A program made the translations under genes and the position numbers. From positions 1-64,000 of the forward strand of contig JAIQFL010000005.1 of NCBI GenBank assembly GCA_020073365.1: a DNA stretch of 64,000 bases, written 5' to 3'. Positions 1 to 64,000 of this stretch are shown here, in pieces. The stretch is from Terriglobia bacterium (lineage in GTDB: Bacteria; Acidobacteriota; Terriglobia; Bryobacterales; Bryobacteraceae). Under the pieces are notes generated by a model. It did no database searches. It had not been told where the DNA came from and was given only the letters and a program-made list of their open reading frames with translations. Every line of letters starts with the position of its first letter. The stretch's first letter is position 1.

Positions 1-148
1 GCAGCCTGTACCATAAACAGTGCCCTCCTTGAGGCGAGTGTTGGAACCGTGATGAGCGTCTGGTTCACCCACTACGTTGACAGGAGGGCCACGCCACCGC
101 AAGGCAGCGGAGAAGTTGGTCACGGCGTCGTGAATGACCCTCAACTAA

Positions 149-1390
149 TTGGCGCAGTCACTCGCAGTAAATGTTGTGTTGGACAAGAGTGATAAGAACT
201 ATCGCGTGGTAGACGAACTGAGCAAAGTTGCGGACAACACTTTCCAAGCCACGGTCAAGGCTCTCTCGGGCAGCCCGGGTATCGGCACGAACGGAAAGTT
301 TCTGCGCTACGAGATTCTAATCAGCCCCATCACTTTCAACACCGTCGTGTCGAACCAGTGGTACTTGCAGTCGGTTCTCAACACCCTGACGGCCCCGCTG
401 AGTTTCCCGTGTGGCGTCCAAAGCGCTGGGGGCCCAACGGCCTCGCCTGCCACGCCGGGCATCGGCCCGATCACAATCAAGAACGCGTGGATGGATGCCA
501 CCGGTATCAACGCCGCCGGTTATCACACCGAAAACCTGCTGGTCTATACATCGGCGGCGCAAAACAGCACGGGGAAGAATACCTGTGAGGTCAAGAAAAT
601 GGCGCTGGTAGGCATGCACGTCGCGCATAAGACCACCACCCAGACCGGCTGGACATGGTCCACCTTTGAGAATAAGGCAAACGCGCCGGACTGCACGAAT
701 CCGCCACCTCCCCCGCCTGCTCCTGGCCAGCCCCAAAACGGAGCCAAACAGAACACAAACTGCCCGGCGCCCTCGGCCCAGAAATACAACCTCGCCCCAA
801 ACAGCAGTTCAACGGCATCGCAGTTCCAGACCTGCAACGCGACGCCGAATGGAAATGGCAGTCCCAGCACGACTTTCTACGCGAACCAGCCGCCTAACTC
901 AACGGCGGGCTATTCGCATCTCTGCCGTCAGGTGCCCCTTTCAACCGGCTATCCAAGCGCATACGCTCAGTCAATGGCCTGTAACACAGCCACCGGCGCC
1001 AAATCCGTGTGGTCCAATTACGTCCTGGTCTCGACACAATGGTTCACACAGTTCCCGTCGGGCACAAGTTGCCAGAACTCAGCCAGTCTGCTTACTCCGG
1101 GCCAACCAACGGTTCGGGCAGGTTACGCGCCCCAGGTTACCATGAGCGACGGGAAGACTACGTTCCCCTTTCTCGCCAACACGACGATGGAGAGTTACGA
1201 GCGCGCTGTCTGCATGGGATGCCATCAACAGGCGTTGACCACAAATACCAGCGCGCCTTCCGCAACCGGCGTCAGCAGCGACCTGATGTACTTCCTCCAA
1301 CTGGAAGTCCCGGCCGCCCCGGTCAACCAGGTGGCAGGGAAGGCCTTCAAGCCAACCGCTCTGACCAGGAGTCACCGCACGAAGAAGTAG
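149..1390 (+). CDS. Heme c-motif (CXXCH) protein, 5' end uncertain
   Basis: The 413-residue product carries one CMGCH motif at about residues 355-359, the covalent heme c attachment signature, so it is probably an extracytoplasmic c-type cytochrome-like protein. A block around residues 150-180 (LVGMHVAHKT, TWSTFENKANAPDC) precedes a proline-rich linker (PPPPPPAPG) and an Asn/Ser-rich region. The only available start is a TTG directly after an in-frame TAA at 146-148, and no signal peptide is encoded. Another frame is open from base 1 to the TGA at 190-192. The true N-terminus is therefore probably upstream and separated by a frameshift, or lies outside the window. The redox function is inferred from the single motif. 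Confidence 0.55.
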   Translation: MAQSLAVNVVLDKSDKNYRVVDELSKVADNTFQATVKALSGSPGIGTNGKFLRYEILISPITFNTVVSNQWYLQSVLNTLTAPLSFPCGVQSAGGPTASPATPGIGPITIKNAWMDATGINAAGYHTENLLVYTSAAQNSTGKNTCEVKKMALVGMHVAHKTTTQTGWTWSTFENKANAPDCTNPPPPPPAPGQPQNGAKQNTNCPAPSAQKYNLAPNSSSTASQFQTCNATPNGNGSPSTTFYANQPPNSTAGYSHLCRQVPLSTGYPSAYAQSMACNTATGAKSVWSNYVLVSTQWFTQFPSGTSCQNSASLLTPGQPTVRAGYAPQVTMSDGKTTFPFLANTTMESYERAVCMGCHQQALTTNTSAPSATGVSSDLMYFLQLEVPAAPVNQVAGKAFKPTALTRSHRTKK

Positions 1391-1672
1391 TGGTAACTGC
1401 AGCACCGGATGAAGTGGATTGCTAGGGAGGTCCGATTCATGCGGAGTCCGTGGGCCGACGCTTTGGGGCCATTGTATGAGAGGCCCACATATCGGGCACA
1501 ATCGACCGGAAGCGCAGTAGTGGCCACATCTACGGTTGGGGCGTCTCCCGCCTGGTGGATTGCTTCCGGACGCGCCGTAATCCAGGTTTTGGGTACGCCG
1601 AAAAAGCCGGCCCCCAAAGCTCCCAAGGGCAGCGAGTAACCCAACCGGTTCCACTTGATAGAATCATGAAGC
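1391..1672. other. Intergenic, nothing recognised
   Basis: This 282-base gap lies between the heme-motif protein and the BNR propeller gene. A 76-codon open frame at 1409-1639 has no recognisable domain and no good ribosome binding site, so I do not call it. I see no convincing hairpin terminator. A TAGAAT hexamer shortly before the next start has no matching -35 box. Confidence 0.4.
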
Positions 1673-4600
1673 ATGAGCCGAAACACCTTCCGCCCCGCGG
1701 CCTGCGCCGTGATTGTGGCGCTGGCCTTTTCACTCCTGGCCGCTGCTCAGGCCACCTATAATCCGGCGTTGTGGTCCGGCATGCGCTATCGCATGATCGG
1801 GCCGGAGCGCGGCGGGCGCGTCACCACGGTCACCGGCGTCCCATCCGAGCCATACACCTTCTATATGGGCTCCACCGGCGGCGGCGTCTGGAAGACCACC
1901 GACGCCGGCCATTCGTGGGTGAATGTCTCCGACGGCTTCTTCTCGGCGGCGTCCATGGGTGCCGTCGAAGTGGCTGCGTCCGATCCGAATATCGTGTACG
2001 CGGGCACGGGCTCGTCGAAAATTCGCAGCAACGTGTCGATCGGGCGGGGCATTTACAAATCCACCGATGCCGGCAAGACGTGGACCTTTGACGGGCTGCG
2101 CGACGCCGGGCAGATTGCCACGGTGCGGATCCATCCCACGAATCCGGACATCGTGTACGTGGCAGCCACCGGCAATCCGTTCGTTCCCAACAAGGAGCGT
2201 GGCGTGTATCGCACCACCGACGGCGGCAAGACCTGGAAAAACGTGCTCTACGTTTCCGACACCTTGGGAGCGGCCGATCTGGAACTGCAGCCCGGCAGCC
2301 CGAACGTACTCTTCGCATCGATGTGGCACGGACAACGCAAGCCGTGGACTATCGTCAGCGGGGCGCTCGAGGGCGGCATCTACAAAAGCACCAACGGCGG
2401 CGACACCTGGACGAAGCTCGGCAACGGACTGCCGCACGAACTCTTCGGCCGTAGCAACGTGGCCATCCCGGCGGTGAGCCCGAATCGCATCTATGCGCTC
2501 ATCGAGGCCAAACCCGGCTCAGGCCTCTATCGCTCGGAAGACGCGGGCGCCACCTGGGCCCTGATTAACGGCTCTGCCAATCTGATCACGCGGCCCTTTT
2601 ACTACACCACGCTCGGCGTCGATCCGAACAATGCGGACGTCGTGTGGGTGGGGGACGAAGGCTGGTTCAAGAGCGTGGACGGGGGCAAGAGCTTTCGGAC
2701 CTCGCCCGCGCCGCACGGCGATCACCACGATGTGTGGATCAATCCCAGGAACTCCCAATACATGATCCAGTCCAACGATGGCGGCGCGAACGTGTCGCTC
2801 GACGGCGGCCGCACCTGGAGCACGCAAGCTAATCAGCCCACTGCGGAAATCTACCAGGTGGCGGTGGACAACCAGTATCCCTATCGCGTCTACGGCGCGC
2901 AGCAGGACAATACCACCGTCATTGTGCCCAGCCTTCCATTGGGCAACGGCCAGGACTTTCGAACCGGGCCCGGCTGCGAAACCGGACCGATCATCCCGGA
3001 CCCGGTCAAGCCTGAAATCGTTTACGGCAGTTGCAAGGGGCAGTTCACGCGGCAAAATCTGAGCACCACGGATGAGGAGCGCTACTGGATCGGCGCGGAA
3101 TCACTCTACGGCAATGGCGGAAACGAATTGACGTACCGCTTCCAGCGCGTCTCGCCGATGGAGGTTTCGCCGCACGCTCCCCACGCGGTGTATTACGGCT
3201 CGCAATACGTTCACCGAACGCGCGACGGAGGCGTGACCTGGCAGCGCATCAGCCCGGATCTTACGGCCCATCCCGAAGGCACGCAGGCCGCGTCGGGCGA
3301 GCCGATCACGCGCGATGCCACCGGCGAAGAGGTCTACAGCACCCTGTACACCATCCGCGAATCGCCCGTCGAGAAGGGCGTGATCTGGACCGGCTCCAAC
3401 GACGGCCCCATCTACGTCTCGCGCAACGATGGCGAGACCTGGGCGAACGTGACGCCCGCGGGTTTGCCTCCCGGCGGGCGCGTGCAAAACATCGAGCCCA
3501 GCCCGCACCGCGCCGGCACGGCCTACGCCGCCATCTATCGCTACCTTCTCGGCGATTTCGCTCCCTATATCTATCGCACAGACGATTTCGGCAAGACCTG
3601 GACGCGTCTCACGGATGGCCACAACGGAATCGCCGCGGACGAGCCCACCCGCGTGGTGCGCGAAGATCCGGACCGCGCCGGGCTGCTGTACGCGGGCACC
3701 GAGTTCGGCATTTACGCATCCTTTGACAACGGCGCGCACTGGCAGTCCTTCCAACTGAACCTGCCGGTCACCCCTGTGACGGACATCAAGGTGACGCACA
3801 AAGACCTGGTGCTCTCCACGCAGGGGCGTTCATTCTGGATCCTGGACAACCTGACGCCGCTCCACCAACTGGACAGCAAGGTCGCTTCCGCGCAGGCCTT
3901 CCTGTTCGCGCCGCGGGAAGCCGTTCGCACGCCAGCGCGCGGCGGCGGAGGCGGCGGGCGTGGCTCGGGCATTCAGTATCCGCCCGCCGGTGCTGCGATC
4001 CACTATTACCTCGCCAGCGCTCCTTCGGGAGACATTACCTTGGAAGTCCTGGATGAGGCCGGCAAGCTGGTCCGCAAGTTCTCCAGCGCGGGCGCCGCCG
4101 CCGAGGAGCGAGCTCGCGAGGCGGAGGCCCCGCCCAGCGAAGATGAGGGCGGCGGATTCCGCGCACGAAGCGCATCCACGCGTCTCGAAAAGACCGCAGG
4201 CATGCACCGCTTCACCTGGGATCTCCGCTACCCCGGGCCGTGGCAAAGCAATGCGCGGCCGGAGGGGCCCAACGGTCCAGCCGCCGTGCCCGGCAGATAC
4301 TCGGCCCGTCTCACGGTGGGGTCCTGGACTGGCACGCAGCCGCTAACCGTAATCGAAGACCCGCGCGTTACGAAGGACGGTGTCACCACCGCCGATCTGC
4401 GGGAACAGTTCGGGCACAACATGCGGGTACGCGACCTGGTGAGCGATGTGAACCGGACGGTAGCGCGCCTGCGAACGGCACAGGCAAGCCTGCGAGGCGC
4501 GCCGGGAGGCTCGGCAGATCAACTGGCCAAGCTCAACGAGGCTGCATCGCACTTGATCACGCCCTCCATTCGCTACAGCAAGCCCGAATTGCAGACTCAC

Positions 4601-4732
4601 ATCACGTATCTGTACAGCCTGACGACCGCCACGGACCAGAAGATCGGGCGCGACGCCATCGAGAGATATGGCGTGCTACGCAAGGAACTGGACCAGCGGA
4701 TGGCGGAATTGGACAAGATCCTGGGCAAGTAG
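1673..4732 (+). CDS. Exported BNR/sortilin-like beta-propeller protein
   Basis: This 1019-residue protein begins with a Sec signal peptide (positively charged start, then an Ala/Leu core ending near AAAQA at about residue 26). The body holds at least eight Asp-box (S/TxDGGxTW) repeats, including TTDAGHSW, STDAGKTW, TTDGGKTW, STNGGDTW, SEDAGATW, SLDGGRTW and TRDGGVTW. These mark BNR/VPS10 (sortilin-type) beta-propellers. After about residue 750 come a Gly-rich linker, an Ig-like segment with FTWDLRYPGPW, and a helical tail. Such proteins are often labelled glycosyl hydrolase, but no catalytic residues can be assigned, so a binding role is equally likely. It ends at the edge of a REP-like repeat and converges on the RraA-like gene. 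Confidence 0.85.
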   Translation: MSRNTFRPAACAVIVALAFSLLAAAQATYNPALWSGMRYRMIGPERGGRVTTVTGVPSEPYTFYMGSTGGGVWKTTDAGHSWVNVSDGFFSAASMGAVEVAASDPNIVYAGTGSSKIRSNVSIGRGIYKSTDAGKTWTFDGLRDAGQIATVRIHPTNPDIVYVAATGNPFVPNKERGVYRTTDGGKTWKNVLYVSDTLGAADLELQPGSPNVLFASMWHGQRKPWTIVSGALEGGIYKSTNGGDTWTKLGNGLPHELFGRSNVAIPAVSPNRIYALIEAKPGSGLYRSEDAGATWALINGSANLITRPFYYTTLGVDPNNADVVWVGDEGWFKSVDGGKSFRTSPAPHGDHHDVWINPRNSQYMIQSNDGGANVSLDGGRTWSTQANQPTAEIYQVAVDNQYPYRVYGAQQDNTTVIVPSLPLGNGQDFRTGPGCETGPIIPDPVKPEIVYGSCKGQFTRQNLSTTDEERYWIGAESLYGNGGNELTYRFQRVSPMEVSPHAPHAVYYGSQYVHRTRDGGVTWQRISPDLTAHPEGTQAASGEPITRDATGEEVYSTLYTIRESPVEKGVIWTGSNDGPIYVSRNDGETWANVTPAGLPPGGRVQNIEPSPHRAGTAYAAIYRYLLGDFAPYIYRTDDFGKTWTRLTDGHNGIAADEPTRVVREDPDRAGLLYAGTEFGIYASFDNGAHWQSFQLNLPVTPVTDIKVTHKDLVLSTQGRSFWILDNLTPLHQLDSKVASAQAFLFAPREAVRTPARGGGGGGRGSGIQYPPAGAAIHYYLASAPSGDITLEVLDEAGKLVRKFSSAGAAAEERAREAEAPPSEDEGGGFRARSASTRLEKTAGMHRFTWDLRYPGPWQSNARPEGPNGPAAVPGRYSARLTVGSWTGTQPLTVIEDPRVTKDGVTTADLREQFGHNMRVRDLVSDVNRTVARLRTAQASLRGAPGGSADQLAKLNEAASHLITPSIRYSKPELQTHITYLYSLTTATDQKIGRDAIERYGVLRKELDQRMAELDKILGK

Positions 4733-4830
4733 CTCCAGGAAACCGGGGCTCCAGGAAACCGGGGACAGACGGGCCGTTTTCCGGAAAACGGCCTCTCACG
4801 CAGCGGAAACGTCCCGTCTGTCCCCGGTTT
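4732..4830. repeat. REP-like bipartite inverted repeat
   Basis: A 16-bp unit (GCTCCAGGAAACCGGG) is present twice in tandem at 4732-4747 and 4748-4763, the first copy starting in the stop codon of the BNR gene. AAACCGGGGACAGACGGG (4756-4773) is exactly complementary to CCCGTCTGTCCCCGGTTT (4813-4830), giving 18-bp arms. Between them lies a 22-bp perfect palindrome at 4772-4793 centred on TTTTCCGGAAAA. The element fills the gap between two convergent genes, so it may end transcription in both directions. GGGGACAGAC/GTCTGTCCCC cores are, to my knowledge, common in dispersed REP-type elements. No transposase is seen here. Confidence 0.75.
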
Positions 4831-4835
4831 CGGTG

Positions 4836-5796
4836 CTACCGCGAGCGGCTCTTGAGGATCTCTTCCACTTGTGCGCGCGCGACCGGCAGCTTGTCGATGT
4901 TTTCGCGCAGCCACCCGGTGAAATCGTTCTCGATGGCGTCGGTCCAGCGCGTATCGATCTGGCCCGCCGTGTACTTCTTTTCGCGCAGCCGCTGGTGGCC
5001 GAAGTGGTCGCGGAGCTGGGTGATCTCGGAGTACTGCACGACTTTCTCGGCAAGCTGCGGCGGGATGAACATGACCCCGCCGTCCCTTCCGAGAACTACG
5101 TCGCCGGGCAGCACGGTGGCGTGCCCGATGCGGATGGGGATGTTGATCCCGATCATGGTCGAGTTCATCTGGGCGCCCGCCGTGAGGTTGCTGAGGTGGT
5201 GCGACGGATCGTAGGAGCGCACGAAGGAAGTGAAATTCTCCAGCTCCTTCAGGCCGTTGATATCGCGCACCGCGCCGTCGTACACGATGCCGTTGCCGCT
5301 CCGGGCATAGATGGCGTTGCCGACATTGTCGCCGATGGATGGGCCATCCTCCTTCAGCCCGAAATGATCGCAGACGTAGACATCGCCAGGCTGGAGCATG
5401 TCCACCGGCCAGGCATTCTGGCCTCCGACGCGGCCATCGCGGTTGCCCTGTTCGGCGATCACGCGGTGGATATCGGGCCGGCCAGGCAGCCACTGGGCGG
5501 TCAGGGCGCGTCCCACCAGCACCTTTTCGGGATGGATGATGGTCCCCCAGTTGTCGTCGTACTGATGGCCATAGGCGGCCTGCTTGATGACGGCCCACGC
5601 CTCCTCCAGCGTGACGGTCTGCATCCGCTTCAGGATGGCGTCGGGCACTTTGGGACGCCCGTCGGCGAAGCGCTCACCCTTCCACTCAGGCGTGTACTTG
5701 ATGAGCATTTCCTTTAGTGAGAATTCCCGGCTGGGAAAAGGCGGGCGCGGCCAGCAGCACGGCCGCAACGATACCGCGGAAATATGTTTGGTTCAT
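4836..5796 (-). CDS. RraA-like (dimethylmenaquinone methyltransferase-fold) protein, interrupted by a frameshift
   Basis: The body matches the RraA / 4-hydroxy-4-methyl-2-oxoglutarate aldolase-like fold: LQPGDVYVCD, the GNAIYARSGNGIVYDGAVRD block, and the late PGDVVLGRDGGVMFIPP motif. Members act as divalent-metal aldolases or decarboxylases, or regulate RNase E. The natural start appears to be the ATG at 5794-5796, five bases after the stop of the enolase-superfamily gene, which opens a clean Sec signal peptide (MNQTYFRGIVAAVLLAAPAFSQP). That frame runs off into a stop. Dropping one C from CCC at 5726-5728 joins it to EFSLKEMLIKYTPEW, the mature domain. Without the shift the open body is 4836-5768. 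This is a sequencing error or a real single-base insertion. It forms an operon with the enzyme upstream. Confidence 0.75.
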
Positions 5797-5801
5797 GGCT
5801 A

Positions 5802-7067
5802 TCACGCTTTCTCGAACCAGGGCGTGCCGGGCACCTGGGCCTTGCGCGCGGCGTCCTCGTTCATTTCCACGCCCAGGCCGGCGCGTTCGGGAAGGGTGAT
5901 GAAACCCTTCTCGATGATCTCGCCCTCTTTGACCCAGTTGCGCCACAGGTCCGGCGTATCGACCCAGTGCCACTCCTGCACCAGGAAATTGGGAATGGCG
6001 GCGCCCACGTGGGCGGTGGCCATCATGCCGATGGGTGAAGTCACGGCATGCGGAGCGACGGGCACGTAGTACGTGTGCGCCATGTCGGCGATCTTGCGCG
6101 CTTCCAGGAGGCCGCCGGCTTTCTGGAAGTCGGGCATGATGATGTCGGCGGCGCGCTTCTCCAGAATCTCGCGGAATCCGTGTCGCAGAAAGATGTTTTC
6201 ACCGCAACAGATGGGCGTGCTGGTGGAGGCGCGTATGTCGCGCATGGCGTCGATGTTCTCCGCCGGCACCGGCTCTTCGAGCCACAGCAGCTTGAACTTC
6301 TCCACCTCCTTGGCGACGCGCTTGCCGGTGGTGGCGTCGTAGCGCGCGTGCATGTCCACGGCCAGGTCGATGTTCTTCGGGTAGTTCTCGCGCGTGAAAG
6401 CGATCTTGGCCAGCATGTGATCGATCTCGCCGTTGGATGCGGTCCAGTTGACGCGATCGAAGCGGGCCGGGTCGGCGGCATCGTCGATATCGATTTTGGC
6501 GGCGGTGAAACCCATTTTCTGGATCTCGTGAATTCGCTCGATGGAGCGCTCGTCGCCGGGAATCATCTCCCGGCTGCCGGAATCGCAGTACACGCGCACG
6601 CGATCCCGGACCTTGCCGCCCATCAGTTGATACACCGGCAGCCCCAGCGCCTTGCCGGCAATGTCCCAGAGCGCGATTTCGACGCCCGTCAAGGCGGTGA
6701 CATACTGCCCGGACTGCGCGCCGGCGAAGACGCCCGCGGTCCGGATGCGTTCAAACGCCGCCTCGATATTCAAAGGATCCTGGCCCATCAGCAGCCGCGC
6801 GAAGGACCGGATCAGCGGCACGTTGCCCTGCGCCGCATCCGTGGACTCGCCCTGGCCGACGATGCCCTGGTCCGTGTAGATGCGCACGTGGACCTGGTAT
6901 CCGTGGACCCGGACCTCGGCGGTGCGAATTTCCGTGATCTTCAGTTTGGGGCGGCGGTACGGACTAAGGGCCGCCTGCGCGGCCGCCGAGAGCGACGGCA
7001 GACCCAGCATGCCGGCCAACGGCATCACCGAGGTTTTCAAGAGAGACCGGCGAGTGAGATGGTTCAT
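5802..7067 (-). CDS. Tat-exported enolase-superfamily (mandelate racemase/muconate lactonizing) enzyme
   Basis: This 421-residue enzyme has a twin-arginine leader (RRSLLK, residues 6-11, then a hydrophobic segment to about residue 32). The N-terminal capping domain is followed by the MR/MLE barrel: VEIALWDIAGKALGLPVYQLMGG, metal ligands in DMHARYD, WLEEPVP and CGENIF, and a late PHAVTSPIG that would supply the catalytic His. The pattern most resembles sugar-acid dehydratases such as galactonate or related acid-sugar dehydratases; the exact substrate is not readable. The gene leads a two-gene unit with the RraA-like protein, which suggests sequential dehydration and aldol/decarboxylation steps outside the cytoplasm. 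A sigma70-type promoter lies at 7121-7149. No strong Shine-Dalgarno is visible before the ATG. Confidence 0.88.
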   Translation of the reverse strand: MNHLTRRSLLKTSVMPLAGMLGLPSLSAAAQAALSPYRRPKLKITEIRTAEVRVHGYQVHVRIYTDQGIVGQGESTDAAQGNVPLIRSFARLLMGQDPLNIEAAFERIRTAGVFAGAQSGQYVTALTGVEIALWDIAGKALGLPVYQLMGGKVRDRVRVYCDSGSREMIPGDERSIERIHEIQKMGFTAAKIDIDDAADPARFDRVNWTASNGEIDHMLAKIAFTRENYPKNIDLAVDMHARYDATTGKRVAKEVEKFKLLWLEEPVPAENIDAMRDIRASTSTPICCGENIFLRHGFREILEKRAADIIMPDFQKAGGLLEARKIADMAHTYYVPVAPHAVTSPIGMMATAHVGAAIPNFLVQEWHWVDTPDLWRNWVKEGEIIEKGFITLPERAGLGVEMNEDAARKAQVPGTPWFEKA

Positions 7068-7120
7068 ATGTGAAGGCCCTCAGCCTCAGAAGCTTGCATT
7101 TCAATTCGTTTTGCAGTCGA

Positions 7121-7149
7121 ACTATACCGAAGGTTTTCTTGCGAGTCAA
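7121..7149 (-). promoter_or_regulatory. Sigma70-type promoter for the enolase/RraA pair
   Basis: Read on the minus strand, TTGACT (7149-7144) and TATAGT (7126-7121) are separated by exactly 17 bases. Each box differs from consensus at one position. The predicted start is near 7114, about 47 bases before the ATG at 7067. This is one of the best sigma70-like promoters in the window. Confidence 0.7.
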
Positions 7150-7179
7150 GCGGACCCGTTGACAGCGGACCCGTTGACA
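7150..7179. repeat. 15-bp tandem direct repeat next to the promoter
   Basis: GCGGACCCGTTGACA occurs twice back to back (7150-7164 and 7165-7179), immediately upstream of the minus-strand -35 box at 7144-7149. Its position suggests a regulator binding site, or a slippage duplication without function. Confidence 0.6.
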
Positions 7180-7211
7180 AAGACAGGGGCGATCGCGCAG
7201 TCAAACCGCTT

Positions 7212-7598
7212 TCAACGAAGAGCGGCGCGGGGAGCGTCCAGATACTGCCGGACGGTGCCCGCGAAGGTTCGGGTGTTGATCGGCTTGGTGATGTATCCGT
7301 CGCAACCGGCTGCCCGGGCAGTCTCCTTCTCCGCCGCCATGGCGTAGGCCGACAGTGCCACGATGTTCACATCCTGGAATGCGGGATCCTGCCGCAACCG
7401 GCGCGTCAGCTCCAGACCGTCCATTCCCGGTAGCTGGACATCCATGAGAATCAACTTCGGATGCCAGGTCTCGAGCACGCGAAGCGCCTGCGCAGCGTCC
7501 TCAGCCGTCCGCACCTCGAAGCCTTCGCACTCCAGCAGGATCTCGGTCAGCTCCAGGTTGTCCACGCTGTCGTCCACCACCAGAATCGATTCATTCAT
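7212..7598 (-). CDS. Single-domain response regulator (CheY/DivK-like)
   Basis: This 128-residue protein is a lone receiver domain. It has the acidic pair in VVDDS, the phospho-acceptor Asp in LILMDVQLPGMDG, the conserved Ser in VALSAYAM and the Lys in ITKPIN. There is no output domain, so it would act by protein contact or as a phosphorelay intermediate, like CheY or DivK. It is the last gene of the long minus-strand signalling operon. Its first codons overlap the 3' end of the hybrid kinase gene by eight bases, which implies translational coupling and a partnership with that kinase. No clear terminator follows. Confidence 0.9.
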   Translation of the reverse strand: MNESILVVDDSVDNLELTEILLECEGFEVRTAEDAAQALRVLETWHPKLILMDVQLPGMDGLELTRRLRQDPAFQDVNIVALSAYAMAAEKETARAAGCDGYITKPINTRTFAGTVRQYLDAPRAALR

Positions 7599-10449
7599 TG
7601 GCTGTCTCCATGATTCTCACGGGTACTCCAACGCGTTTCAGCGCTCCCAGAAGATGCTCCGGACGAACCGGCTTGGTCAGGAAACCCTCGACGGCAACCG
7701 GAACCTCCAGATCCGCCCGGTCACAGACGGAGATCACGATCACCGGAGTGTTTCGATGCTTTTCTGAAGATCGAATGCGTGCCAGCGTTTCCCATCCCGG
7801 GGCATCCGGCATGACCAGATCGAGTGTGATGGCATCGAACTGCTCCCGGCGGCATTTCTCGTACGCTTCGGCGCAGGTCGCGGCCACTTCCACAAGATAG
7901 CCGTTCGCCTGCAGGATGTGGACGATCAGGACCCGGTCCAGGTTCTGATCGTCGATGACCAGAATCTTGGCCGCGCCGATGCGCGATGGGGCCGTCAACG
8001 GCACGCGCGGCAACACCGCGAAAAAGGTGCTGCCTTCGCCAGGCCTGCTGGCCACCCCTACCCTGCCGCCCTGGGCCTCCACGATGCGCTTGGTCAGGGC
8101 CAAACCAAGCCCGGTGCCCTGGTAGCGCTTGGCCGTGGTGGCATTCAGTTGCTGAAACTCGACGAAGAGCCGCCCCATGTCCGATTCCGAGACTCCTATG
8201 CCGGTGTCGGACACCTCCAGGCGAAACTCGGTGGCGCCCTCGGATTTCAAGCGGACCACCACACGGCCTCTCTCGCCCGTGAATTTCAGCGCGTTCGACA
8301 GGTAGTTATAGAGGACCTGCCGGAAGCGGCCGGCGTCAATTGTAACCGCATCCACTCCCGCCTCAATTTCGGTTTCGATCCGGAGCATTTTCTCGGCAGC
8401 CAGCCCACTCAGGATTCCGGTCACTTCCCGAATGAGATGAGAAACCAACAGCCGCTCCGGGCGGAACTCCAGATGTCCAGTCTCGATCTTGCTGAGATCC
8501 AGCACGCCATTGATCAACTGAAGCAGGTGCGAGGCGCTGGCGTGGATGCGCCCCAGCAACTCCCTGGGCCGCTCCGGAAGCGTCCCCAGCCTCCCGTCAT
8601 AGAGCAGTTCGCTGAATCCGATGATGCCGTTGAGAGGCGAACGGAGCTCGTGAGACATGTTTGCCAGAAACTCGGTCTTCATGCGGCTGGCAGCTTCGAT
8701 GCGCCGGTTCCGCTCCTCAAGCTCCAGGTTCTGGCTGCGCAGTTGTTCCTCCAGTTGTTTGCGTTCCGTAATGTCGCTCATGGCCGCGAACACTGCGCCC
8801 CGATCGAGCGCCGGTGTCGCACTGCCCACCAGCCACTTGTAGGAGCCGCTCTTCGACAGGAAGCGAAGTTCCAGGTGGCGCACCTCGGCTCCGGAACGAA
8901 ACCCGGCGAGAGCCTCGATGGCGCGCTGCCGGTCCTCCGGGTGAACGAACTCGACCCACGGCTTGGAACACATCTCCGCCGCGCTGAACCCCAGCGTCTT
9001 CTCCCACGCCGGGTTCAGCCTCTGAATATATCCCTCCAGATCGGAGATCGACAGCATGTCGAGCGACAGCGCAAAAAACTGATCCACTTCATCGGCAACC
9101 CGCTGGCGCATTCGTTCGGTCTCGATGCTTTCCAGGGCAAAGGAAACGTCGGCCGCAAGTTCTGCCAGCAACGCCACCTTCTCGATGTCGAAGAAATTCA
9201 CTTCGCCGGCGTAGATCGAGATTGCGCCGATGGGCCGGCCATGGATGACGATGGGAAACGCCGCGACGGATCGGAAGGATCGTCGCAAAGCCCGCTCCCG
9301 CCAGGGCGCCATGGATGGGTCCGCGGCCAGGTCGTTGCAGACGACATGCCGGGTTTCCCGAACGGCGCAGCCAACCGGCCCGCGGCCTTCAGGCTCCGCG
9401 GTAACCGTAATGCGGATGCCGTCAAGGTACTCCTCCTGTGGGGGACAACTGGCGTAAGGGATGACCACGTCTGTGCCCGGTTCCAGCAGGCCCAGCCAGA
9501 CCATTTGAAAACCGCCTTCCTCGACGATAATGCGGCAAATCTCCTGGAAAAGCGCGCGGCTCTCGCGCGTGCGCACAATGGTCTCATTGGCATGCGTGAG
9601 GACCGAGTACAATCGGTTCAACTGCTCGATCCGTTGCCGGGCGAACTGGCGCTCGGTGACATTCTCGGCGATCATCTCGAGGCAGGTCGGAGCGCCGTGG
9701 TCGTCACGCAGGAGACGCCCGGCGAGCCGGATGAGGATCTGCGCCCCGCCTTTGTGCCTCCAGCAGACGTCGGACTCGACCACCTGCCCGACTTCGCCGG
9801 AGCCTGTCAAACGCGAGAGGACCTCCGGGCCTAGCGCAATATCGCCGGCTGCGCTGCTCTCCAGCAAATCGGCGGGTGAATCGTAACCGAGCATCGCGGC
9901 CAGCGCGGCATTCGCATCCAGGAGGCGTCCATCCGCGGCGCTCAAGCGGAGAATGCCGCAGGGAGCGCTTTGGATGAGAGAACGATAGCTGGACTCCGAA
10001 CGCCGCAGCGCCTCTTCCGCCCGCGCCCGCTCCACCCTGAGGCGCTCCTCTTCCCGTGCGCGGCGGATGGCAATCGGGAGACGGGCCAGGCTATCCTTCA
10101 GAACGTAGTCCGCCACTCCCTGCTTCAGGCATTCGACCGCCTTCTCTTCGCCGAGCGAGCCGGTCACCAGGATGAACGGCGTCTGGATCCCCTCGGACTT
10201 CATCGACTCAAAAATGTCCATGCCGGTGAACCGCGGCATGCGATAGTCGGAGAGGATCACGTCATAAGGTACGGTGCGCGCGCGTTCGATGAATTCGTCG
10301 GGTGTGACGGCTACGTCCCATTGCACATCGAAGTCCGCGGCTGTCAGGGCCCGCAGGCACAGATCGATGTCCTCATTGCAGTCCTCAAAAAAGAGCACCC
10401 GGAGCGGGCTCTTCCGGGGCTTCTCCTCAACCGCGCGACCGGATCTCAT
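7591..10449 (-). CDS. Hybrid histidine kinase: receiver-PAS-GAF-PAS-HisKA-HATPase-receiver
   Basis: This 952-residue cytoplasmic kinase has no membrane segment. Domains in order: an N-terminal receiver (about 17-135, Asp in VILSDYRMP), a PAS (about 150-265), a GAF (about 285-450, with MVWLGLLEPG), a second PAS (about 455-570), a HisKA dimer domain with the phospho-acceptor His in NMSHELRSPLNG, a HATPase_c domain with N and G boxes (NYLSNALKF, DTGIGV, GTGLGLAL), and a C-terminal receiver (Asp in ITLDLVMP). Receivers at both ends suggest it takes phosphate from another kinase and passes it on. Its start overlaps the end of the upstream receiver gene by about 23 bases. Confidence 0.92.
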   Translation of the reverse strand: MRSGRAVEEKPRKSPLRVLFFEDCNEDIDLCLRALTAADFDVQWDVAVTPDEFIERARTVPYDVILSDYRMPRFTGMDIFESMKSEGIQTPFILVTGSLGEEKAVECLKQGVADYVLKDSLARLPIAIRRAREEERLRVERARAEEALRRSESSYRSLIQSAPCGILRLSAADGRLLDANAALAAMLGYDSPADLLESSAAGDIALGPEVLSRLTGSGEVGQVVESDVCWRHKGGAQILIRLAGRLLRDDHGAPTCLEMIAENVTERQFARQRIEQLNRLYSVLTHANETIVRTRESRALFQEICRIIVEEGGFQMVWLGLLEPGTDVVIPYASCPPQEEYLDGIRITVTAEPEGRGPVGCAVRETRHVVCNDLAADPSMAPWRERALRRSFRSVAAFPIVIHGRPIGAISIYAGEVNFFDIEKVALLAELAADVSFALESIETERMRQRVADEVDQFFALSLDMLSISDLEGYIQRLNPAWEKTLGFSAAEMCSKPWVEFVHPEDRQRAIEALAGFRSGAEVRHLELRFLSKSGSYKWLVGSATPALDRGAVFAAMSDITERKQLEEQLRSQNLELEERNRRIEAASRMKTEFLANMSHELRSPLNGIIGFSELLYDGRLGTLPERPRELLGRIHASASHLLQLINGVLDLSKIETGHLEFRPERLLVSHLIREVTGILSGLAAEKMLRIETEIEAGVDAVTIDAGRFRQVLYNYLSNALKFTGERGRVVVRLKSEGATEFRLEVSDTGIGVSESDMGRLFVEFQQLNATTAKRYQGTGLGLALTKRIVEAQGGRVGVASRPGEGSTFFAVLPRVPLTAPSRIGAAKILVIDDQNLDRVLIVHILQANGYLVEVAATCAEAYEKCRREQFDAITLDLVMPDAPGWETLARIRSSEKHRNTPVIVISVCDRADLEVPVAVEGFLTKPVRPEHLLGALKRVGVPVRIMETANE

Positions 10450-10918
10450 CCCGAGTTCCTCCGTCGAACGCCGGCTCGGGCGGCGGCTGGTTCACTACCA
10501 GCCAGTAATAGCCCAGCCGTTTGATGGTCGTGCGGAACTGGTCGAAATCAACGGGCTTTTGAATGTAGCTGTTGACCCCCAACCGGTAACCCTTCACCAT
10601 GTCCTGTTCCTGCTTGGAAGAGGTCAGGATGACAACCGGTAAGGCCCTGGTGCGTGGATCGCTTCTGATCTGTTCGAGCACTTCCAGACCATCCACCTTG
10701 GGAAGCTTCAGGTCCAGCAGGACCAGCTTGGGGTGGCAGTCCGGGTCGCGCTGGCTGTGCGGACCCCGGCAAAAAAGGAAATCCAATGCCTCTTCTCCGT
10801 CGCGCGCCACCTGGATCCGGTTGCAGACGTGTTCTTCGTTTAAGGCGTGCATGGTCAGTGCCAGGTCGTCGGGATCGTCCTCGACCAGCAGAATCTCGAT
10901 TTGGTCTTTCAGCATCAT
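10427..10918 (-). CDS. Response regulator, Rcp1-like single receiver
   Basis: This receiver-only protein has the extended loop between beta2 and beta3 (CRGPHSQRDPDCHPKLVLLDLKLP) typical of Rcp1-type regulators that partner phytochrome-like kinases. It has EDDPDD, the acceptor Asp in LLDLKLPKVDG, Thr-Ser in ILTSS and Lys in IQKPVD. I place the start at the ATG at 10918-10916, preceded by AGGAGG. This ATG overlaps the stop of the upstream kinase gene (ATGA), so the two are translationally coupled. The frame stays open to 10963, but that part lies inside the kinase gene. The neighbouring multi-PAS kinase with a phytochrome-type core is the likely phosphodonor. Confidence 0.9.
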   Translation of the reverse strand: MMLKDQIEILLVEDDPDDLALTMHALNEEHVCNRIQVARDGEEALDFLFCRGPHSQRDPDCHPKLVLLDLKLPKVDGLEVLEQIRSDPRTRALPVVILTSSKQEQDMVKGYRLGVNSYIQKPVDFDQFRTTIKRLGYYWLVVNQPPPEPAFDGGTRDEIRSRG

Positions 10919-13900
10919 CTTCCTCCTGCTAATACCGCGGCTTCTTCCTTCTCGCTCCCACAATGCGGCTTGCCCGGTGGCTCCAGCGTGAAATAGAACG
11001 TTGCGCCCTGGTTCAACTCCGCTTCCGCCCAGATTCTCCCGCCGTGTTTATGAACAATCCGCTGCACGGTCGCCAGGCCCACACCGGTACCTTCAAAGTC
11101 TTCCTGCCGGTGGAGACGCTGGAAGACCCCGAACAACTTATCGGCGTATTTTGCGCTGAAGCCCACTCCGTTGTCCCGCACGAACAGCACCGTCTGGTCC
11201 TGGCGCAGGCTTTGGCCCACCTCGATGACTGCGGGCCGGCGCGGGCGGCTGAACTTAACGGCATTGGAGAGCAGGTTGGCAAACACTTGGCGGGTGAGGT
11301 TCGGGTCGCAATCGACGAACGGCAACTCCCCAATGCGCCACACGATCTCGCGACCCTCCAGTTCCGGCATTAGTTCCGCCAGTACCTCGTCGACCAGGGA
11401 CTTCACCCCCGTGGGCTGCCTCACCAGCTCCTTGCGCGACATGCGCGACAGTTCCAGCAGCTCGTCCACCATGCGCCCCATTCGCCGCGCGCCCTTGCGG
11501 ATCAGGTCGAGGTATCTTCGGGCCGCATCCGGGATCTCGGGTCCGTGCTCTTCGGCCAGAATCTTCGAAAAACCGTCGATGTGGCGCAGCGGTGCGCGCA
11601 GGTCGTGAGAGATCGAGTAATTGAACGACTCCAGCTCCTGGTTGACCGCCACCAGGTCCGCGGTCCGCTCGGCCACGCGACGCTCCAGGCTGGCGTTCAG
11701 TTCCTTGAGTTCACCTTCCACCCGCTTGCGCTCCGTGATATCGCGGGCGGCGGCGAAGACGCCCTCGATTTCTCCCGCTGCGTTGCGATACAGAGAGGCG
11801 TTGTACAGTACGGGGATGGTCGATCCGTCCCGGTGCCGGATCTCCAGATCGTAGTCCTGAGTCCAGCCTTCCTGGAAGACTCGCTGATATCCGGCCCGCG
11901 CCCTCTCCCGATCGGTGAAGTAATCGCAGAAATCCGTGCCAATCAATGCCTGGCGCGCAAGGCCCGTGGCTTGTTCGGTTGCCTGGTTGACGTCCGTGAT
12001 CTTCCCGTCCGGCGCGATGGTCACCAACGGATCGAGGCTGGCTTCGATCAGGATGCGGTTGTAGGCGCTCGCCTGGCGCAGCTTCTCATTGAGCTTGCGC
12101 AGCGTTTCTTCTTCCCGCTTCAGGTCGTGGATCTCGGTGCAGGTCCCGAACCACTTGACGATGCGTCCCGCTGCATCGCACAGGGGCACGCCTCTCATGA
12201 GATACCAGCGATAGCTGCCATCGGCCGCGCGCAGTCGGCTTTCGATGCAGTACATCTCTCCGGTCTCAGTCGCGTGGTTCCAGGCGGCCCACGCAGCCTG
12301 CTTGTCGTCCGGGTGGAAGGGGGTGTCCCAACCTCTTCCATAACTCTCCACCAGGGTCAGCCCGGTGTAATCCACCCACCGCTGATTGAAGTAGACGTTC
12401 AATCCGTCGGGCGTGCAAATCCAGACGATCTGCGGCACGGCGTCTGCCAGTGCGCGAAAAGCTATGTCGCTGGCTTGCTGCGCTGCCTCTGCCTGCTTCC
12501 GCTCGGTGACGTCGCGGCTCACGCCAACCAAACCGGCGATTTCGCCCTTGGCGTCACGTATGGGAGACTTGACGGTCTCGAAGACGCGGATCTCCGCCCC
12601 GACGTTGCCTGGCTCGCCGCCGGCATGAACTGTCTCCCCCCGCAGCGCTGCGCGGTCGTCCTCCTCCCAGCCTTGAATCCCTTTCGCCGGGTTTCCTTGG
12701 ATCAGTTCCGGATCCCACCCGTTCTCGATGTCGGTCTTCCCGCAGACTTCCTCGGTCGATTTCCCGAGCGCCCTGGCGAAGGTCTGGTTGCATAAGACCG
12801 TTCGCAGTTCCCGGTCTTTCACAAAGATGTAATCGGTAGAGGAGTCGATGACGTTGCGCAGGAGTGCCTCGCTGGCCTTCAGGGCCTCTTCCGCCCGTTT
12901 GCGGTCCGTGACGTCGCGGGCAATCGTGGAAACTCCTGTGATGCGGCCGTCCCGTTCCCGGATCGGCGAGACGGTGAGGGATAACTGGACGGGCAGCCCG
13001 TCTTTACGGACCCGTTCCGTTTCGTAGCGCTCCACCTTTTCCCCGCGCCCGATTCGCTGGATAATTTCGATGGGTTCGTCCGCGCGATCGGGCGGGCACA
13101 ACATCGAAATCGGGTGTCGAACGATTTCCTCGGCGGAATATCCATAGAGTTTCTCCGCGCCGGGGTTCCAGCTCAGGATTGTGCCGTCCAGACCCTCGCC
13201 GATGATCGCGTCGCCGCTAGAGTCCACAATCGAGGCCAGGTAGGAACACATTTCGTCGGTCTTCTGGCGGTCCCGCTCCGCCCTCTCCGCCAGGTCCCTC
13301 TGGAAACGCACCCTCTCCGCGAGATAAACCGCCGCACCCAATAAAGCGGTCATCAGCAGGCCGAATATCAGCACTGTCTCCGGCATCCCCGACCGGCCGT
13401 GGAGAGCCGGTGCGATGTAGGCGCGTTCCACCGATTCCAGTGCCCGCCAGAAAGAAACCGACGTAATCACACCGGCCGACGCAACCACTGGCAACAACCA
13501 TAGCGTCCGGTTCCCATCGTTCCCGGCCGTACACGGCCACGATAAGGCGAGCACGCCGGCACCCAGGAAAATCACCCCGATCGAGGTATGGATCGCCATA
13601 GGAGTGAACTGTCCCCATGCAAAAGTGTTGAAGCCAGTCAAGTAACCGGCAAAGGCATTCACGCCGAGAGAGAGCACCGCGGAGGCGAGCAGGGCGACCA
13701 CCGCGGAACGCCATGTTGAACCCCGGGCGCCGCTCAGCAGCAGTATCGCGACGGCCAGTGAAAGGATTGTCATGGCTGTATTCGGAGCAACGGGTACCGC
13801 CTGCATCGTCCCGGCGCGCAGCGTGAATCGCGCAAGCAGTGTCAAGGCCCCCAGGGACAGACCGCTCCCATACTCCACCAGAGGGAGTATTACCAATACA

Positions 13901-14157
13901 CCGGCAGCGGCCGCGCCCAACCGCGCGAGGACACGAAAGCCCCGGCCGAGAGCCAGCAACGCACCGCCCAGAAGTACGAAGCTGACCGCCGTGTTGTAAG
14001 CCATGCGTGTGAATCCCGGGTACACCTGGATCAGTCGCAAGTTCTGGGTGTGCCAGCCTGCCAGAACCAGAAGGCCAAGCACTACGACCAAACCACTCAG
14101 GATTGCGGCCGCCCGATTTCGGCCAGAGGCCGCTATACCGCCCGTAGTAGAAGTCAT
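10915..14157 (-). CDS. Membrane-bound multi-PAS sensor histidine kinase
   Basis: This 1080-residue kinase starts with about 250 residues of hydrophobic sequence predicting roughly seven or eight membrane helices, an integral sensor of unknown ligand. At least four PAS domains follow, beginning near SIVDSSGDAIIG, NVIDSSTDYIF, ALADAVPQIVW and LIEASLDPLVT. Next come a HisKA domain with the acceptor His in SISHDLRAPLRHIDG and a HATPase domain ending GLATVQRIVHKHGGRIWAEAE, typical of phytochrome-type kinases. It has no receiver, so it should signal to the receiver protein encoded immediately downstream. Its ATG overlaps the stop of the preceding three-receiver kinase (ATGA at 14157-14154). Confidence 0.9.
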   Translation of the reverse strand: MTSTTGGIAASGRNRAAAILSGLVVVLGLLVLAGWHTQNLRLIQVYPGFTRMAYNTAVSFVLLGGALLALGRGFRVLARLGAAAAGVLVILPLVEYGSGLSLGALTLLARFTLRAGTMQAVPVAPNTAMTILSLAVAILLLSGARGSTWRSAVVALLASAVLSLGVNAFAGYLTGFNTFAWGQFTPMAIHTSIGVIFLGAGVLALSWPCTAGNDGNRTLWLLPVVASAGVITSVSFWRALESVERAYIAPALHGRSGMPETVLIFGLLMTALLGAAVYLAERVRFQRDLAERAERDRQKTDEMCSYLASIVDSSGDAIIGEGLDGTILSWNPGAEKLYGYSAEEIVRHPISMLCPPDRADEPIEIIQRIGRGEKVERYETERVRKDGLPVQLSLTVSPIRERDGRITGVSTIARDVTDRKRAEEALKASEALLRNVIDSSTDYIFVKDRELRTVLCNQTFARALGKSTEEVCGKTDIENGWDPELIQGNPAKGIQGWEEDDRAALRGETVHAGGEPGNVGAEIRVFETVKSPIRDAKGEIAGLVGVSRDVTERKQAEAAQQASDIAFRALADAVPQIVWICTPDGLNVYFNQRWVDYTGLTLVESYGRGWDTPFHPDDKQAAWAAWNHATETGEMYCIESRLRAADGSYRWYLMRGVPLCDAAGRIVKWFGTCTEIHDLKREEETLRKLNEKLRQASAYNRILIEASLDPLVTIAPDGKITDVNQATEQATGLARQALIGTDFCDYFTDRERARAGYQRVFQEGWTQDYDLEIRHRDGSTIPVLYNASLYRNAAGEIEGVFAAARDITERKRVEGELKELNASLERRVAERTADLVAVNQELESFNYSISHDLRAPLRHIDGFSKILAEEHGPEIPDAARRYLDLIRKGARRMGRMVDELLELSRMSRKELVRQPTGVKSLVDEVLAELMPELEGREIVWRIGELPFVDCDPNLTRQVFANLLSNAVKFSRPRRPAVIEVGQSLRQDQTVLFVRDNGVGFSAKYADKLFGVFQRLHRQEDFEGTGVGLATVQRIVHKHGGRIWAEAELNQGATFYFTLEPPGKPHCGSEKEEAAVLAGGR

Positions 14158-16304
14158 TTTTGCTCCATCGCGAGACTCAAGGAGTCTAATCCCCTCTCCT
14201 GGCTGTTCTTGGGGGACGAGGCCGCATCCAGCGTGAAGAAAAATGTGGCCCCTTGTCGCACCGCGCTTTCCGCCCAGACCTGGCCGCGGTGCCGCTCGAT
14301 GATCCGTCGGACCGTCGCCAGCCCGATACCCGCTCCCGGGAATTCGGTCGCCGGGTGCAGCCGTTCGAATGCCTGAAACAGCTTCCGGGCGCTCGCGCTG
14401 TCAAATCCCACGCCATTGTCCCGGACGAAATAGACCGCCTGGCCCGCTCTTTCGAGGGCGCCGACTTCGACCCTCGGCTGCGCTGTCTTGCTGGTGAACT
14501 TCCAGGCGTTTCCCAGCAGGTTGTTGAAGACCACCCGCATCAAGGCAGGGTCCGCCTGAGCAGTAAGGCCCTCCTCCACCTGAAAATCCACCTTGTGGTC
14601 TGGGCTGCACTCCGCCAGCTCCGCAGCCACCGTATGCGCGAGCTGCGAAAGATCGATCGGTTGGCGGCGCAAATCCGCCCGCGTGGAGCGGGACAACTCG
14701 AGGAGCGCGTCGATCAACTTGCCCATCCGCGCGGCCCCCGCCTGAACGCGGCCCAGGTGCTCCGCCACACCTGCGGGCAGGTTGCCGGCGAAGTCATCCA
14801 GCACGGCCTGGCTGAAGCCGCGGATCGTTCGTAGCGGGGAACGCAGGTCGTGCGAGACCGCATAGGCGAATGCTTCCAGCTCGCGGTTCTTGCTCTCCAG
14901 CTCATCCACCATGGCTGCCCGCGCCTCGGCAATCTCCTGATCCGCCCTGGCCTGGGCCGTCTCGAGCTCTTTCCGGAGGAGTTCTTCCCGAATCAGCCGG
15001 TACTCGTCTTCGAACTGCTTCCTGCGAAGTTGCGCGCGCAGCCTGGCCTTCAGCACGGTGAAGTCGCCGGACTTCGAAATATAGTCGTCCGCCCCGGAGT
15101 TGATCCCTTCGATCAACGCATCGGGGCCGTCCGCCGCGGTCAACATCAACAGGGGAATACCGCGCATCGCCGGCCGCTGCTTGATGGCGCGGCAGGTGTC
15201 GTTTCCCGACAGCCCCGGCATGCGAACGTCCAGGAGAATGCCATCCACCGGCTGTACTTCCAGCAGATCGAGGGCTTGGTTTCCGGAGAGCGCCTGGATG
15301 ACGTCATAGCCCTCCTGACGCAACTCGGCCGACAGCTCGTTCAAGTAGGTGAGGCTGTCGTCCACCGCCAGAATCTTTTTGGCGCCGAGAAGGCTGGACA
15401 CGGGCGGGTCCATGGCAGGCGCCGGACTGCCCGAGCGCATGAGCGCAACCATGCGGGCCAGGAAGACCTCTACGTCTACTTCCTTGCTCAGGTACGCATC
15501 GGCTCCCGCGTCCAGCGCGCGCCGCTCTTCGCCCTCTTCGGTCGAGGCGGTCAGCAGCAGGCAGGGTGTGTTGCGCAACGTGACATCCTGCTTCAGCCGC
15601 CGGATCACCGTATCGCCATCGATCCCGCCGGGCAGCACGCGATCGACGATGATCGCGTCCGGGCGAGATGCAAACGCCGTGCGCAGCCCTTCCTCGCCGC
15701 TCTCCGCCGTAACCACACTGTACCCGGCGGTTTCGAGGATCGACTGGAACTGTTGGCGGGAGGTCGCGCTGTCATCGATGAGCAACAATCTGGGCGCCGC
15801 CGGTTTCGGAGAATACGTCGCGGCGCCAATCAGCTCCTGCGCACGGGCGAGAACATAGGTGGCATCGTACGGCTTGCCCACGTAGTCGTCCGCACCGGTC
15901 TTCAGTCCTCGCACACGGTCGCCGACTTCGGCCTCGGTGGACAGCAGCATCACCGGAAGGGCGGGAGCCAGCGTCGATTTGATCTCGCGGAGCAAATCGA
16001 TTCCGTCTCCGTCGGGCAACAGGACGTCCAGGACGACAAGCGAAGGCGCCTGGCCGGCGAGCGCCGCCCGGGCGGCGGCCAAAGTCTCGCACAGGGTGAC
16101 GTCGAACTCCGCGGACTCAAACGTCTGGCGCAGATCCATCCTCACCGTCAGACTGTCGTCGACGATCAGAACGCGGGGCTTCTGGGCCCCCAAGCCGTTG
16201 GCAGCGTCTCCACCGGCTGATCCGCTTCCGGCCCAGCATTCGTTCCACGGTAATGTGCTAGTACCTTCCATTGGGCTCGAATCGTAAGACCCTGGGTATC
16301 TCAC
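14154..16304 (-). CDS. Three-receiver hybrid histidine kinase
   Basis: The product has three receiver domains in tandem before the kinase core. Their acceptor Asp residues lie in VVLDVLLPDGDG, IIVDRVLPGG and ILLDVRMPGLSG, with Lys in VGKPYD, LSKEVD and ISKSGD. A coiled-coil linker rich in Glu, Ala and Arg leads to HisKA (VSHDLRSPLRTIRG) and HATPase_c (NNLLGNAWKF, RDNGVGFD, GAGIGLATVRR). There is no membrane segment or PAS domain, so the receivers are likely the input, integrating phosphate from other kinases such as the CheA encoded two genes upstream. The start is uncertain: GTG at 16304 or ATG at 16271. The gap to cheB is 26 bases. Confidence 0.9.
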   Translation of the reverse strand: MRYPGSYDSSPMEGTSTLPWNECWAGSGSAGGDAANGLGAQKPRVLIVDDSLTVRMDLRQTFESAEFDVTLCETLAAARAALAGQAPSLVVLDVLLPDGDGIDLLREIKSTLAPALPVMLLSTEAEVGDRVRGLKTGADDYVGKPYDATYVLARAQELIGAATYSPKPAAPRLLLIDDSATSRQQFQSILETAGYSVVTAESGEEGLRTAFASRPDAIIVDRVLPGGIDGDTVIRRLKQDVTLRNTPCLLLTASTEEGEERRALDAGADAYLSKEVDVEVFLARMVALMRSGSPAPAMDPPVSSLLGAKKILAVDDSLTYLNELSAELRQEGYDVIQALSGNQALDLLEVQPVDGILLDVRMPGLSGNDTCRAIKQRPAMRGIPLLMLTAADGPDALIEGINSGADDYISKSGDFTVLKARLRAQLRRKQFEDEYRLIREELLRKELETAQARADQEIAEARAAMVDELESKNRELEAFAYAVSHDLRSPLRTIRGFSQAVLDDFAGNLPAGVAEHLGRVQAGAARMGKLIDALLELSRSTRADLRRQPIDLSQLAHTVAAELAECSPDHKVDFQVEEGLTAQADPALMRVVFNNLLGNAWKFTSKTAQPRVEVGALERAGQAVYFVRDNGVGFDSASARKLFQAFERLHPATEFPGAGIGLATVRRIIERHRGQVWAESAVRQGATFFFTLDAASSPKNSQERGLDSLSLAMEQK

Positions 16305-16330
16305 TTCCTTATCGGCGCCATCGTGAGAAC

Positions 16331-17395
16331 CTACAGTAAGGCCGCACCGCCGGCCAGGGCCATCAGCGCCGGCGCGACCTCGTCGAGGCCCACGATTCTC
16401 TCCGCCGCGCCCATGCGGATCGCCTCCCGCGGCATTCCGAAGATCGTCGAGGTGGCCTCATCCTGGGCCAGGGTTCGCCCGCCGGCCTGCCGCACCGCGA
16501 GAAGACCCGCTGCCCCGTCCTTTCCCATGCCCGTCAAAAGGCAGGCGATGCCGCGGCTTCCGATCTCCCGGGCCACAGATTCGAAGAGAATATCGACCGA
16601 AGGCCGGCACGAATGCCTTTCCGCCTCCTCCGTCAGACGCAGGCGGCCCCGCTGGACCACCAGGTGACAGCCCGGAGGAGCGAGGATCACACGGCCGTGC
16701 CCGACTTCCGGCAGCGGTTCGCCATCCACCGCGGAACTCACCCGCAGCGACGACTGGCTGTCGAGCCACTCCGCCAGCAACGGGCCGAACTTCTCCCCGA
16801 TGTGATTGACCACCAGAAGGGGAAGCGGGAAGTCGTGTGGAAGGCGCCGCAGAATTGTCACCAGAGCGGCGGGTCCGCCCGTCGAGGCTCCCATGGCGGC
16901 CAGCCGATACGCACCCGCTCCCGCAGGTTCGGACACCACCGGGTCGAGGGGCAACCTGGACCGGTTCGGAAGACGTCCGCGCATGTGGGTGATGACCTTG
17001 ATGCGCGACACCAGCTTGATAGCGGACACGAAGACACGCTCCCACGCCCCGTCCCCTTCGTTCCCGTCGGGCTTTTCGAGGACCTCCAACGCGCCCGCTG
17101 CCAGCGCATCGTAAGTCTTGTACAGCTCGCCGCGATTGGTGGACGACGAGACGATCAGGATGGGGGTCGGGCAGTATGCCATGACGTACTCGGTCACGGC
17201 CAACCCGCTCAAGACAGGCAAAACCATGTCCAGGGTCATCACGTCCGGCCGCAGTTTCTGACAGATCTCGATGGCGGCTTTCCCATCCCGGGCCTGTCCC
17301 ACCACCTCGATTTCGGGATCGGCCGAAAGCGCCTCCATCAGGTGCTCGCGGATGGTCACCGAATCTTCGACCACGAGAACGCGGATCCTGGGCAC
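16331..17395 (-). CDS. cheB: CheB protein-glutamate methylesterase
   Basis: The 354-residue protein has an N-terminal receiver (VVEDS, acceptor Asp in MTLDMVLP, Lys in LEKPDG), a linker, and a CheB methylesterase domain from about residue 160. The catalytic Ser is in MGASTGGP, the His in VVNHIGEKFG, and the Asp in LTGMGKDGA. CheB removes methyl groups from, or deamidates, receptor glutamates to reset sensitivity, opposing CheR. The GTG start follows the cheA stop directly (TGA-GTG). The CheA encoded just upstream would phosphorylate its receiver. The usual Q-H of the catalytic loop reads N-H here, a minor variation. Confidence 0.93.
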   Translation of the reverse strand: MPRIRVLVVEDSVTIREHLMEALSADPEIEVVGQARDGKAAIEICQKLRPDVMTLDMVLPVLSGLAVTEYVMAYCPTPILIVSSSTNRGELYKTYDALAAGALEVLEKPDGNEGDGAWERVFVSAIKLVSRIKVITHMRGRLPNRSRLPLDPVVSEPAGAGAYRLAAMGASTGGPAALVTILRRLPHDFPLPLLVVNHIGEKFGPLLAEWLDSQSSLRVSSAVDGEPLPEVGHGRVILAPPGCHLVVQRGRLRLTEEAERHSCRPSVDILFESVAREIGSRGIACLLTGMGKDGAAGLLAVRQAGGRTLAQDEATSTIFGMPREAIRMGAAERIVGLDEVAPALMALAGGAALL

Positions 17396-19438
17396 TCAAC
17401 ACCCCACCAATTGCTGGATGGTCTGGAGGAAAAGTCCCTGGTCGAACTCGCTCTTGACGATATACGCGCGGGCCCCGGCCTGCTGGCCCCGCATCCGGTC
17501 CTCAGGCGAGCTGCGCGACGTCACCAGCACCGCCGGGGTGTCTCGCAAGACCGGGTCCTCGCGGGTCCGCGCGACGAACTCGAAGCCGTCCATGCCCGGC
17601 ATTTCCACGTCCACGAGGAACAGGCTGTAGGGACGGCCGCGCGCCTTTTCGAGCGCCTCCTCTCCCGACTGGGCGACCTCCACGGCATGTCCGGCAGATT
17701 CCAGGATGCTCTGTTCGACCATCCGGGTGGTCAGCGAGTCATCCACCACCAGGACGGGTGGCCGCAGTGCCGTCGCGGTCCGCGTGCCCGTCTCCGGCTG
17801 CCCCGCCGCCTCCACTAATCCTGCCGGGTCCAGGACCAACTGGGGGTTCCCTCCCGAATCCAGGCTGGCGCCTGCGACGACCCGCGTCGCGGCAGCGACC
17901 GGCGGAAGCGAACGCACGATTACGGTTCCGCTTCCCGCCAACCGGTCCACGCCCACCGCCACCCGGTCCGCACCCGCTGCGACGATGACGGCGGACCAAT
18001 GTTCCCGCGGGAGAGCGACGACCCCTTTCAGCAACCGCGAGAGGGGAAAGAACGGGACCGTTCGCCCCGCATAGGCGGCGAACTCACCCGCCGCGCCGCG
18101 CACGATGTCCGTGGCGGCGATACGCAGGGTTTCGCAGACGCAATCGAGCGGTATGGACGCATGCACCCCGTCCGACTCCACCAGCAGGGCCGGCACCGAG
18201 GTGAGCGAAACCGGAACGCAGATTTCGACCGTAGTGCCTTGGCCGCTGGCGGTATCCACCGAGACTTCGCCTTTGAGGCGGGCCGTCAATTCGCGAACCA
18301 CGTCGAGGCCGATTCCCCGGCCCGAGATTCCCGTCGGCGTCGTCGTAGTGGTGACGCCGCCCCGCAAAATCAGGTCGATGGCCTCGCGCAACCCCAGGGA
18401 CTCCGCGTCGCGAGGCGAGACTGCGCCCTTCTTCACGGCCGCCCGGCGAATCGCCGCCACGTCGATACCGCCGCCATCGTCCCGGCAGGTGAACGCCACC
18501 CGGTTTCCGCGGCGCTCGATTCCCAGGTGGACGTGGCCGCTGAGCGGTTTGCCCGCGGCCGTGCGGCCCTCCGGGCTTTCGAGGCCGTGGGCCACCGCGT
18601 TGCGGACCAGTTGAATGATGGCGTCGCGTACCGTCACGAGCACGTGGGCATCCAGCCGGATGTCCCCGCCGGCGGTTTCCAGTTGTGCCTGTTTGCCGAG
18701 GGCGACGGCGGCGTCGCGCACCGTCCGGAGGACCGCGGGAAAGATAGACCGTGCAGGCAGCAGGCGGAGGTGATTGGCGCATTCCCACGTGAGCGAGATC
18801 TCTCTTTGCACCTCGTCGATCCCCGAGCCAAAGCGGCGCGCCAGGCGTTCGACGGTGTTCGACAGTTCCTCCGCCAGCGGCCGGATTCTCCGCATGCCGG
18901 CGCCATTCTGCGGGTTGCCCGAGGGCTCCATCTGCTCCACCAACTGGCTGGCCAGCCGGCGGGCCTGGTTCAATGCCTCCGCCTCGTGTTCCATCCTCCT
19001 GAGCAGCACAGCCGCTTCCGACAAGCTATTGAGTACTCCCTCCACCTCTTCGACATCCACGCGCACCGTTTCCAGCGTCTCCTCGAAAGCCGTCCCGGAA
19101 GCCGGCGCCACGCTGCCCGAGGCGGGGTGGTCCAGTGCCGCGAGCCCCGTGCCGATCCGATCCAGAAGCTGGAGCATGGGCTGCGCCAGATCCTTGGGAA
19201 CGGGGGTCTCCGCGTCCCGAAAAGGAGAGAGGATATCTTCCACTCCGTGGGCCAGGTCCGCCATGGCCGGCTGCTTGACCACGCGGGAGGCGCCCTTCAA
19301 CGTGTGGGCGAGGCGTAGCAGGCTTCCGACCATAGCCCGATCCGCCGCCCCCTTCTCGAGTTCCAGCGCGCCCTGCGTCAGGCCTTCGAGGAGCTCGTGG
19401 GCCTCCACGCGGAAGTATTTGTATGGGTCGGTGCTCAT
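17396..19438 (-). CDS. cheA: CheA-type histidine kinase with C-terminal receiver
   Basis: This 680-residue CheA hybrid has an HPt domain with the phospho-acceptor His45 (RLAHTLKGASR), a helical linker and dimerisation region, a HATPase domain (QLVRNAVAHGLESPEGR, CRDDGGGID, SGRGIGLDVV), a CheW-like domain (about 415-540) and a C-terminal receiver (Asp in LFLVDVEMPGMDG, Lys in IVKSEF). It is shorter than enteric CheA and has no obvious P2 CheY-docking domain, while the fused receiver resembles FrzE- or PilL-type kinases. It should form arrays with the MCP and the two CheW proteins. The MCP gene ends six bases upstream and cheB follows without a gap. Confidence 0.93.
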   Translation of the reverse strand: MSTDPYKYFRVEAHELLEGLTQGALELEKGAADRAMVGSLLRLAHTLKGASRVVKQPAMADLAHGVEDILSPFRDAETPVPKDLAQPMLQLLDRIGTGLAALDHPASGSVAPASGTAFEETLETVRVDVEEVEGVLNSLSEAAVLLRRMEHEAEALNQARRLASQLVEQMEPSGNPQNGAGMRRIRPLAEELSNTVERLARRFGSGIDEVQREISLTWECANHLRLLPARSIFPAVLRTVRDAAVALGKQAQLETAGGDIRLDAHVLVTVRDAIIQLVRNAVAHGLESPEGRTAAGKPLSGHVHLGIERRGNRVAFTCRDDGGGIDVAAIRRAAVKKGAVSPRDAESLGLREAIDLILRGGVTTTTTPTGISGRGIGLDVVRELTARLKGEVSVDTASGQGTTVEICVPVSLTSVPALLVESDGVHASIPLDCVCETLRIAATDIVRGAAGEFAAYAGRTVPFFPLSRLLKGVVALPREHWSAVIVAAGADRVAVGVDRLAGSGTVIVRSLPPVAAATRVVAGASLDSGGNPQLVLDPAGLVEAAGQPETGTRTATALRPPVLVVDDSLTTRMVEQSILESAGHAVEVAQSGEEALEKARGRPYSLFLVDVEMPGMDGFEFVARTREDPVLRDTPAVLVTSRSSPEDRMRGQQAGARAYIVKSEFDQGLFLQTIQQLVGC

Positions 19439-19444
19439 AAGGGC

Positions 19445-20914
19445 CTACACCGCCGCGCGCGATTGGACCAGGCGCGAAAGGTTGTGGGAAAGCTGGGCCA
19501 GTTGAGTGGCCGTCTGGAGTGTTTGTGCCGAGCTCGCCTCGGCCTCCCGTGTAGCTTGCGCCGCGCCGCCAATCGCCGCATTGACCTGTTCCACCGCGGT
19601 CATCTGCTGCTTGGTGCTGAGCCCGATCTCGCGAGCGGCCTGGGTGGTGGTGCCCACCATACCGGCGATCTCCTTGAAGCCGCGGGTCACCTCCTCGAAA
19701 CGATGCAGTCCGGCATCCACCGACTTGGATCCCGTCTCGGTGGCCAGGATCGTGGTATTGACCGCGGCGCGGATCTCTTCCACCAGTTGGCGGATTTCTT
19801 TCGTCGAACCCGATACACGGTCGGCCAATTTGCGAATCTCATCGCCCACCACGGCGAAACGCTTCCCGTGTTCGCCTGCTCCCGCGGCTTCGATGGTGGC
19901 ATTGATCGAAAGAATATTGGTCTGCTCGGCAAGTTCATTGATGATGTCGAGAACGCCCCCGATCTGCTGGGACTTCTTCCCCAGGTTCAACATGTGGCTC
20001 ACGATGGTGTCGACCTGCCGCCGGATGCCTTCTATGGATTCGTGGGACCGCAGCACGGTCTGATCTCCTCCGCGTGCGGCCGCCGCCGTTTCCTCGGCGA
20101 TGTGCGCCACCTGTTGGGCGCTGTCGGCAATCTGACGGGAAGTCGCGAGCAACTCGCTGACCGTGGTGGTGATTTCGTTCATGGCAGTGGCGGCTTCTTT
20201 GGCCCCGGAGGCCTGCTGATTGGCGCTGGTCTGGAGCTCCGCCGAGGAGCTCTGGACGTGCTGGACCGCCACGCCGATTTGCCGGGACAGCGCGCGCCCC
20301 AGCAGCAGCGCCGTAACCGCCGCAAACAGCACCGTCGCAACGGCCAGGCACACTAACAGGGTGCTGGCCATCGAGGCGCGGGCCGTCGAATCGCGCTTTC
20401 CCTCGTCGAGCAGATTCTGTTCACGATCGACGAATGCTTTAATGGTCCCGGCGAGACGCTCCCGCTTGGGCACGGCCTCTTGCTCAACGGTGGTTGCTTC
20501 CTGCAGTCCGTTTTTGGTCTTGCGCAGCAGGATGATGCGCTCCTGCACCGCGGTGAACTCCGCCTCCGCCTTCTGGATGTCACTCAGAAGACGGTGCCCC
20601 TCAGGCGTATAAACGCCCTGGTCCAGGCGGCGGAGGGTTGCGTCGAACGTTTCCGCGGCAATGCGCCGCTGGTCCAGAAGGCGGTCCTCCATCAGCAGGA
20701 GAAATCCCCGGAACGCTGCCGCGTACTCATTGGAAGCCGCCTGCAGTCTCTCGGCGTTGGCCAGATTCTGAGCGTTGATGCCGAGCAAGCGATCCTTGCT
20801 GGCGACGACTGTCTGGAGCGTGTAAACGGCTATCGCCGCGGTGAGGACCGCCAATCCGACCATGACTGCGAAGCCGGCGGTCATCTTCTTCTGAAACGTC
20901 CACAAACCGATCAT
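19445..20914 (-). CDS. Methyl-accepting chemotaxis protein, no HAMP domain seen
   Basis: The 489-residue receptor has a first membrane helix at about 11-33, a helical periplasmic domain of about 150 residues (four-helix-bundle type), and a second membrane helix at about 186-208. It then passes almost directly into the cytoplasmic coiled coil. I find no HAMP domain between the second helix and the signalling region. The hairpin tip reads ELAEQTNILSINATIEAAGAGE, close to the CheA/CheW-binding consensus (quoted here only as the tip motif). It is the only receptor in the island and its ATG overlaps the stop of a cheW (ATGA), so it is probably the dedicated receptor of this array. Confidence 0.92.
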   Translation of the reverse strand: MIGLWTFQKKMTAGFAVMVGLAVLTAAIAVYTLQTVVASKDRLLGINAQNLANAERLQAASNEYAAAFRGFLLLMEDRLLDQRRIAAETFDATLRRLDQGVYTPEGHRLLSDIQKAEAEFTAVQERIILLRKTKNGLQEATTVEQEAVPKRERLAGTIKAFVDREQNLLDEGKRDSTARASMASTLLVCLAVATVLFAAVTALLLGRALSRQIGVAVQHVQSSSAELQTSANQQASGAKEAATAMNEITTTVSELLATSRQIADSAQQVAHIAEETAAAARGGDQTVLRSHESIEGIRRQVDTIVSHMLNLGKKSQQIGGVLDIINELAEQTNILSINATIEAAGAGEHGKRFAVVGDEIRKLADRVSGSTKEIRQLVEEIRAAVNTTILATETGSKSVDAGLHRFEEVTRGFKEIAGMVGTTTQAAREIGLSTKQQMTAVEQVNAAIGGAAQATREAEASSAQTLQTATQLAQLSHNLSRLVQSRAAV

Positions 20915-21450
20915 GATTTTCTCTCCTTGGCCGGTGGCGCGAGCCCGGCCCGTTTTCGAATGGCAGCCGCCAGTCCGGGAATGTCCAATACGGCGCGAAC
21001 CGCCGATCCGATCCGGACCAGTTGGCGGACATACTGCCGCTCACTCTGCTGGTCGCTGAGCCATTCCGGCACTTGCTGGCCTTCGAATCCATCGAAAGCC
21101 AGCCCGATGAGCGTGTCACAGGACACCAGGACCAGCCACGATGGCCCACTCACTCCCGGAGGAATGCCGAGCAGTGCCGCCAGGTCATAGACCGGTATCA
21201 GCGAGCCCCGAAGCGCAGCCAGGCCCCGCAATTCCGGGATCCGGCTGGGCAGGGGGACGATTTTTTTGGATTTCACCAGGCCGGCAATGTGACCGGTGCG
21301 AATCGCGAAGACTTCGCTGCCCACGCGCACCTGGATCACCGATTCCTGGTGTTCGCGGCTCCGGGAGGGCAAGGCGAAGCTTTCGTCGAAAGCCGATCGC
21401 AGTTCGGCTAGCGCTAGCGCATGCAACTCGACCACCGGCTCATCACTCAT
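20911..21450 (-). CDS. cheW: CheW-like coupling protein
   Basis: The 179-residue protein is a CheW domain with short N- and C-terminal extensions: VIQVRVGSEVFAIRTGHI, the ELRGLAALRGSLIPVYDLAALLG block and LVLVSCDTLIGLAFDGF. CheW bridges receptors to CheA in chemosensory arrays. The start overlaps the 3' end of the cheR-like gene and its stop overlaps the MCP start, both as four-base overlaps, so expression is tightly coupled. It is one of two CheW proteins in this operon; they are different in sequence and not simple duplicates. Confidence 0.9.
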   Translation of the reverse strand: MSDEPVVELHALALAELRSAFDESFALPSRSREHQESVIQVRVGSEVFAIRTGHIAGLVKSKKIVPLPSRIPELRGLAALRGSLIPVYDLAALLGIPPGVSGPSWLVLVSCDTLIGLAFDGFEGQQVPEWLSDQQSERQYVRQLVRIGSAVRAVLDIPGLAAAIRKRAGLAPPAKERKS

Positions 21451-22991
21451 AACACTCCTCCCGCGCTCAGGAACTCCGCCCGGCTGAATGCCACCAGCGT
21501 CTCGCGGCTGAAGCCGCCGCCGAACAGCAGGATTCTCGGGGCATCCTCCCGCAGCAGGAGCGTCGCCGCGTGCTGTAGCTCACCACGCGCGGTCATGGAA
21601 TCCGAGGCGCGCTTGGCCAGGCGCCCCAGGTGAAGATGCGGCATGGCGAAGGTAGCATCCAGGTAAATGGCAGCCCGATCGTGCTCCATGGCGGCGGCCG
21701 CATCACCGGCATGTTCACGGCAAAGAGCCATCAGGTAATGCGCGCTGGCATTGAGGTCGTCGGCGCCCAATAGTCTCCGGCATATACCCTCGGCGGCCTC
21801 CAGATCCCCGCCATTGGCCAGCAAAACAGCCCGCAGAAGCTGCGTATCGGCGTCGGCTGTCGTTTCGGGAGGTAAACCATGAAGCAGATCGAGCGCCTCC
21901 CGGAAGCGTTCCTGGCGAAGCAGTTCAAAGGCCAGCCCAAGACCCACCGGACGGCCAGGCGCCGGTAGCTCAGTGGCGTGCGGCAAGCCGGGACCTGAGG
22001 GCTCCAGCCGACAGGGCGAAGACTGCGCCAGCCGGTCGATGCGCCGGCAGGTGTTCTCGACGGCATCCACCCAGGAGAGGTCGGCGTCCGGCGCCACCGA
22101 CGGCAGGATCTCCGGCCGCGGCGGCTCCGTGAATCTCGGGGACAGTGCCTCGCCTGCCCCCGATTTCTGGTAGTAAAAACTGTCGTGCGTGTGCCGTAAG
22201 TGAAACTGTTGCGAGAGTCCCCGCAGCGTCTCCGCGTAGCCCAGAAACAGGTACCCGTCCGGCGCCAGCGCACGCGTGATGCGGGCGATCACCTGCTGCG
22301 CGGCGCTCGGAACGAGGTACATCAGCACGTTCCGGCAAAGAATGATATCGAACCCGTCTTCACTCGGGAAGGATCCGTTCTGGACTCCGGCGAGATTGCG
22401 CTCCTTGATGGAAACCATGGAGCGAATCTGTTCATCGAGGATATAGTCGCTCCCGTCCGGTCGAAAGTACTTGTCCCGGATTTCCGCCGGCGTTTCCCGC
22501 AGCGCCCACGGGGTGTACCTTCCCTTCCGGGCCTTCGCCACCATCAGGGGATTCACGTCGATACCCAGGATGGTGACGTCCCACGACGCGAGGTCCGGGA
22601 ACTGCTCGCGCAAGACGATGGCCAGGGAGTACGCTTCCTCACCCGACGCGCAGCCTGCCGAAAGCAGGCGGAGGCGGCGCTCGGCGGCGCGGGCACGTAT
22701 ACGTTCCGGCAGAGCCATCGCTGCCAGAGCGTGAAAGTGCTCGGCACCTCGAAGGAAATAGGTCTCGGTGATGGTGAGTTCCGCAGCCAGGGCACGCATT
22801 TCCTCGGGCTGATGGGAACGGCCCAGCAGATCCAGATATGCGGCCGGGCCGGGATTCCCGCGGGCCTCCAGGCGACGCTCGAGGACACCCACGACGAAGT
22901 CCAGTTTGCCTTCACCCAAATCCAGGCCGAACCGGCTCGCGATGATGTCGCGGAAACGATCCAGGTGCGCGCGCTCCAGGGATCCAATCAT
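21447..22991 (-). CDS. cheR: CheR receptor methyltransferase with C-terminal TPR-like region
   Basis: The first 280 residues are a CheR methyltransferase: an all-alpha N-terminal domain, TETYFLR, the SAM-binding SAGCASGEEAYSLA motif, GIDVNPLMVAKAR, and FDIILCRNVLMYL. It would transfer methyl groups from S-adenosylmethionine to receptor glutamates, opposing CheB. The C-terminal 230 residues hold a linker and helical TPR-like repeats (ALDLLHGLPPETTADADTQLLRA, ASAHYLMALCREHAGDAAAA), as in CheR proteins of alternative chemosensory systems, where TPRs mediate protein contacts. Both ends overlap neighbouring cheW genes by four bases. Confidence 0.93.
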   Translation of the reverse strand: MIGSLERAHLDRFRDIIASRFGLDLGEGKLDFVVGVLERRLEARGNPGPAAYLDLLGRSHQPEEMRALAAELTITETYFLRGAEHFHALAAMALPERIRARAAERRLRLLSAGCASGEEAYSLAIVLREQFPDLASWDVTILGIDVNPLMVAKARKGRYTPWALRETPAEIRDKYFRPDGSDYILDEQIRSMVSIKERNLAGVQNGSFPSEDGFDIILCRNVLMYLVPSAAQQVIARITRALAPDGYLFLGYAETLRGLSQQFHLRHTHDSFYYQKSGAGEALSPRFTEPPRPEILPSVAPDADLSWVDAVENTCRRIDRLAQSSPCRLEPSGPGLPHATELPAPGRPVGLGLAFELLRQERFREALDLLHGLPPETTADADTQLLRAVLLANGGDLEAAEGICRRLLGADDLNASAHYLMALCREHAGDAAAAMEHDRAAIYLDATFAMPHLHLGRLAKRASDSMTARGELQHAATLLLREDAPRILLFGGGFSRETLVAFSRAEFLSAGGVL

Positions 22992-23473
22992 AGTTTTGGA
23001 AGGGCCAGTTCTTGCCAGACCTCGTCCGGCACGATCCTGCCTGAGCTCAGCACCAACAGGAGCTGCGCATCCAAAGCGCCTACCGCCTCCACGGCGCCGG
23101 CGGCAGTTTGAACCAGGGGCGGCAGGGCGTGGAGCGTGGCGGGGTCGAGCTCAAATACTCCCAGCACCTCGTCAACCGTCAGCGCGACCCGCCGCTCACC
23201 CGCCCGAACCACCACAAAACGGGTGGCCGATCCGCCAGGACTGGCCAACAGCGAGGCCAGGGACACCACCGGTGTGGGCGCTCCGCGAATCATCGACAGG
23301 CCCTCGACGAAGGCTGGCGCACTGGCTACTGCAGCGACGGGCAGCGGGTGCATGATCTCCAGTACATCCGGGAGGTGCAGCGCGCAGGTGCGTTCCCCGG
23401 CGCGGAGCAGCAGAGCCGATCTTGATAGGGCAGCACTCATACCAGGAAACCTTCGGCCCGCCCGGTCCGACAT
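22988..23473 (-). CDS. cheW: CheW-like coupling protein, first gene of the coupled operon
   Basis: This protein of up to 161 residues has a CheW fold: LLLRAGERTCALHLPDVLEIM, GLSMIRGAPTPVVSLASLL, FVVVRAGERRVALTVDEVLGV and a C-terminal strand LLLVLSSGRIV. It is divergent from the second CheW and may couple different partners. The start could be at 23473 or at the internal ATG at 23440; neither has a strong Shine-Dalgarno. About 105-140 bases separate it from the upstream CpaE-like gene, the largest gap inside this cluster, so a promoter for the eleven-gene che/kinase operon may lie at 23474-23577, although I cannot identify its boxes. Confidence 0.85.
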   Translation of the reverse strand: MSDRAGRRFPGMSAALSRSALLLRAGERTCALHLPDVLEIMHPLPVAAVASAPAFVEGLSMIRGAPTPVVSLASLLASPGGSATRFVVVRAGERRVALTVDEVLGVFELDPATLHALPPLVQTAAGAVEAVGALDAQLLLVLSSGRIVPDEVWQELALPKL

Positions 23474-23577
23474 TGCAGCGGAAATACAGCCGAGCCGGCC
23501 TACTACCGTTCCTGGCCTATCTATCGACGCTCCGGGCGGAGTTCTTTACAGCAACCCCGCGATTTGCGACGCCGGCA

Positions 23578-24750
23578 TCAAGCCGCCAGGAAGCGTGCGG
23601 GACCCGAGCTCAACCTCCGTGCCACATCCTGGATCGTCTGAGAGAAGGGCATATCGGGATGGCTCAGCACCGGCGGCACCTGGGATTCACTCCCAGCCTG
23701 CAAATCGGCGGCGGGCGGGACGACGCCGAGGATTCCGCAGCCCAGCCGCTTGCTGAATTCCGGTGGCGTGAGGAATTCGATGAAGGGAGTCTTGTTGATG
23801 AGGACTGCGCCCACCGCGCCGGGGCGCGCCACGATGGCCTGGAGGGCCGGCATCTTCGCCTTCGCGGCGTGTAGACCAATCCGGTTGCGTTCCACCACCA
23901 GGGTCGTAAAAGACGAATGTTGAATCACTTCCTCAATCGACGGTGCAAAGATCGAAGGCACGTCGACGAGGATATAGTCCGCCAGGGCGCGCGCCACCCC
24001 CAAAAGGGCCCGCGCCTGCTCCGTCGATACGGGATGGTAGTCCTCCGGCCGCTGGGGTCCGCACAGCGCTCGGAAGCCGCCACCGAATTCTTCCAGACAG
24101 GACGCCACGGCCTCGCGCGAAATCGTTTCGGGTGCGCCCCGGAGAAGCGTTGAGATATCCCACGACGGCGTATGGTTTAACAGCGTCGCGAAGGAGCCGT
24201 ACTCGGGCATGAGCTCGATCGCGATGACGGTTTTGCCGCCCTTGGCCAACGCGGCGGCGAGATTGACCACCAGGGTGGTGGTTCCCACGCCTCCCTTGGC
24301 GCCGATGAAACTGAAGATCTTCCCGCTCTTGACGGCTTTTTCGGAGCCCTGGCGCTTGAGCCGGCTCCGCTCCACGGCATACCGGATGCGCTGCGCCAGG
24401 AAGCGATCCCGGATGTCGCTCTTGATCAGATACTCGTCGGCGCCCGCGCGCACCGCTTGCAGAGCCAGATCTTCGTCTTCGTGGCCGGTCAATACAATGA
24501 CGGCCCGATCCGGGGCTTTCTGCCGGACACAGGCGAAGGTCTCGAAGCCACTGCTGTCGGGGAGGTTGAGGTCCAGGAGAACGGCCTGAAAGCTCCGTTC
24601 CGCGAGGCGCTCGATGCCGCTGCGAAGATCGCCCACCCACTCCAGTGCCACGGGCGCGCCCCCCCCTTTGGTGAGGACGTGTTGGATCAGCCTGGCTGCG
24701 TCCGGCTCGTCCTCGATCAGCAAAACGGATAGCTCAGATTCCTGCTGCAT
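23578..24750 (-). CDS. Receiver-ParA/MinD-like ATPase (CpaE/TadZ type)
   Basis: The N-terminal receiver (about 1-125) has EDEPDA, acceptor Asp in LLDLNLPDSSG and Lys in LIKSDI. It is fused to a ParA/MinD-type P-loop ATPase domain with a deviant Walker A (SFIGAKGGVGTTT). The switch region reads IELMPEYGS instead of the usual IDLDPQ, so ATP turnover may be altered. This architecture is that of CpaE/TadZ proteins, which localise Tad/Flp pilus machinery at cell poles. No tad or cpa pilus gene is in the window. It overlaps the receiver-HPt gene upstream by about 17 bases. A paralogue lies on the other strand at about 29.4-30.5 kb. Confidence 0.88.
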   Translation of the reverse strand: MQQESELSVLLIEDEPDAARLIQHVLTKGGGAPVALEWVGDLRSGIERLAERSFQAVLLDLNLPDSSGFETFACVRQKAPDRAVIVLTGHEDEDLALQAVRAGADEYLIKSDIRDRFLAQRIRYAVERSRLKRQGSEKAVKSGKIFSFIGAKGGVGTTTLVVNLAAALAKGGKTVIAIELMPEYGSFATLLNHTPSWDISTLLRGAPETISREAVASCLEEFGGGFRALCGPQRPEDYHPVSTEQARALLGVARALADYILVDVPSIFAPSIEEVIQHSSFTTLVVERNRIGLHAAKAKMPALQAIVARPGAVGAVLINKTPFIEFLTPPEFSKRLGCGILGVVPPAADLQAGSESQVPPVLSHPDMPFSQTIQDVARRLSSGPARFLAA

Positions 24751-25786
24751 AATCTCCTCGGTGTTCTGGCGAAGGCCCTACCATGCCGATGTACGCATCG
24801 ATCTGGTCCAGCAGGGCCTCGATTGCGGCGGCGTTATCGTCTTTGGCGGCTGCCTCGAGTGCTCTCCCGATATCGGTGAGCTCGGCAAAACCATATGCGG
24901 CGCCCGTGCCTTTCAGGTTGTGCCCGGCCTTGCGAAGAGCGGCGAAGTCCCCATTCTTGAGCGCATGTTCCAGGCTGCTCATCTCCGCGCGCCGGTTTTC
25001 GAGGTACCCGGCGCGCAGTTCCACCAGGCCGGGAGCCACGTCGGGGTCGCGCTCGACCAGTTCCCGGCAGAAACGGATCACGGACCGGAAGCGGCTGCGA
25101 GATCTGGCTGTGGTGGCCTTCGAAAGCCGTTCCGCCTGCTGTAGATAACCGGCCAGCGCGCCATGCTCAAGGCCTCCTACAACTTCCGCCAGGCGTTGTA
25201 AACCGGTCCCGGTGCCGGGCGCAAACTGCGAGTACGGCAAATCCGCCTCAATCGCATACAGCAGTTCCGCGGCCTGTTTCCGGCGATCGGCCGCCGGGGT
25301 GGTGGGGAGAGGCGGTTCGACTGCGTGCTTCGACGGCTCTTGCCGGGGTGATTCGAGAAATGCGCGCACCCGGCCGGGAAAGCTGCGCGCGTCGATCGGT
25401 TTTCCGATGTGTCCGTCAAACCGGCCAACCGGCTCGGGATCGCCGTGTGTGCTCCTCTCGGTCAACGCCACGATCGGTACGGGGGCCAGTTCCGCATCCG
25501 CAAGCAGATGGCGCGCTAACCGCGTTCCATCCGCGGCGGGGACCTGCGAGTCGAGCAGAATCAAATCCGGGTGGAAACTGGACAGTTTTTGGATCGCCGC
25601 TTCAGCCGTGTCGGCCGTCTCCAGGCGATACGTTTCATCAGCCAGCGCCAGGCACATTGCCCGCAGGCTGTCAGGATGGTCCTCGATAATGAGAATCGCT
25701 TTCTGCCCGGCGGTTGGCGCCGGTCTCATTGCCGCGGCCACGGGTTCCTTCCGCCGCCCCAGGGCTGCCATTAAGTTGCGGATCAT
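24734..25786 (-). CDS. Receiver-HPt phosphorelay protein
   Basis: The protein has a short N-terminal stretch, a receiver domain (about 30-150; EDHPDS, acceptor Asp in LILLDSQVPAADG, Lys in IGKPID), a helical linker, and a C-terminal HPt domain whose acceptor His lies in AGHNLKGTGAAYGF. It can therefore both receive phosphate on Asp and hold it on His, a relay module. I choose the ATG at 25786-25784 because it overlaps the stop of the upstream gene (ATGA); the frame stays open to 25885 inside that gene. With hybrid kinases and lone receivers nearby, it is a plausible hub connecting them. Confidence 0.88.
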   Translation of the reverse strand: MIRNLMAALGRRKEPVAAAMRPAPTAGQKAILIIEDHPDSLRAMCLALADETYRLETADTAEAAIQKLSSFHPDLILLDSQVPAADGTRLARHLLADAELAPVPIVALTERSTHGDPEPVGRFDGHIGKPIDARSFPGRVRAFLESPRQEPSKHAVEPPLPTTPAADRRKQAAELLYAIEADLPYSQFAPGTGTGLQRLAEVVGGLEHGALAGYLQQAERLSKATTARSRSRFRSVIRFCRELVERDPDVAPGLVELRAGYLENRRAEMSSLEHALKNGDFAALRKAGHNLKGTGAAYGFAELTDIGRALEAAAKDDNAAAIEALLDQIDAYIGMVGPSPEHRGDYAAGI

Positions 25787-26703
25787 GGCTGCTCCCCAGC
25801 TCCCGGTTGGGAGCTGCCGTTCAGCATCCAGCGTTTGGCGAGCCTTCCTCCGGACGCCGCGCTCTCCGACAAAGACCGGGCCCACCGCCGGGGGTTGCGA
25901 GCGCCGGTGGACAGCCGTCGCCTCACCCGGTTGAGCAGAAGGGTAGGGCTCACCGGCTTGCCGAGATACTCGTCGGCGTCGAGCTCCGAGCCGCGCAGGA
26001 CGTCGCTGGAATCGTCGCAGCCCGTCAACAAAATCACCGGAAGCATTTGCAGGCCCGGATCGCGCCGCACGGTTTCCAGCACCTCGAACCCGTCCATCCC
26101 TGGCATTTTGACGTCGAGCACGAGAAGGTCGGGGGCGAGTTCGCGCGCCAGCCGTAAAGCCGCCAGCCCATTGTCCGCTGTGCGGCAGGCGATCCCGTCA
26201 TTCCGCAGCGTGGCAGCCACCAGGGCGACCAACTCCGGATCGTCGTCGGCCAGCAGCACCAGGGGTTCCACCCTGGATTCCCGGACCGCAGCGCGAGAAC
26301 CGCCGGGAAACGGAAGCAGGCGAAAAAGACGTACCAGCAGCTCGGCGTCCGGCCATGGCTCGCCCATGAAATCGCGAGGCCAGGAGTAGGCCGCGCCGGC
26401 CCCTTCCAATATCGCTTCGCTGGGGCCGGCCACCAGAATTGGCGCGGGCGATGCGGCCGCCGCTCGCAGCCCCTCCGGGCTGATGCCGGCCAGCTTGATG
26501 AGCAGCGCGTCGCAAACCCGCGCGGATTCGCCGAGCAGGCGCTCGTCGAAAAGCAGAGCGAGCGAACTGGCGCCGCCAAGGACCCGGGATATTCTCTGTG
26601 CCTCGCCGGCATCGAATCCGCACAAGCCGAAGCGGCGCCCCGCCAGTGCGGCGGTGATCTCCAGCGCCTGCGCGGGCTTCCCGGATTGCTCCACCGTCCG
26701 CAT
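25783..26703 (-). CDS. Response regulator with a degenerate and an intact receiver
   Basis: The 306-residue protein begins with a receiver-like domain (about 20-130) lacking the acidic pocket and acceptor Asp, followed by a canonical receiver (about 150-265; ADDDPE, acceptor Asp in LVLDVKMPGMDG, Lys in LGKPVS) and a basic tail. It has no DNA-binding or enzymatic output, so it probably works by dimerisation or protein contact. The pseudo-receiver first half may bind a partner independent of phosphorylation. It overlaps the receiver-HPt gene by four bases. The NtrC-type gene ends about 100 bases upstream. Confidence 0.82.
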   Translation of the reverse strand: MRTVEQSGKPAQALEITAALAGRRFGLCGFDAGEAQRISRVLGGASSLALLFDERLLGESARVCDALLIKLAGISPEGLRAAAASPAPILVAGPSEAILEGAGAAYSWPRDFMGEPWPDAELLVRLFRLLPFPGGSRAAVRESRVEPLVLLADDDPELVALVAATLRNDGIACRTADNGLAALRLARELAPDLLVLDVKMPGMDGFEVLETVRRDPGLQMLPVILLTGCDDSSDVLRGSELDADEYLGKPVSPTLLLNRVRRRLSTGARNPRRWARSLSESAASGGRLAKRWMLNGSSQPGAGEQP

Positions 26704-26804
26704 TCATCTTATATATCGGCTGAAATACTCCAGGGTTGAGCCAGAGGAGAGCCCGTGTCGTAGATCCCCACGACGTCGAAAGGATGGACCGCCGTCCCGC
26801 GGAG

Positions 26805-28286
26805 TTATTGCGCCGGGTCGCGCCGGGCTCGATTGAGCAGACGATACAGCGTGGCGCGGCTGACGCCCAGCAGCCGGGCGGCCTCGTGCTTGTCGCCGCC
26901 GGTCCGGGCAAGTATCTCGAGAACGTGCCGGTTCTGTGCCTCTGCGCGGCCGGTATCGCGCATCGCGCACTCCGGCGATGGGGGGTCGTAAGCGGTTCCC
27001 AGGTAGGCCGGAAGATCGCCCACATCGATCCAGGGTGAACCCGCCATTACGGCGCCGTAGTGAATCGCCTGCTCGAGCTCGCGTATGTTGCCCGGCCATG
27101 AGTGTGCGAGAAGGAGTGCCTCGGCGGCCGGCGTCAGGCCGGATAGCTCCTTGTGAACCTCCCTTCCGGACCGGTTCAGAAAATGCCGGATCAGCAACGG
27201 AACGTCCTCTCTCCGATGTGCCAGGGGTGGCAAGAAGAGCTCGAAAGTGCCGAGACGGAAAAACAGATCCTCCCGGAACGTCCGGTTGCGAACCGCCGCA
27301 CGGAGATCCCGGTTGGTGCAGGCCACGATGCGCACATCCACGTGTACCGGTGAGCTCGCTCCCAATCGCTGCACCTCGCCAAACTGCACCGCGCGCAGCA
27401 GGGCCGCCTGCGCGGTCAGAGGCAGGTCTCCGATCTCGTCCAGCATGAGAGTTCCGCCCGCGGCGCGGCCGAAATAGCCGGCGGAATCGCCCACCGCGCC
27501 GGTGTACGCGCCTCTGACGCGGCCGAACAGCTCCGCTTCCATCAGAGAGTCGGGTATGGCAGCGCAATTACAGACCACAAAAGGACCGTCGTTGCGACTG
27601 CTGTAGGTGTGCAGCGCTCGCGCCACGAGCTCCTTGCCGGTGCCGCTCGGGCCGCTTACCAGCGCTGCCCGAAAATGCGGTCCAATGCGCCGCACCAGGT
27701 CGAAAATGTTGCGAATCGCCGGACTGCGTCCCACCATGCCTTCAAATGAATACCTGGTCGCGAGGTCGCTCTCGGCAACCTGCAGCTCCTGGTGGCTGCG
27801 GATGGCTTGTACGCTGCGGCCCAGGGCTTCGCGAAGCCGGTTCACAGCCACCGGCTTCGTCAGGTAGTCGCTCGTGCCTGCCCGGATCGCGGCGACCGCC
27901 GCCTCGGTCGAGTAGTCCGCGGTGAGGAGGAGGACCTCGATGCGCGGATGTACGGCCCGGATCCGGCGCAGGAGCTCGATGCCATCGATGTCCGGGAGTT
28001 TCAGATCGAGAACCGCGATATCGGGCCATTCCATCTGTATGGCATCCAGGCACGCCTGCCCGGTCGGATACGTCTCGACGGCGAAGCCTTCGGGCATGAA
28101 GGCGCGCAGGATGGCCAAGGCGGCGGGGTCGTCATCTACCGCAACCAGTTGTATCGAGCGATGGATCAAACTGGAGAGTGTCTCAAAGCTGAGAAAATTC
28201 TCTCTCAAAAATGAGACACGTGGATACGGCCTGTCTCCAACCTGCTGAAATCTGACGGATGGATCTGGAAAGCCACGTGCATACAC
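26805..28286 (-). CDS. NtrC-family sigma54-dependent response regulator
   Basis: Domains in order: receiver (AVDDDP, acceptor Asp in IAVLDLKLPDIDG, Lys in LTKPVA), AAA+ sigma54-activation domain with Walker A (SGPSGTGKE), an ELFG...GAYTGA loop (a Tyr variant of GAFTGA), Walker B (GGTLMLDEIG) and arginine finger region, and a C-terminal Fis-type helix-turn-helix (HEAARLLGVSRATLYRLL). It activates sigma54 promoters by ATP hydrolysis when phosphorylated. The open frame starts at GTG 28286, but the receiver begins only at about residue 45. A TTG at 28169 would fit better, and would place the paired dyads at 28181-28216 upstream of the gene, suggesting autoregulation. Confidence 0.92.
   Translation of the reverse strand: MYARGFPDPSVRFQQVGDRPYPRVSFLRENFLSFETLSSLIHRSIQLVAVDDDPAALAILRAFMPEGFAVETYPTGQACLDAIQMEWPDIAVLDLKLPDIDGIELLRRIRAVHPRIEVLLLTADYSTEAAVAAIRAGTSDYLTKPVAVNRLREALGRSVQAIRSHQELQVAESDLATRYSFEGMVGRSPAIRNIFDLVRRIGPHFRAALVSGPSGTGKELVARALHTYSSRNDGPFVVCNCAAIPDSLMEAELFGRVRGAYTGAVGDSAGYFGRAAGGTLMLDEIGDLPLTAQAALLRAVQFGEVQRLGASSPVHVDVRIVACTNRDLRAAVRNRTFREDLFFRLGTFELFLPPLAHRREDVPLLIRHFLNRSGREVHKELSGLTPAAEALLLAHSWPGNIRELEQAIHYGAVMAGSPWIDVGDLPAYLGTAYDPPSPECAMRDTGRAEAQNRHVLEILARTGGDKHEAARLLGVSRATLYRLLNRARRDPAQ
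28181..28216. promoter_or_regulatory. Paired dyads TCTCA-N4-TGAGA, candidate activator-binding sites
   Basis: Two perfect 14-bp dyads, TCTCAAAGCTGAGA (28181-28194) and TCTCAAAAATGAGA (28203-28216), lie 22 bp apart centre to centre, which is two helical turns. They sit at the 5' edge of the NtrC-type gene and upstream of the divergent plus-strand genes. The layout matches upstream activator sites bound by enhancer-binding protein dimers, and they are natural candidates for sites of the adjacent regulator. No binding data are available from sequence. Confidence 0.6.
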
Positions 28287-28699
28287 CTTCCCCGGAAAGT
28301 ATCTTCACGCCGTTGAGTTATTTGGCCCGGTCTACCTCTGAGGCGCCCGCGAGGTTTCCTGCCCCTTGCGAGCGCCTTCCTCTCCTCTCAGCGGGCATCT
28401 GCCTCAGTGACACGTTGACCGCATTCCCCCGCAGCGACACACACGAGCCCTTGAGGAATGCCAGCAAGCGTCCGATCCGGTGGCAGTGACATGCGCAGGC
28501 GTGCACTCCCGGTGGGCGGGGCTCCCTTGAGGAATGGGTTGGCCTTGCACGTGCAATTGGTTTAGGCGAGGGCTGCTGGAACCAGTCGAAGCACATGCGG
28601 CCCGCGAGAGGACAGACGTGACGTGACCAGGCGCCGCACCCGATTCCACGTACGGATACAAGAGAGACGGCCGGAGACCCTTGAATCACGGAGACGCGT
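28287..28699. other. Divergent intergenic region with repeats and a sigma54-like element
   Basis: This 413-base non-coding stretch separates the minus-strand activator gene from the plus-strand receiver gene. It holds a 13-bp direct repeat CCCTTGAGGAATG at 28448-28460 and 28524-28536, and a sigma54-like promoter at 28540-28555. I see no gene in it. The spacing between the dyads at 28181-28216 and this promoter is about 345 bases, within the range over which enhancer-binding proteins can act. Confidence 0.6.
28540..28555 (+). promoter_or_regulatory. Candidate sigma54 promoter (or palindromic operator)
   Basis: TGGCCTTGCACGTGCA has the GG-N10-GC spacing of sigma54 promoters, with TGGC at -24 and TGCA at -12. 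It would start transcription near 28566, upstream of the receiver gene at 28700. The same bases contain a perfect 12-bp palindrome TTGCACGTGCAA (28545-28556), so an operator is the alternative reading. Confidence 0.4.
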
Positions 28700-29233
28700 A
28701 TGACCCCGGAAGCGCGGGGACTCTTTCCCGGGGCCGTTAGAGACGGCCACCTGCCGGGCACCCACGGGTTCCCATCGATCGAGCGGATGCATCGGCCGGC
28801 GCCCCGGCCGTTACATATTCTCGTGGTGGAAGACAACACCATCAACCAGCGGGTGGCGGAACGCATCCTGGACAAGCTGGGACACACCTGGGTCACGGTG
28901 TCCAACGGGCGGGAGGCGCTTCAGGCGGTCGATTCCGAGGACTTCGACGTGGTCCTGATGGACATCCAGATGCCTGAGATGGACGGCCTGGAAGCCACCC
29001 GTAGAATCCGCGAGCAGGAACGAAACAACGGCGGACATCTGCCCATCATCGCCTTGACTGCGAATGTGCTCGACGGCGATCGGGAACAGTTCCTGGAAGG
29101 CGGCATGGACGGCTACGTTCCAAAGCCGGTTCGCGTTAGCCAACTCCTGGAGGCGATCGACGACGTGTTATGCGCCGGGAGCGCTCCACTCGCTCGAGGG
29201 CCCCATGCGGCACCAGGCGGACCGCTCTCATGA
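28700..29233 (+). CDS. Single-domain response regulator
   Basis: The 177-residue protein is one receiver domain with a 38-residue N-terminal extension and a Pro/Gly/Ala-rich tail. It has VVEDNT, acceptor Asp in VLMDIQMPEMDG, Thr in IALTANV and Lys in VPKPVR. The sequence is of the type fused to the C-terminus of BarA/EvgS-like hybrid kinases and closely resembles the second receiver of the large kinase downstream. It may therefore be a detached receiver of that system. The ATG at 28700 follows a GGAGA ribosome binding site; a second Met at 28787 is possible. It is the first gene on the plus strand of the island. Confidence 0.85.
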   Translation: MTPEARGLFPGAVRDGHLPGTHGFPSIERMHRPAPRPLHILVVEDNTINQRVAERILDKLGHTWVTVSNGREALQAVDSEDFDVVLMDIQMPEMDGLEATRRIREQERNNGGHLPIIALTANVLDGDREQFLEGGMDGYVPKPVRVSQLLEAIDDVLCAGSAPLARGPHAAPGGPLS

Positions 29234-29369
29234 TGCGGCCACCTTGCGGGCCGCGAGCGCTTGCCATCCATGGCCAGCCTTTCTCTACCGCCGTGGTCCC
29301 GGCGACTCCAGGCGGAACCGCACTACGCAAGACCCGGATCGCTCGCGGCAATCACTAGGAGGCATGCTC

Positions 29370-30533
29370 GTGTCGACACGTGTTTTGGTAATCGAGGACA
29401 ACAAAGACTACGAAGGTCTTCTGACCTCCGTTCTGGCCCAGCGCGATGGCGCTTTCGACTTGCAGTCTGCCGGCACGCTCTCGGAGGGGCTCCAGGCGAT
29501 CGAACGCATCCGCCCGGAGGTCATCCTGGTCGACCTCGATCTGCCGGACAGTTCCGGATATCCCACATTCCAGCGCGTGCGCGAGGTGGCGCACGACGGT
29601 TGCCTGATCGTATTAACAGGATTGGACGACGAGGACACCGCTATCCAGGCTATGGAAGACGGTGCCCAGGACTACCTCGTTAAGAGCCTGACCCAACCAA
29701 GGACGGTCCCGCAGCGAATTCAAATGGCGCTCCAACGCCGCCGCCGGCGGGCGCCCCTGCCCATTTCCCCCAAAGCGTTGGTGCTCGGATTCCTGGGTAG
29801 CAAGGGCGGCGTCGGAACGTCGACCCTCGCGGAGAATCTGGCAGCCATACTCGCTATGGAAGGCCAGGAGACCGCCATCGTGGATTTTCAGCCCTCTCCG
29901 GAGCGGCACGCGGCTAGTGGCGCCGCCGCGCCCGCGCACGATTTGAACCACCTCCTCTCGAAGCCCGCCGGAGTGATCACCGCGGCGGAGCTGAAAGAAT
30001 GCACGACGGAGTTGATGCATGGGCTCCGTCTGCTGCGGATGAAGACGGCGGAGGGCGTCTGGCGGCCGCTCGGCGCCGCATACGTGACCGCCATCGTATC
30101 GCTGGTGCGCCAGTTCTGTACGCACGTGGTGTTGGATTTGGGATCGCGAGTGGATGAGAGCGTGGCCGCGGCTTTGAGGGCCTGTGATATTGTAACCGTC
30201 GTGCTGGATACCGACCCGGCTGCTATTGATTCCTGCGCCACGCTCCTGCGCCAACTGGAAATGGTGATGAGCCCCAAGATGCCGGAGATCCGGCTCGTGG
30301 CTGTCGACCGCTTGCACCACAACCAGGGCACGGTCGCGAACCAGATGGTCCGCCACTTGAAGATGAGGCCGGTGCTCACCGTGACGCCGGCAGCCGACGA
30401 TCTGGCGACTGCGTATCTGGCGGGAATGCCCCTGTTAACCACGTTCCATCCCGATGACGCGTTTCGCCGCTCGATACAGGCCTTGGCCGATGCCCTCCTT
30501 TCTTCGGCTTCCGGCCGAGACGGCGTGCCGTAG
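29370..30533 (+). CDS. Second receiver-ParA/MinD-like ATPase (CpaE/TadZ type)
   Basis: An N-terminal receiver (VIEDNKDY, acceptor Asp in ILVDLDLPDSSG, Lys in LVKSLT) is fused to a ParA/MinD-like domain with deviant Walker A GSKGGVGTST. The switch motif is degenerate (VDFQPSPERHAA), and the Walker B-like strand reads HVVLDLGSRVD. It is a paralogue of the protein at 23578-24750 with the same architecture. The GTG at 29370 is preferred because AGGAGG (29357-29362) sits seven bases before it; the ATG at 29364 is only one base from that site. The frame is open further upstream but overlaps the receiver gene. A role in positioning machinery is inferred from CpaE. Confidence 0.87.
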   Translation: MSTRVLVIEDNKDYEGLLTSVLAQRDGAFDLQSAGTLSEGLQAIERIRPEVILVDLDLPDSSGYPTFQRVREVAHDGCLIVLTGLDDEDTAIQAMEDGAQDYLVKSLTQPRTVPQRIQMALQRRRRRAPLPISPKALVLGFLGSKGGVGTSTLAENLAAILAMEGQETAIVDFQPSPERHAASGAAAPAHDLNHLLSKPAGVITAAELKECTTELMHGLRLLRMKTAEGVWRPLGAAYVTAIVSLVRQFCTHVVLDLGSRVDESVAAALRACDIVTVVLDTDPAAIDSCATLLRQLEMVMSPKMPEIRLVAVDRLHHNQGTVANQMVRHLKMRPVLTVTPAADDLATAYLAGMPLLTTFHPDDAFRRSIQALADALLSSASGRDGVP

Positions 30534-30932
30534 GGCGACCTTCACGATGGGGCGGCGCGCAGGCTCGCCCACCAGGCGTTGCGCGGCGCAGCGGCGCCAA
30601 AGCCGAGATTCCATTCGCAGCCTCGCTCGCGCGGCGTCCCCAATGCCTTCAAAGGGTGGCTGCCACCAGCCGGTTCGCGGGATGATCTCCGCCACGAATC
30701 CACGGCGTGCCTGGTCTTGTCATCCTGCCGGCTAATCCATGAGCCTCGTTTGGCCGATAAGGTAGCCGAGGGTTCAAGTGTCAGACCAGCAAGCCGGTGG
30801 ATGCCGAAGAGCTTTTCCCGAATCGAGCGTGTACTGGCCGAGGCCGGACCGAGGAGCGCCCCAGGCTGCGAGAGGGCTAAGCCCCGCGCAGCACGGTCCG
30901 GCGCGGTGGCCTCATCAGTCAGCGGGGATGTA
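30534..30932. other. Non-coding leader with a receiver-gene fossil
   Basis: A 399-base stretch lies between the CpaE-like gene and the large hybrid kinase. The kinase frame is open through it, but its composition and a 2-base deletion relative to the live gene argue that it is not translated. It contains the 3'-end fossil described at 30788-30870. I see no clear sigma70 or sigma54 promoter. Confidence 0.5.
30788..30870 (+). pseudogene. Fossil of the 3' end of a hybrid kinase/receiver gene
   Basis: These 83 bases align at about 80% by eye with 34842-34919, the last codons of the downstream hybrid kinase. The first ten codons read SKPVDAEELF in one frame. After a 2-base deletion the next codons read IERVLAEAG in another, against SKPVDAEELFSTIEQVLAG in the live gene. 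It looks like the remnant of a deleted or recombined paralogue immediately upstream of the surviving gene. Confidence 0.65.
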
Positions 30933-33900
30933 ATGCAGGTTCTACCGTGTGTCGGACTGTTCGCGCAATTTGGCCGAAGGATAGCCGGCGAGCCGATATT
31001 TTCGGCGGTGCTCATGCTGTTGGTGCTGGCGGCCGCCTTCGTCACCTATCGGCGCACTCTCAAGGCTCGAATCCGGGACCGCCTCCGCAGTGTCCTGGAA
31101 TCGATGCCCGAGGCCTTGGCGCTGCTCGACGGCGACGGCCGCATGGTGGTCGTCAATTCTAAAACCGCGAGCCTGTTCGGATATCGACCCGCGGAGTTGC
31201 GGGGGCAGTCCATGGCTGAACTGGCGCCGCCGGGAACGGCCCGGGAGTGTTGGCTCGAGATGCTCCTTTTGGCAGGCCGCAGCCGGAGCACACCGGATTG
31301 GCTGGAGTCCGAAGGCCGCCGCAAGAATGGGACCGTCTTTCCCGTCGAGATTGGATTGAGCCCGGTCTCGGGTACGCGACGGGTCCTGTGGTACGCCGTC
31401 CTCCGCGATATCGGCGAACGCACCCGCGCAAAAGAGAGTCTGAAAGAAAGCCGCGCCTGCTTGGATCTGGCCCTCGAATCCGCACAGATGGGCGTCTGGG
31501 ACCTGGACCTGGTTCACGATACCAGCGTTCGCACTCTGCAGCACGATCGGATTTTCGGCTACACCTCGATCCAGCCCGACTGGCGCACTGAGGACTTCTT
31601 CCACCACGTGGTGCCCGAAGATCGGGAACGGGTTCGCGCTGCGCTCCAGGAGGCCCTGCGAACCGGCTACCTTAACAATGAATGCTGGATCGCAAGGCCG
31701 GATGGTTCCCGGCATGCTATTGCCGTGCAGGGCCGCACGTACTACGGCCTGGAGGGGAAACCCGTGCGCATGCTTGGCGTGGTTGTGGAGACCACCGAAC
31801 GCCGCCGCGTCCTGGAAGCGCTGCAGACCAGCCAGGAACGGTATCGCGCATTGGTGGAGACGACCAGCGATTGGATCTGGGAGACCGACGCCGAAATCCG
31901 GTTCAGTTACTCCAGTCTGAAAGTGCGGGACATGCTCGGATACGAGCCGGAGGAACTCATCGGCAGCCCCGCCCTGGAACTTGTAGTCCCCGAAGAAAGG
32001 GACGGTGTCGAAAGGAAAATCCGGGACCTGCAGGCCACGCCCAGGTCTTTCTCTGGACTCGAAGGGACCTGCCGCGGCAAAGACGGGCGCCTGGTGGTCC
32101 TCGAAATGAACGGGGTGCCCGTGTTTGCGGCCAATGGGGTGCTCGCCGGCATGCGCGGCATCGGCCGCGACATCACCGGCCGCAGGCAGGCAGAAAGCGC
32201 TATCCAGCAGAGCGAGGAGCGCTACCGCAGGCTGCTGGCGAATCTGCCCGATGTCGCCTGGACATCCGACATCCAAGGGAACACGTCCTATATCAGTCCT
32301 AACGTGGAAAGCGTGTTCGGATACACCTCCGAAGAGATCTGCCGCGATGGCAGCGAGCTGTGGTTTGGACGAATACACCCGGACGATCGCGCGGCGGTGC
32401 TGGACGCCTTCTCCGCGCTCTTTGCGCAGAACCGGCCCTTTAATGTCGAATACCGGGTCCAGCGGAAAGATGGGGAGTGGATCTGGGTTCTGGACCGGGC
32501 TTTGCGGACTTTCCAGTCGGATGGCGTCCGCTATGCCGACGGCGTCTTCTCGGACGTCACCACCAGAAAACACACCGAAGAGGCCCTGGCGGAATCCGAG
32601 AGACGCTACCGCCACCTGTTCGAGCGGAACCTGGCGGGAGTTTTCCGTGTGGCTCCCGACGGGCGCTACCTCGACTGTAATGAGACTTGCGCGCGTACAT
32701 TAGGCTACGAGTCCCGGGAAGAGTTCCTGCAACATCGCGCGGCAGATCTATTCTTCGATCCTGCCGACCTGCAAACTGCGATGGCGCGGATTTTGCAACA
32801 GAAATCGCTCGTCAATCTGGAACTCCGCCTCAGACGCAAGGACGGCGGCAGTGCCTACGTTCTGGAGAACGTCAACCTGGTGGAGAACGAATGCGGCGAA
32901 CCCTATGTGATCGAGGGCACGTTTATCGACATCACCCAGCGCAAGCTGGCTGAGGAGGCCGCCCTGGAGGGCTCTGTAAGGTTCAAGAGTATTTTCGACG
33001 CCGTGCAGACCGGGATCGTCATCATCGATCCCGAAACCCATCGGATCGTGGATGCCAATCCCGAGGCTCTGCGCCTGGCCGGCCGCGCGCGCGAAGCGGT
33101 GGTCGGCGCCGAGTGCCATGAGTTCATCTGCCCGGCCGAGAGGGGACGCTGCCCGGTGACCGACCTGGGGCAGAACGTGGACAACTCCGAGCGCGTTATG
33201 CTCAACGCCGCCGGCCAAGGATGCCCCATCGTCAAGACTGTGGTGCGGGTGAACATTTCCGGACGCCAGCATCTGCTGGAAAGCTTCGTCGACATCGGCG
33301 ATCGCAAGCGCGCCGAGGAGGCTCTGCGGCGCGCCATGGAAGCGGCCCAAGCCGCATCCCGCGCCAAGAGCGATTTCCTGGCCAACATGAGCCACGAGAT
33401 TCGCACTCCCATGAACGGCATCCTCGGTATGACCGAACTGGCGTTGGACACGGATTTGGCGGCCGAGCAGCGCGGGTATCTCGACATCGTCAAGAGCTCC
33501 GGGGAATCTCTTCTTACGGTCATCAACGACATCCTTGACTTCTCCAAAGTCGAAGCCGGCAAGCTGGAGCTCGAATCGGTCGAGTTCAATCTGCGGGACA
33601 GCCTGGAAGCGGGCATGAAAGCCCTCGGCGTGCGTGCCTTCGACCGGGGCCTGGAGCTCAACTACTCGGTGCAGCCAGAGGTGCCCGAGGTTCTGGCCGG
33701 AGACTCGGGGCGCTTGATCCAGATCCTGACCAATCTCGTAGGCAATGCCGTCAAGTTCACCGAGTGTGGCGAAGTATCTGTAGAGGTCGAGCGGGAATGG
33801 GAACGTGACCGACAGGTCTGTTTGCACTTCAGCGTCCGGGACACGGGGATCGGTATCCCCGCGGAGAAGCAGGCCTCGATTTTCGATGCTTTCGCCCAGG

Positions 33901-34949
33901 CCGATTGTTCCACGACCCGGCGCTACGGCGGGACCGGCCTGGGGCTCACCATCTCGCGACGCCTGGTGGGGATGATGGGAGGCCGAATCTGGCTGGACAG
34001 CGCTCCAGGAGCGGGCAGCACCTTTCACTTCACCGCGGTCCTCGGCATGGGCTGCGCGCCGGAGCAAAAGGAGCCCCAAGGCCTGGATTTAAGCGGCATG
34101 AGGGTGCTGGTGGTGGACGATAACGCCGCCAACCGGCGCATCCTGGAGGCGCAGTTCACCGCCTGGCACATGCAGCCCATTCTGGCAGCGGATGCGCGCA
34201 CCGCTCTCCATCTTCTGACGCATGCGGCAGATGCCGGGCAGCCGTTTCCGCTCGCTGTAGTGGATGCACAAATGCCGGAAACCGACGGTTTCGCCTTGAT
34301 TGCCGAGATGCGGCGGGACCCGAGGCTTGCGCCAACGGCCATCCTGGTCTTGACCTCGGCCGCCCAGACGGGCGACGCCGCCTGTTGCCGGGATCTGAAT
34401 GTGGCGGTGCACCTGATTAAGCCGGTGGGGCGCTGTGAGTTGAGAAAAGCGATCCTCCAGGTTCTGGGGAACGAACGGCAGGCGCGGCCGCAACCGCGGC
34501 CTTCCACACCATCGGCCGAGCGGTATCCCAGTCTGCGCATCCTGCTCGCCGAGGACAATCCGGTCAACCGGTTGCTGGCCGTTCATCTACTGGAGAAACG
34601 GGGCCACGCTGTAGTCGAGGCGGTGAACGGCCGGGGCGCGGTGGACGAACTCGCACGCGGCGCCTTCGATCTGGTTCTGATGGATGTGCAGATGCCCGAG
34701 ATGGACGGATTCGAGGCCACGGCCGCGCTCAGGGAGAAAGAAAAGACGACCGGCCGCCACCTTCCGGTCATAGCCATGACGGCCTACGCGATGCGAGGCG
34801 ATCGCGAGCGCTGCCTCGCGGCGGGAATGGACGGCTATATCAGCAAGCCGGTCGATGCCGAAGAGCTCTTCTCAACCATCGAGCAGGTACTGGCCGGGAC
34901 CGGATCCGGCAGCGCTCCCGTGCTGCACCCGTGTTCCGGAACTCGATAG
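30933..34949 (+). CDS. Six-PAS hybrid histidine kinase with two C-terminal receivers
   Basis: From the ATG at 30933, preceded by GGGG six bases upstream, the product has 1338 residues. It has one N-terminal membrane helix (about 18-38), then six PAS domains opening near LESMPEALALLDG, LESAQMGVWDLD, VETTSDWIWETD, LANLPDVAWTSD, FERNLAGVFRV and FDAVQTGIVIID. A HisKA domain (NMSHEIRTPMNG) and HATPase_c (NLVGNAVKF, DTGIGIP, GTGLGLTISRR) follow. Two receivers end the protein, with Asp in AVVDAQMPETDG and VLMDVQMPEMDG. This is a BarA-like layout, apart from no HPt domain; the receiver-HPt protein at 24734-25786 could supply one. The frame is open to 30579 but that part is probably not translated. 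Confidence 0.92.
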   Translation: MQVLPCVGLFAQFGRRIAGEPIFSAVLMLLVLAAAFVTYRRTLKARIRDRLRSVLESMPEALALLDGDGRMVVVNSKTASLFGYRPAELRGQSMAELAPPGTARECWLEMLLLAGRSRSTPDWLESEGRRKNGTVFPVEIGLSPVSGTRRVLWYAVLRDIGERTRAKESLKESRACLDLALESAQMGVWDLDLVHDTSVRTLQHDRIFGYTSIQPDWRTEDFFHHVVPEDRERVRAALQEALRTGYLNNECWIARPDGSRHAIAVQGRTYYGLEGKPVRMLGVVVETTERRRVLEALQTSQERYRALVETTSDWIWETDAEIRFSYSSLKVRDMLGYEPEELIGSPALELVVPEERDGVERKIRDLQATPRSFSGLEGTCRGKDGRLVVLEMNGVPVFAANGVLAGMRGIGRDITGRRQAESAIQQSEERYRRLLANLPDVAWTSDIQGNTSYISPNVESVFGYTSEEICRDGSELWFGRIHPDDRAAVLDAFSALFAQNRPFNVEYRVQRKDGEWIWVLDRALRTFQSDGVRYADGVFSDVTTRKHTEEALAESERRYRHLFERNLAGVFRVAPDGRYLDCNETCARTLGYESREEFLQHRAADLFFDPADLQTAMARILQQKSLVNLELRLRRKDGGSAYVLENVNLVENECGEPYVIEGTFIDITQRKLAEEAALEGSVRFKSIFDAVQTGIVIIDPETHRIVDANPEALRLAGRAREAVVGAECHEFICPAERGRCPVTDLGQNVDNSERVMLNAAGQGCPIVKTVVRVNISGRQHLLESFVDIGDRKRAEEALRRAMEAAQAASRAKSDFLANMSHEIRTPMNGILGMTELALDTDLAAEQRGYLDIVKSSGESLLTVINDILDFSKVEAGKLELESVEFNLRDSLEAGMKALGVRAFDRGLELNYSVQPEVPEVLAGDSGRLIQILTNLVGNAVKFTECGEVSVEVEREWERDRQVCLHFSVRDTGIGIPAEKQASIFDAFAQADCSTTRRYGGTGLGLTISRRLVGMMGGRIWLDSAPGAGSTFHFTAVLGMGCAPEQKEPQGLDLSGMRVLVVDDNAANRRILEAQFTAWHMQPILAADARTALHLLTHAADAGQPFPLAVVDAQMPETDGFALIAEMRRDPRLAPTAILVLTSAAQTGDAACCRDLNVAVHLIKPVGRCELRKAILQVLGNERQARPQPRPSTPSAERYPSLRILLAEDNPVNRLLAVHLLEKRGHAVVEAVNGRGAVDELARGAFDLVLMDVQMPEMDGFEATAALREKEKTTGRHLPVIAMTAYAMRGDRERCLAAGMDGYISKPVDAEELFSTIEQVLAGTGSGSAPVLHPCSGTR

Positions 34950-35040
34950 CGCCGCCACGTTCGGACGGACCGGCATTCGCTCCCCTCAGGCCGCTCCGCC
35001 CGATTCCCCCATCTTTAGCGATATAAATCGCACGCCAGGC

Positions 35041-35070
35041 TTGCTTTTCGGACCGCGATCCTCCTATACT
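35041..35070 (+). promoter_or_regulatory. Sigma70-like promoter before the fucosidase-like gene
   Basis: TTGCTT (35041-35046) and TATACT (35065-35070) are 18 bases apart. Transcription would begin near 35077, giving a leader of about 14 bases that still includes the GGTGGAG ribosome binding site. The -35 box is only a 4/6 match. Confidence 0.45.
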
Positions 35071-35090
35071 CCAACCGGGTGGAGAACCAT

Positions 35091-35888
35091 ATGTGGAAGG
35101 TGAAGTCGATCGCGCCGTGCCTGGCCGTGCTACTCGGCTGCAGCGCGGTTTTGAAAGGCCAAACCCGGGCCGCCTGGATGCAGGAAGCCCAATGGGGCGT
35201 CATGACGCACTACCTGGCGGACTGGCAGGCCCAGGTGCATGGCCTCGCCATGAGCGTCGACCAATGGAATAAGCTGGTGGACGGCTTCGATGTGGAGGGC
35301 ATGGCCAAGCAACTGCAGTCGGTGGGAGCCCGCTACTACCAAATCAGCATTGGCCAGAACTCCGGCTACTACCTCTCGCCCAACGCGGTGTATGACAAGA
35401 TCGTCGGGATTCAACCCAGCAAGTGCTCGCGTCGCGACCTGGTTGCGGATCTCTACGACGCGTTGAACAAGCGAGGCATCCGGTTGATGGTGTATCTGCC
35501 GTCCGGCGCTCCCGGCCAGGACAAGATCGCCGACGCCGCGCTGGAGTGGCGTAACGGACCCAATCCCAACCAGGAGTTTCAACGCAAATGGGAACAGGTG
35601 ATCCGCGAGTGGTCCCAGCGCTGGGGGAAGAAGGTAGCCGGCTGGTGGTTTGATGGCTGCTACTTTCCGAATTCCATGTACCGGTCTCCGAACCCGCCCA
35701 ACTTCGCCAGTTTCGCCGCCGCGGCCAGAGCGGGGAACCCCGATGCTGCAGTGGCCCCCAATGACCTCCGGGGTCTGTTGCACGCCAGCGCGCCTTCGAT
35801 GGGATACGGACGGGTGGCGCCGACACCAATTTCGACAACGTCCGAAGGATGGCGGCGCTGCACCAGAGGGTCGCACTGCTGGAAATGA
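35091..35888 (+). CDS. Alpha-L-fucosidase-like TIM-barrel fragment, C-terminally truncated
   Basis: The ATG at 35091 has a GGTGGAG site six bases upstream and opens a short hydrophobic leader (APCLAVLLGCSAVL). The mature part (QWGVMTHYLADW, VGARYYQISIGQNSGYYLSPN, RGIRLMVYLPSGAP, VAGWWFDGCYF) resembles GH29-type alpha-L-fucosidase-like barrels, in which the WWFD Asp would be the nucleophile. Homology stops after about residue 222 (AARAGNPDAAVA). The remaining residues are unlike the family and come from reading a different gene remnant out of frame. The protein is about 100 or more residues short of a full barrel, so it is probably inactive. Confidence 0.65.
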   Translation: MWKVKSIAPCLAVLLGCSAVLKGQTRAAWMQEAQWGVMTHYLADWQAQVHGLAMSVDQWNKLVDGFDVEGMAKQLQSVGARYYQISIGQNSGYYLSPNAVYDKIVGIQPSKCSRRDLVADLYDALNKRGIRLMVYLPSGAPGQDKIADAALEWRNGPNPNQEFQRKWEQVIREWSQRWGKKVAGWWFDGCYFPNSMYRSPNPPNFASFAAAARAGNPDAAVAPNDLRGLLHASAPSMGYGRVAPTPISTTSEGWRRCTRGSHCWK

Positions 35889-35998
35889 CCAACCACGAGT
35901 TTCTGGTCAAGGCCCGCCGCCAAGGGCGGACCACGTTCGCGGACGGTACCACCGTGACTGTGGATTGGGACGCGAAAACCGCCCAGATCCGCCCGTAG
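35763..35998 (+). pseudogene. 3' remnant of an unidentified gene
   Basis: A different frame from the fucosidase-like ORF is open from just after the TGA at 35762-35764 to the TAG at 35996-35998. It reads like the C-terminus of a real protein: ARQRAFDGIRTGGADTNFDN, ALLEMTNHEFLVKARR, then TTFADGTTVTVDWDAKTAQI. The tail resembles C-terminal strands of large glycoside hydrolase-like proteins. It has no start codon or ribosome binding site of its own, so it appears to be a gene end left by a deletion whose junction lies near 35745-35765. Confidence 0.6.
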
Positions 35999-36004
35999 CG
36001 AAGG

Positions 36005-36106
36005 GAGTCACCGTGCGAGGTTTCTGCCGGCCAAACCGCGCTGGAGCGGATCGGAGGCCGTCCGGACGTCCGCCAGATTCTCCTGAGTTCGATCGAGCCA
36101 AACTAG
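36005..36106 (+). pseudogene. 3' remnant of a subtilase paralogue
   Basis: The frame ending at TAG 36104-36106 reads GQTALERIGGRPDVRQILL then SSIEPN. The intact subtilase at 52511-53971 ends GQSALERIGNRPDLRQILL then TLIGPPL: 16 of 19 residues of that core are identical by eye. Only about 33 codons survive, without a start. It lies directly behind the other gene remnant, so two gene ends and one broken barrel lie within 400 bases. Confidence 0.65.
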
Positions 36107-36285
36107 TGGCCCAGCAGAACGGCGTGGTGGTGGGGGGTGATATTCTTGGACGATCCCAGCCTGTTGGGCTCGAAAATCCGAGTCAGACTCGTTCGAAGTC
36201 AGGCAAAAGTACTGGTACTGGGCAAAATGCAGTTTGTTTCGAGGCTGTTCTGTACGTTGACGTTCGTTTCGAGCGTGGACCACTG

Positions 36286-36315
36286 TTGACTGCTATCTCC
36301 TGTTAACTCTATACT
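36286..36315 (+). promoter_or_regulatory. Sigma70-type promoter of the PEP-CTERM gene
   Basis: TTGACT (36286-36291) and TATACT (36310-36315) are separated by 18 bases, each one mismatch from consensus. The predicted start near 36322 leaves a leader of about 55 bases with GGAGG nine bases before the ATG at 36377. Confidence 0.65.
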
Positions 36316-36376
36316 CCGAAACATAACTATTTTCCGTCTGGTTCTAGATCGTTTTGAAGTTTGGAGGTATTTCACG

Positions 36377-37123
36377 ATGAAACAACGGTTCGCCGCTCTG
36401 GCGATCATCACCCTTTTCTGCGCGCTGGGGACTGCCTCTGCGTCAGTCATCGGCGTGCTTAATGTGACAGACTGTGGCGGTGGCGGTGTCACAGTATCGA
36501 CCACTGCCATCGATTGGATACTGCCGGTTGGCAGCGGTTTTGGATGCATCCAAGCCGATGCCCTGACCAATGTGACGTTTTCGGGCGGAAACATTGCACC
36601 TACGGAGCTTGGGAACATCAAGGATCTGGTTTTCGGCGTTACTTCCGGGACCAATTTCATGGTTTTCTCGGGCGCTCCTGGTGTCGGCACCCTCGCTTTC
36701 GACCTCACCTCGGTTGCTCCGGGACTTCTAACACCCTGTAGTGCTGGAATGAATACTGGTGATAGTTGCTCAGTGGGCGGTTTTGGGCCGTTCATCTTAA
36801 CCAAGACTGCGACAGGCACCAGCATATCTCTGACCGCACTAGGCACGACGAGCGATGGAACGACTCCGATTTCCAATTGGGAGGGGTCTTATACCACTCA
36901 ATTCGCTGGCCTTGCTCCGATCGACATCCAGAACTTCATTCTCGGCATCCCGGATTCCAACACCGGATTGGGTTGCGTGTCCGGGTCGTGCACCAGTACG
37001 TTTTCCGGTTCGTTCGCCATTACGGCGGGCAGTTCCGTTCCTGAGCCGGGTTCGTTGGTCTTGATTGGCGCCGGGTTGCTGGGTCTTGCGACCACTCTCC
37101 GGAAACGGAAGAAGAAGAAGTAG
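36377..37123 (+). CDS. PEP-CTERM sorting-signal secreted protein
   Basis: The 248-residue protein has a Sec signal peptide (MKQRFAALAIITLFCALGTASA), a low-complexity Gly/Ser/Thr-rich body, and a textbook PEP-CTERM tail: VPEPGSLVLIGAGLLGL followed by a basic end (RKRKKKK). Such proteins are exported and recognised by exosortase (EpsH-type), which cuts near the PEP motif, often in exopolysaccharide-producing bacteria. No exosortase is in this window, so it must be encoded elsewhere. The gene has its own promoter and is followed by a strong terminator, so it is a single transcription unit. The function of the body is unknown. Confidence 0.9.
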   Translation: MKQRFAALAIITLFCALGTASASVIGVLNVTDCGGGGVTVSTTAIDWILPVGSGFGCIQADALTNVTFSGGNIAPTELGNIKDLVFGVTSGTNFMVFSGAPGVGTLAFDLTSVAPGLLTPCSAGMNTGDSCSVGGFGPFILTKTATGTSISLTALGTTSDGTTPISNWEGSYTTQFAGLAPIDIQNFILGIPDSNTGLGCVSGSCTSTFSGSFAITAGSSVPEPGSLVLIGAGLLGLATTLRKRKKKK

Positions 37124-37163
37124 CGCGTATCGCAGGACGTTTGTAGAATCTCTTGCTTTTAGG

Positions 37164-37203
37164 CCCCCGCTTGATCGCCGCGATCATGCGGGGGTTTTGT
37201 TTT
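37164..37203 (+). terminator. Rho-independent terminator of the PEP-CTERM gene
   Basis: CCCCCGC at 37164-37170 pairs with GCGGGGG at 37188-37194, extended inward by TGATC/GATCA. The stem is followed by TTTTGTTTT. It separates the PEP-CTERM gene from the glycosyltransferase and rules out glycosyltransferase starts upstream of it. Confidence 0.85.
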
Positions 37204-37248
37204 GCCGCCACACCTCGGGAATCGCCGGGATCGGAACCGCAAATCAGT

Positions 37249-38454
37249 ATGACTCGTAAGCGCATTCTCTTTCTGGCTGAAGGCGCGACGATGGCGCATT
37301 TCACGCGCCCGCTTGTATTGGCCGAGGCTCTCGATAGACGCCGCTACGACATTTTTTTCTATGCGCCATCGCGCTTCTCGGCTTATTTGTCAGACAAGCC
37401 GTTCGCAACCGGCGAACTTGAGACGATGCCGGGCGAGCAGTTCCTGGCGAATCTCAGTAAAGGTGCACCATTGTTTCCGCCGGACATTGTCCGGCGCTAC
37501 GTCAAGCAGGACCAGGATCTCATATCCAGCATTCGCCCGGACCTGATCGTTGGCGATCTGCGCCTGTCACTGCCTATCAGCGCGAGCCTGGAGAGCACCG
37601 CCTGTGCGGTCATCACGAATGCATATTGGAGTCCCCATGCCAAACACCGCGCCATCATACCCGCGTTGCCGCTGACGCGCGTAGTGCCCCCTCGTCTACT
37701 GGTTCCGGTGTACAAGTTGGCTGAACCCCTGGCGCACGCAGTTCACGTTGGCCAGTTGAACACCGTGCGGAAGGAGTTTGGGCTGCCTCCAATTCCCCTG
37801 GACGCGCGCGCGATGTTCACGGAAGGGACTTATGTGCTGTATGCCGACGTGCCCGAGTTCGTGCCCACCCATAATCTCCCGGGGAACCATCACTATATGG
37901 GCATATGCCAGTGGACGCCGCCCACCCCGAAACCGGACTGGTGGGACCGCATGACTGCGGACGGCAAACCGAAAGTATTCGTCGCACTGGGGAGTTCCGG
38001 TTCGTTGCGGGTTCTGCCGGCGCTGCTGGCAGCCTTATCCAGACTGCCCGTTTCCTTGCTGGTTGCGACGTCGGGGCGACCCATGCCACCCACGACCTCT
38101 GAAGCATATGTGGCGGAGCTCCTTCCTCTGTCGGAGACGACCGAAAAATCGAGTGTCGTGGTCTGTCATGGAGGCAGCAGCGGCTGCTACCCCGCGATTG
38201 CCAGCGGAACTCCCGTGCTGGGAATACCCAGTAATGCCGACCAGCAGCTCGCCACTGCGGTCCTCGAAGAGAGCGGTGCGGGACTTGGTGTCCGGGTTGA
38301 AGAGGCCTCGGAAAAGCGGCTCTTCCGGACTCTGGAGAAGCTACTCTTCACGCCGCAATATCGTCAAGCCGCACAAAAGTGGGCGACGGTGTTTAAGCGG
38401 TACGACAGCGGCGCCCTTTTCCGGCAGTTTGTAAACGAAACGCTGGGAGAGTGA
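37249..38454 (+). CDS. UGT/MGT-type glycosyltransferase (GT1 fold)
   Basis: This 401-residue protein has the GT-B layout of UDP-glycosyltransferases and macrolide glycosyltransferases: an N-terminal Rossmann domain (RILFLAEGATMAHFTRPLVLAEAL), a mid-chain PKVFVALGSSGSL strand, and a C-terminal donor-binding motif VVVCHGGSSGCYPAIASGTPVLGIPSNADQQL. It transfers a sugar from a nucleotide donor to a small molecule, lipid or glycan acceptor that cannot be read from sequence. I place the start at the ATG at 37249, because the longer open frame (37153) runs through the upstream terminator. A methyltransferase and a second glycosyltransferase lie just downstream on the other strand. Confidence 0.85.
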   Translation: MTRKRILFLAEGATMAHFTRPLVLAEALDRRRYDIFFYAPSRFSAYLSDKPFATGELETMPGEQFLANLSKGAPLFPPDIVRRYVKQDQDLISSIRPDLIVGDLRLSLPISASLESTACAVITNAYWSPHAKHRAIIPALPLTRVVPPRLLVPVYKLAEPLAHAVHVGQLNTVRKEFGLPPIPLDARAMFTEGTYVLYADVPEFVPTHNLPGNHHYMGICQWTPPTPKPDWWDRMTADGKPKVFVALGSSGSLRVLPALLAALSRLPVSLLVATSGRPMPPTTSEAYVAELLPLSETTEKSSVVVCHGGSSGCYPAIASGTPVLGIPSNADQQLATAVLEESGAGLGVRVEEASEKRLFRTLEKLLFTPQYRQAAQKWATVFKRYDSGALFRQFVNETLGE

Positions 38455-38501
38455 GTCAAATCACTCCCTAACGGTCGTGGCTCGGAAAGACGCACGAGCT
38501 G

Positions 38502-39368
38502 TTATCGAGACTTGCGAAACGTCACCATAATATAATCGCCAGCCGGCAAAAAGTATCCGAAAAAGGCCAGGAACACCAGATCGGGAGACCGCGCAACCAG
38601 ATCTGTTCGGGGCGGTTCCACCGCCGTATCCAGCAGGCCGCTCTTACGAAGATACTGCCATAGGAACCGCGAATTCACCGTGGGGAACAGGCTGTCGTAA
38701 AAGGAACGTCTATAGGTGTGAACCGGCTCCATCCCTCGCTCACGGCCGAGGGCCAGGAGTATTCGCTCCGAGAGGATATGGCGGTGGTACGGAGGATGCA
38801 GCGATGGATCCCCTTTGCGGTCAATGGCGACGTGATCCGCATTGGGCGTACCGATAACGAGAAGGCCACCGGGGCGGACCAGCGGCGTCAATGAGTGCAG
38901 AAACGCGCGAGGTTCGTCGTGGTGCTCGATCACGTCATAAGACACGACGGCGTCGTATGGCTCATCGAGCGTCTGCCGATTATCATAGGCCGCTACGAAC
39001 GGATCGTATCCGAATGCGTGTTCCAATCCCCTTCCGCGCAGAAAATTCACAAACAGCCCAGCGCCACAGCCATAATCGAGGATTCGGTCCGAACGGCGAA
39101 AACCCTGGCGTTCGAGGAGTTGCAATCGATTGCGATAGCCGATACGCTCGCCAAAACCCATCTGCTGCTTTTTGAGCGGATAATCGGCATAATACCGAGG
39201 AAGGTCGGCGTCCTCTTCGCAGTGTATCGAGCCGCAGCCGGTACACCGCCATAGCGTGAAAACATCTTTCTGAAACCGGCGGACATTGCAAGGGACTCGC
39301 CCCACCTCCGCCGCTTCAGTGCGGGTGCCGGGATGTTCGCAGAGATTACACTTGGTACAGCTTGCCAT
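38502..39368 (-). CDS. Class I SAM-dependent methyltransferase with N-terminal zinc-ribbon
   Basis: The N-terminus holds CTKCNLC and a second CTGCGSIHC pair, a zinc-ribbon-like arrangement common in methyltransferases acting on sugars or cell-surface molecules. The Rossmann domain shows ILDYGCGAGLFVNFL (SAM-binding motif I), an acidic end of beta2 (GYDPF), VVSYDVIEHHDEP, and PGGLLVIGTPN. I choose the ATG at 39368 because the zinc ribbon begins there; the frame is open to 39497. It is convergent with the glycosyltransferase at 37249-38454 and follows the second glycosyltransferase on the same strand. Modification of a glycosylated product is a reasonable inference. Confidence 0.85.
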   Translation of the reverse strand: MASCTKCNLCEHPGTRTEAAEVGRVPCNVRRFQKDVFTLWRCTGCGSIHCEEDADLPRYYADYPLKKQQMGFGERIGYRNRLQLLERQGFRRSDRILDYGCGAGLFVNFLRGRGLEHAFGYDPFVAAYDNRQTLDEPYDAVVSYDVIEHHDEPRAFLHSLTPLVRPGGLLVIGTPNADHVAIDRKGDPSLHPPYHRHILSERILLALGRERGMEPVHTYRRSFYDSLFPTVNSRFLWQYLRKSGLLDTAVEPPRTDLVARSPDLVFLAFFGYFLPAGDYIMVTFRKSR

Positions 39369-39529
39369 TTCAAATCTGACCGCTTGGGGGCTGAGGATTA
39401 GAAGACAGTATAGCGAAGGGTGCGGCGATAGTTCCACTTCGAAGTCAAGGTGGCTAACGGTCGTCCGAGGACAGAGCGGGCGTCCCCATGTTCCCACTGG
39501 CGAATGGCACCGGCTGGGCCTTGCCTGTT

Positions 39530-40813
39530 CTAGCCAGCCACACCGGCCCGCGCAGCCGATAGGTGGCGCGTAATAATTTCGGTGGCCCGCTCGACACCGT
39601 TCTCTGTGCGGATCTTCTCACCGATGGCAGCCGCATTGTGCCGGATCGAGGGATCCTTTACTGCGGTCGCGATCGCCGCCGCGAGACGCGCGGCGGTCAA
39701 CGCCTTGTGAGGAATCGGGGCCGGGCCAGCGCCCAAAGCCGCGACGCGACGCGCCCAGAATGGCTGATCACTGAAGAAAGGAACCGTAATAATTGGCACG
39801 CCGGCACGCATTCCCGCGGCTGCCGAGCCTGCACCGCCGCTATGAACAACCGCCGCCATCCGAGGAAAGAGCCACTCAAAAGGCACGTCACCAACCGGCA
39901 GGAAATCACTGGCATCGGTTTGCGATGACAATTGGTTGGAGCGCAAGCCAACTATGCCTCGCTGCCCGGAAAGCCGTAGAGCCTCCCGGATGATGCGGAT
40001 CACCGCCATGTCATCCAGAGAGCCAAAGCTGCCAAAGCCTATATAAACCGGGGGTGTTCCGCCCGACAGAAAATCCATGAGCCGGCGATCCGGCCGCCAG
40101 GCAGGCGGATCCCTAAACCAGAAGCCCGTAACCTGAACACTCTCATTCCAGTCAGGAGCGCGCGGGATTACACTCGGGCTGTAGGCGTAGACCACCAGTC
40201 GGCGGCGTATCCGGGGAAGGGGACCGCGCAGCGGGACCGCAGGTAACCCCAGGTGCTCCTGGCGCCACTGGTTCAGCATTGCGCGAAACGGCTGCCACAT
40301 GAATTGCTCGCAGACCGCGTGGGTGAAGCGGTTGAAGGCGGCGCCGAGTTTGGGCTCACCGGGCCAAAAAGGATGAGCAAAAGCGCCGGTCGGGACTAAC
40401 GTGGGTGACATCGCTGTCACGATCGACGGTATCCTCAGTTTCTCGGCCAGATGAAACCCCTGGGGAGCCGTGTAGTGATAAATGATGGCCTCCGCTTTTG
40501 CGCATGCCTTGTCGAAGCTTTCCCAATAACCTTCGGTCTCGAGCAGTTTGCGGGAGATGGCGCGGATCGCGCGGATATGTTTGACTATGTTCTCACCCGA
40601 CTCTAGCAGAGCCCGGCCCTCTTCGGAATCGGTCAAAGGCTGCCCGGTAGCGGCCAGAGGGGCCATCGCCAGTCCTGCGTCTTCCACCAGCGGTCGGAAA
40701 CTGCCGAAAGTCGCGATCTGTACTTCATGGCCGGCTCGGCGAAGGCCCTCGCCGAGAGCCACCATGGGCTGGACGTCTCCTCTGGAACCGATCGTTAAGA
40801 GAGTCAGGCGCAT
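39530..40813 (-). CDS. UGT/MGT-type glycosyltransferase (GT28/GT1-like)
   Basis: The protein opens with LTLLTIGSRGDVQPMVALGE, the start typical of GT28/UGT-type enzymes including sterol and macrolide glycosyltransferases. It then has PVYIGFGSFGSLDD and the donor-binding segment FEWLFPRMAAVVHSGGAGSAAAGMRAGVPIITVPFFSDQP. The His and Gly cluster of this segment contacts the nucleotide sugar in the family. The ATG at 40813 follows TTGAGG, a reasonable ribosome binding site. The likely donor is UDP- or TDP-sugar and the acceptor a lipid or secondary metabolite. It is not a recent duplicate of the plus-strand glycosyltransferase, since N-terminal sequences differ greatly. Confidence 0.87.
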   Translation of the reverse strand: MRLTLLTIGSRGDVQPMVALGEGLRRAGHEVQIATFGSFRPLVEDAGLAMAPLAATGQPLTDSEEGRALLESGENIVKHIRAIRAISRKLLETEGYWESFDKACAKAEAIIYHYTAPQGFHLAEKLRIPSIVTAMSPTLVPTGAFAHPFWPGEPKLGAAFNRFTHAVCEQFMWQPFRAMLNQWRQEHLGLPAVPLRGPLPRIRRRLVVYAYSPSVIPRAPDWNESVQVTGFWFRDPPAWRPDRRLMDFLSGGTPPVYIGFGSFGSLDDMAVIRIIREALRLSGQRGIVGLRSNQLSSQTDASDFLPVGDVPFEWLFPRMAAVVHSGGAGSAAAGMRAGVPIITVPFFSDQPFWARRVAALGAGPAPIPHKALTAARLAAAIATAVKDPSIRHNAAAIGEKIRTENGVERATEIITRHLSAARAGVAG

Positions 40814-41018
40814 CGTGATCCTCAAGAAAACGTGGAAGAATATGCGTATAGGTTACATTAGGACACGCGGCGCCGATGTCCGTCAACGAGATGGCCACCA
40901 CCCGAGAGTTTCCTGAAGGTCAGGCTCGAGTTGACCGCACCGACGTGACCCATCTCTTTAGGAGCATTGGGTCTCTTACTATTGATAGAGATGCCCCGGG
41001 ACGTGGTAGACTGCGGGA

Positions 41019-41867
41019 ATGCGCCTAACCAGCAGAAGCTTCAGGTTCATGGCACAGGCACTTGCGCTCGTGCTTCTAGCCGCTCCCGCGTTCGCCGGGA
41101 ATGAAAAAGACTACACGTACCTCGCCCTAGGTGAGTCCATCTCGTTCGGGTATGATCCAACGGTCGCCGCGCCGGCACCCGAAAAATTCACTGGCTACCC
41201 GGAGGTGGTGGCCGATATTCTGCACCTTCAGCAATCGAAGAAGGAAGTCAACGCCTCCTGCCCCGGAGAAACCAGTGGTAGCTTCCTGACGTTTGACGCA
41301 CCAGATAATGGATGCCAGGCGTTCAAGAACGCTTTCGGTTTACACACGAACTATGCCGGCTCGCAGTTTAACTTTGCCGTGTCGCAGCTACAGACCAATA
41401 AGCACATCGACCTGGTAACGCTGAGCATTGGCGGCAACGATCTCTTGCTCCTGGAACAGCAATGCTCCACTGCTCCATCGTTTGCCGACTGTGTGAACGC
41501 TCATCTTCCCGCCGTCCTGGAATCGTTTGCGCAGAACCTCGGGCAGATCCTGACCGCCCTGCGCTACCAAGGGAACTATAACGGAACGTTGATCCTGATG
41601 AAACTTTACTCGCCAACCGCCGATCCGCTGTTCGTGCAGGTGGTTGGTGCGCTGGATCAGGTGATGGTTGACGTGGGCACATCTTTTGGCGCCAGATTCG
41701 CAGACGGCTTCGGCGCGTTCAGACTCGCTTCGGCCCTTTTCCAATATGACCCGTGCCAAGCCGGACTCTTGATCCGGTTGAGTCCTACAACGTGTGACGT
41801 GCACCCGTCGCCGGCTGGGCGTGATCTGCTCGCCGCCACAGTCTTGGTAGTCTTGCCGGGCAAGTAG
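41019..41867 (+). CDS. Secreted SGNH/GDSL-type hydrolase
   Basis: A Sec signal peptide (about 1-26, ending LAAPAFA) precedes an SGNH hydrolase fold. Block I reads LALGESISFGY, with nucleophile Ser40 in a GES variant of GDSL. A Gly-containing CPGETSG block is followed by block III SIGGNDLLLL, and the terminal DVHPSPAG carries the catalytic Asp and His. These enzymes cleave esters of lipids, acetylated sugars or sulphur esters; the substrate is not identifiable. It is encoded alone between a glycosyltransferase and the radical SAM gene, with no shared strand, so it is probably monocistronic. Confidence 0.88.
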   Translation: MRLTSRSFRFMAQALALVLLAAPAFAGNEKDYTYLALGESISFGYDPTVAAPAPEKFTGYPEVVADILHLQQSKKEVNASCPGETSGSFLTFDAPDNGCQAFKNAFGLHTNYAGSQFNFAVSQLQTNKHIDLVTLSIGGNDLLLLEQQCSTAPSFADCVNAHLPAVLESFAQNLGQILTALRYQGNYNGTLILMKLYSPTADPLFVQVVGALDQVMVDVGTSFGARFADGFGAFRLASALFQYDPCQAGLLIRLSPTTCDVHPSPAGRDLLAATVLVVLPGK

Positions 41868-41967
41868 CCGTGGAAGCGTGCCCTCGAGCGTCGCACACAC
41901 CTGAGGCAACGAGTTCGAATCAGTATGCGCGTCCGTGTTGGGGATCTTGCTCGTTCAAATCCCGCAA

Positions 41968-43746
41968 TCAGCTCTGAACCGTCAGAGCACTGCCGGAATG
42001 AGCCGGTACATCCCCGCGAGGATATGCCGCGCCGCTAGTAGAACCTGCTTCAGTGGCAATCGCGATTTGCACGATGCCGGCCGTGGACGAGGTCCAAGCC
42101 GGATCGCGGGGAGTGGTTTCCGCCGGCTCTAACCCGGGATAGGCGGAGGCATCCGCGAGGACACGCTCGTATTCCGGAACCACGGTATCCCGCGTGAAGA
42201 GGTAGTAGTGATATCCCGTCAGCAGGTAATCGAGGGACTGCTGGAAATGCTCCGGGCTTTCGAGGACAATCTTTCGAACGAAACGCAGCGCTTCGCGCCG
42301 GAAACCCGGCTCGACCGATCGCAAGAACTGGACAAGCGCAGCAAGCCTCGCCTTCCCCGTGAATTGCGCCAGCATTCTGGCCTGCCCTGTAGCCTTACTT
42401 CCGCGCACCATCCCGCCGGGGAAGAGGAACCTGCGGAGCTTGCGAACCAGGGTCTTCTCCTTCGGCAACCGTCGATAGGCTTCGAGCAGCCGGTCGAAAT
42501 AGGCGCGAGGTTCATAGATGGTCTCCAGGATACGGCGCTGGCCACGGACCAATGTCTCAAAGGAAAGCGTCGTCCTGAAATTGCAGTAGAAGGGTCCAAG
42601 ACCGTCAGCTTCCGTCAAGGACCGGAGCAGCCGTCCTTCCCTCTGCATGCGCTCGTGCAGTGGCGTATTGGGAAGGGCACCGAGTTGGCCGACCATGGCG
42701 TTGGGGATGGCGGCCTGGGTGATGAACTCAATCTGACGATCGAAGATGTCCTCCGTCTCGTTATCGAACCCGAGGATAAACCCGCCGAAAACCAGGAGCC
42801 CGGCGTTCTGCAGGACGCGCACCCGGTCCACCAGAGACCCCCGCACGTTCTGCAACTTCCTGCTTTCCTTCAAGGCGGCCACGTCCGGCGTTTCGATGCC
42901 GATGAAGACCCAGAGGAAGCCGGCTCGGATGACGCTCTCCAGGAGTCTCTGGTCTTCGGCCAGATTGAGGGTGGCCTCCGTGCCGTACTGGAATGGGTGG
43001 CCGTGCTTCCGGTTCCAGCGTTCCATTTCCGGGAGGAATTGCAGCACTTCCTTTTTATTCCCGATAAAATTATCGTCTACGATAAAGACGCCGCCGCGAT
43101 AGCCGGTAGCGTAGAGGGCGTCAAGTTCCGCCAACATCTGGGCAGGCGTTTTCGTGCGCGGCGACCGCCCATAGAGCACGATGATGTCGCAGAATTCGCA
43201 TTGGAAAGGGCACCCACGCGAATACTGCAGCGGAATCATTCCGTAATCCGCCACATTCACGAGGTCGAATCGCGGGCAGGGGGTTTTGCTGACATCGGGT
43301 TTGACGGAACTGGCATAGATCGGCTGCAACGTCCCCGCTTGGATGTCCCGAAGAAACATGGGCCAGGTCACTTCCCCTTCATTCAGAACCAGATAGTCGC
43401 AATACGGACGGCACTCATCGGTGAACGACGTGGGATAAGGTCCGCCAAAGACGACCGGCTTCCCCGCCTTACGGCAACGCTGCGCGGCCGAGAAGAGCGT
43501 CCGCTGCTGCATCATCATGGCCGAAAAGAGCACCATGTCGGCCCAGTCGATATGCTCGTCCGTGAGGGGCTCGCAGTTCATGTCCACGATGCGCACCTCA
43601 TATTGTTCGGGCGTCATGGCCGCGATCGTCATGAGGCCAAGAGGTGGCATTAGCGACTTGCGCGCGACCAACGGCAAGGCATGCTGCATTCCCCAATAGG
43701 TTGGATCGAAATCGGGATAGACAAAAAGCAACCGTCTATACGTCAT
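41968..43746 (-). CDS. B12-binding-domain radical SAM protein
   Basis: The product has an N-terminal cobalamin-binding-like Rossmann domain (about 1-135), then a radical SAM core with the [4Fe-4S] motif SRGCPFQCEFCD, and a C-terminal extension of DUF4070 type. The Gly-rich SAM-contact region (GGVFIVDDNFIGN) and IGIETPD are present. Relatives methylate unactivated carbons of hopanoids, lipids or antibiotics. The N-terminal domain lacks the classical DXHXXG cobalamin-ligand motif, so base-off binding is uncertain. I choose the ATG at 43746; a TTG at 43761 is the alternative. With glycosyltransferases and a methyltransferase nearby, lipid or metabolite tailoring is plausible. Confidence 0.85.
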   Translation of the reverse strand: MTYRRLLFVYPDFDPTYWGMQHALPLVARKSLMPPLGLMTIAAMTPEQYEVRIVDMNCEPLTDEHIDWADMVLFSAMMMQQRTLFSAAQRCRKAGKPVVFGGPYPTSFTDECRPYCDYLVLNEGEVTWPMFLRDIQAGTLQPIYASSVKPDVSKTPCPRFDLVNVADYGMIPLQYSRGCPFQCEFCDIIVLYGRSPRTKTPAQMLAELDALYATGYRGGVFIVDDNFIGNKKEVLQFLPEMERWNRKHGHPFQYGTEATLNLAEDQRLLESVIRAGFLWVFIGIETPDVAALKESRKLQNVRGSLVDRVRVLQNAGLLVFGGFILGFDNETEDIFDRQIEFITQAAIPNAMVGQLGALPNTPLHERMQREGRLLRSLTEADGLGPFYCNFRTTLSFETLVRGQRRILETIYEPRAYFDRLLEAYRRLPKEKTLVRKLRRFLFPGGMVRGSKATGQARMLAQFTGKARLAALVQFLRSVEPGFRREALRFVRKIVLESPEHFQQSLDYLLTGYHYYLFTRDTVVPEYERVLADASAYPGLEPAETTPRDPAWTSSTAGIVQIAIATEAGSTSGAAYPRGDVPAHSGSALTVQS

Positions 43747-44105
43747 TGGGGAAGAATTCAACCGCGTGTACTCCGAATGCAGCCATTCTCCCTCCGTTAT
43801 CTGGCAAGCTCCACAGTGAATTTGGATAGCGAGCCGCTATTATCATCGGGATATTTCGAAAGATGGGAACCCTAAAGGTGATCCAGGAGCGCGGGACTGC
43901 GGCCAGAGACGGAGCGTATTCACCAAGCGAATACGGGTCGCAGGGTGGTGTAGCACGTAAGAGACCAAAGCTCGCGGCACCAAAATCGACCGGAATGTAC
44001 GCAAGAAACCGCGTTATGAAACCGTATATTTAGGGAAACAAAAGCGTTAGCAGCGTATCCGCCGTTTTACCGCTGCCTGTCGCACGCGCTCAGTCTCCTA
44101 GATTA

Positions 44106-44123
44106 TTTCACCGTACTGTGAAA
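44106..44123. promoter_or_regulatory. 18-bp palindrome, candidate upstream activator site
   Basis: TTTCACCGTACTGTGAAA is symmetric at 16 of 18 positions (TTTCAC arms, inner GTAC). Its centre lies about 150 bases before the start predicted from the sigma54 promoter at 44240-44255, the usual distance for an enhancer-binding-protein site. Confidence 0.5.
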
Positions 44124-44239
44124 AACCGTGGTGTTTTTACGCATGATGTATTTAGTGCCCTGCAAGAATGTGTTGTACGGCACTTCCGCAGAACCTTCCC
44201 GCTTCTGAATTCTAAGCCCTTTAATCCGAAAGTCAGATT

Positions 44240-44255
44240 TGGCACACTGATTGCC
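44240..44255 (+). promoter_or_regulatory. Sigma54 (-24/-12) promoter
   Basis: TGGCACACTGATTGCC matches the sigma54 consensus TGGCACG-N4-TTGCW at all but two positions, with exact GG-N10-GC spacing (44241-44242 and 44253-44254). Transcription would start near 44266, about 140 bases before the acyltransferase-like gene. Confidence 0.7.
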
Positions 44256-44405
44256 TGTCCTGGTGTTCCGCAAAAGAGACAAAACAGAGGGGTTGCTGCC
44301 TGAGGGTCTAGGTTAGCGAAACCGGGTAGCATGGCCGATATAACTTTATGCAGTCTAGGCAAAACCTGAGCCCTTGCCTAGAATTGCGATAAGAGGTGAA
44401 CCTAG

Positions 44406-45320
44406 GTGCAATTGGTCCCGCCGGAAACAGAAACACTCCCAAATAGCGTCGAGGAGGACGATGGGATATCACCTTCGCACGGACATGCAGCGGTACGTCA
44501 GGTTGGATTAGTCCTCGTGGCACCCCCAGGTGCTCGTATTCCCGTCGATTTCCAGGATGTCCAATGCGAACCGATGTGGCATGAAGAGCTCATGGGGAGG
44601 ATGCAACGATTTCGAGGAAGCGTATACCTTCAGGATGGGGCCATTGGGCCCCGCCAGCTTTCCCGCGACGGGCACCATCGGGTCGGAATCGACGCGAATA
44701 GCTGGCACCTTCTCGCGCTGGATGGTTCTGGAAGCATCTGCGGATGCGTTCGGTATTACTCGCACGAGAGCGATGCCTGCTTTCAGGAACTGTGGGTACG
44801 CCACGCGGCGTTGGCTAACAGTGAAGTCTGGGGCGGCCCATTCCGCAAAGCTGTTGAAGCGGAACTACAGCGGGCACGCCGCCGTAACGTCTCTTATGTC
44901 GAGGTGGGCGGCTGGGCAATCTCGTCAGAACGTAGGTGCACCATTGAAGCCGCCCGAACCGCGCTTGCGACTTATAGTTTGGCCAGGGTACTGGGCGGTT
45001 GCATCGGAATCACCACGGCGACCGTGAGGCACTCCTCTTCCTCGCTTCTGCGTCGCATCGGCGGCAGCTCACTGCGAACTGAGGCTGGCGAACTCCCGCC
45101 CTATTACGACCCACAGTATGCTTGCGACATGGAGGTTCTTCGGTTCGACTCCGAATCTCCTGCCCCCAAGTACTTTACCCTCGTAGATCGGCTTCGCGCC
45201 GATATCCTCGACGTTCCAGTAATTTGCCGGACCCGCCCGCCTTGGTTTTACGCCCCTTATCAGAACCTTCGTCCGGCAGTTCGGTTGTCTACAGGTCTCT
45301 ACGCTGTGCAAAGTGCGTGA
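44406..45320 (+). CDS. GNAT-fold acyltransferase-like protein under sigma54-type promoter
   Basis: The 304-residue protein starts at a GTG with AGAGG about nine bases upstream. The central part has the look of a GNAT/autoinducer-synthase fold: WHLLALDGSGSICGCVRYYS is the usual beta strand pair, followed by an ELWV strand and an alternating helix/strand pattern (VSYVEVGGWAIS). LuxI-type and N-acyl amino acid synthases share this fold, but I cannot see their full signature, so a specific product should not be assumed. The promoter arrangement suggests signal- or nutrient-dependent expression. It is a single gene, convergent with the flavoenzyme gene. Confidence 0.55.
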   Translation: MQLVPPETETLPNSVEEDDGISPSHGHAAVRQVGLVLVAPPGARIPVDFQDVQCEPMWHEELMGRMQRFRGSVYLQDGAIGPRQLSRDGHHRVGIDANSWHLLALDGSGSICGCVRYYSHESDACFQELWVRHAALANSEVWGGPFRKAVEAELQRARRRNVSYVEVGGWAISSERRCTIEAARTALATYSLARVLGGCIGITTATVRHSSSSLLRRIGGSSLRTEAGELPPYYDPQYACDMEVLRFDSESPAPKYFTLVDRLRADILDVPVICRTRPPWFYAPYQNLRPAVRLSTGLYAVQSA

Positions 45321-45478
45321 GAGGCCTTCTCGGTCTGGCCGATCCACTGCAATGTGAGTCGCGCCGGGTTCTTCTCCCCATTGACATCTTCTACCCTGAA
45401 ACCTGTCTCTTTTTGAGTTTTGGGGAACCCAAATGTGGAGGCGGCTTACAGTTAGCCGGAAGGACCAGGCAAGCTGCC

Positions 45479-47131
45479 CTACGCCGAACGGCCAGCCGCG
45501 CCGCTCTGGCTGCGCATATCCGCTTTGCCGGTGTCTTCCGGCACGTAACGGCCGGGCGCCAGGATCCCATTCGGGTCAAGTGTCTGTTTGATGGTCCGGA
45601 GCAGATCCGTATAGGCGCCGGGCTGGCTCATGGCGGACATGGAGCCGATGCTCAACCGGTAAGAGTAGTATCCATTCCCGCCCAGGCTTTCGAGGAGATC
45701 GTGATAGCAGGCCATGGCCCGCTCGTCTTCGCCGGGCATGTCGCGGTCGTATGCCAGCGAAATAATGCACGCCAGCGTGCGGTCCGTGACCGCCGTAAGC
45801 GAGATTGCCGGTTCGAAGCCGTGGCGGAGCACCAGCTCGGTGGCCAGGCCGGTGAGCCTCTGCGCATGGAGGCCATCGTTGGGCGCCACGGGACTGCACC
45901 AGAGGAGGCCGCAGCCGTCGCGGTCCGGATCCATCGCCTCTGGTGGCGCGGTTCGCTTGCGCCAGTAGGTACTGAATAGAGGGTGGTCGGTGGGTATGCC
46001 CTTCATCAAGCCGTAAACCGGCTTGAGCACCGCCAGCATGCGGGTCAGGTTCCAGCCGCTGATACGCTCGTACAGCTTGGCGAACCGGGAGGCCCACTGC
46101 AGCTTGCGGTCGTCCAGGAATTCGAGCTTGCTGGCTTTGCCCTTCAAGGCTCGCCTCAGAAGGCGGCGGGCTTCCTTCACCTGAGCCCGGGTGCCGTATA
46201 GCGCGCCCGACCCATTCCACGCGCCGATCTTGAGCTCGCGGCGGAATTGCTCCATCAACGGGCCGCGCAGCGGTGTTTGCCCTTCGGTCTCCTGCCACGG
46301 ATACTGTTGTAGCGCCGAGAGGACTTTGTAGTCGTTGGCAATGTGGGAGGCGCTGCGAATGGTTCCATTCATGCGCAACGGGCGCAGGGCATCCACCAGG
46401 GCGGTCAACCCCTCAGGGGACTCCGTGCGAAAGTAATACGCCTGGAAATACTCCGGTGCCGGCATCAGCCAGAGCGTCATGCGGGTGACGATTCCGAAGT
46501 TGGATTGCGAGAACAGACCATCCAGGGACGGCCCGACGCCCCAACGGTAAAGCGGGGCAGCCTTCGCCAAGGCGAAGCGGGCGAATCCGGTTTCCACCAC
46601 GTCTCCCTCGGGAAGCACTACCTCCAGGCCGCAGGAGTGGGCGAAATGATCGCCGTAGGGGGTATGGCCGAATCCGCGTTCCACAGCATTGCCGATCAGG
46701 CTGCATTGCGGGCTCGCGCCCGTGGAATCCATCCACAAGGCGGAGCCACGCTCCTGCAGGAAGGCATACAGTTGAGCTTGCGTGACCCCCGGCTCCACCG
46801 TCACATAACCCAGTTCTTCGCTGAAATCCACGATGCGGTTCATGCGGCCCAGGTCCAGCAATACGCAGCCGTCCGCAGCCGGAACGCGAGAACCGTAGCC
46901 CCAGTTCTTTCCGCTGCTAATCGGGTAAACGGGCGTGCCCAAACGATTCGCGATTCGCAGGCATTCCTGCACCTCGGCGCGGTTTGCCGGTCGCACGATC
47001 GCAGGAATTCTGTGGCTGGTGGCAAACGTGCCGGTTTCGGCCGTCCGCAGCGAGGACGAATCCGTAATGACTTGTTCGGGCCCGACTACCTCGGCCCATA
47101 GGCGGGTGGTGTTGGCGGAAGTGTCTCGCAC
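45479..47131 (-). CDS. VAO/PCMH-family FAD-linked oxidoreductase (4-cresol dehydrogenase-like)
   Basis: The 550-residue protein has an N-terminal FAD-binding PCMH domain (PAIVRPANRAEVQECLRIAN, PVYPISSGKNWGYG, YVTVEPGVTQAQLYAFLQ, DSTGASPQCSLIGNAVERG) and a C-terminal substrate domain. GVGPSLDGLFSQSNFGIVTRM and the conserved end DPNGILAPGRY are typical of 4-cresol dehydrogenase and vanillyl-alcohol oxidase relatives, which oxidise para-substituted phenols. No cytochrome partner gene is next to it. The start is a GTG without a good ribosome binding site. A TATAGT box lies upstream near 47250 without a clear -35. Confidence 0.85.
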   Translation of the reverse strand: MRDTSANTTRLWAEVVGPEQVITDSSSLRTAETGTFATSHRIPAIVRPANRAEVQECLRIANRLGTPVYPISSGKNWGYGSRVPAADGCVLLDLGRMNRIVDFSEELGYVTVEPGVTQAQLYAFLQERGSALWMDSTGASPQCSLIGNAVERGFGHTPYGDHFAHSCGLEVVLPEGDVVETGFARFALAKAAPLYRWGVGPSLDGLFSQSNFGIVTRMTLWLMPAPEYFQAYYFRTESPEGLTALVDALRPLRMNGTIRSASHIANDYKVLSALQQYPWQETEGQTPLRGPLMEQFRRELKIGAWNGSGALYGTRAQVKEARRLLRRALKGKASKLEFLDDRKLQWASRFAKLYERISGWNLTRMLAVLKPVYGLMKGIPTDHPLFSTYWRKRTAPPEAMDPDRDGCGLLWCSPVAPNDGLHAQRLTGLATELVLRHGFEPAISLTAVTDRTLACIISLAYDRDMPGEDERAMACYHDLLESLGGNGYYSYRLSIGSMSAMSQPGAYTDLLRTIKQTLDPNGILAPGRYVPEDTGKADMRSQSGAAGRSA

Positions 47132-47365
47132 GCGTTTACGGGTTTACCTTTCCAACGGATGTCACGCTATCCCGGCAGAGGGCTCCAGATCGGGTGGGAG
47201 AGCCGGATCGGAACTCTGCTGTGACGATTTAAACCGAATCCGGCCAAGACACACTATACCGTAAAAGGCTTATGCAACTATGCTCTCCCGTGGGAAGGTC
47301 AGGCTCTTACCGAAAGTTTGATGTCATGAAACGTACAGCAATTGAAGAACCAGAAACGACCCAGT

Positions 47366-47764
47366 TTACGCCAGAGCTTTTGTAGCCTTTTTGACGTCGT
47401 CCTCGTCTACCTGAACCAGCGCGCCAAACCGGCCGTTGCCGGCGCAGAGTGCCTGGACCGCATAGACGTTGATCTCCTTTGCCGCCAGTTTGGCCAGAAC
47501 GTCAGCCACCGCACCCGGATGGTCTTCGCCGGTGATGTGGAATGCCGTCTGCTTCTTTCCCAGCTCGATCTTGAGTTGCTTTGCCGCTTTCTTGAGGAAC
47601 GCCGCATCTTCCGCAACCAGATCGATCCGGGACTTGCTCTTTCCAACCGGGTAGCCCCAGATGCCCAGAAAATTGACGCCGGCTTCCTTGAAGGCGCCGA
47701 GCACCTGCGCGCCTTTGCCCGGCTTATTGGAAACAACCACTGAGTAAACTTCGAGCTTTGTCAT
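47366..47764 (-). CDS. Tandem ACT-domain protein
   Basis: The 132-residue protein contains two ACT-like modules: one from YSVVVSNKPGKGAQVLGAFKEAGVN and the second from TAFHITGEDHPGAVADVLAKLAAKEIN. ACT domains bind amino acids or other small ligands and regulate enzymes. No enzyme domain is attached, so it is a stand-alone ligand-binding regulator. I place the start at ATG 47764, with AAGGAT eight bases upstream; the frame stays open to 47941 without support. It is separate from neighbouring genes. Confidence 0.8.
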   Translation of the reverse strand: MTKLEVYSVVVSNKPGKGAQVLGAFKEAGVNFLGIWGYPVGKSKSRIDLVAEDAAFLKKAAKQLKIELGKKQTAFHITGEDHPGAVADVLAKLAAKEINVYAVQALCAGNGRFGALVQVDEDDVKKATKALA

Positions 47765-47893
47765 TTTCAAATCCTTTCGTTGACTCTTCCCAGTGTATAT
47801 TGCGCCGGGGCGCCGAGACCGCCGGGGCTTAACCTTATCTCCAGGCAACTGCTCCCCTGAGCCTGAGACTGAGTCTGAGTCTGAAAAGCCGCG

Positions 47894-47916
47894 AAAAAAT
47901 CGCCCGCAAGCGGGCG
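47894..47916 (-). terminator. Rho-independent terminator after the ADOP permease gene
   Basis: Read on the minus strand, CGCCCGC-TT-GCGGGCG forms a strong hairpin followed by ATTTTTT. It lies about 40 bases beyond the permease stop. Confidence 0.75.
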
Positions 47917-47917
47917 C

Positions 47918-47937
47918 GGCAGGCGGAACCGCCTGCC
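47918..47937. repeat. CAGGCGG-AA-CCGCCTG hairpin, copy 1
   Basis: GGCAGGCGG-AA-CCGCCTGCC forms a nine-base stem with a two-base loop, adjacent to the terminator. A second copy with the same core is at 56226-56245. Both lie just 3' of minus-strand genes, so it looks like a dispersed hairpin repeat. Confidence 0.6.
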
Positions 47938-47954
47938 CCACCTGGAGGATCGTC

Positions 47955-50474
47955 CTAATCGTTGCGGAGCGCGGCCATGGGGTCGATGCGGGCGGCGCGG
48001 CGGGCTGGGATATATCCGGCCAGCAAGGTGACGCAGAAGATCGTCAGGATCGCCAGGGCGAGGGTGCTGGGATCCGCCCAGGTCAGCCCGAATAGCCGGT
48101 TGGCGATGAGACGGGCCGCGGCCAGCGCGCACGGCAGGCCGATCGCAACTCCCAGGGCCACCAGCCGGAAAGTCTCGCGTAGAACCATCCGCAGCACGCC
48201 CGTTTGGGATGCGCCCAGCGCCATCCGGATACCGATCTCGCCGGTGCGCCGGCTCATCGAGTACGACATCACCCCGTATAGCCCGATGGCCGCCATCAGC
48301 AACGCCAGCCCGCCAAAGAACGCCGAGAGGTCCGCCATCAGGCGCTGCGTCACCAGGCGCCGGTCGATCTGTTCGTTCACCGTCCGGAGGTTGAGCAGCG
48401 GTAGCCCGCGGTCCACATCCGCGATGGAACGGCGAACCGCCGAAATCAGGTTGCCCGGATCTCCCCAACCGTTCAGCAGGAAGGTGGCGCCATCCACCGT
48501 GCCGATCGGATGGAAGAGGTTCGCGTAGAATCGCGCCCGCTTCGTCTCGCTCGGCCCGTGTTCCCTGGCATCCGCAGCCACGCCCACAATTTCGTAGGTC
48601 TCGCGAGTGGTCGGATACTCATCGGTCACGTGCTTACCGATGGGGTCGGAGTCCGCGAAAAAGAACTTGGCGAAGCTCTCGTTGACCACGGCGACTTGCG
48701 AGCCGTGGGCGGCATCGGCCGCGTCGATTTCCCTTCCGCGCAGCAGGGGGATTCCCAGCGTGCTGAAGTAGGCCGGCCCCACCAGGGTCCACCGCGAGCG
48801 AAGTTCGTCCGGGGTGCGCCGGCCGGTCCCCTCGAGTGAGATCGGGTCTCCCGCATCGCCGCCGAAAAGGCCGGCGTTCGATAATGTCACCCCGCGCATG
48901 CCCGGGATCGCCAACAGGCGCTCGCGCAACCGCCGATACAGCGCCCCAACGTTCGCGCCCCGATATCCAGCCGTCACCGGGTCGACGCGCACCATCAACA
49001 GGTGGTCGCGGTTGAAGCCCAGTGGCTGCGCCGCCAGGTTGTGGAGGCTGCGCACCAACAAGGTTGCACCCGTCAGCAACAGCAGCGAGAGCGCCACCTG
49101 GGCCACCACCAGCAACCGGCCCGTGCGGGCACTCGCCCGCCCTCCGATCGACCCGCGGGCACTGGCCGCCAGCGTTCGATTCAGATCCACCCGCGTGGCC
49201 CGTAGCGCCGGCAGCAGGCCGAACAGAATCCCCGTCAGCAGCGCGATCGCACCCGTGAATAGAAAGATGCGGACGTCGCGATGAACTTCTACCGCGACGT
49301 CGTAGCCGCCGCCGGCTACCAGTTTCACCAGCAGATCCGTGCCCCAGCTTGCCAGCAAGGCTCCCAGAATCCCACCCAGCGCAGCTACCAGGACACTCTC
49401 GGTCAGCAGTTGCCGGATCAGCCGCGCACGGCCGGCTCCCAGCGCCAGGCGCACGCCGATTTCGCGCTGGCGTCCGGTGGCGCGCGCCAGCATCAGGTTG
49501 GCGACATTGGCGCAGGCGATCAGTAGCACCAGCCCCACCATGGCCATGAGCAGGAGCAGCGGGTCCTGGAACCGATCGCGGAGCCGGGAAGCGCCGGTCG
49601 AGCCGCTGCGAAGCTGGATCTGCTGATCGAGCATCTCGCGGCGCTCTTTTTCGGTGGGCAATGCGCTCGCCAAGCCTTGCAGAATCTGCTGGAAGGCCAC
49701 GTTGATTCCCGCCTCGGCCTTGGCCCGCGATATCCCGGGAGCCAGGCGACCCATCACCTGAAGCCAGAGCGTATCGCGCGGTTGTAAGTAGTTTCTTCCG
49801 GGCAGGACCTGTTCCTGCATGGTGATGGGGATCCAGAGATCGGACTCCGAACCCACCAGCATCCCGCGGAACCCTTGGGGCGCCACGCCCACGATCTCGA
49901 ACGGCGCCTGCCCCACGCGAATGGTTTTGCCTACCACGCCCGCGTCGCCGCCAAACTCCCGCTGCCAGAAGCCGTACGAGAGGACCGCCAGCGGGCTGGC
50001 ACCCGGCGCTTTGTCTTCTTCCGGTGTGAATGCCCGTCCGACGATCGGTTTGACCCCGAGGACCCCGAAGAACTCGCCGGATACCAGTTGAATTTTGGCT
50101 TTGGTGGCCTGTTCGCCGGTGTTGTGCGCGGTGAAAACATCCCGCTCGCTGAGCGCGCTCTGAGCCGCGTACATACCCGAGAATACGCTATTGTGGGCCC
50201 GCAACTCCTGGAATTCGGTATACGACAGCAGGCTGCGCGGACCACCCTCGGTGGTCTCTACGGAGACGCCGGCGGATCCGGGGTCGGTCAGGAGCACAAG
50301 TTCTTTGGGATGCGAAACGGGTAGGATCCGCAGCATCACGGCGTTGATCAGGCTGAAGATCGCGGTGTTCGCCCCGATACCCAGCCCCAGGGAGAGCATC
50401 GCCACCAGCAAGAAGCCTGGACTCCTGGAAAACGTGCGGATGGCGAAGCGCAGGTCCTGCCGAAGTCCATTCAT
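47955..50474 (-). CDS. ABC transporter permease, duplicated MacB/FtsX (ADOP) type
   Basis: The protein of about 839 residues carries two MacB-like periplasmic core domains, each paired with an FtsX-type transmembrane block: an N-terminal helix (LVAMLSLGLGIGANTAIFSLI), three mid-chain helices, and three near the C-terminus. There is no ABC ATPase domain or neighbouring ATPase gene, and this duplicated orphan permease is characteristic of acidobacteria (family name 'acidobacterial duplicated orphan permease', TIGR03434). It is presumed to move lipids, peptides or macrolide-like substrates with a partner ATPase from elsewhere. I choose the ATG at 50474 over an open TTG at 50492. Confidence 0.9.
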   Translation of the reverse strand: MNGLRQDLRFAIRTFSRSPGFLLVAMLSLGLGIGANTAIFSLINAVMLRILPVSHPKELVLLTDPGSAGVSVETTEGGPRSLLSYTEFQELRAHNSVFSGMYAAQSALSERDVFTAHNTGEQATKAKIQLVSGEFFGVLGVKPIVGRAFTPEEDKAPGASPLAVLSYGFWQREFGGDAGVVGKTIRVGQAPFEIVGVAPQGFRGMLVGSESDLWIPITMQEQVLPGRNYLQPRDTLWLQVMGRLAPGISRAKAEAGINVAFQQILQGLASALPTEKERREMLDQQIQLRSGSTGASRLRDRFQDPLLLLMAMVGLVLLIACANVANLMLARATGRQREIGVRLALGAGRARLIRQLLTESVLVAALGGILGALLASWGTDLLVKLVAGGGYDVAVEVHRDVRIFLFTGAIALLTGILFGLLPALRATRVDLNRTLAASARGSIGGRASARTGRLLVVAQVALSLLLLTGATLLVRSLHNLAAQPLGFNRDHLLMVRVDPVTAGYRGANVGALYRRLRERLLAIPGMRGVTLSNAGLFGGDAGDPISLEGTGRRTPDELRSRWTLVGPAYFSTLGIPLLRGREIDAADAAHGSQVAVVNESFAKFFFADSDPIGKHVTDEYPTTRETYEIVGVAADAREHGPSETKRARFYANLFHPIGTVDGATFLLNGWGDPGNLISAVRRSIADVDRGLPLLNLRTVNEQIDRRLVTQRLMADLSAFFGGLALLMAAIGLYGVMSYSMSRRTGEIGIRMALGASQTGVLRMVLRETFRLVALGVAIGLPCALAAARLIANRLFGLTWADPSTLALAILTIFCVTLLAGYIPARRAARIDPMAALRND

Positions 50475-50669
50475 GGGGGACACGGAGAGCAAACTGGATG
50501 CCGCGGCAACTTTCGGAAAATGAATGGAATGCGAGGCCGGTCGAGGCGTCTGGGCGTCCCATTTTCGGGACGGACCGTCCCCCTGCGGGCATCTTGCCGG
50601 GGGGGTGTTGTCAGCGACCCGAGGGCCCCGCCTCAGCAGCCCTGTTCCCAGTAAGGGAACAGACCCACA

Positions 50670-51131
50670 TCAGTTCCACGCGGGACCGTGTACGGGGCCG
50701 TCCAATTTGACAGGGGCGCGCAACAAGGCCGCCTCTTCGGCCAGGGCGCCGATGGTGGCCTTCAGCAGGATGCCCTTCATGGCAGCCTGTGCCTCGGCCC
50801 AAACCGCATGGGCCGGACACCAGGTTTGCCGCTCGCAGGCATGGGGGCCGGTCAGGCAGAGATTCAGTCGAACGGGGCCCTCCACCGCCTCGATGATCTG
50901 CAGGACGGAGGCGTTACGGTGGGCCGATGCGAGCTCGAAGCCACCGGTGTTGCCGCGATGCGACACTACCAGGCCGGCGTGCGTGAGGCTCTGCAGGACT
51001 TTCGACAGGAATTGCTCGGGACACTCTGCCGCTTCGGCCAGGTCCGCGCGGCTGGCGCGCGTTTCCGGCGGCAGCCCGGCCAGGTGAATCATCACCCGGA
51101 CGGCGTAATCGGCGGCTCTTGTGAGTTGCAT
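50670..51131 (-). CDS. Rrf2-family transcriptional regulator, probable Fe-S sensor
   Basis: The 153-residue protein has the Rrf2 winged-helix opening (MQLTRAADYAVRVMIHLA), a recognition region ECPEQFLSKVLQSLTHAGLVVSHRGNTGGFEL, and three cysteines at 92, 99 and 105 in a CX6CX5C pattern, followed by PAH. IscR and NsrR use a CX5CX5C-like set to bind an iron-sulphur cluster that senses iron, oxygen or nitric oxide. The spacing here is slightly wider, so cluster type is uncertain. Its own upstream region has inverted repeats at 51145-51200 and 51252-51267, candidate operators. The permease and this gene share a strand but have about 195 bases between them. Confidence 0.85.
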   Translation of the reverse strand: MQLTRAADYAVRVMIHLAGLPPETRASRADLAEAAECPEQFLSKVLQSLTHAGLVVSHRGNTGGFELASAHRNASVLQIIEAVEGPVRLNLCLTGPHACERQTWCPAHAVWAEAQAAMKGILLKATIGALAEEAALLRAPVKLDGPVHGPAWN

Positions 51132-51144
51132 TATAGCTGTTCAG

Positions 51145-51200
51145 AGTCCTTTTATCTGGTTCTATGATGCAGCATTCTAAGTTCCACATTCAAAAGGACT
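51145..51200. promoter_or_regulatory. Inverted repeat upstream of the Rrf2-type gene
   Basis: AGTCCTTTT at 51145-51153 is complementary to AAAAGGACT at 51192-51200. It spans the 5' leader of the regulator gene. A second dyad TCACCCA-AC-TGGGTGA is at 51252-51267. These are possible regulator binding sites, not proven ones. Confidence 0.4.
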
Positions 51201-51356
51201 GTTAAAATTGAGACTACTGGGGTCGGGATTGGGGGAATAGGGAGTATTCGCTCACCCAACTGGGTGAAATGGCCGAGGTGGGGAGAGCCGGTGCCGAAGG
51301 GGGCTGGCTTACGCGCGGACTGACAGACGACCCAGGGCGAATCGTCTATCCTATTG

Positions 51357-52352
51357 TCACCGCTCGCTGTCCAGCAGGTTCATTTGGCGCTCATCGTAAC
51401 GCGTTCCAGCGACTGCGGATGCGGGGACGGCCTCCTCCAGGCGAGCCAGGTCCGCGGGGGACAGTTGGACCTGGAGCGCTTCCAGGGCTTCCGCGAGCTG
51501 CGTTCGGGTACGCGCGCCGATCACGGGGACGAGGTTTCTGCTTTTCGCTAATACCCAGGCGATGGCCAGGTGTGCGGGGCGGAGCCCCCTTCCGGCGGCA
51601 AGTTCTCGCAGGACGTCGACCAGGCGCCAGTTCCGGGCCAGGTTCTCTCCCTGGAAGCGCGGAAGCTGCGAGCGCAAGTCACCCTGCTGGGCCGGGAGGG
51701 AGCCGCTGAGCAGTCCTCGCGACAGAACGCCGTAGGCGGTCGCGCCGATGCCGAGTTCCTCGAGCGCGGGAAAGATGGTGGTTTCCGGGCGGCGGCTGAT
51801 GAGCGAGTACTCGATCTGAAGGTCGGCGATGGGGTGAACGGCCTGCGCCCGGCGGATGGTCTCCGGCCCCACTTCCGAGAGTCCGATCGAGCGGACATAT
51901 CCGGCCTTCACCAGGCCGGCAATGGCGCCGATAGTTTCCTCGATGGGAACGTGGGGATCGAGGCGGGAGGGGCGGTAGATATCGATATGGTCGGTTCCCA
52001 GGCGGGTCAAGGTGTGTGCCAGGAAGTTTTTCACGGCGGCGGGACGCCCGTCGAAGCCCAGCCAGGCTCCGTCGGGACCGCGCAGCGCGCCGAATTTCAC
52101 CGACAACAGGGCCCGCTCGCGGCGGCCTTTGAGAGCGCGCCCAATCAGCATCTCGTTGTGCCCCATGCCATAGAAATCGCCGGTATCGAGCAGGTTGATG
52201 CCGCGATCGAGGGCCGCATGGATGGTGGCGATGCTCTCGCTTTCGTCGGTGTGGCCGTACATCCCGGACATTCCCATGCAGCCGAGAGCCAGGGGGAACA
52301 CCCGGGGACCGGCGGAGCCAAGTTGGCGAAATTCGATGGGGTCTGCGGTCAA
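51357..52352 (-). CDS. Aldo/keto reductase (AKR13-like)
   Basis: This 331-residue protein has the AKR barrel: PLALGCMGMSGMYG, catalytic Asp and Tyr in LLDTGDFYGMGHNE, Lys in LLSVKFG, and the NADP(H)-binding GARTRTQLAEALEA near the end. The usual catalytic His (LYYQHRVDP) is replaced in IYRPSRLDPHVPIEE, where Ser stands in the His place. Such variants occur in some AKR13-like families. A role in carbonyl reduction is expected, but the altered tetrad may shift activity. It is a single gene on the minus strand. Confidence 0.87.
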   Translation of the reverse strand: MTADPIEFRQLGSAGPRVFPLALGCMGMSGMYGHTDESESIATIHAALDRGINLLDTGDFYGMGHNEMLIGRALKGRRERALLSVKFGALRGPDGAWLGFDGRPAAVKNFLAHTLTRLGTDHIDIYRPSRLDPHVPIEETIGAIAGLVKAGYVRSIGLSEVGPETIRRAQAVHPIADLQIEYSLISRRPETTIFPALEELGIGATAYGVLSRGLLSGSLPAQQGDLRSQLPRFQGENLARNWRLVDVLRELAAGRGLRPAHLAIAWVLAKSRNLVPVIGARTRTQLAEALEALQVQLSPADLARLEEAVPASAVAGTRYDERQMNLLDSER

Positions 52353-52510
52353 TGGAGGATCTCCTTTTCCACCCGTGCCGGAGTGGGGCGGTAGCGGCTC
52401 TATTCTATGTTAGGAGAATCCGGGGTCCGTGGAGTGAGTGGGGTATCTGTGTTTCGAGAATGTGGGGCAGGTTTGGGTCCGGTGGCTAGCTGGTTGGGCA
52501 TGTCCACGCG

Positions 52511-53971
52511 CTACAATGGCGGTCCGATCAGGGTCAGCAGAATCTGCCGCAGGTCCGGACGATTTCCGATTCGTTCGAGGGCAGACTGGCCGGGCCGGGC
52601 CTGCTGCGGCGTACCGAACTGACGCAAGATCTCGCGCGCTCGAAGCGGAGCAAGCTGAGCGCGGTTGGCGGCCCGAAGCGCTCCCTGAATGCATCCCAGC
52701 GAACCCACAATCATGGGAGAAGCGCTCGATGTTCCGGCGAAGGTATCGGTGTACCACAAGTCCTCGCTGTCGCCGCCTTGCAGGTCCCCGTATCCGCAGG
52801 TGGTCACTTCCCTGCCCCAACCCTGCGCATCCACCGCCGATCCGTAATTCGAGAAATCCAGGCGCGAACAGTTATCCCCATGATTCCGGCCGTGCGTGCC
52901 GGGGGGCGGGGCGCCCGCGCCTACGAGAACCGCGCCCGAATCGACAAGATGCCGGCGGAAGGGGTTGGTCCACGAATCGGGGAATGGCCCGAATGGAGGG
53001 CCGGGATTCGCATCGTACAGGGGATCGTCAAGATCCTCCGCCCCGTTCCCCGCCGCTTCCACAACCGTGATGCCTCTCCCGGTGGCGTATTCAATGGCAG
53101 CCAGATCGTCGGGCCACCATTCCACGGCGATAAAGCCACGCTGATCCTCGCGGCCGGCAAACCCGAAGTGCGGCCCCGGACGGTGCAGTTCCACCAGAAT
53201 GATGTCGCCTGGCGAGAGCAGATCGGCGGCTAGGTGGATGGCAGCCGCGGAGTTGATCTGATCGCCGAACGCGGCAATCGCGCGCGCATGCGTGCCGGGG
53301 CAGATTCCAGTGACGCCGAATCCGTTGTGGTCCGAAACGAACACGCCCAGGACCGCGGTCCCATGATTGCGCCAATTCACGTCATTCAGCGGATTGCCTC
53401 CGGCAAGGCCGTTGTTGCCCTCGATCAGATCTTCGTGGGTGAGCTGCCAGGCGCCTTCCACATCGATGATGCGGATGTCCTTCCCCGACCCGCCGGGGTA
53501 GTTCCAGGCAAAGCGCGCGTCAATGCCATTTGGCGCAGCATCCAGATAACCCTGGCGCGCGGTGAAGTCGGGCGTGACAGCGGGCGCTCGATCGGCGGCT
53601 GGCAGCATGGGATTCACGGCGTCGGCCGGCAGGGGCGCCGGCTTCACGAAGGCGGCTTCCACGGAATCGTCATTGCGAAGTTGGTCCGCCAGATTCGCAA
53701 GATGCTCCTCGGGCGCGGAGACACGGTAGAACACCGACAAGTCCGAGGCCGCCGCGGGCGGCGCGCTTCCCGCCACCAGGCGCCGCGCGCGCCGGCCGGT
53801 GAATAGCGGGTGTATGATCGCGTTTCGCCGGCTGAGGATGCGGTGCACAGGATGCGCTTCCGATGGCGCTACCAGCCCCCCAGTTGCCGGTATGCGGACT
53901 CCGGCTCTGGATACCACGACGACGTGGGAGGGCGGGACCAAACGCGCCGGCAACTCTCTCCCTCTGGGCAT
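52511..53971 (-). CDS. Subtilisin-family serine protease
   Basis: The 486-residue enzyme has a non-catalytic N-terminal region of about 150 residues that includes a propeptide-like segment (LANLADQLRNDDSVEAAFVKP), then the peptidase domain. The triad is Asp170 (RIIDVEGAW), His203 (WRNHGTAVLGV) and Ser415 (FAGTSSASPM), with the oxyanion Asn309 in VEAAGNG. I see no signal peptide at this start, so it may be cytoplasmic or use another export route. Its C-terminal tail (GQSALERIGNRPDLRQILL) has a fossil copy at 36005-36106. An ORF resembling its propeptide lies 25 bases upstream, suggesting a two-gene unit. Confidence 0.88.
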   Translation of the reverse strand: MPRGRELPARLVPPSHVVVVSRAGVRIPATGGLVAPSEAHPVHRILSRRNAIIHPLFTGRRARRLVAGSAPPAAASDLSVFYRVSAPEEHLANLADQLRNDDSVEAAFVKPAPLPADAVNPMLPAADRAPAVTPDFTARQGYLDAAPNGIDARFAWNYPGGSGKDIRIIDVEGAWQLTHEDLIEGNNGLAGGNPLNDVNWRNHGTAVLGVFVSDHNGFGVTGICPGTHARAIAAFGDQINSAAAIHLAADLLSPGDIILVELHRPGPHFGFAGREDQRGFIAVEWWPDDLAAIEYATGRGITVVEAAGNGAEDLDDPLYDANPGPPFGPFPDSWTNPFRRHLVDSGAVLVGAGAPPPGTHGRNHGDNCSRLDFSNYGSAVDAQGWGREVTTCGYGDLQGGDSEDLWYTDTFAGTSSASPMIVGSLGCIQGALRAANRAQLAPLRAREILRQFGTPQQARPGQSALERIGNRPDLRQILLTLIGPPL

Positions 53972-53996
53972 AAACCGAATCTCCGGCGGCTCGCGG

Positions 53997-54245
53997 TTAC
54001 GGCATCTGCGCGTCAGGCTTCACGTACGCGGATTCCACCAGCCCGGAATGGCGCAGCGCTTCGGCCAGACGGCTCGCCTGCTCCAGATCGCCGCCTTCCG
54101 CCAGGACAGCCATTCCCATCCCCCCAGGCAGCAGACGCAGCGATCCTTCGGCGATTCCGGCCGCCTGCTCGAGTCGGCGCAGCCACTGACCGGAATCGAC
54201 ATTCCCCTCTGAGCTCACGCCGCGCAATTTGGCCACCACCTGCAC
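53997..54245 (-). CDS. Small propeptide-like protein upstream of the subtilase
   Basis: The 82-residue product has no signal peptide. Its C-terminal half (LAEALRHSGLVESAYVKPDAQ) resembles the propeptide-like segment in the adjacent protease (LADQLRNDDSVEAAFVKPAP): aligned, VE-A-VKP and several hydrophobic positions agree. Subtilase propeptides act as intramolecular chaperones and inhibitors, and free-standing I9-like inhibitors are known. The short gap of 25 bases to the protease and the same strand fit a protease/inhibitor or protease/chaperone pair. This is inference; the ORF is short. Confidence 0.6.
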   Translation of the reverse strand: MQVVAKLRGVSSEGNVDSGQWLRRLEQAAGIAEGSLRLLPGGMGMAVLAEGGDLEQASRLAEALRHSGLVESAYVKPDAQMP

Positions 54246-54264
54246 CTTTCCAGATTATCCCCAT

Positions 54265-55611
54265 TTATGTGCCCGCCACCTGGAACGACCCAGTGGCTTC
54301 TGCGCCGTCGGGGTTGGTGATATGCGCGACCGCGATGTAGGGCCCTGTGGAGGCCGGCATGGTGAGCGATAACTGAATCTGGTTTTGGGAAATCGCCGTG
54401 ATGGAGGGGGTTACCGGCGCCCCGGGGGTCGTGATGACTACCGAGGCCTTGGGGTCGAATCCGGAGCCCGTGACCGTCACTTGGGTACTCACCGCCGGCG
54501 ACACCGAGTTGGGCGTAACCGAGATCACCTTCGGCGGAACTTTCGCGGGTGTTGGTGGTGGCGCGCTCCCGCCGGCCGCGGGAGAACTGGCGGCGCCCTG
54601 CACCATTTGCTTCACCTGGTTCGCGATGTATGGAGCGAAAACGGTTAGCCCGCTGAGCAGGAAGCTGCTGATGTCCGGCACTGGCTGGTTGTTCAGTACC
54701 CGCCAGACCGCAACGTAGCCGATTCCGACGTAGATAACCATCAAAACCAGCAGCCCCAGAAATGCGATCAGACGGCTGGTGCTGGGCTTGCCGTCTTCCC
54801 GGAGAGCATCGCCGAGCCTCCAGTCCAGCGTACGCCTGAGAGCGATCACAGTTCCGAGCAGGGAAATGACGTAGAGTCCGGTCATGATCCAAAACACGGT
54901 CCAGTACAGCCGGTCCGGAGTGGTGGGAGCGGGAGCCGCCGCCGGTGCCGCCGCGGTTCCGGGTTGCGCGGCTTCCGGCTCCGCGGGCGGCGCAAATGTA
55001 GTTGTTTCATCGGTCGGCGTAGGCGGTGCACTAGGCGGCGCGCTTTCAAAGGCGATCGCCAGTACCGGGTGGAGCTCGATGTTATTCGGGGCGTGACCCA
55101 GTTGGCCCGCTCCTCCGTGCGGAATGTCGAAGAAGCCAACGCCCGTGACGACTACCGGGACGTCGGTCTCCTGCATTTTCGTGGTGGTCTTCAGGGTTGC
55201 GTCGAAAGTGTTGCGCGCGGCTTGTATCTGCTGCTGAACAGGACTACCCGCGGAGCATGCCGGAGCGGGGATCTCGGCGATCATGGTGCCGCCGTTCTCG
55301 TCTTCCAGAACCAGATGATAGTCCGAGTCGGCCTCGCGTTTGAAGTTGGTGAGCCGCGCCCTCAATCGGAATACGGTTGTCTCAGTTCCCGCCACGCGCT
55401 GTTTGGTAACGCCCGCCGGACGCGGCAATGCGGTCAGATCCGCTATGGTTGCGTCTTTGATCTGAGTTAGCTTGATGGACGAAGCCAGCGAATCCCGAAG
55501 GATCTTCACGTCGCCCAGTTCGACCGGGCAGGTTGCCGCGAATGCCGGCTCGCTACATACGAGGACGGCTGCAGCCAGGAATGGGAAGGGAAGGGCCCAC
55601 GGTTTGCGCAT
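54265..55611 (-). CDS. Exported/membrane protein with C-terminal IPT/TIG domain
   Basis: A Sec signal peptide (ending EPAFAATC) leads into an extracytoplasmic domain with a coiled-coil-like helix (QQIQAARNTFDATLKTT). An Ala/Pro-rich linker follows, then two clear membrane helices (YWTVFWIMTGLYVISLLGTVIAL and LIAFLGLLVLMVIYVGIGYVAV), a possible third (FLLSGLTVFAPYIANQV), and a C-terminal Ig-like IPT/TIG domain (KVISVTPNSVSPAVSTQVTVTGSGFDP). The layout suggests an envelope protein with domains on opposite sides or two outward domains. Its function is unknown. It has a good promoter at 55677-55705 and the propeptide-like and protease genes follow on the same strand. Confidence 0.75.
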   Translation of the reverse strand: MRKPWALPFPFLAAAVLVCSEPAFAATCPVELGDVKILRDSLASSIKLTQIKDATIADLTALPRPAGVTKQRVAGTETTVFRLRARLTNFKREADSDYHLVLEDENGGTMIAEIPAPACSAGSPVQQQIQAARNTFDATLKTTTKMQETDVPVVVTGVGFFDIPHGGAGQLGHAPNNIELHPVLAIAFESAPPSAPPTPTDETTTFAPPAEPEAAQPGTAAAPAAAPAPTTPDRLYWTVFWIMTGLYVISLLGTVIALRRTLDWRLGDALREDGKPSTSRLIAFLGLLVLMVIYVGIGYVAVWRVLNNQPVPDISSFLLSGLTVFAPYIANQVKQMVQGAASSPAAGGSAPPPTPAKVPPKVISVTPNSVSPAVSTQVTVTGSGFDPKASVVITTPGAPVTPSITAISQNQIQLSLTMPASTGPYIAVAHITNPDGAEATGSFQVAGT

Positions 55612-55676
55612 AGCTCCTCCTCCTGAGCGCCGGGGCCCCGTTAAGACATCGAGCGTCCGGCCATGCGAATCGCTCG

Positions 55677-55705
55677 ATAATATCCGGGAAAAAGGATCAA
55701 GTCAA
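55677..55705 (-). promoter_or_regulatory. Sigma70-type promoter of the IPT/TIG protein gene
   Basis: On the minus strand TTGACT (55705-55700) and TATTAT (55682-55677) are 17 bases apart. The predicted start near 55670 leaves about 60 bases of leader. Confidence 0.65.
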
Positions 55706-55788
55706 ATGCCAATTTCATTTCAATTCGATTTACTCTCATTACTTATGGTGGGACAAACGATCGTCTTTCTTCGTCTGTCCACCGGCTT

Positions 55789-56094
55789 TCAGATGCGCCG
55801 CAGCTTCACGCGGAATTCATCCTCGCCGAAACTGTCGAAGACCGTTGTTCGCAATTCGTATTCCGCCTCGCCGATTCTGAACCGCTCTTTCTTTTTCCTG
55901 GCAAGCCGGCGAAGTTCCTTCCGCAACGACGCAGCTTCGGGACTCGAAGTGTCGAATTGGGCGAAGCTGGCGCCAGCGTTGTTCCGCATCGCGAACACCC
56001 ACTCCACTCCATCCTTGTATTCAACGTTCATCTCATCCGCACCGAGCAGCAGGGCCTCCCCGACTAGTCTATAAACAATACTCTTTTGCTCCAT
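55789..56094 (-). CDS. Hypothetical small protein
   Basis: The 101-residue protein starts at ATG 56094 with an AGAGAG-type site upstream. It has an acidic first half (ADEMNVEYKDGVEWVFAMR), a basic middle (LRKELRRLARKKKERFRIG), and a C-terminal strand pattern (YELRTTVFDSFGEDEFRVKL). There is no signal peptide, membrane segment or cysteine. I do not recognise the family. It ends about 85 bases before the IPT/TIG promoter and stands apart from nuoB. Confidence 0.65.
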   Translation of the reverse strand: MEQKSIVYRLVGEALLLGADEMNVEYKDGVEWVFAMRNNAGASFAQFDTSSPEAASLRKELRRLARKKKERFRIGEAEYELRTTVFDSFGEDEFRVKLRRI

Positions 56095-56225
56095 AGCTCT
56101 CTTCACCTCGGGAAAAAAACACGCGACTGGCAGTGTACCAGTCCACAAGCAGCACGACATTGCCGATAGCCCCGATCGTATAATCGTGCCACGGAAACCT
56201 CCAAGGCTGAGAGAAAATCTAGATC

Positions 56226-56245
56226 CGCAGGCGGAACCGCCTGCG
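56226..56245. repeat. CAGGCGG-AA-CCGCCTG hairpin, copy 2
   Basis: CGCAGGCGG-AA-CCGCCTGCG, a nine-base stem with an AA loop, lies about 20 bases beyond the nuoB stop and shares its core with 47918-47937. On the minus strand it is followed at some distance by TTTTC, so it may help end nuoB transcription. Confidence 0.6.
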
Positions 56246-56263
56246 CCACGAGAACCAGTCCGC

Positions 56264-56815
56264 CTACGCCAGGTTCAGCACCTGTTTGACGGTGCCGCTC
56301 TGGTCCTGGATCTTCTGCTGGAGCATCATGAGCGCGTAGATGAGCTGCTCGGGGCGCGGCGGACAGCCGGGCACGAACACGTCGATTGGAATGACCTGGT
56401 TCACGGGAACCAGCGCGTAATTGTTGAACACGCCGGTGGAGGTGGCGCAGGCGCCCATGGAGATGGCCCATTTAGGCTCGGGCATCTGCTGGTACAGGTG
56501 CCGGATCACCGGGGCCATTTTCTGGGAGACCCTCCCGGCGATAATCATCAGGTCCGACTGGCGCGGCGACCCGCGGAACACCTCGGCGCCGAAGCGTGCG
56601 ATATCAAACCGCGAGGCGCTCATCGACATCATTTCAATGGCGCAACAGGCCAGCCCGAACGTCATCGGCCAGATGGAGTTCTTCCTTGCCCAGTTGACCG
56701 CATTGTCGAGCGTGGTAAACAGGATCCCTTCCGATGCCGCGGCGGCGGCATTGTCCACCACGTAGTTGTCGACCCGCGCAAACAGCTCCGGGTCGCTGGC
56801 AAGGGGTGTATTCAT
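56264..56815 (-). CDS. nuoB: NADH-quinone oxidoreductase subunit B, orphan
   Basis: The 183-residue protein is a clear NuoB/PSST subunit, which carries the terminal N2 [4Fe-4S] cluster next to the quinone site. The ligand cysteines are in [19 protein letters not shown] and [11 protein letters not shown], and the [14 protein letters not shown] block is present. No other nuo gene is adjacent: upstream is a divergent glucanotransferase, downstream a small hypothetical protein. It is either a displaced member of the complex I gene set or an extra copy. Confidence 0.92.
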
Positions 56816-56874
56816 ACCCTTTATTTTCGCATGGCTGGCGGCACTCCTGTAAAATTGGAGATTACCCTCTTTTC

Positions 56875-59097
56875 ATGCCATCCGAATCATTCCTGCAATT
56901 ACTCGCGCGCACCGCCGACCTGTGTGGCGTCGAGCCGGGCTTCTGGGACATCTGGGGCCGTTATCATGCCACCACTCCAGAGGCGCAGCAGGTGATTCTC
57001 GAAGCGATGGGAATCGCCGCGGAGAATGCGGAGTCGCTGGAGCGCTCGTCCGCGGCCCTCACCCGGCGCGAATGGGCGCGGCTGCTGCCGCCGGCGATAG
57101 TGGCACGCGAATCGCGCGAGGTGGATCTGCTGCTCAGCATGCCGGCCGAATTGTTGGGGGAGAGCGCGCGAATTTCCGTTCGCCGTGAGGACGGCCACAC
57201 CGTGGAATGCGAGTTGGGCCTGGGAGACCTGCCGCTGGCGGGCTCCATCGAAATGGACGGCTGCTCCTGGGTGCGGAAGCGGGCGCGGATTCCCATCGAC
57301 CTGCCGCTGGGCTATCACGACATCTCGGTACAGTTGGGCCCCGTCCGCGGCGCCACCCGGTACATCGTGACGCCGGACCGCGCCTGGACGGATCCCGATC
57401 CGGGCCGGGGCGGACGCGCAGCGGGTATTGCCGTCAGCCTTTACGGCGTGCGTTCGGAGCGGAATTGGGGCTGCGGGGATTTTGGCGACCTGCTCGAAAT
57501 CGTGGACTGGGTTTCCGAGCAACTAAAAGCCGGCTTCGTGGCGCTCAATCCGCTGCACGCCATCCACAATCGCCGTCCCTTCAACTCCAGCCCGTATCTG
57601 CCGAACTCGATCTTTTACCAGAATTTCCTGTACCTGGATGTGGAGGGCATGGAAGACTTCGCGAATTGCCGGCGGGCGCGGCAACTACGCCAGTCGCCCG
57701 CAGTGGCCGCCGGGATCGACGAATTGCGCCGCTCCCCTTTTGTGGAGTATGAAGGAGTCGCCGCGCTGAAACTGAGGTTCCTGAAGCTGCTGTTTGTCCG
57801 GTTTCTGAGAGAATGGCGTACCGGCTCGGCGCGCGCCCGCGAGTTTGAAGCCTTTCTCGCGCGGGAGGCCGACCTGCTGGAGAGCTTCGCCACCTACTGC
57901 GCGCTGGACGAGCACCTGCACCAGGGCAACCCGGACCTTTGGACCTGGAAGGATTGGCCCGCGCCCTACCAGGACCCCTCCTCGGCGGAAACTCGCGCGT
58001 TTCGCCAAAAACACTGGCGCCGGGTAATGTTTTACCAGTTCCTGCAATGGCAGATCGACATCCAGTTGCGCCGCGCGCAGCAGAGGGCACGCGACCGCCA
58101 TCTGCCCATCGGCCTGTACCACGATCTGGCGCTGGCAACGGACCAGTCCGGCTCCGACTTGTGGGCGCACCGCCGGTTCTTTGTGGCGGGCTGCCGGGTG
58201 GGATCGCCTCCCGACGATTTTGCGCCGAAGGGCCAGGACTGGGGCTTTCCGCCGCCCCACGCGGAACGGCATCGTGAAGACGGATACCGGCTCTTTGCCG
58301 AATCCATCCGCAAGAACTGCCGCCACGGGGGAGCGCTGCGCATCGATCACGTCATGCGTCTCTTCCGTCTGTACTGGATTCCCGACGGCTGCGATGCCGC
58401 CGAGGGCGCTTACGTGCGCGAGCGATCCGACGATTTCGTGCGCATCCTGGCACTGGAGAGCGTGCGCAACCGGGTGGTCGTGGTAGGAGAAGACCTGGGA
58501 ACCGTGGAGCCGGCGGTGCGCGAGACCCTGGCGGGCTTCGGAATTCTCAGCTACCGGCTCTTCTACTTCGAGAAGAACGGGCGCGGCGAGTTCCGCCGAG
58601 ACGACGAATACCCGCAGCAGGCGCTGGTCTCCTCGACCACCCACGACCTGCCGACGCTCGCCGGTTTCTGGGTAGCGGCGGATGTGGAGGCCCGCCACAA
58701 CGCAGGCGTGCTGGATGACGAAGGCTTCCGGTCGCAGGTGGCTGGCCGCCGTGTCGAAAAGCAGAAGATGCTGGACGTTCTGTTCCATGTGGGATTGATG
58801 CCCGCTCATTTGCCGCGCTCCGCGGAGGCCTATCCGGAATTGACCGGCGAACTGCACAACGCCATCATTGGCTTTTTGGCGCGGACGCCTTCGCAGCTTC
58901 TGGCCATCAACCAGGAAGACCTCACCAAGGAACGCTTTCAACAGAATCTTCCGGGGACTACATGGCAGTACCCGAACTGGGGCCGGAAAATGCGGTTCAC
59001 GGTGGAGCAGTTGAAGTCGGACCCGGAAGCGCGCGGTTATACCAGGATGTTGCGGAACTGGATCGTGGATTCGGGAAGAGGGAACCACGCGAGGTAG
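56875..59097 (+). CDS. malQ: 4-alpha-glucanotransferase (GH77, MalQ-like)
   Basis: This 740-residue enzyme begins with an N-terminal extension of about 150 residues (beta-rich, typical of longer bacterial MalQ) followed by the GH77 barrel. Catalytic residues are the nucleophile Asp491 (LRIDHVMRLFRLYWIP), acid/base Glu539 (VVVGEDLGTV) and Asp591 (STTHDLPTLAGFW). The substrate loop GLYHDLALATDQSGSDLWAH is present. It transfers malto-oligosaccharide segments and releases glucose during glycogen or maltodextrin metabolism. I start at ATG 56875, directly before PSESFLQLL; the longer frame overlaps nuoB. No other glycogen gene is near. Confidence 0.92.
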   Translation: MPSESFLQLLARTADLCGVEPGFWDIWGRYHATTPEAQQVILEAMGIAAENAESLERSSAALTRREWARLLPPAIVARESREVDLLLSMPAELLGESARISVRREDGHTVECELGLGDLPLAGSIEMDGCSWVRKRARIPIDLPLGYHDISVQLGPVRGATRYIVTPDRAWTDPDPGRGGRAAGIAVSLYGVRSERNWGCGDFGDLLEIVDWVSEQLKAGFVALNPLHAIHNRRPFNSSPYLPNSIFYQNFLYLDVEGMEDFANCRRARQLRQSPAVAAGIDELRRSPFVEYEGVAALKLRFLKLLFVRFLREWRTGSARAREFEAFLAREADLLESFATYCALDEHLHQGNPDLWTWKDWPAPYQDPSSAETRAFRQKHWRRVMFYQFLQWQIDIQLRRAQQRARDRHLPIGLYHDLALATDQSGSDLWAHRRFFVAGCRVGSPPDDFAPKGQDWGFPPPHAERHREDGYRLFAESIRKNCRHGGALRIDHVMRLFRLYWIPDGCDAAEGAYVRERSDDFVRILALESVRNRVVVVGEDLGTVEPAVRETLAGFGILSYRLFYFEKNGRGEFRRDDEYPQQALVSSTTHDLPTLAGFWVAADVEARHNAGVLDDEGFRSQVAGRRVEKQKMLDVLFHVGLMPAHLPRSAEAYPELTGELHNAIIGFLARTPSQLLAINQEDLTKERFQQNLPGTTWQYPNWGRKMRFTVEQLKSDPEARGYTRMLRNWIVDSGRGNHAR

Positions 59098-59330
59098 TAC
59101 GTGAACTGTCGGAGGGAGGCCGTCTATCTCGCCGGCCTTCCCGACGTCCCCGAGAGCTGGCCGCACTCCGAGGTGAACGACTGGGGTTTCGGGCGGTGAT
59201 TCGTGGGTACAAGGTCTGGGGATGAGAGCGGACACATGGACGAAGAACGAAATCAAAGCTGCTCGCCGGCCGGGGAAAGTGACGCTGGCAGGCAGGTCGA
59301 GGACCGGTCGAGGGCCCGGCTGATCCACGG

Positions 59331-61982
59331 TTACTTATCGCGTGGGGCGTCCATGCGCGGGCCGGGTACGCCGCTCCTCGATTCCTTCGCGGCCGCCGGG
59401 TCGAAAATCCGCAGATCCACGTCGACGGCCTTGTAGGGGACCGGGTCGGGGCGCGATGCCAGGCAGTCGCTCAGGTCGCTGGCCGCGGCGTCGAAGAGAT
59501 TCAACGCCGGCACATCGAGCAGGCGGAAGATGGTCTTCAGCAGCCCGGGAAAACTGGTGTTCACGTGGGAGACGTAATCCTTCCTGCACCACGGGCCGGC
59601 GCAAAGTAGAACCGTGCGCTGCGCATCGATGTGATCCACGCCGCCTTGCGCATCGTCCTCGGTAATGAACACGGCGGTCTCGTTCCACCACTTCGTTCCC
59701 GACAGGTATTCCAGGATACGCCCCAGTGCATAGTCGTTGTCGGCAACGAATGACTCCTCATAAGGATAGCCGTCCTCCGGGCGTTCTTTGGCCATATGAT
59801 CGTTGGGCAGGTGCATGAAGAGGAACCGGGGCATCTCCTCACCGCCTTTGACGTATTTTTCGTCCATTTCCCGGATGAACTGCGACGCGCGGTACTGGTC
59901 TGGAATGTTCATGTTGAAGCCGGGATACTGGCGCGACGTGTGGCGGTAGAGCGGATCGGGCATGGGAACATTGGTCAGGAATCGCGCGCCGGTGGGTTCG
60001 AGGTCTTTACCCTCATCCACGCCCGCCAGTTCAAACCCCTCGCCGAAGTTATAGAAGGATACTCCGTGGCGGGTCAGGTGATGCCAGATGGTTCCGCCCT
60101 CCGTCTGCTCCTCGGGATGTACGGACGAGTCCGATCCGGCGAACAGAAGCCTCCCGGGCGCCGCGCCCAGGCGGAAGTCCTTTTTCTGGTCGCTGTAGGC
60201 CGCCATCAGCGACGATTCGGTCCAGGCGTTGGGATAAGCACCAACCAGCCAGTGGTGCCCATCCACGCTGACGTCCGAATCGGCATAGAAATTGTCGCTG
60301 AAGGTCCATCGACGGGCTATGGCGTGGTGGTTCGGCGTGACGTTCACATCCTTGAGACTAAAGCGCTTTCCCTTGCCGTCCACGTAGCCTCGGGTGCCCA
60401 GCCGCGCGATCTCGGGAGATCCCATGGCGGCTCCATTGGACGCGCTCTGGAGATCGCCGAACACCTCGTCGTAGGTGCGGTTCTCCTTGACGATCAGGAT
60501 CACATGGCGAATCCCCGAGGGCAGCGGCGGGAGAGCCGTGGTAGACGGATGGAATCCGTTGGCCTCCAGGACGAAGGCGGTCTGCTGCGGTAAGTCCTCC
60601 GCCTTTGGCAGGGGAAAAACGGAAAGCGACCCCTGGCGCAAGTGGCTGGGAAGGAGGGCACCGGGCGGCCCTCCGGGAGCATTGGGCCCCCGGCCATGGC
60701 CTTTGGCGTTGGCCACAAAGATGGTGTCGTGGTCGATCGCCACACGCGTGGGAAACCAAGCCATGGGGAGATGGCCGAGCACCCGCCTCTCGCGCGTATC
60801 GATCACACCCACTGCGTTGATTCCGGCCTCCGCCACCAGCAGCCAACCCGACTTTTCGTGGTATGCCATGCCGATCGGCAGCACGCCCCGCAATGGTTCC
60901 ATGCCGGGGATGCGTATGGGGATCTCGGCTGCCACGGTGTTGGTCTTCCCATCGATCACCGTGATGGAATCGTTGCTCGCGTTGGAAACAAAGATGTTAT
61001 CAGCCGCAGCCACGACTCCCGAAGGGCTGCTGCCACCCTGGCTGTTCTCACCGAATGGAAGACCCGTGCGGATGAAGGTCTCGACCTTGGCTGCGGCGGG
61101 ATTGGAGACGTCGATCACGCAGACCGAATTCGACTCTCGCACGTTGGGGTCGCCCAGACCGGGAACCTGGACTACCCCCTTCGCGGTTTGTCTTTCGGCG
61201 CCTGCGGAGGCCTCGGCGCTGGGGAAGCCGAATGCCGGGAAGGAAAGGCCGGTGGTCCGAGCCTGCTTGGGATCGGCGCCTGGGATGGACTGGTACTGGA
61301 ACATTCCGACGTTGGTGACGTAAAGCTTTTGCCGGTCGGGCGAGAGCGCCAGAGCGAAGGGCAGGCGACCCACCTTTACGGATGTCAGGATCTGGCGGGA
61401 CTTGGTTTCGATGACCGCCACGCGGAAGTTGGCCTGGTCCACGGCGTAAAGGATCCCGCGCTCGGCGTCTAAGGCCAGATCGCCAGTATAGCTGTCATCG
61501 AATCCGCCCTGGTTGAGGTCGATCACGCGCCGCCGGTCGGCGTTCCAATCGAAGAGGCTGATTTTGCCCGAATTACCCTCGGATGCAAAAACTGCATGCT
61601 CGCTGGAAAATGCCAGGCCCATGAATACGCTGCGCCAGTCCGCGTCTTCGAACTCGTCCAGCATGTCGAGCGACCGGGCCATCAGTTGGCGCGCCTGCCA
61701 GCGGCCGTTCTTGTCGCGATCGAGAACTGTGAGTGAATTCCGCCCGGGGCCTCCGTTGGAGGTCACCGCGGTTTTCCCCGAAGAACTGACCGCTAGGCCG
61801 AACGCACCTGGGCCCGTAACGTATTGATCTCCCAAGGGCGCGATGATCCGCCCGCCGGGCAAGATGGATGCGCCGGAGCGCCTCAGGGCGGGGCGTATGC
61901 CGGCCGGGGCAGAATAGGTCTGCGCTGTCAGGATGGTACTGAGCGTCAGCAGCGTCAGGGAGGAGCGCCAGGCGGCGGGCAC
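59331..61982 (-). CDS. Exported beta-propeller phosphoesterase
   Basis: The 883-residue protein has a signal peptide (SLTLLTLSTILTAQ), a beta-propeller of YVTN/NHL type in the first half (SKSRQILTSVKVGRLPFALA, DKQ-like blades, VIDGKTNTVAAEIPI), and a C-terminal alkaline-phosphatase-superfamily phosphoesterase domain (VILIVKENRTYDEVFGDL, NDHMAKERPEDGYP, FITEDDAQGGVDHIDAQRT). The second half resembles AcpA-type acid phosphatase/phosphoesterase. The enzyme probably hydrolyses phosphate esters in the periplasm. The start is a GTG placed against GGAGGGG. It converges with malQ, leaving a 233-base gap in which I see no gene or clear terminator. Confidence 0.85.
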   Translation of the reverse strand: MPAAWRSSLTLLTLSTILTAQTYSAPAGIRPALRRSGASILPGGRIIAPLGDQYVTGPGAFGLAVSSSGKTAVTSNGGPGRNSLTVLDRDKNGRWQARQLMARSLDMLDEFEDADWRSVFMGLAFSSEHAVFASEGNSGKISLFDWNADRRRVIDLNQGGFDDSYTGDLALDAERGILYAVDQANFRVAVIETKSRQILTSVKVGRLPFALALSPDRQKLYVTNVGMFQYQSIPGADPKQARTTGLSFPAFGFPSAEASAGAERQTAKGVVQVPGLGDPNVRESNSVCVIDVSNPAAAKVETFIRTGLPFGENSQGGSSPSGVVAAADNIFVSNASNDSITVIDGKTNTVAAEIPIRIPGMEPLRGVLPIGMAYHEKSGWLLVAEAGINAVGVIDTRERRVLGHLPMAWFPTRVAIDHDTIFVANAKGHGRGPNAPGGPPGALLPSHLRQGSLSVFPLPKAEDLPQQTAFVLEANGFHPSTTALPPLPSGIRHVILIVKENRTYDEVFGDLQSASNGAAMGSPEIARLGTRGYVDGKGKRFSLKDVNVTPNHHAIARRWTFSDNFYADSDVSVDGHHWLVGAYPNAWTESSLMAAYSDQKKDFRLGAAPGRLLFAGSDSSVHPEEQTEGGTIWHHLTRHGVSFYNFGEGFELAGVDEGKDLEPTGARFLTNVPMPDPLYRHTSRQYPGFNMNIPDQYRASQFIREMDEKYVKGGEEMPRFLFMHLPNDHMAKERPEDGYPYEESFVADNDYALGRILEYLSGTKWWNETAVFITEDDAQGGVDHIDAQRTVLLCAGPWCRKDYVSHVNTSFPGLLKTIFRLLDVPALNLFDAAASDLSDCLASRPDPVPYKAVDVDLRIFDPAAAKESRSGVPGPRMDAPRDK

Positions 61983-62206
61983 CCCTCCATCATAACCCGT
62001 GCAAAAACGGGGTCTTCCGCACCTCGACGAACAGTTTCGACAGCCCTTGAGGCAATCGCAAATCGCGTAATCTTTGTCCGGGTCGGTAAAGATTCCACGC
62101 CCGGAGGGCGTTACCCTATATCCAGCGGGCTACAGCAATACCCTATCATCTAGTACTATGCATCACGTTTCCCTAGGGTTGCACCGCATGGCGGTCGGAA
62201 GTATCA

Positions 62207-62228
62207 TTTGGCACGTAAAGTGCTAAAG
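62207..62228. promoter_or_regulatory. Imperfect palindrome with sigma54-like spacing
   Basis: TTTGGCAC-GTAAA-GTGCTAAA is an inverted repeat with seven of eight arm positions matching. The same bases contain TGGCACGTAAAGTGCT (62209-62224) with exact GG-N10-GC spacing. As a sigma54 promoter it would start at about 62235, almost on the start codon and inside the GGAGG site, so an operator is the more likely reading. Confidence 0.4.
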
Positions 62229-62237
62229 TGTGGAGGA

Positions 62238-62639
62238 ATGCGGTACTGCATGTATCGGCTAATCGTTTCCCTCACATTGCCGGCATTCTTCGCGGCCTGG
62301 GGCAATCCAGGCGCTACGGCCTCGAATTCCGGGTCTGAGCAGGCCGAGCAAAAGCCAAAGCAGGACCAGAAGCAGAAGCCGTCCAAGGCCAAGGACAGCG
62401 CAGCTTCCCTGACTGGCTGTATCGATGAGCATGATGGCCACTACGTCATGATCAGCGACCGGACACGCGATCCGATCGCCGATTTGGAGGCGGAGGGCTT
62501 CGAAACAGAAGGCTTCGCCAAACATGTGGGGCACAAGGTGACCGTCCGGGGGACCTCAAACCCGGGCGACGCCCGGCCCCTATTCCGGGTTCGCAGCATC
62601 GAGACCATTAGCGATACCTGTGCACAAGCACTCAAGTAG
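62238..62639 (+). CDS. Hypothetical exported protein (DUF5818-like)
   Basis: From ATG 62238 the product is 133 residues: a hydrophobic leader (YRLIVSLTLPAFFAAWG), a charged Gln/Lys-rich linker, and a compact domain SLTGCIDEHDGHYVMISD...VGHKVTVRGT. This domain looks like the small beta-barrel found in DUF5818-type acidobacterial proteins. Its function is unknown. The start could also be ATG 62250. It precedes the CRP/FNR-type regulator by 32 bases on the same strand, so they may form an operon. Confidence 0.65.
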   Translation: MRYCMYRLIVSLTLPAFFAAWGNPGATASNSGSEQAEQKPKQDQKQKPSKAKDSAASLTGCIDEHDGHYVMISDRTRDPIADLEAEGFETEGFAKHVGHKVTVRGTSNPGDARPLFRVRSIETISDTCAQALK

Positions 62640-62671
62640 AGTATTTGAATCAAACCGTCTTTGGAGGAGAT

Positions 62672-63346
62672 ATGGCATCCAGTCCGATCGTAATAGCACC
62701 CCAGAAAGCACTTGAAGATCCCTTAGCCCATCTGCCTTGCTCTAGCATCGTGGAGTATCGGAAGGGCCAGATGATTTATAACCAGGACCAGCCCTCCACC
62801 AGCATCTACCTGGTGATTGACGGCAAAATCAAGGTTTCGCGCCTGGCCGATGACGGCCACCAGGTAGTAGTGGACATCTATCAGCCGGACGAGTTCTTTG
62901 GGGAATCGGCATTTCTCAATCTCCCGCACCGGTCGGAACAGGCCACCGCTCTCGAAAACACCAAGTTAATGACTTGGACCACGGCAGAGATAGAAGACAT
63001 TGTTATGAAGCGGCCGCGGCTGGCCGTAGCGTTACTGCAGATCCTGGTGCAACGCACCATCGATTTCACGCACCGCATCGAGAGCTTCTCGGTCGACAAT
63101 ATTGCGCGGCGTCTGGCCCGCTCGCTGATCCGCTTCTCCGAACGGCTGGGCTCTCCGGAGGATGACGGATCGGTCCGTATGGTCCCCTTCACCCATGAGT
63201 TGCTGTCGCAGTATGTCGGCACCTCGCGGGAAATCGTCACGCACTACATGAACCAGTTCCGGCGGCAGGGCTATCTGCGATATTCGCGGAAGGGCATTAT
63301 TCTCTATCGGGACGCTTTTCGTGAGTGGTTGCGGCAGAACGCCTGA
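62672..63346 (+). CDS. CRP/FNR-family transcriptional regulator
   Basis: The 224-residue protein starts at ATG 62672 with GGAGGAGAT upstream. It has a cyclic-nucleotide-binding-like beta-roll (IYLVIDGKIKVSRLADDGHQVVVDIYQPDEFFGESAF), a long dimerisation helix and a C-terminal helix-turn-helix (HELLSQYVGTSREIVTHYMNQFRRQGYLRYS). There is only one Cys near the N-terminus, so an FNR-type Fe-S cluster is unlikely. The FGESAF part matches phosphate-binding-cassette positions of CRP, but effector identity is open. It likely forms a transcription unit with the DUF5818-like gene. Confidence 0.9.
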   Translation: MASSPIVIAPQKALEDPLAHLPCSSIVEYRKGQMIYNQDQPSTSIYLVIDGKIKVSRLADDGHQVVVDIYQPDEFFGESAFLNLPHRSEQATALENTKLMTWTTAEIEDIVMKRPRLAVALLQILVQRTIDFTHRIESFSVDNIARRLARSLIRFSERLGSPEDDGSVRMVPFTHELLSQYVGTSREIVTHYMNQFRRQGYLRYSRKGIILYRDAFREWLRQNA

Positions 63347-63369
63347 GAGAGAATCAGGGCCGCCGAGGA

Positions 63370-63406
63370 ACGCGGATAAGAAGCCGCTATGCGATTTTAT
63401 CCGCGT
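63370..63406. repeat. Perfect 10-bp inverted repeat between convergent genes
   Basis: ACGCGGATAA (63370-63379) pairs exactly with TTATCCGCGT (63397-63406) across a 17-base loop. It sits between the CRP/FNR gene and the SIS-domain gene, which converge. It may be a bidirectional terminator or a copy of a dispersed repeat; similar ATCCGCG-rich tracts occur in many bacteria. Confidence 0.55.
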
Positions 63407-63438
63407 GTATCTGCGTTCATCGGCAGCCATAAATGCTT

Positions 63439-64000
63439 TCACAACGTTAGTGTGACTTTGCGCAAGGTGCGGGGGTGGTCTGGATTGAGTCCCTTTTGCG
63501 CCGCCAGGCAGGCCGCGAATAACTGCGCCGGTACGATATAGGGGATCGGTGTCAGCACTTCCGGCAGACGGCGGGGAAGGCGGATCACCTTCGTCGCTCG
63601 TGCACTCACATCACGGTTTCCAGAATCCGTGATAGCTACGATTTCCGCCTGCAGCCCCTGAAGTTTCGCCAGGGTCTCATCCATGGATGGCCACGTTACG
63701 TCCGGGGGCGCGAAGGCGAACACCGGAAAGCTGGGTTCCACCAGCGCGATGGGGCCGTGCAGGAAGTCGGCGGACGAGAAGCGCTCCGCTACGACGTAGC
63801 AGGTCTCCATGAGCTTCAACGCAAACTCAAACGCGTTGGCATAGTTCAGGCCGCGCCCCACCACCACCGCATAGCGCATGAAACGGTAGCGCTCCGAGAG
63901 AGCCTGGACTGCCGGCTCCAGCCGCAAGGCCTCTTCTACGGCATCCGGCAGACGTCGGAAGTCCTCGAGGCGAATGCCCCCGCCCAGCGCGTACGACAGC
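63439..64000 (-). CDS. SIS-domain sugar-phosphate isomerase/aminotransferase-like protein, truncated by window end
   Basis: The readable part (about 187 residues, 5' end outside the window) is one SIS domain: a YAVVVGRGLNYANAFEFALKLMETC helix-strand block with the phosphosugar-binding pattern, SADFLHGPIALV and a C-terminal segment VLTPIPYIVPAQLFAACLAAQKGLNPDHPRTLRKVTLT. The HGP motif and the DPDxPRxLxKVT-like ending are those of GlmS- or AgaS-type enzymes that isomerise or deaminate aminosugar phosphates. The frame continues past base 64000, so the N-terminal domain is not visible and class cannot be fixed. Confidence 0.8.
   Translation of the reverse strand, partial: LSYALGGGIRLEDFRRLPDAVEEALRLEPAVQALSERYRFMRYAVVVGRGLNYANAFEFALKLMETCYVVAERFSSADFLHGPIALVEPSFPVFAFAPPDVTWPSMDETLAKLQGLQAEIVAITDSGNRDVSARATKVIRLPRRLPEVLTPIPYIVPAQLFAACLAAQKGLNPDHPRTLRKVTLTL

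Follow-up and report, generated by a model that had tools for sequence, protein, structure and literature searches.

Two palindromes lying between the gene for an NtrC-type response regulator and a divergent signalling operon, in the 64,000-nucleotide stretch of DNA analysed here (the window), are very probably binding sites of that regulator, and as a pair they likely constitute its enhancer (UAS), from which it would activate the divergent operon at a sigma54 promoter. The dyads are read as sites of the regulator because the same palindrome adjoins related regulators and target genes in other genera. Phylogenetic footprints lend this reading good support, as do an association with one type of recognition helix and the spacing to outward-facing boxes that resemble sigma54 promoters. 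The features concerned are the following.

26805..28169, - strand: NtrC-type response regulator (Pfam, homologues, codon composition, HTH alignment)
28178..28197: predicted UAS site 1, GTGTCTCA-AAGC-TGAGAAAA, with core dyad 28181-28194, TCTCAAAGCTGAGA
28200..28219: predicted UAS site 2, CTCTCTCA-AAAA-TGAGACAC, with core dyad 28203-28216, TCTCAAAAATGAGA
28266..28281, + strand: top -24/-12 candidate, TGGAAAGCCACGTGCA (GG-N10-GC), which faces the receiver operon at 68 bp from the UAS centre
28540..28555, + strand: second candidate -24/-12 element, TGGCCTTGCACGTGCA (TGGC-N8-TGCA; GG-N10-GC), 342 bp from the UAS
28700..29233, + strand: receiver-only protein (Pfam Response_reg), first gene of the divergent operon, start backed by codon composition; inferred target
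29364..30533, + strand: receiver fused to a MinD/CpaE-like ATPase (Pfam); inferred target
30579..34949, + strand: multi-PAS hybrid histidine kinase with two receivers (Pfam; ORF start undefined); inferred target

The regulator combines an N-terminal receiver domain (PF00072, E=2e-25), an AAA+ sigma54-interacting domain (PF00158, E=3e-58) with a loop of the GAFTGA type, GAYTGA (within GRVRGAYTGA), and a C-terminal FIS-type HTH (PF02954) whose recognition helix reads SRATLYRLL. Sigma54 itself is encoded in the genome (PF04552 at G000:C666, E=2e-58). The longest reading frame of the regulator, opening at GTG 28286, takes in both dyads, but they lie upstream of the likely true start, as the earlier note had supposed. 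GC at codon position 3 is 0.44 in 28170-28286 versus 0.77-0.81 in the gene body, the only in-frame ATG, GTG or TTG starts after GTG 28286 are TTG 28208 and TTG 28169, and the regulators of relatives begin at the equivalent of TTG 28169. This last codon is the probable start, and no strong Shine-Dalgarno sequence was found ahead of it. Since codon composition and homologue starts both point to TTG 28169, the dyads, which end about 10 bp upstream of it, are very probably outside the regulator protein.

Both core dyads match TCTCA-N4-TGAGA without mismatch, exactly as first described, and their centres are 22 bp apart, that is, two helical turns. The outer arms are longer than the core (GTGTCTCA, 28178-28185, and TGAGACAC, 28212-28219), and therefore the natural half-site would be close to TGTCTCA. 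Dinucleotide shuffles of the window rendered a mean of 0.04 such dyads and never two. A search for paired dyads, proposed in the earlier note as a check, found no second pair anywhere in the genome (12.1 Mb), even when three mismatches were tolerated, and the reversed control gave none. Single dyads are present genome-wide at the chance rate (6 versus 5 in the reversed control), those elsewhere in the genome being mostly intragenic, and a genome-wide regulon of single dyads was rejected because these counts are at the control level.

Homologues of the regulator (ca. 41-53% identity) were gathered from relatives in 257 genomes, and the regions upstream of 90 subfamily regulators, the window being left out, were scanned for the arm GTCTCA at a spacing of N3-4 with at most one mismatch in 12. 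The scan is a fair test because GTCTCA had been taken from the window beforehand. GTCTCA-N3/4-TGAGAC was detected upstream of five of them (L031, L045, L149, L151 and L155), as compared to a mean of 0.22 loci in a control over all 4096 arms (Poisson P of ca. 4e-6). Only one arm exceeded GTCTCA, and the other frequent arms were mostly GC-rich. The remaining 85 regulators, many of them intra-operon, have no such dyad within 500 bp, and none was found upstream of 99 paralogues or distant homologues, a negative set that includes the hits of a scan of genome contigs, all of them distant homologues. The spacing is N4 in most loci and N3 in L045 and L149, and the 14-mer upstream of the regulator at L031 (G042) is identical to the core dyad of site 2. 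Scans of whole loci added further dyads at L147 and L157. Larger flanks of 15 more homologues held three dyads, one of them the perfect dyad found at a DUF481 gene in L214, which does not go beyond the control arms (mean 0.8, the largest also reaching three). The sole further match to the paired dyad in the 257 genomes, in G252 (L168), was discarded, as it belongs to a repeat array whose surrounding genes are unrelated.

All the dyad-bearing regulators carry the helix RAT(L/V)YR. With the window left out, a dyad is present for 7 of the 28 regulators with this helix and for none of the 62 without it (Fisher P=1.6e-4), and among the C-termini listed for the window genome's own paralogues RAT(L/V)YR does not occur.

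The palindrome was also found at likely target genes in relatives. In G043 (L214), a DUF481 gene located 5 kb from the regulator has a perfect GTCTCAGGCCTGAGAC ca. 90 bp upstream, in G078 a dyad lies in the gap separating a divergent DUF481-like gene from the regulator, and in G042 the DUF481 gene is preceded by two half-palindromic TGAGAC sites and the box TGGCAAGGAGCGTGCT. In relatives such as G042 and G043, genes linked to the regulator encode a coiled-coil protein, an OmpA-like protein, a histidine kinase and a DUF481 protein, as well as a small protein called GTPase-like on the strength of its P-loop sequence alone. In G115, G116 and G117, the gene for a 40-residue membrane protein is preceded by dyads and a conserved CGG-N10-GC box. 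Its homologue in G042, found by search on a contig other than that of the regulator, has a perfect GTCTCACCGCTGAGAC and TGGCAGTGAAGTTGCT upstream, and a chance dyad at this position is very unlikely because only three N4 dyads (at most one mismatch) occur in the 5 Mb of G042. The closest parallel to the window is G146, where a divergent two-receiver gene is preceded by a dyad and TGGCCCCAGGATTGCA (12.8 bits). No gene neighbourhood like that of the window was found in G042 or G026. On the basis of these comparisons, the DNA code seems to have been kept while the targets differ.

A sigma54 promoter has GG-N10-GC in a TGGCAC/TTGC context, and candidates were scored with an approximate -24/-12 matrix, drawn from general knowledge of the consensus, whose maximum is ca. 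18.8 bits. Both elements, at 28266 and 28540, have GG-N10-GC, but by this approximate matrix they are mediocre (10.4 and 9.6 bits, ranking 20th and 30th of the window's sites of this kind), and TTGC is present in neither. The chance of two + strand sites of this score in 28217-28699 is ca. 0.006. Outward -24/-12-like boxes were found 40-160 bp from 9 of 13 dyad clusters, as compared to 8% of random positions (P of ca. 7e-8), the range having been chosen after the loci were seen; without L214, where the box is intragenic, and L210, where it is other than the conserved candidate, seven remain. This spacing is obeyed by the 28266 element but not by the 28540 element. The former is favoured over the latter because its 68 bp match the spacing in relatives, and it is most likely the main promoter, the 28540 element possibly being used too. 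Thus, the element at 28540 that the earlier note had described, TGGC-N8-TGCA with GG-N10-GC spacing, is real, but it is probably not the main promoter, and the higher-scoring one closer to the dyads had been missed. Both elements share TGG-N5-CACGTGCA, which was rejected as a special motif, since it is at genome-wide background (162 versus 148). The intergenic region also contains two copies of CCCTTGAGGAATG, at 28449-28461 and 28526-28538, 77 bp apart. No RNA element was recognised in 28291-28699, where folding is ordinary (z 0.30 and 1.16) and the Rfam match is sub-threshold only.

The regulator would be phosphorylated by a kinase that may be the neighbouring one, perhaps encoded in the operon itself, the hybrid histidine kinase being a possible partner. 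In its phosphorylated form it would bind both palindromes, following the code GTCTCA-N4-TGAGAC, and oligomerise. Through a DNA loop it could then contact sigma54-RNA polymerase at a + strand -24/-12 promoter, most likely that at 28266-28281 and possibly also that at 28540-28555, so that the receiver / receiver-MinD / hybrid-kinase operon would be switched on. Binding at the dyads would probably also limit transcription of the regulator's own gene, since the closeness of the sites to its start suggests negative autoregulation. The earlier proposal that the activator binds the dyads and drives the plus-strand genes thus seems right in outline, with good support from the footprints, the helix association and the box spacing, except for the promoter chosen for it (28540); the proposed control of its own gene is suggested by the position of the sites.

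An alternative is that the dyads are an operator for the regulator's own gene only, acting in autorepression, and that the promoter of the + strand operon is unrelated to them. The dyads abut the regulator start codon here and are near it in L045 and L151, and the -24/-12 boxes of the window are weak. We consider this unlikely, however, given that dyads are also found at other genes in G042, G043 and G146, at one of them unlinked to the regulator and mostly with sigma54-like boxes downstream, and that outward boxes are over-represented at the distance expected of an enhancer. Binding of the dyads by another transcription factor controlling this intergenic region, with which the chance rate of single dyads in the genome would be compatible, is less probable again, because the dyad follows one regulator subfamily and one helix type from genus to genus while the genes next to it vary. 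The dyads could also act at the RNA level, as hairpins in the regulator's mRNA leader that work as an attenuator or occlude the start site, given that TTG 28169 follows closely after them and 5-bp stems are possible; but the dyad of L031 is 240 bp from the gene, those of L142, L239 and L212 are upstream of a promoter-like box and hence outside the mRNA, and no notable Rfam match was found, which makes this very improbable. Chance palindromes can practically be dismissed, since single dyads are indeed at background in the whole genome but the tandem pair never arose in shuffles, has no second copy in the genome and consists of a motif that is conserved beside relatives.

The arrangement in the window is best read as a sigma54 enhancer of the ordinary type whose recognition code is conserved, basically a familiar gene switch. 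With the NtrC-family two-component sigma54 activators it shares the receiver-AAA+-FIS order, a predicted tandem palindromic UAS, a divergent candidate promoter of sigma54-like type and a sigma54 encoded in the genome, and it differs from them in that GTCTCA-N4-TGAGAC matched no published sigma54 activator motif in the literature searched, and in that the predicted targets here are signalling proteins. In Desulfovibrio, many enhancer-binding proteins are divergent to the sigma54 promoter that they serve, with UASs located ca. 100 bp or more upstream (PMC4641369), and validated response-regulator sites are mostly inverted repeats whose arms of 4-6 bp are 3-8 bp apart (PMC3333781). The layout of the window agrees with this literature in the divergence of activator and candidate promoter, in the inverted-repeat form of the sites and in the upstream position of the predicted UAS. 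Those Desulfovibrio systems (PMC4641369, PMC3333781) nonetheless involve other motifs, organisms and targets, and binding was tested there. Sigma54 control of cell-envelope functions (PMC3162934) resembles what is found in relatives, where the regulator is associated with OmpA-like, DUF481 and small membrane proteins, but in the window the links are to receiver, receiver-MinD, hybrid kinase and chemosensory genes.

It is conceivable, although we hold it with a little less than even confidence, that the regulators form an NtrC-type clade within one bacterial family (probably of Acidobacteriota) in which the enhancer code (helix RATLYR, site GTCTCA-N4-TGAGAC) has stayed fixed and the targets have been exchanged. 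In several genera these would be genes of the envelope (DUF481, small membrane protein) and in others signalling genes, and in the window the regulator would have been rewired to the receiver / receiver-MinD / hybrid-kinase operon that adjoins a chemosensory cluster. A regulator clade with a constant DNA site and changing neighbour targets would make the rewiring of a sigma54 regulon directly testable. The host group is little studied and has dozens of sigma54 activators per genome; for one such uncharacterised regulator, an enhancer code, promoter candidates and predicted targets are now ready to test.

Some further observations were made in the relatives. The small membrane protein (L210, L212, L241-L244; G115, G116, G117, G042) has ca. 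35-40 amino acids and an FGRFLF-x-F motif, and is a conserved protein found in one genus only, with weak matches elsewhere. In G146, a second dyad cluster, GTCTCAACGCGAGACAGGCTGTCTCA (L211:5840-5880), precedes a sigma factor-like gene (4848-5681, - strand) by ca. 160 bp, and no -24/-12 box was found at this cluster. In G026 (L143), a FliA-like sigma gene adjoins the regulator. In G042 (L142:9022-9310), ca. 270 nt separate an outward -24/-12-like box at 9310(-) from a strong terminator-like hairpin that carries a T run (GGGGCTT...AAGCCCCTCTTTTTT), and this interval lacks a convincing ORF. It is a candidate small RNA, whose overall folding is ordinary (z -0.96).

In the window, the regulator gene has the receiver operon on its plus-strand side and genes for an MCP, CheA-receiver, CheB, CheR and CheW as its minus-strand neighbours. 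The chemosensory cluster, at 16331-26703, comprises CheB, CheA-receiver, the MCP, two CheW and CheR, and the operons around it encode a receiver-Hpt protein and two receiver-MinD/CpaE-like proteins, so that receivers are unusually numerous. A protein with a PEP-CTERM sorting motif is encoded at 36377-37123.
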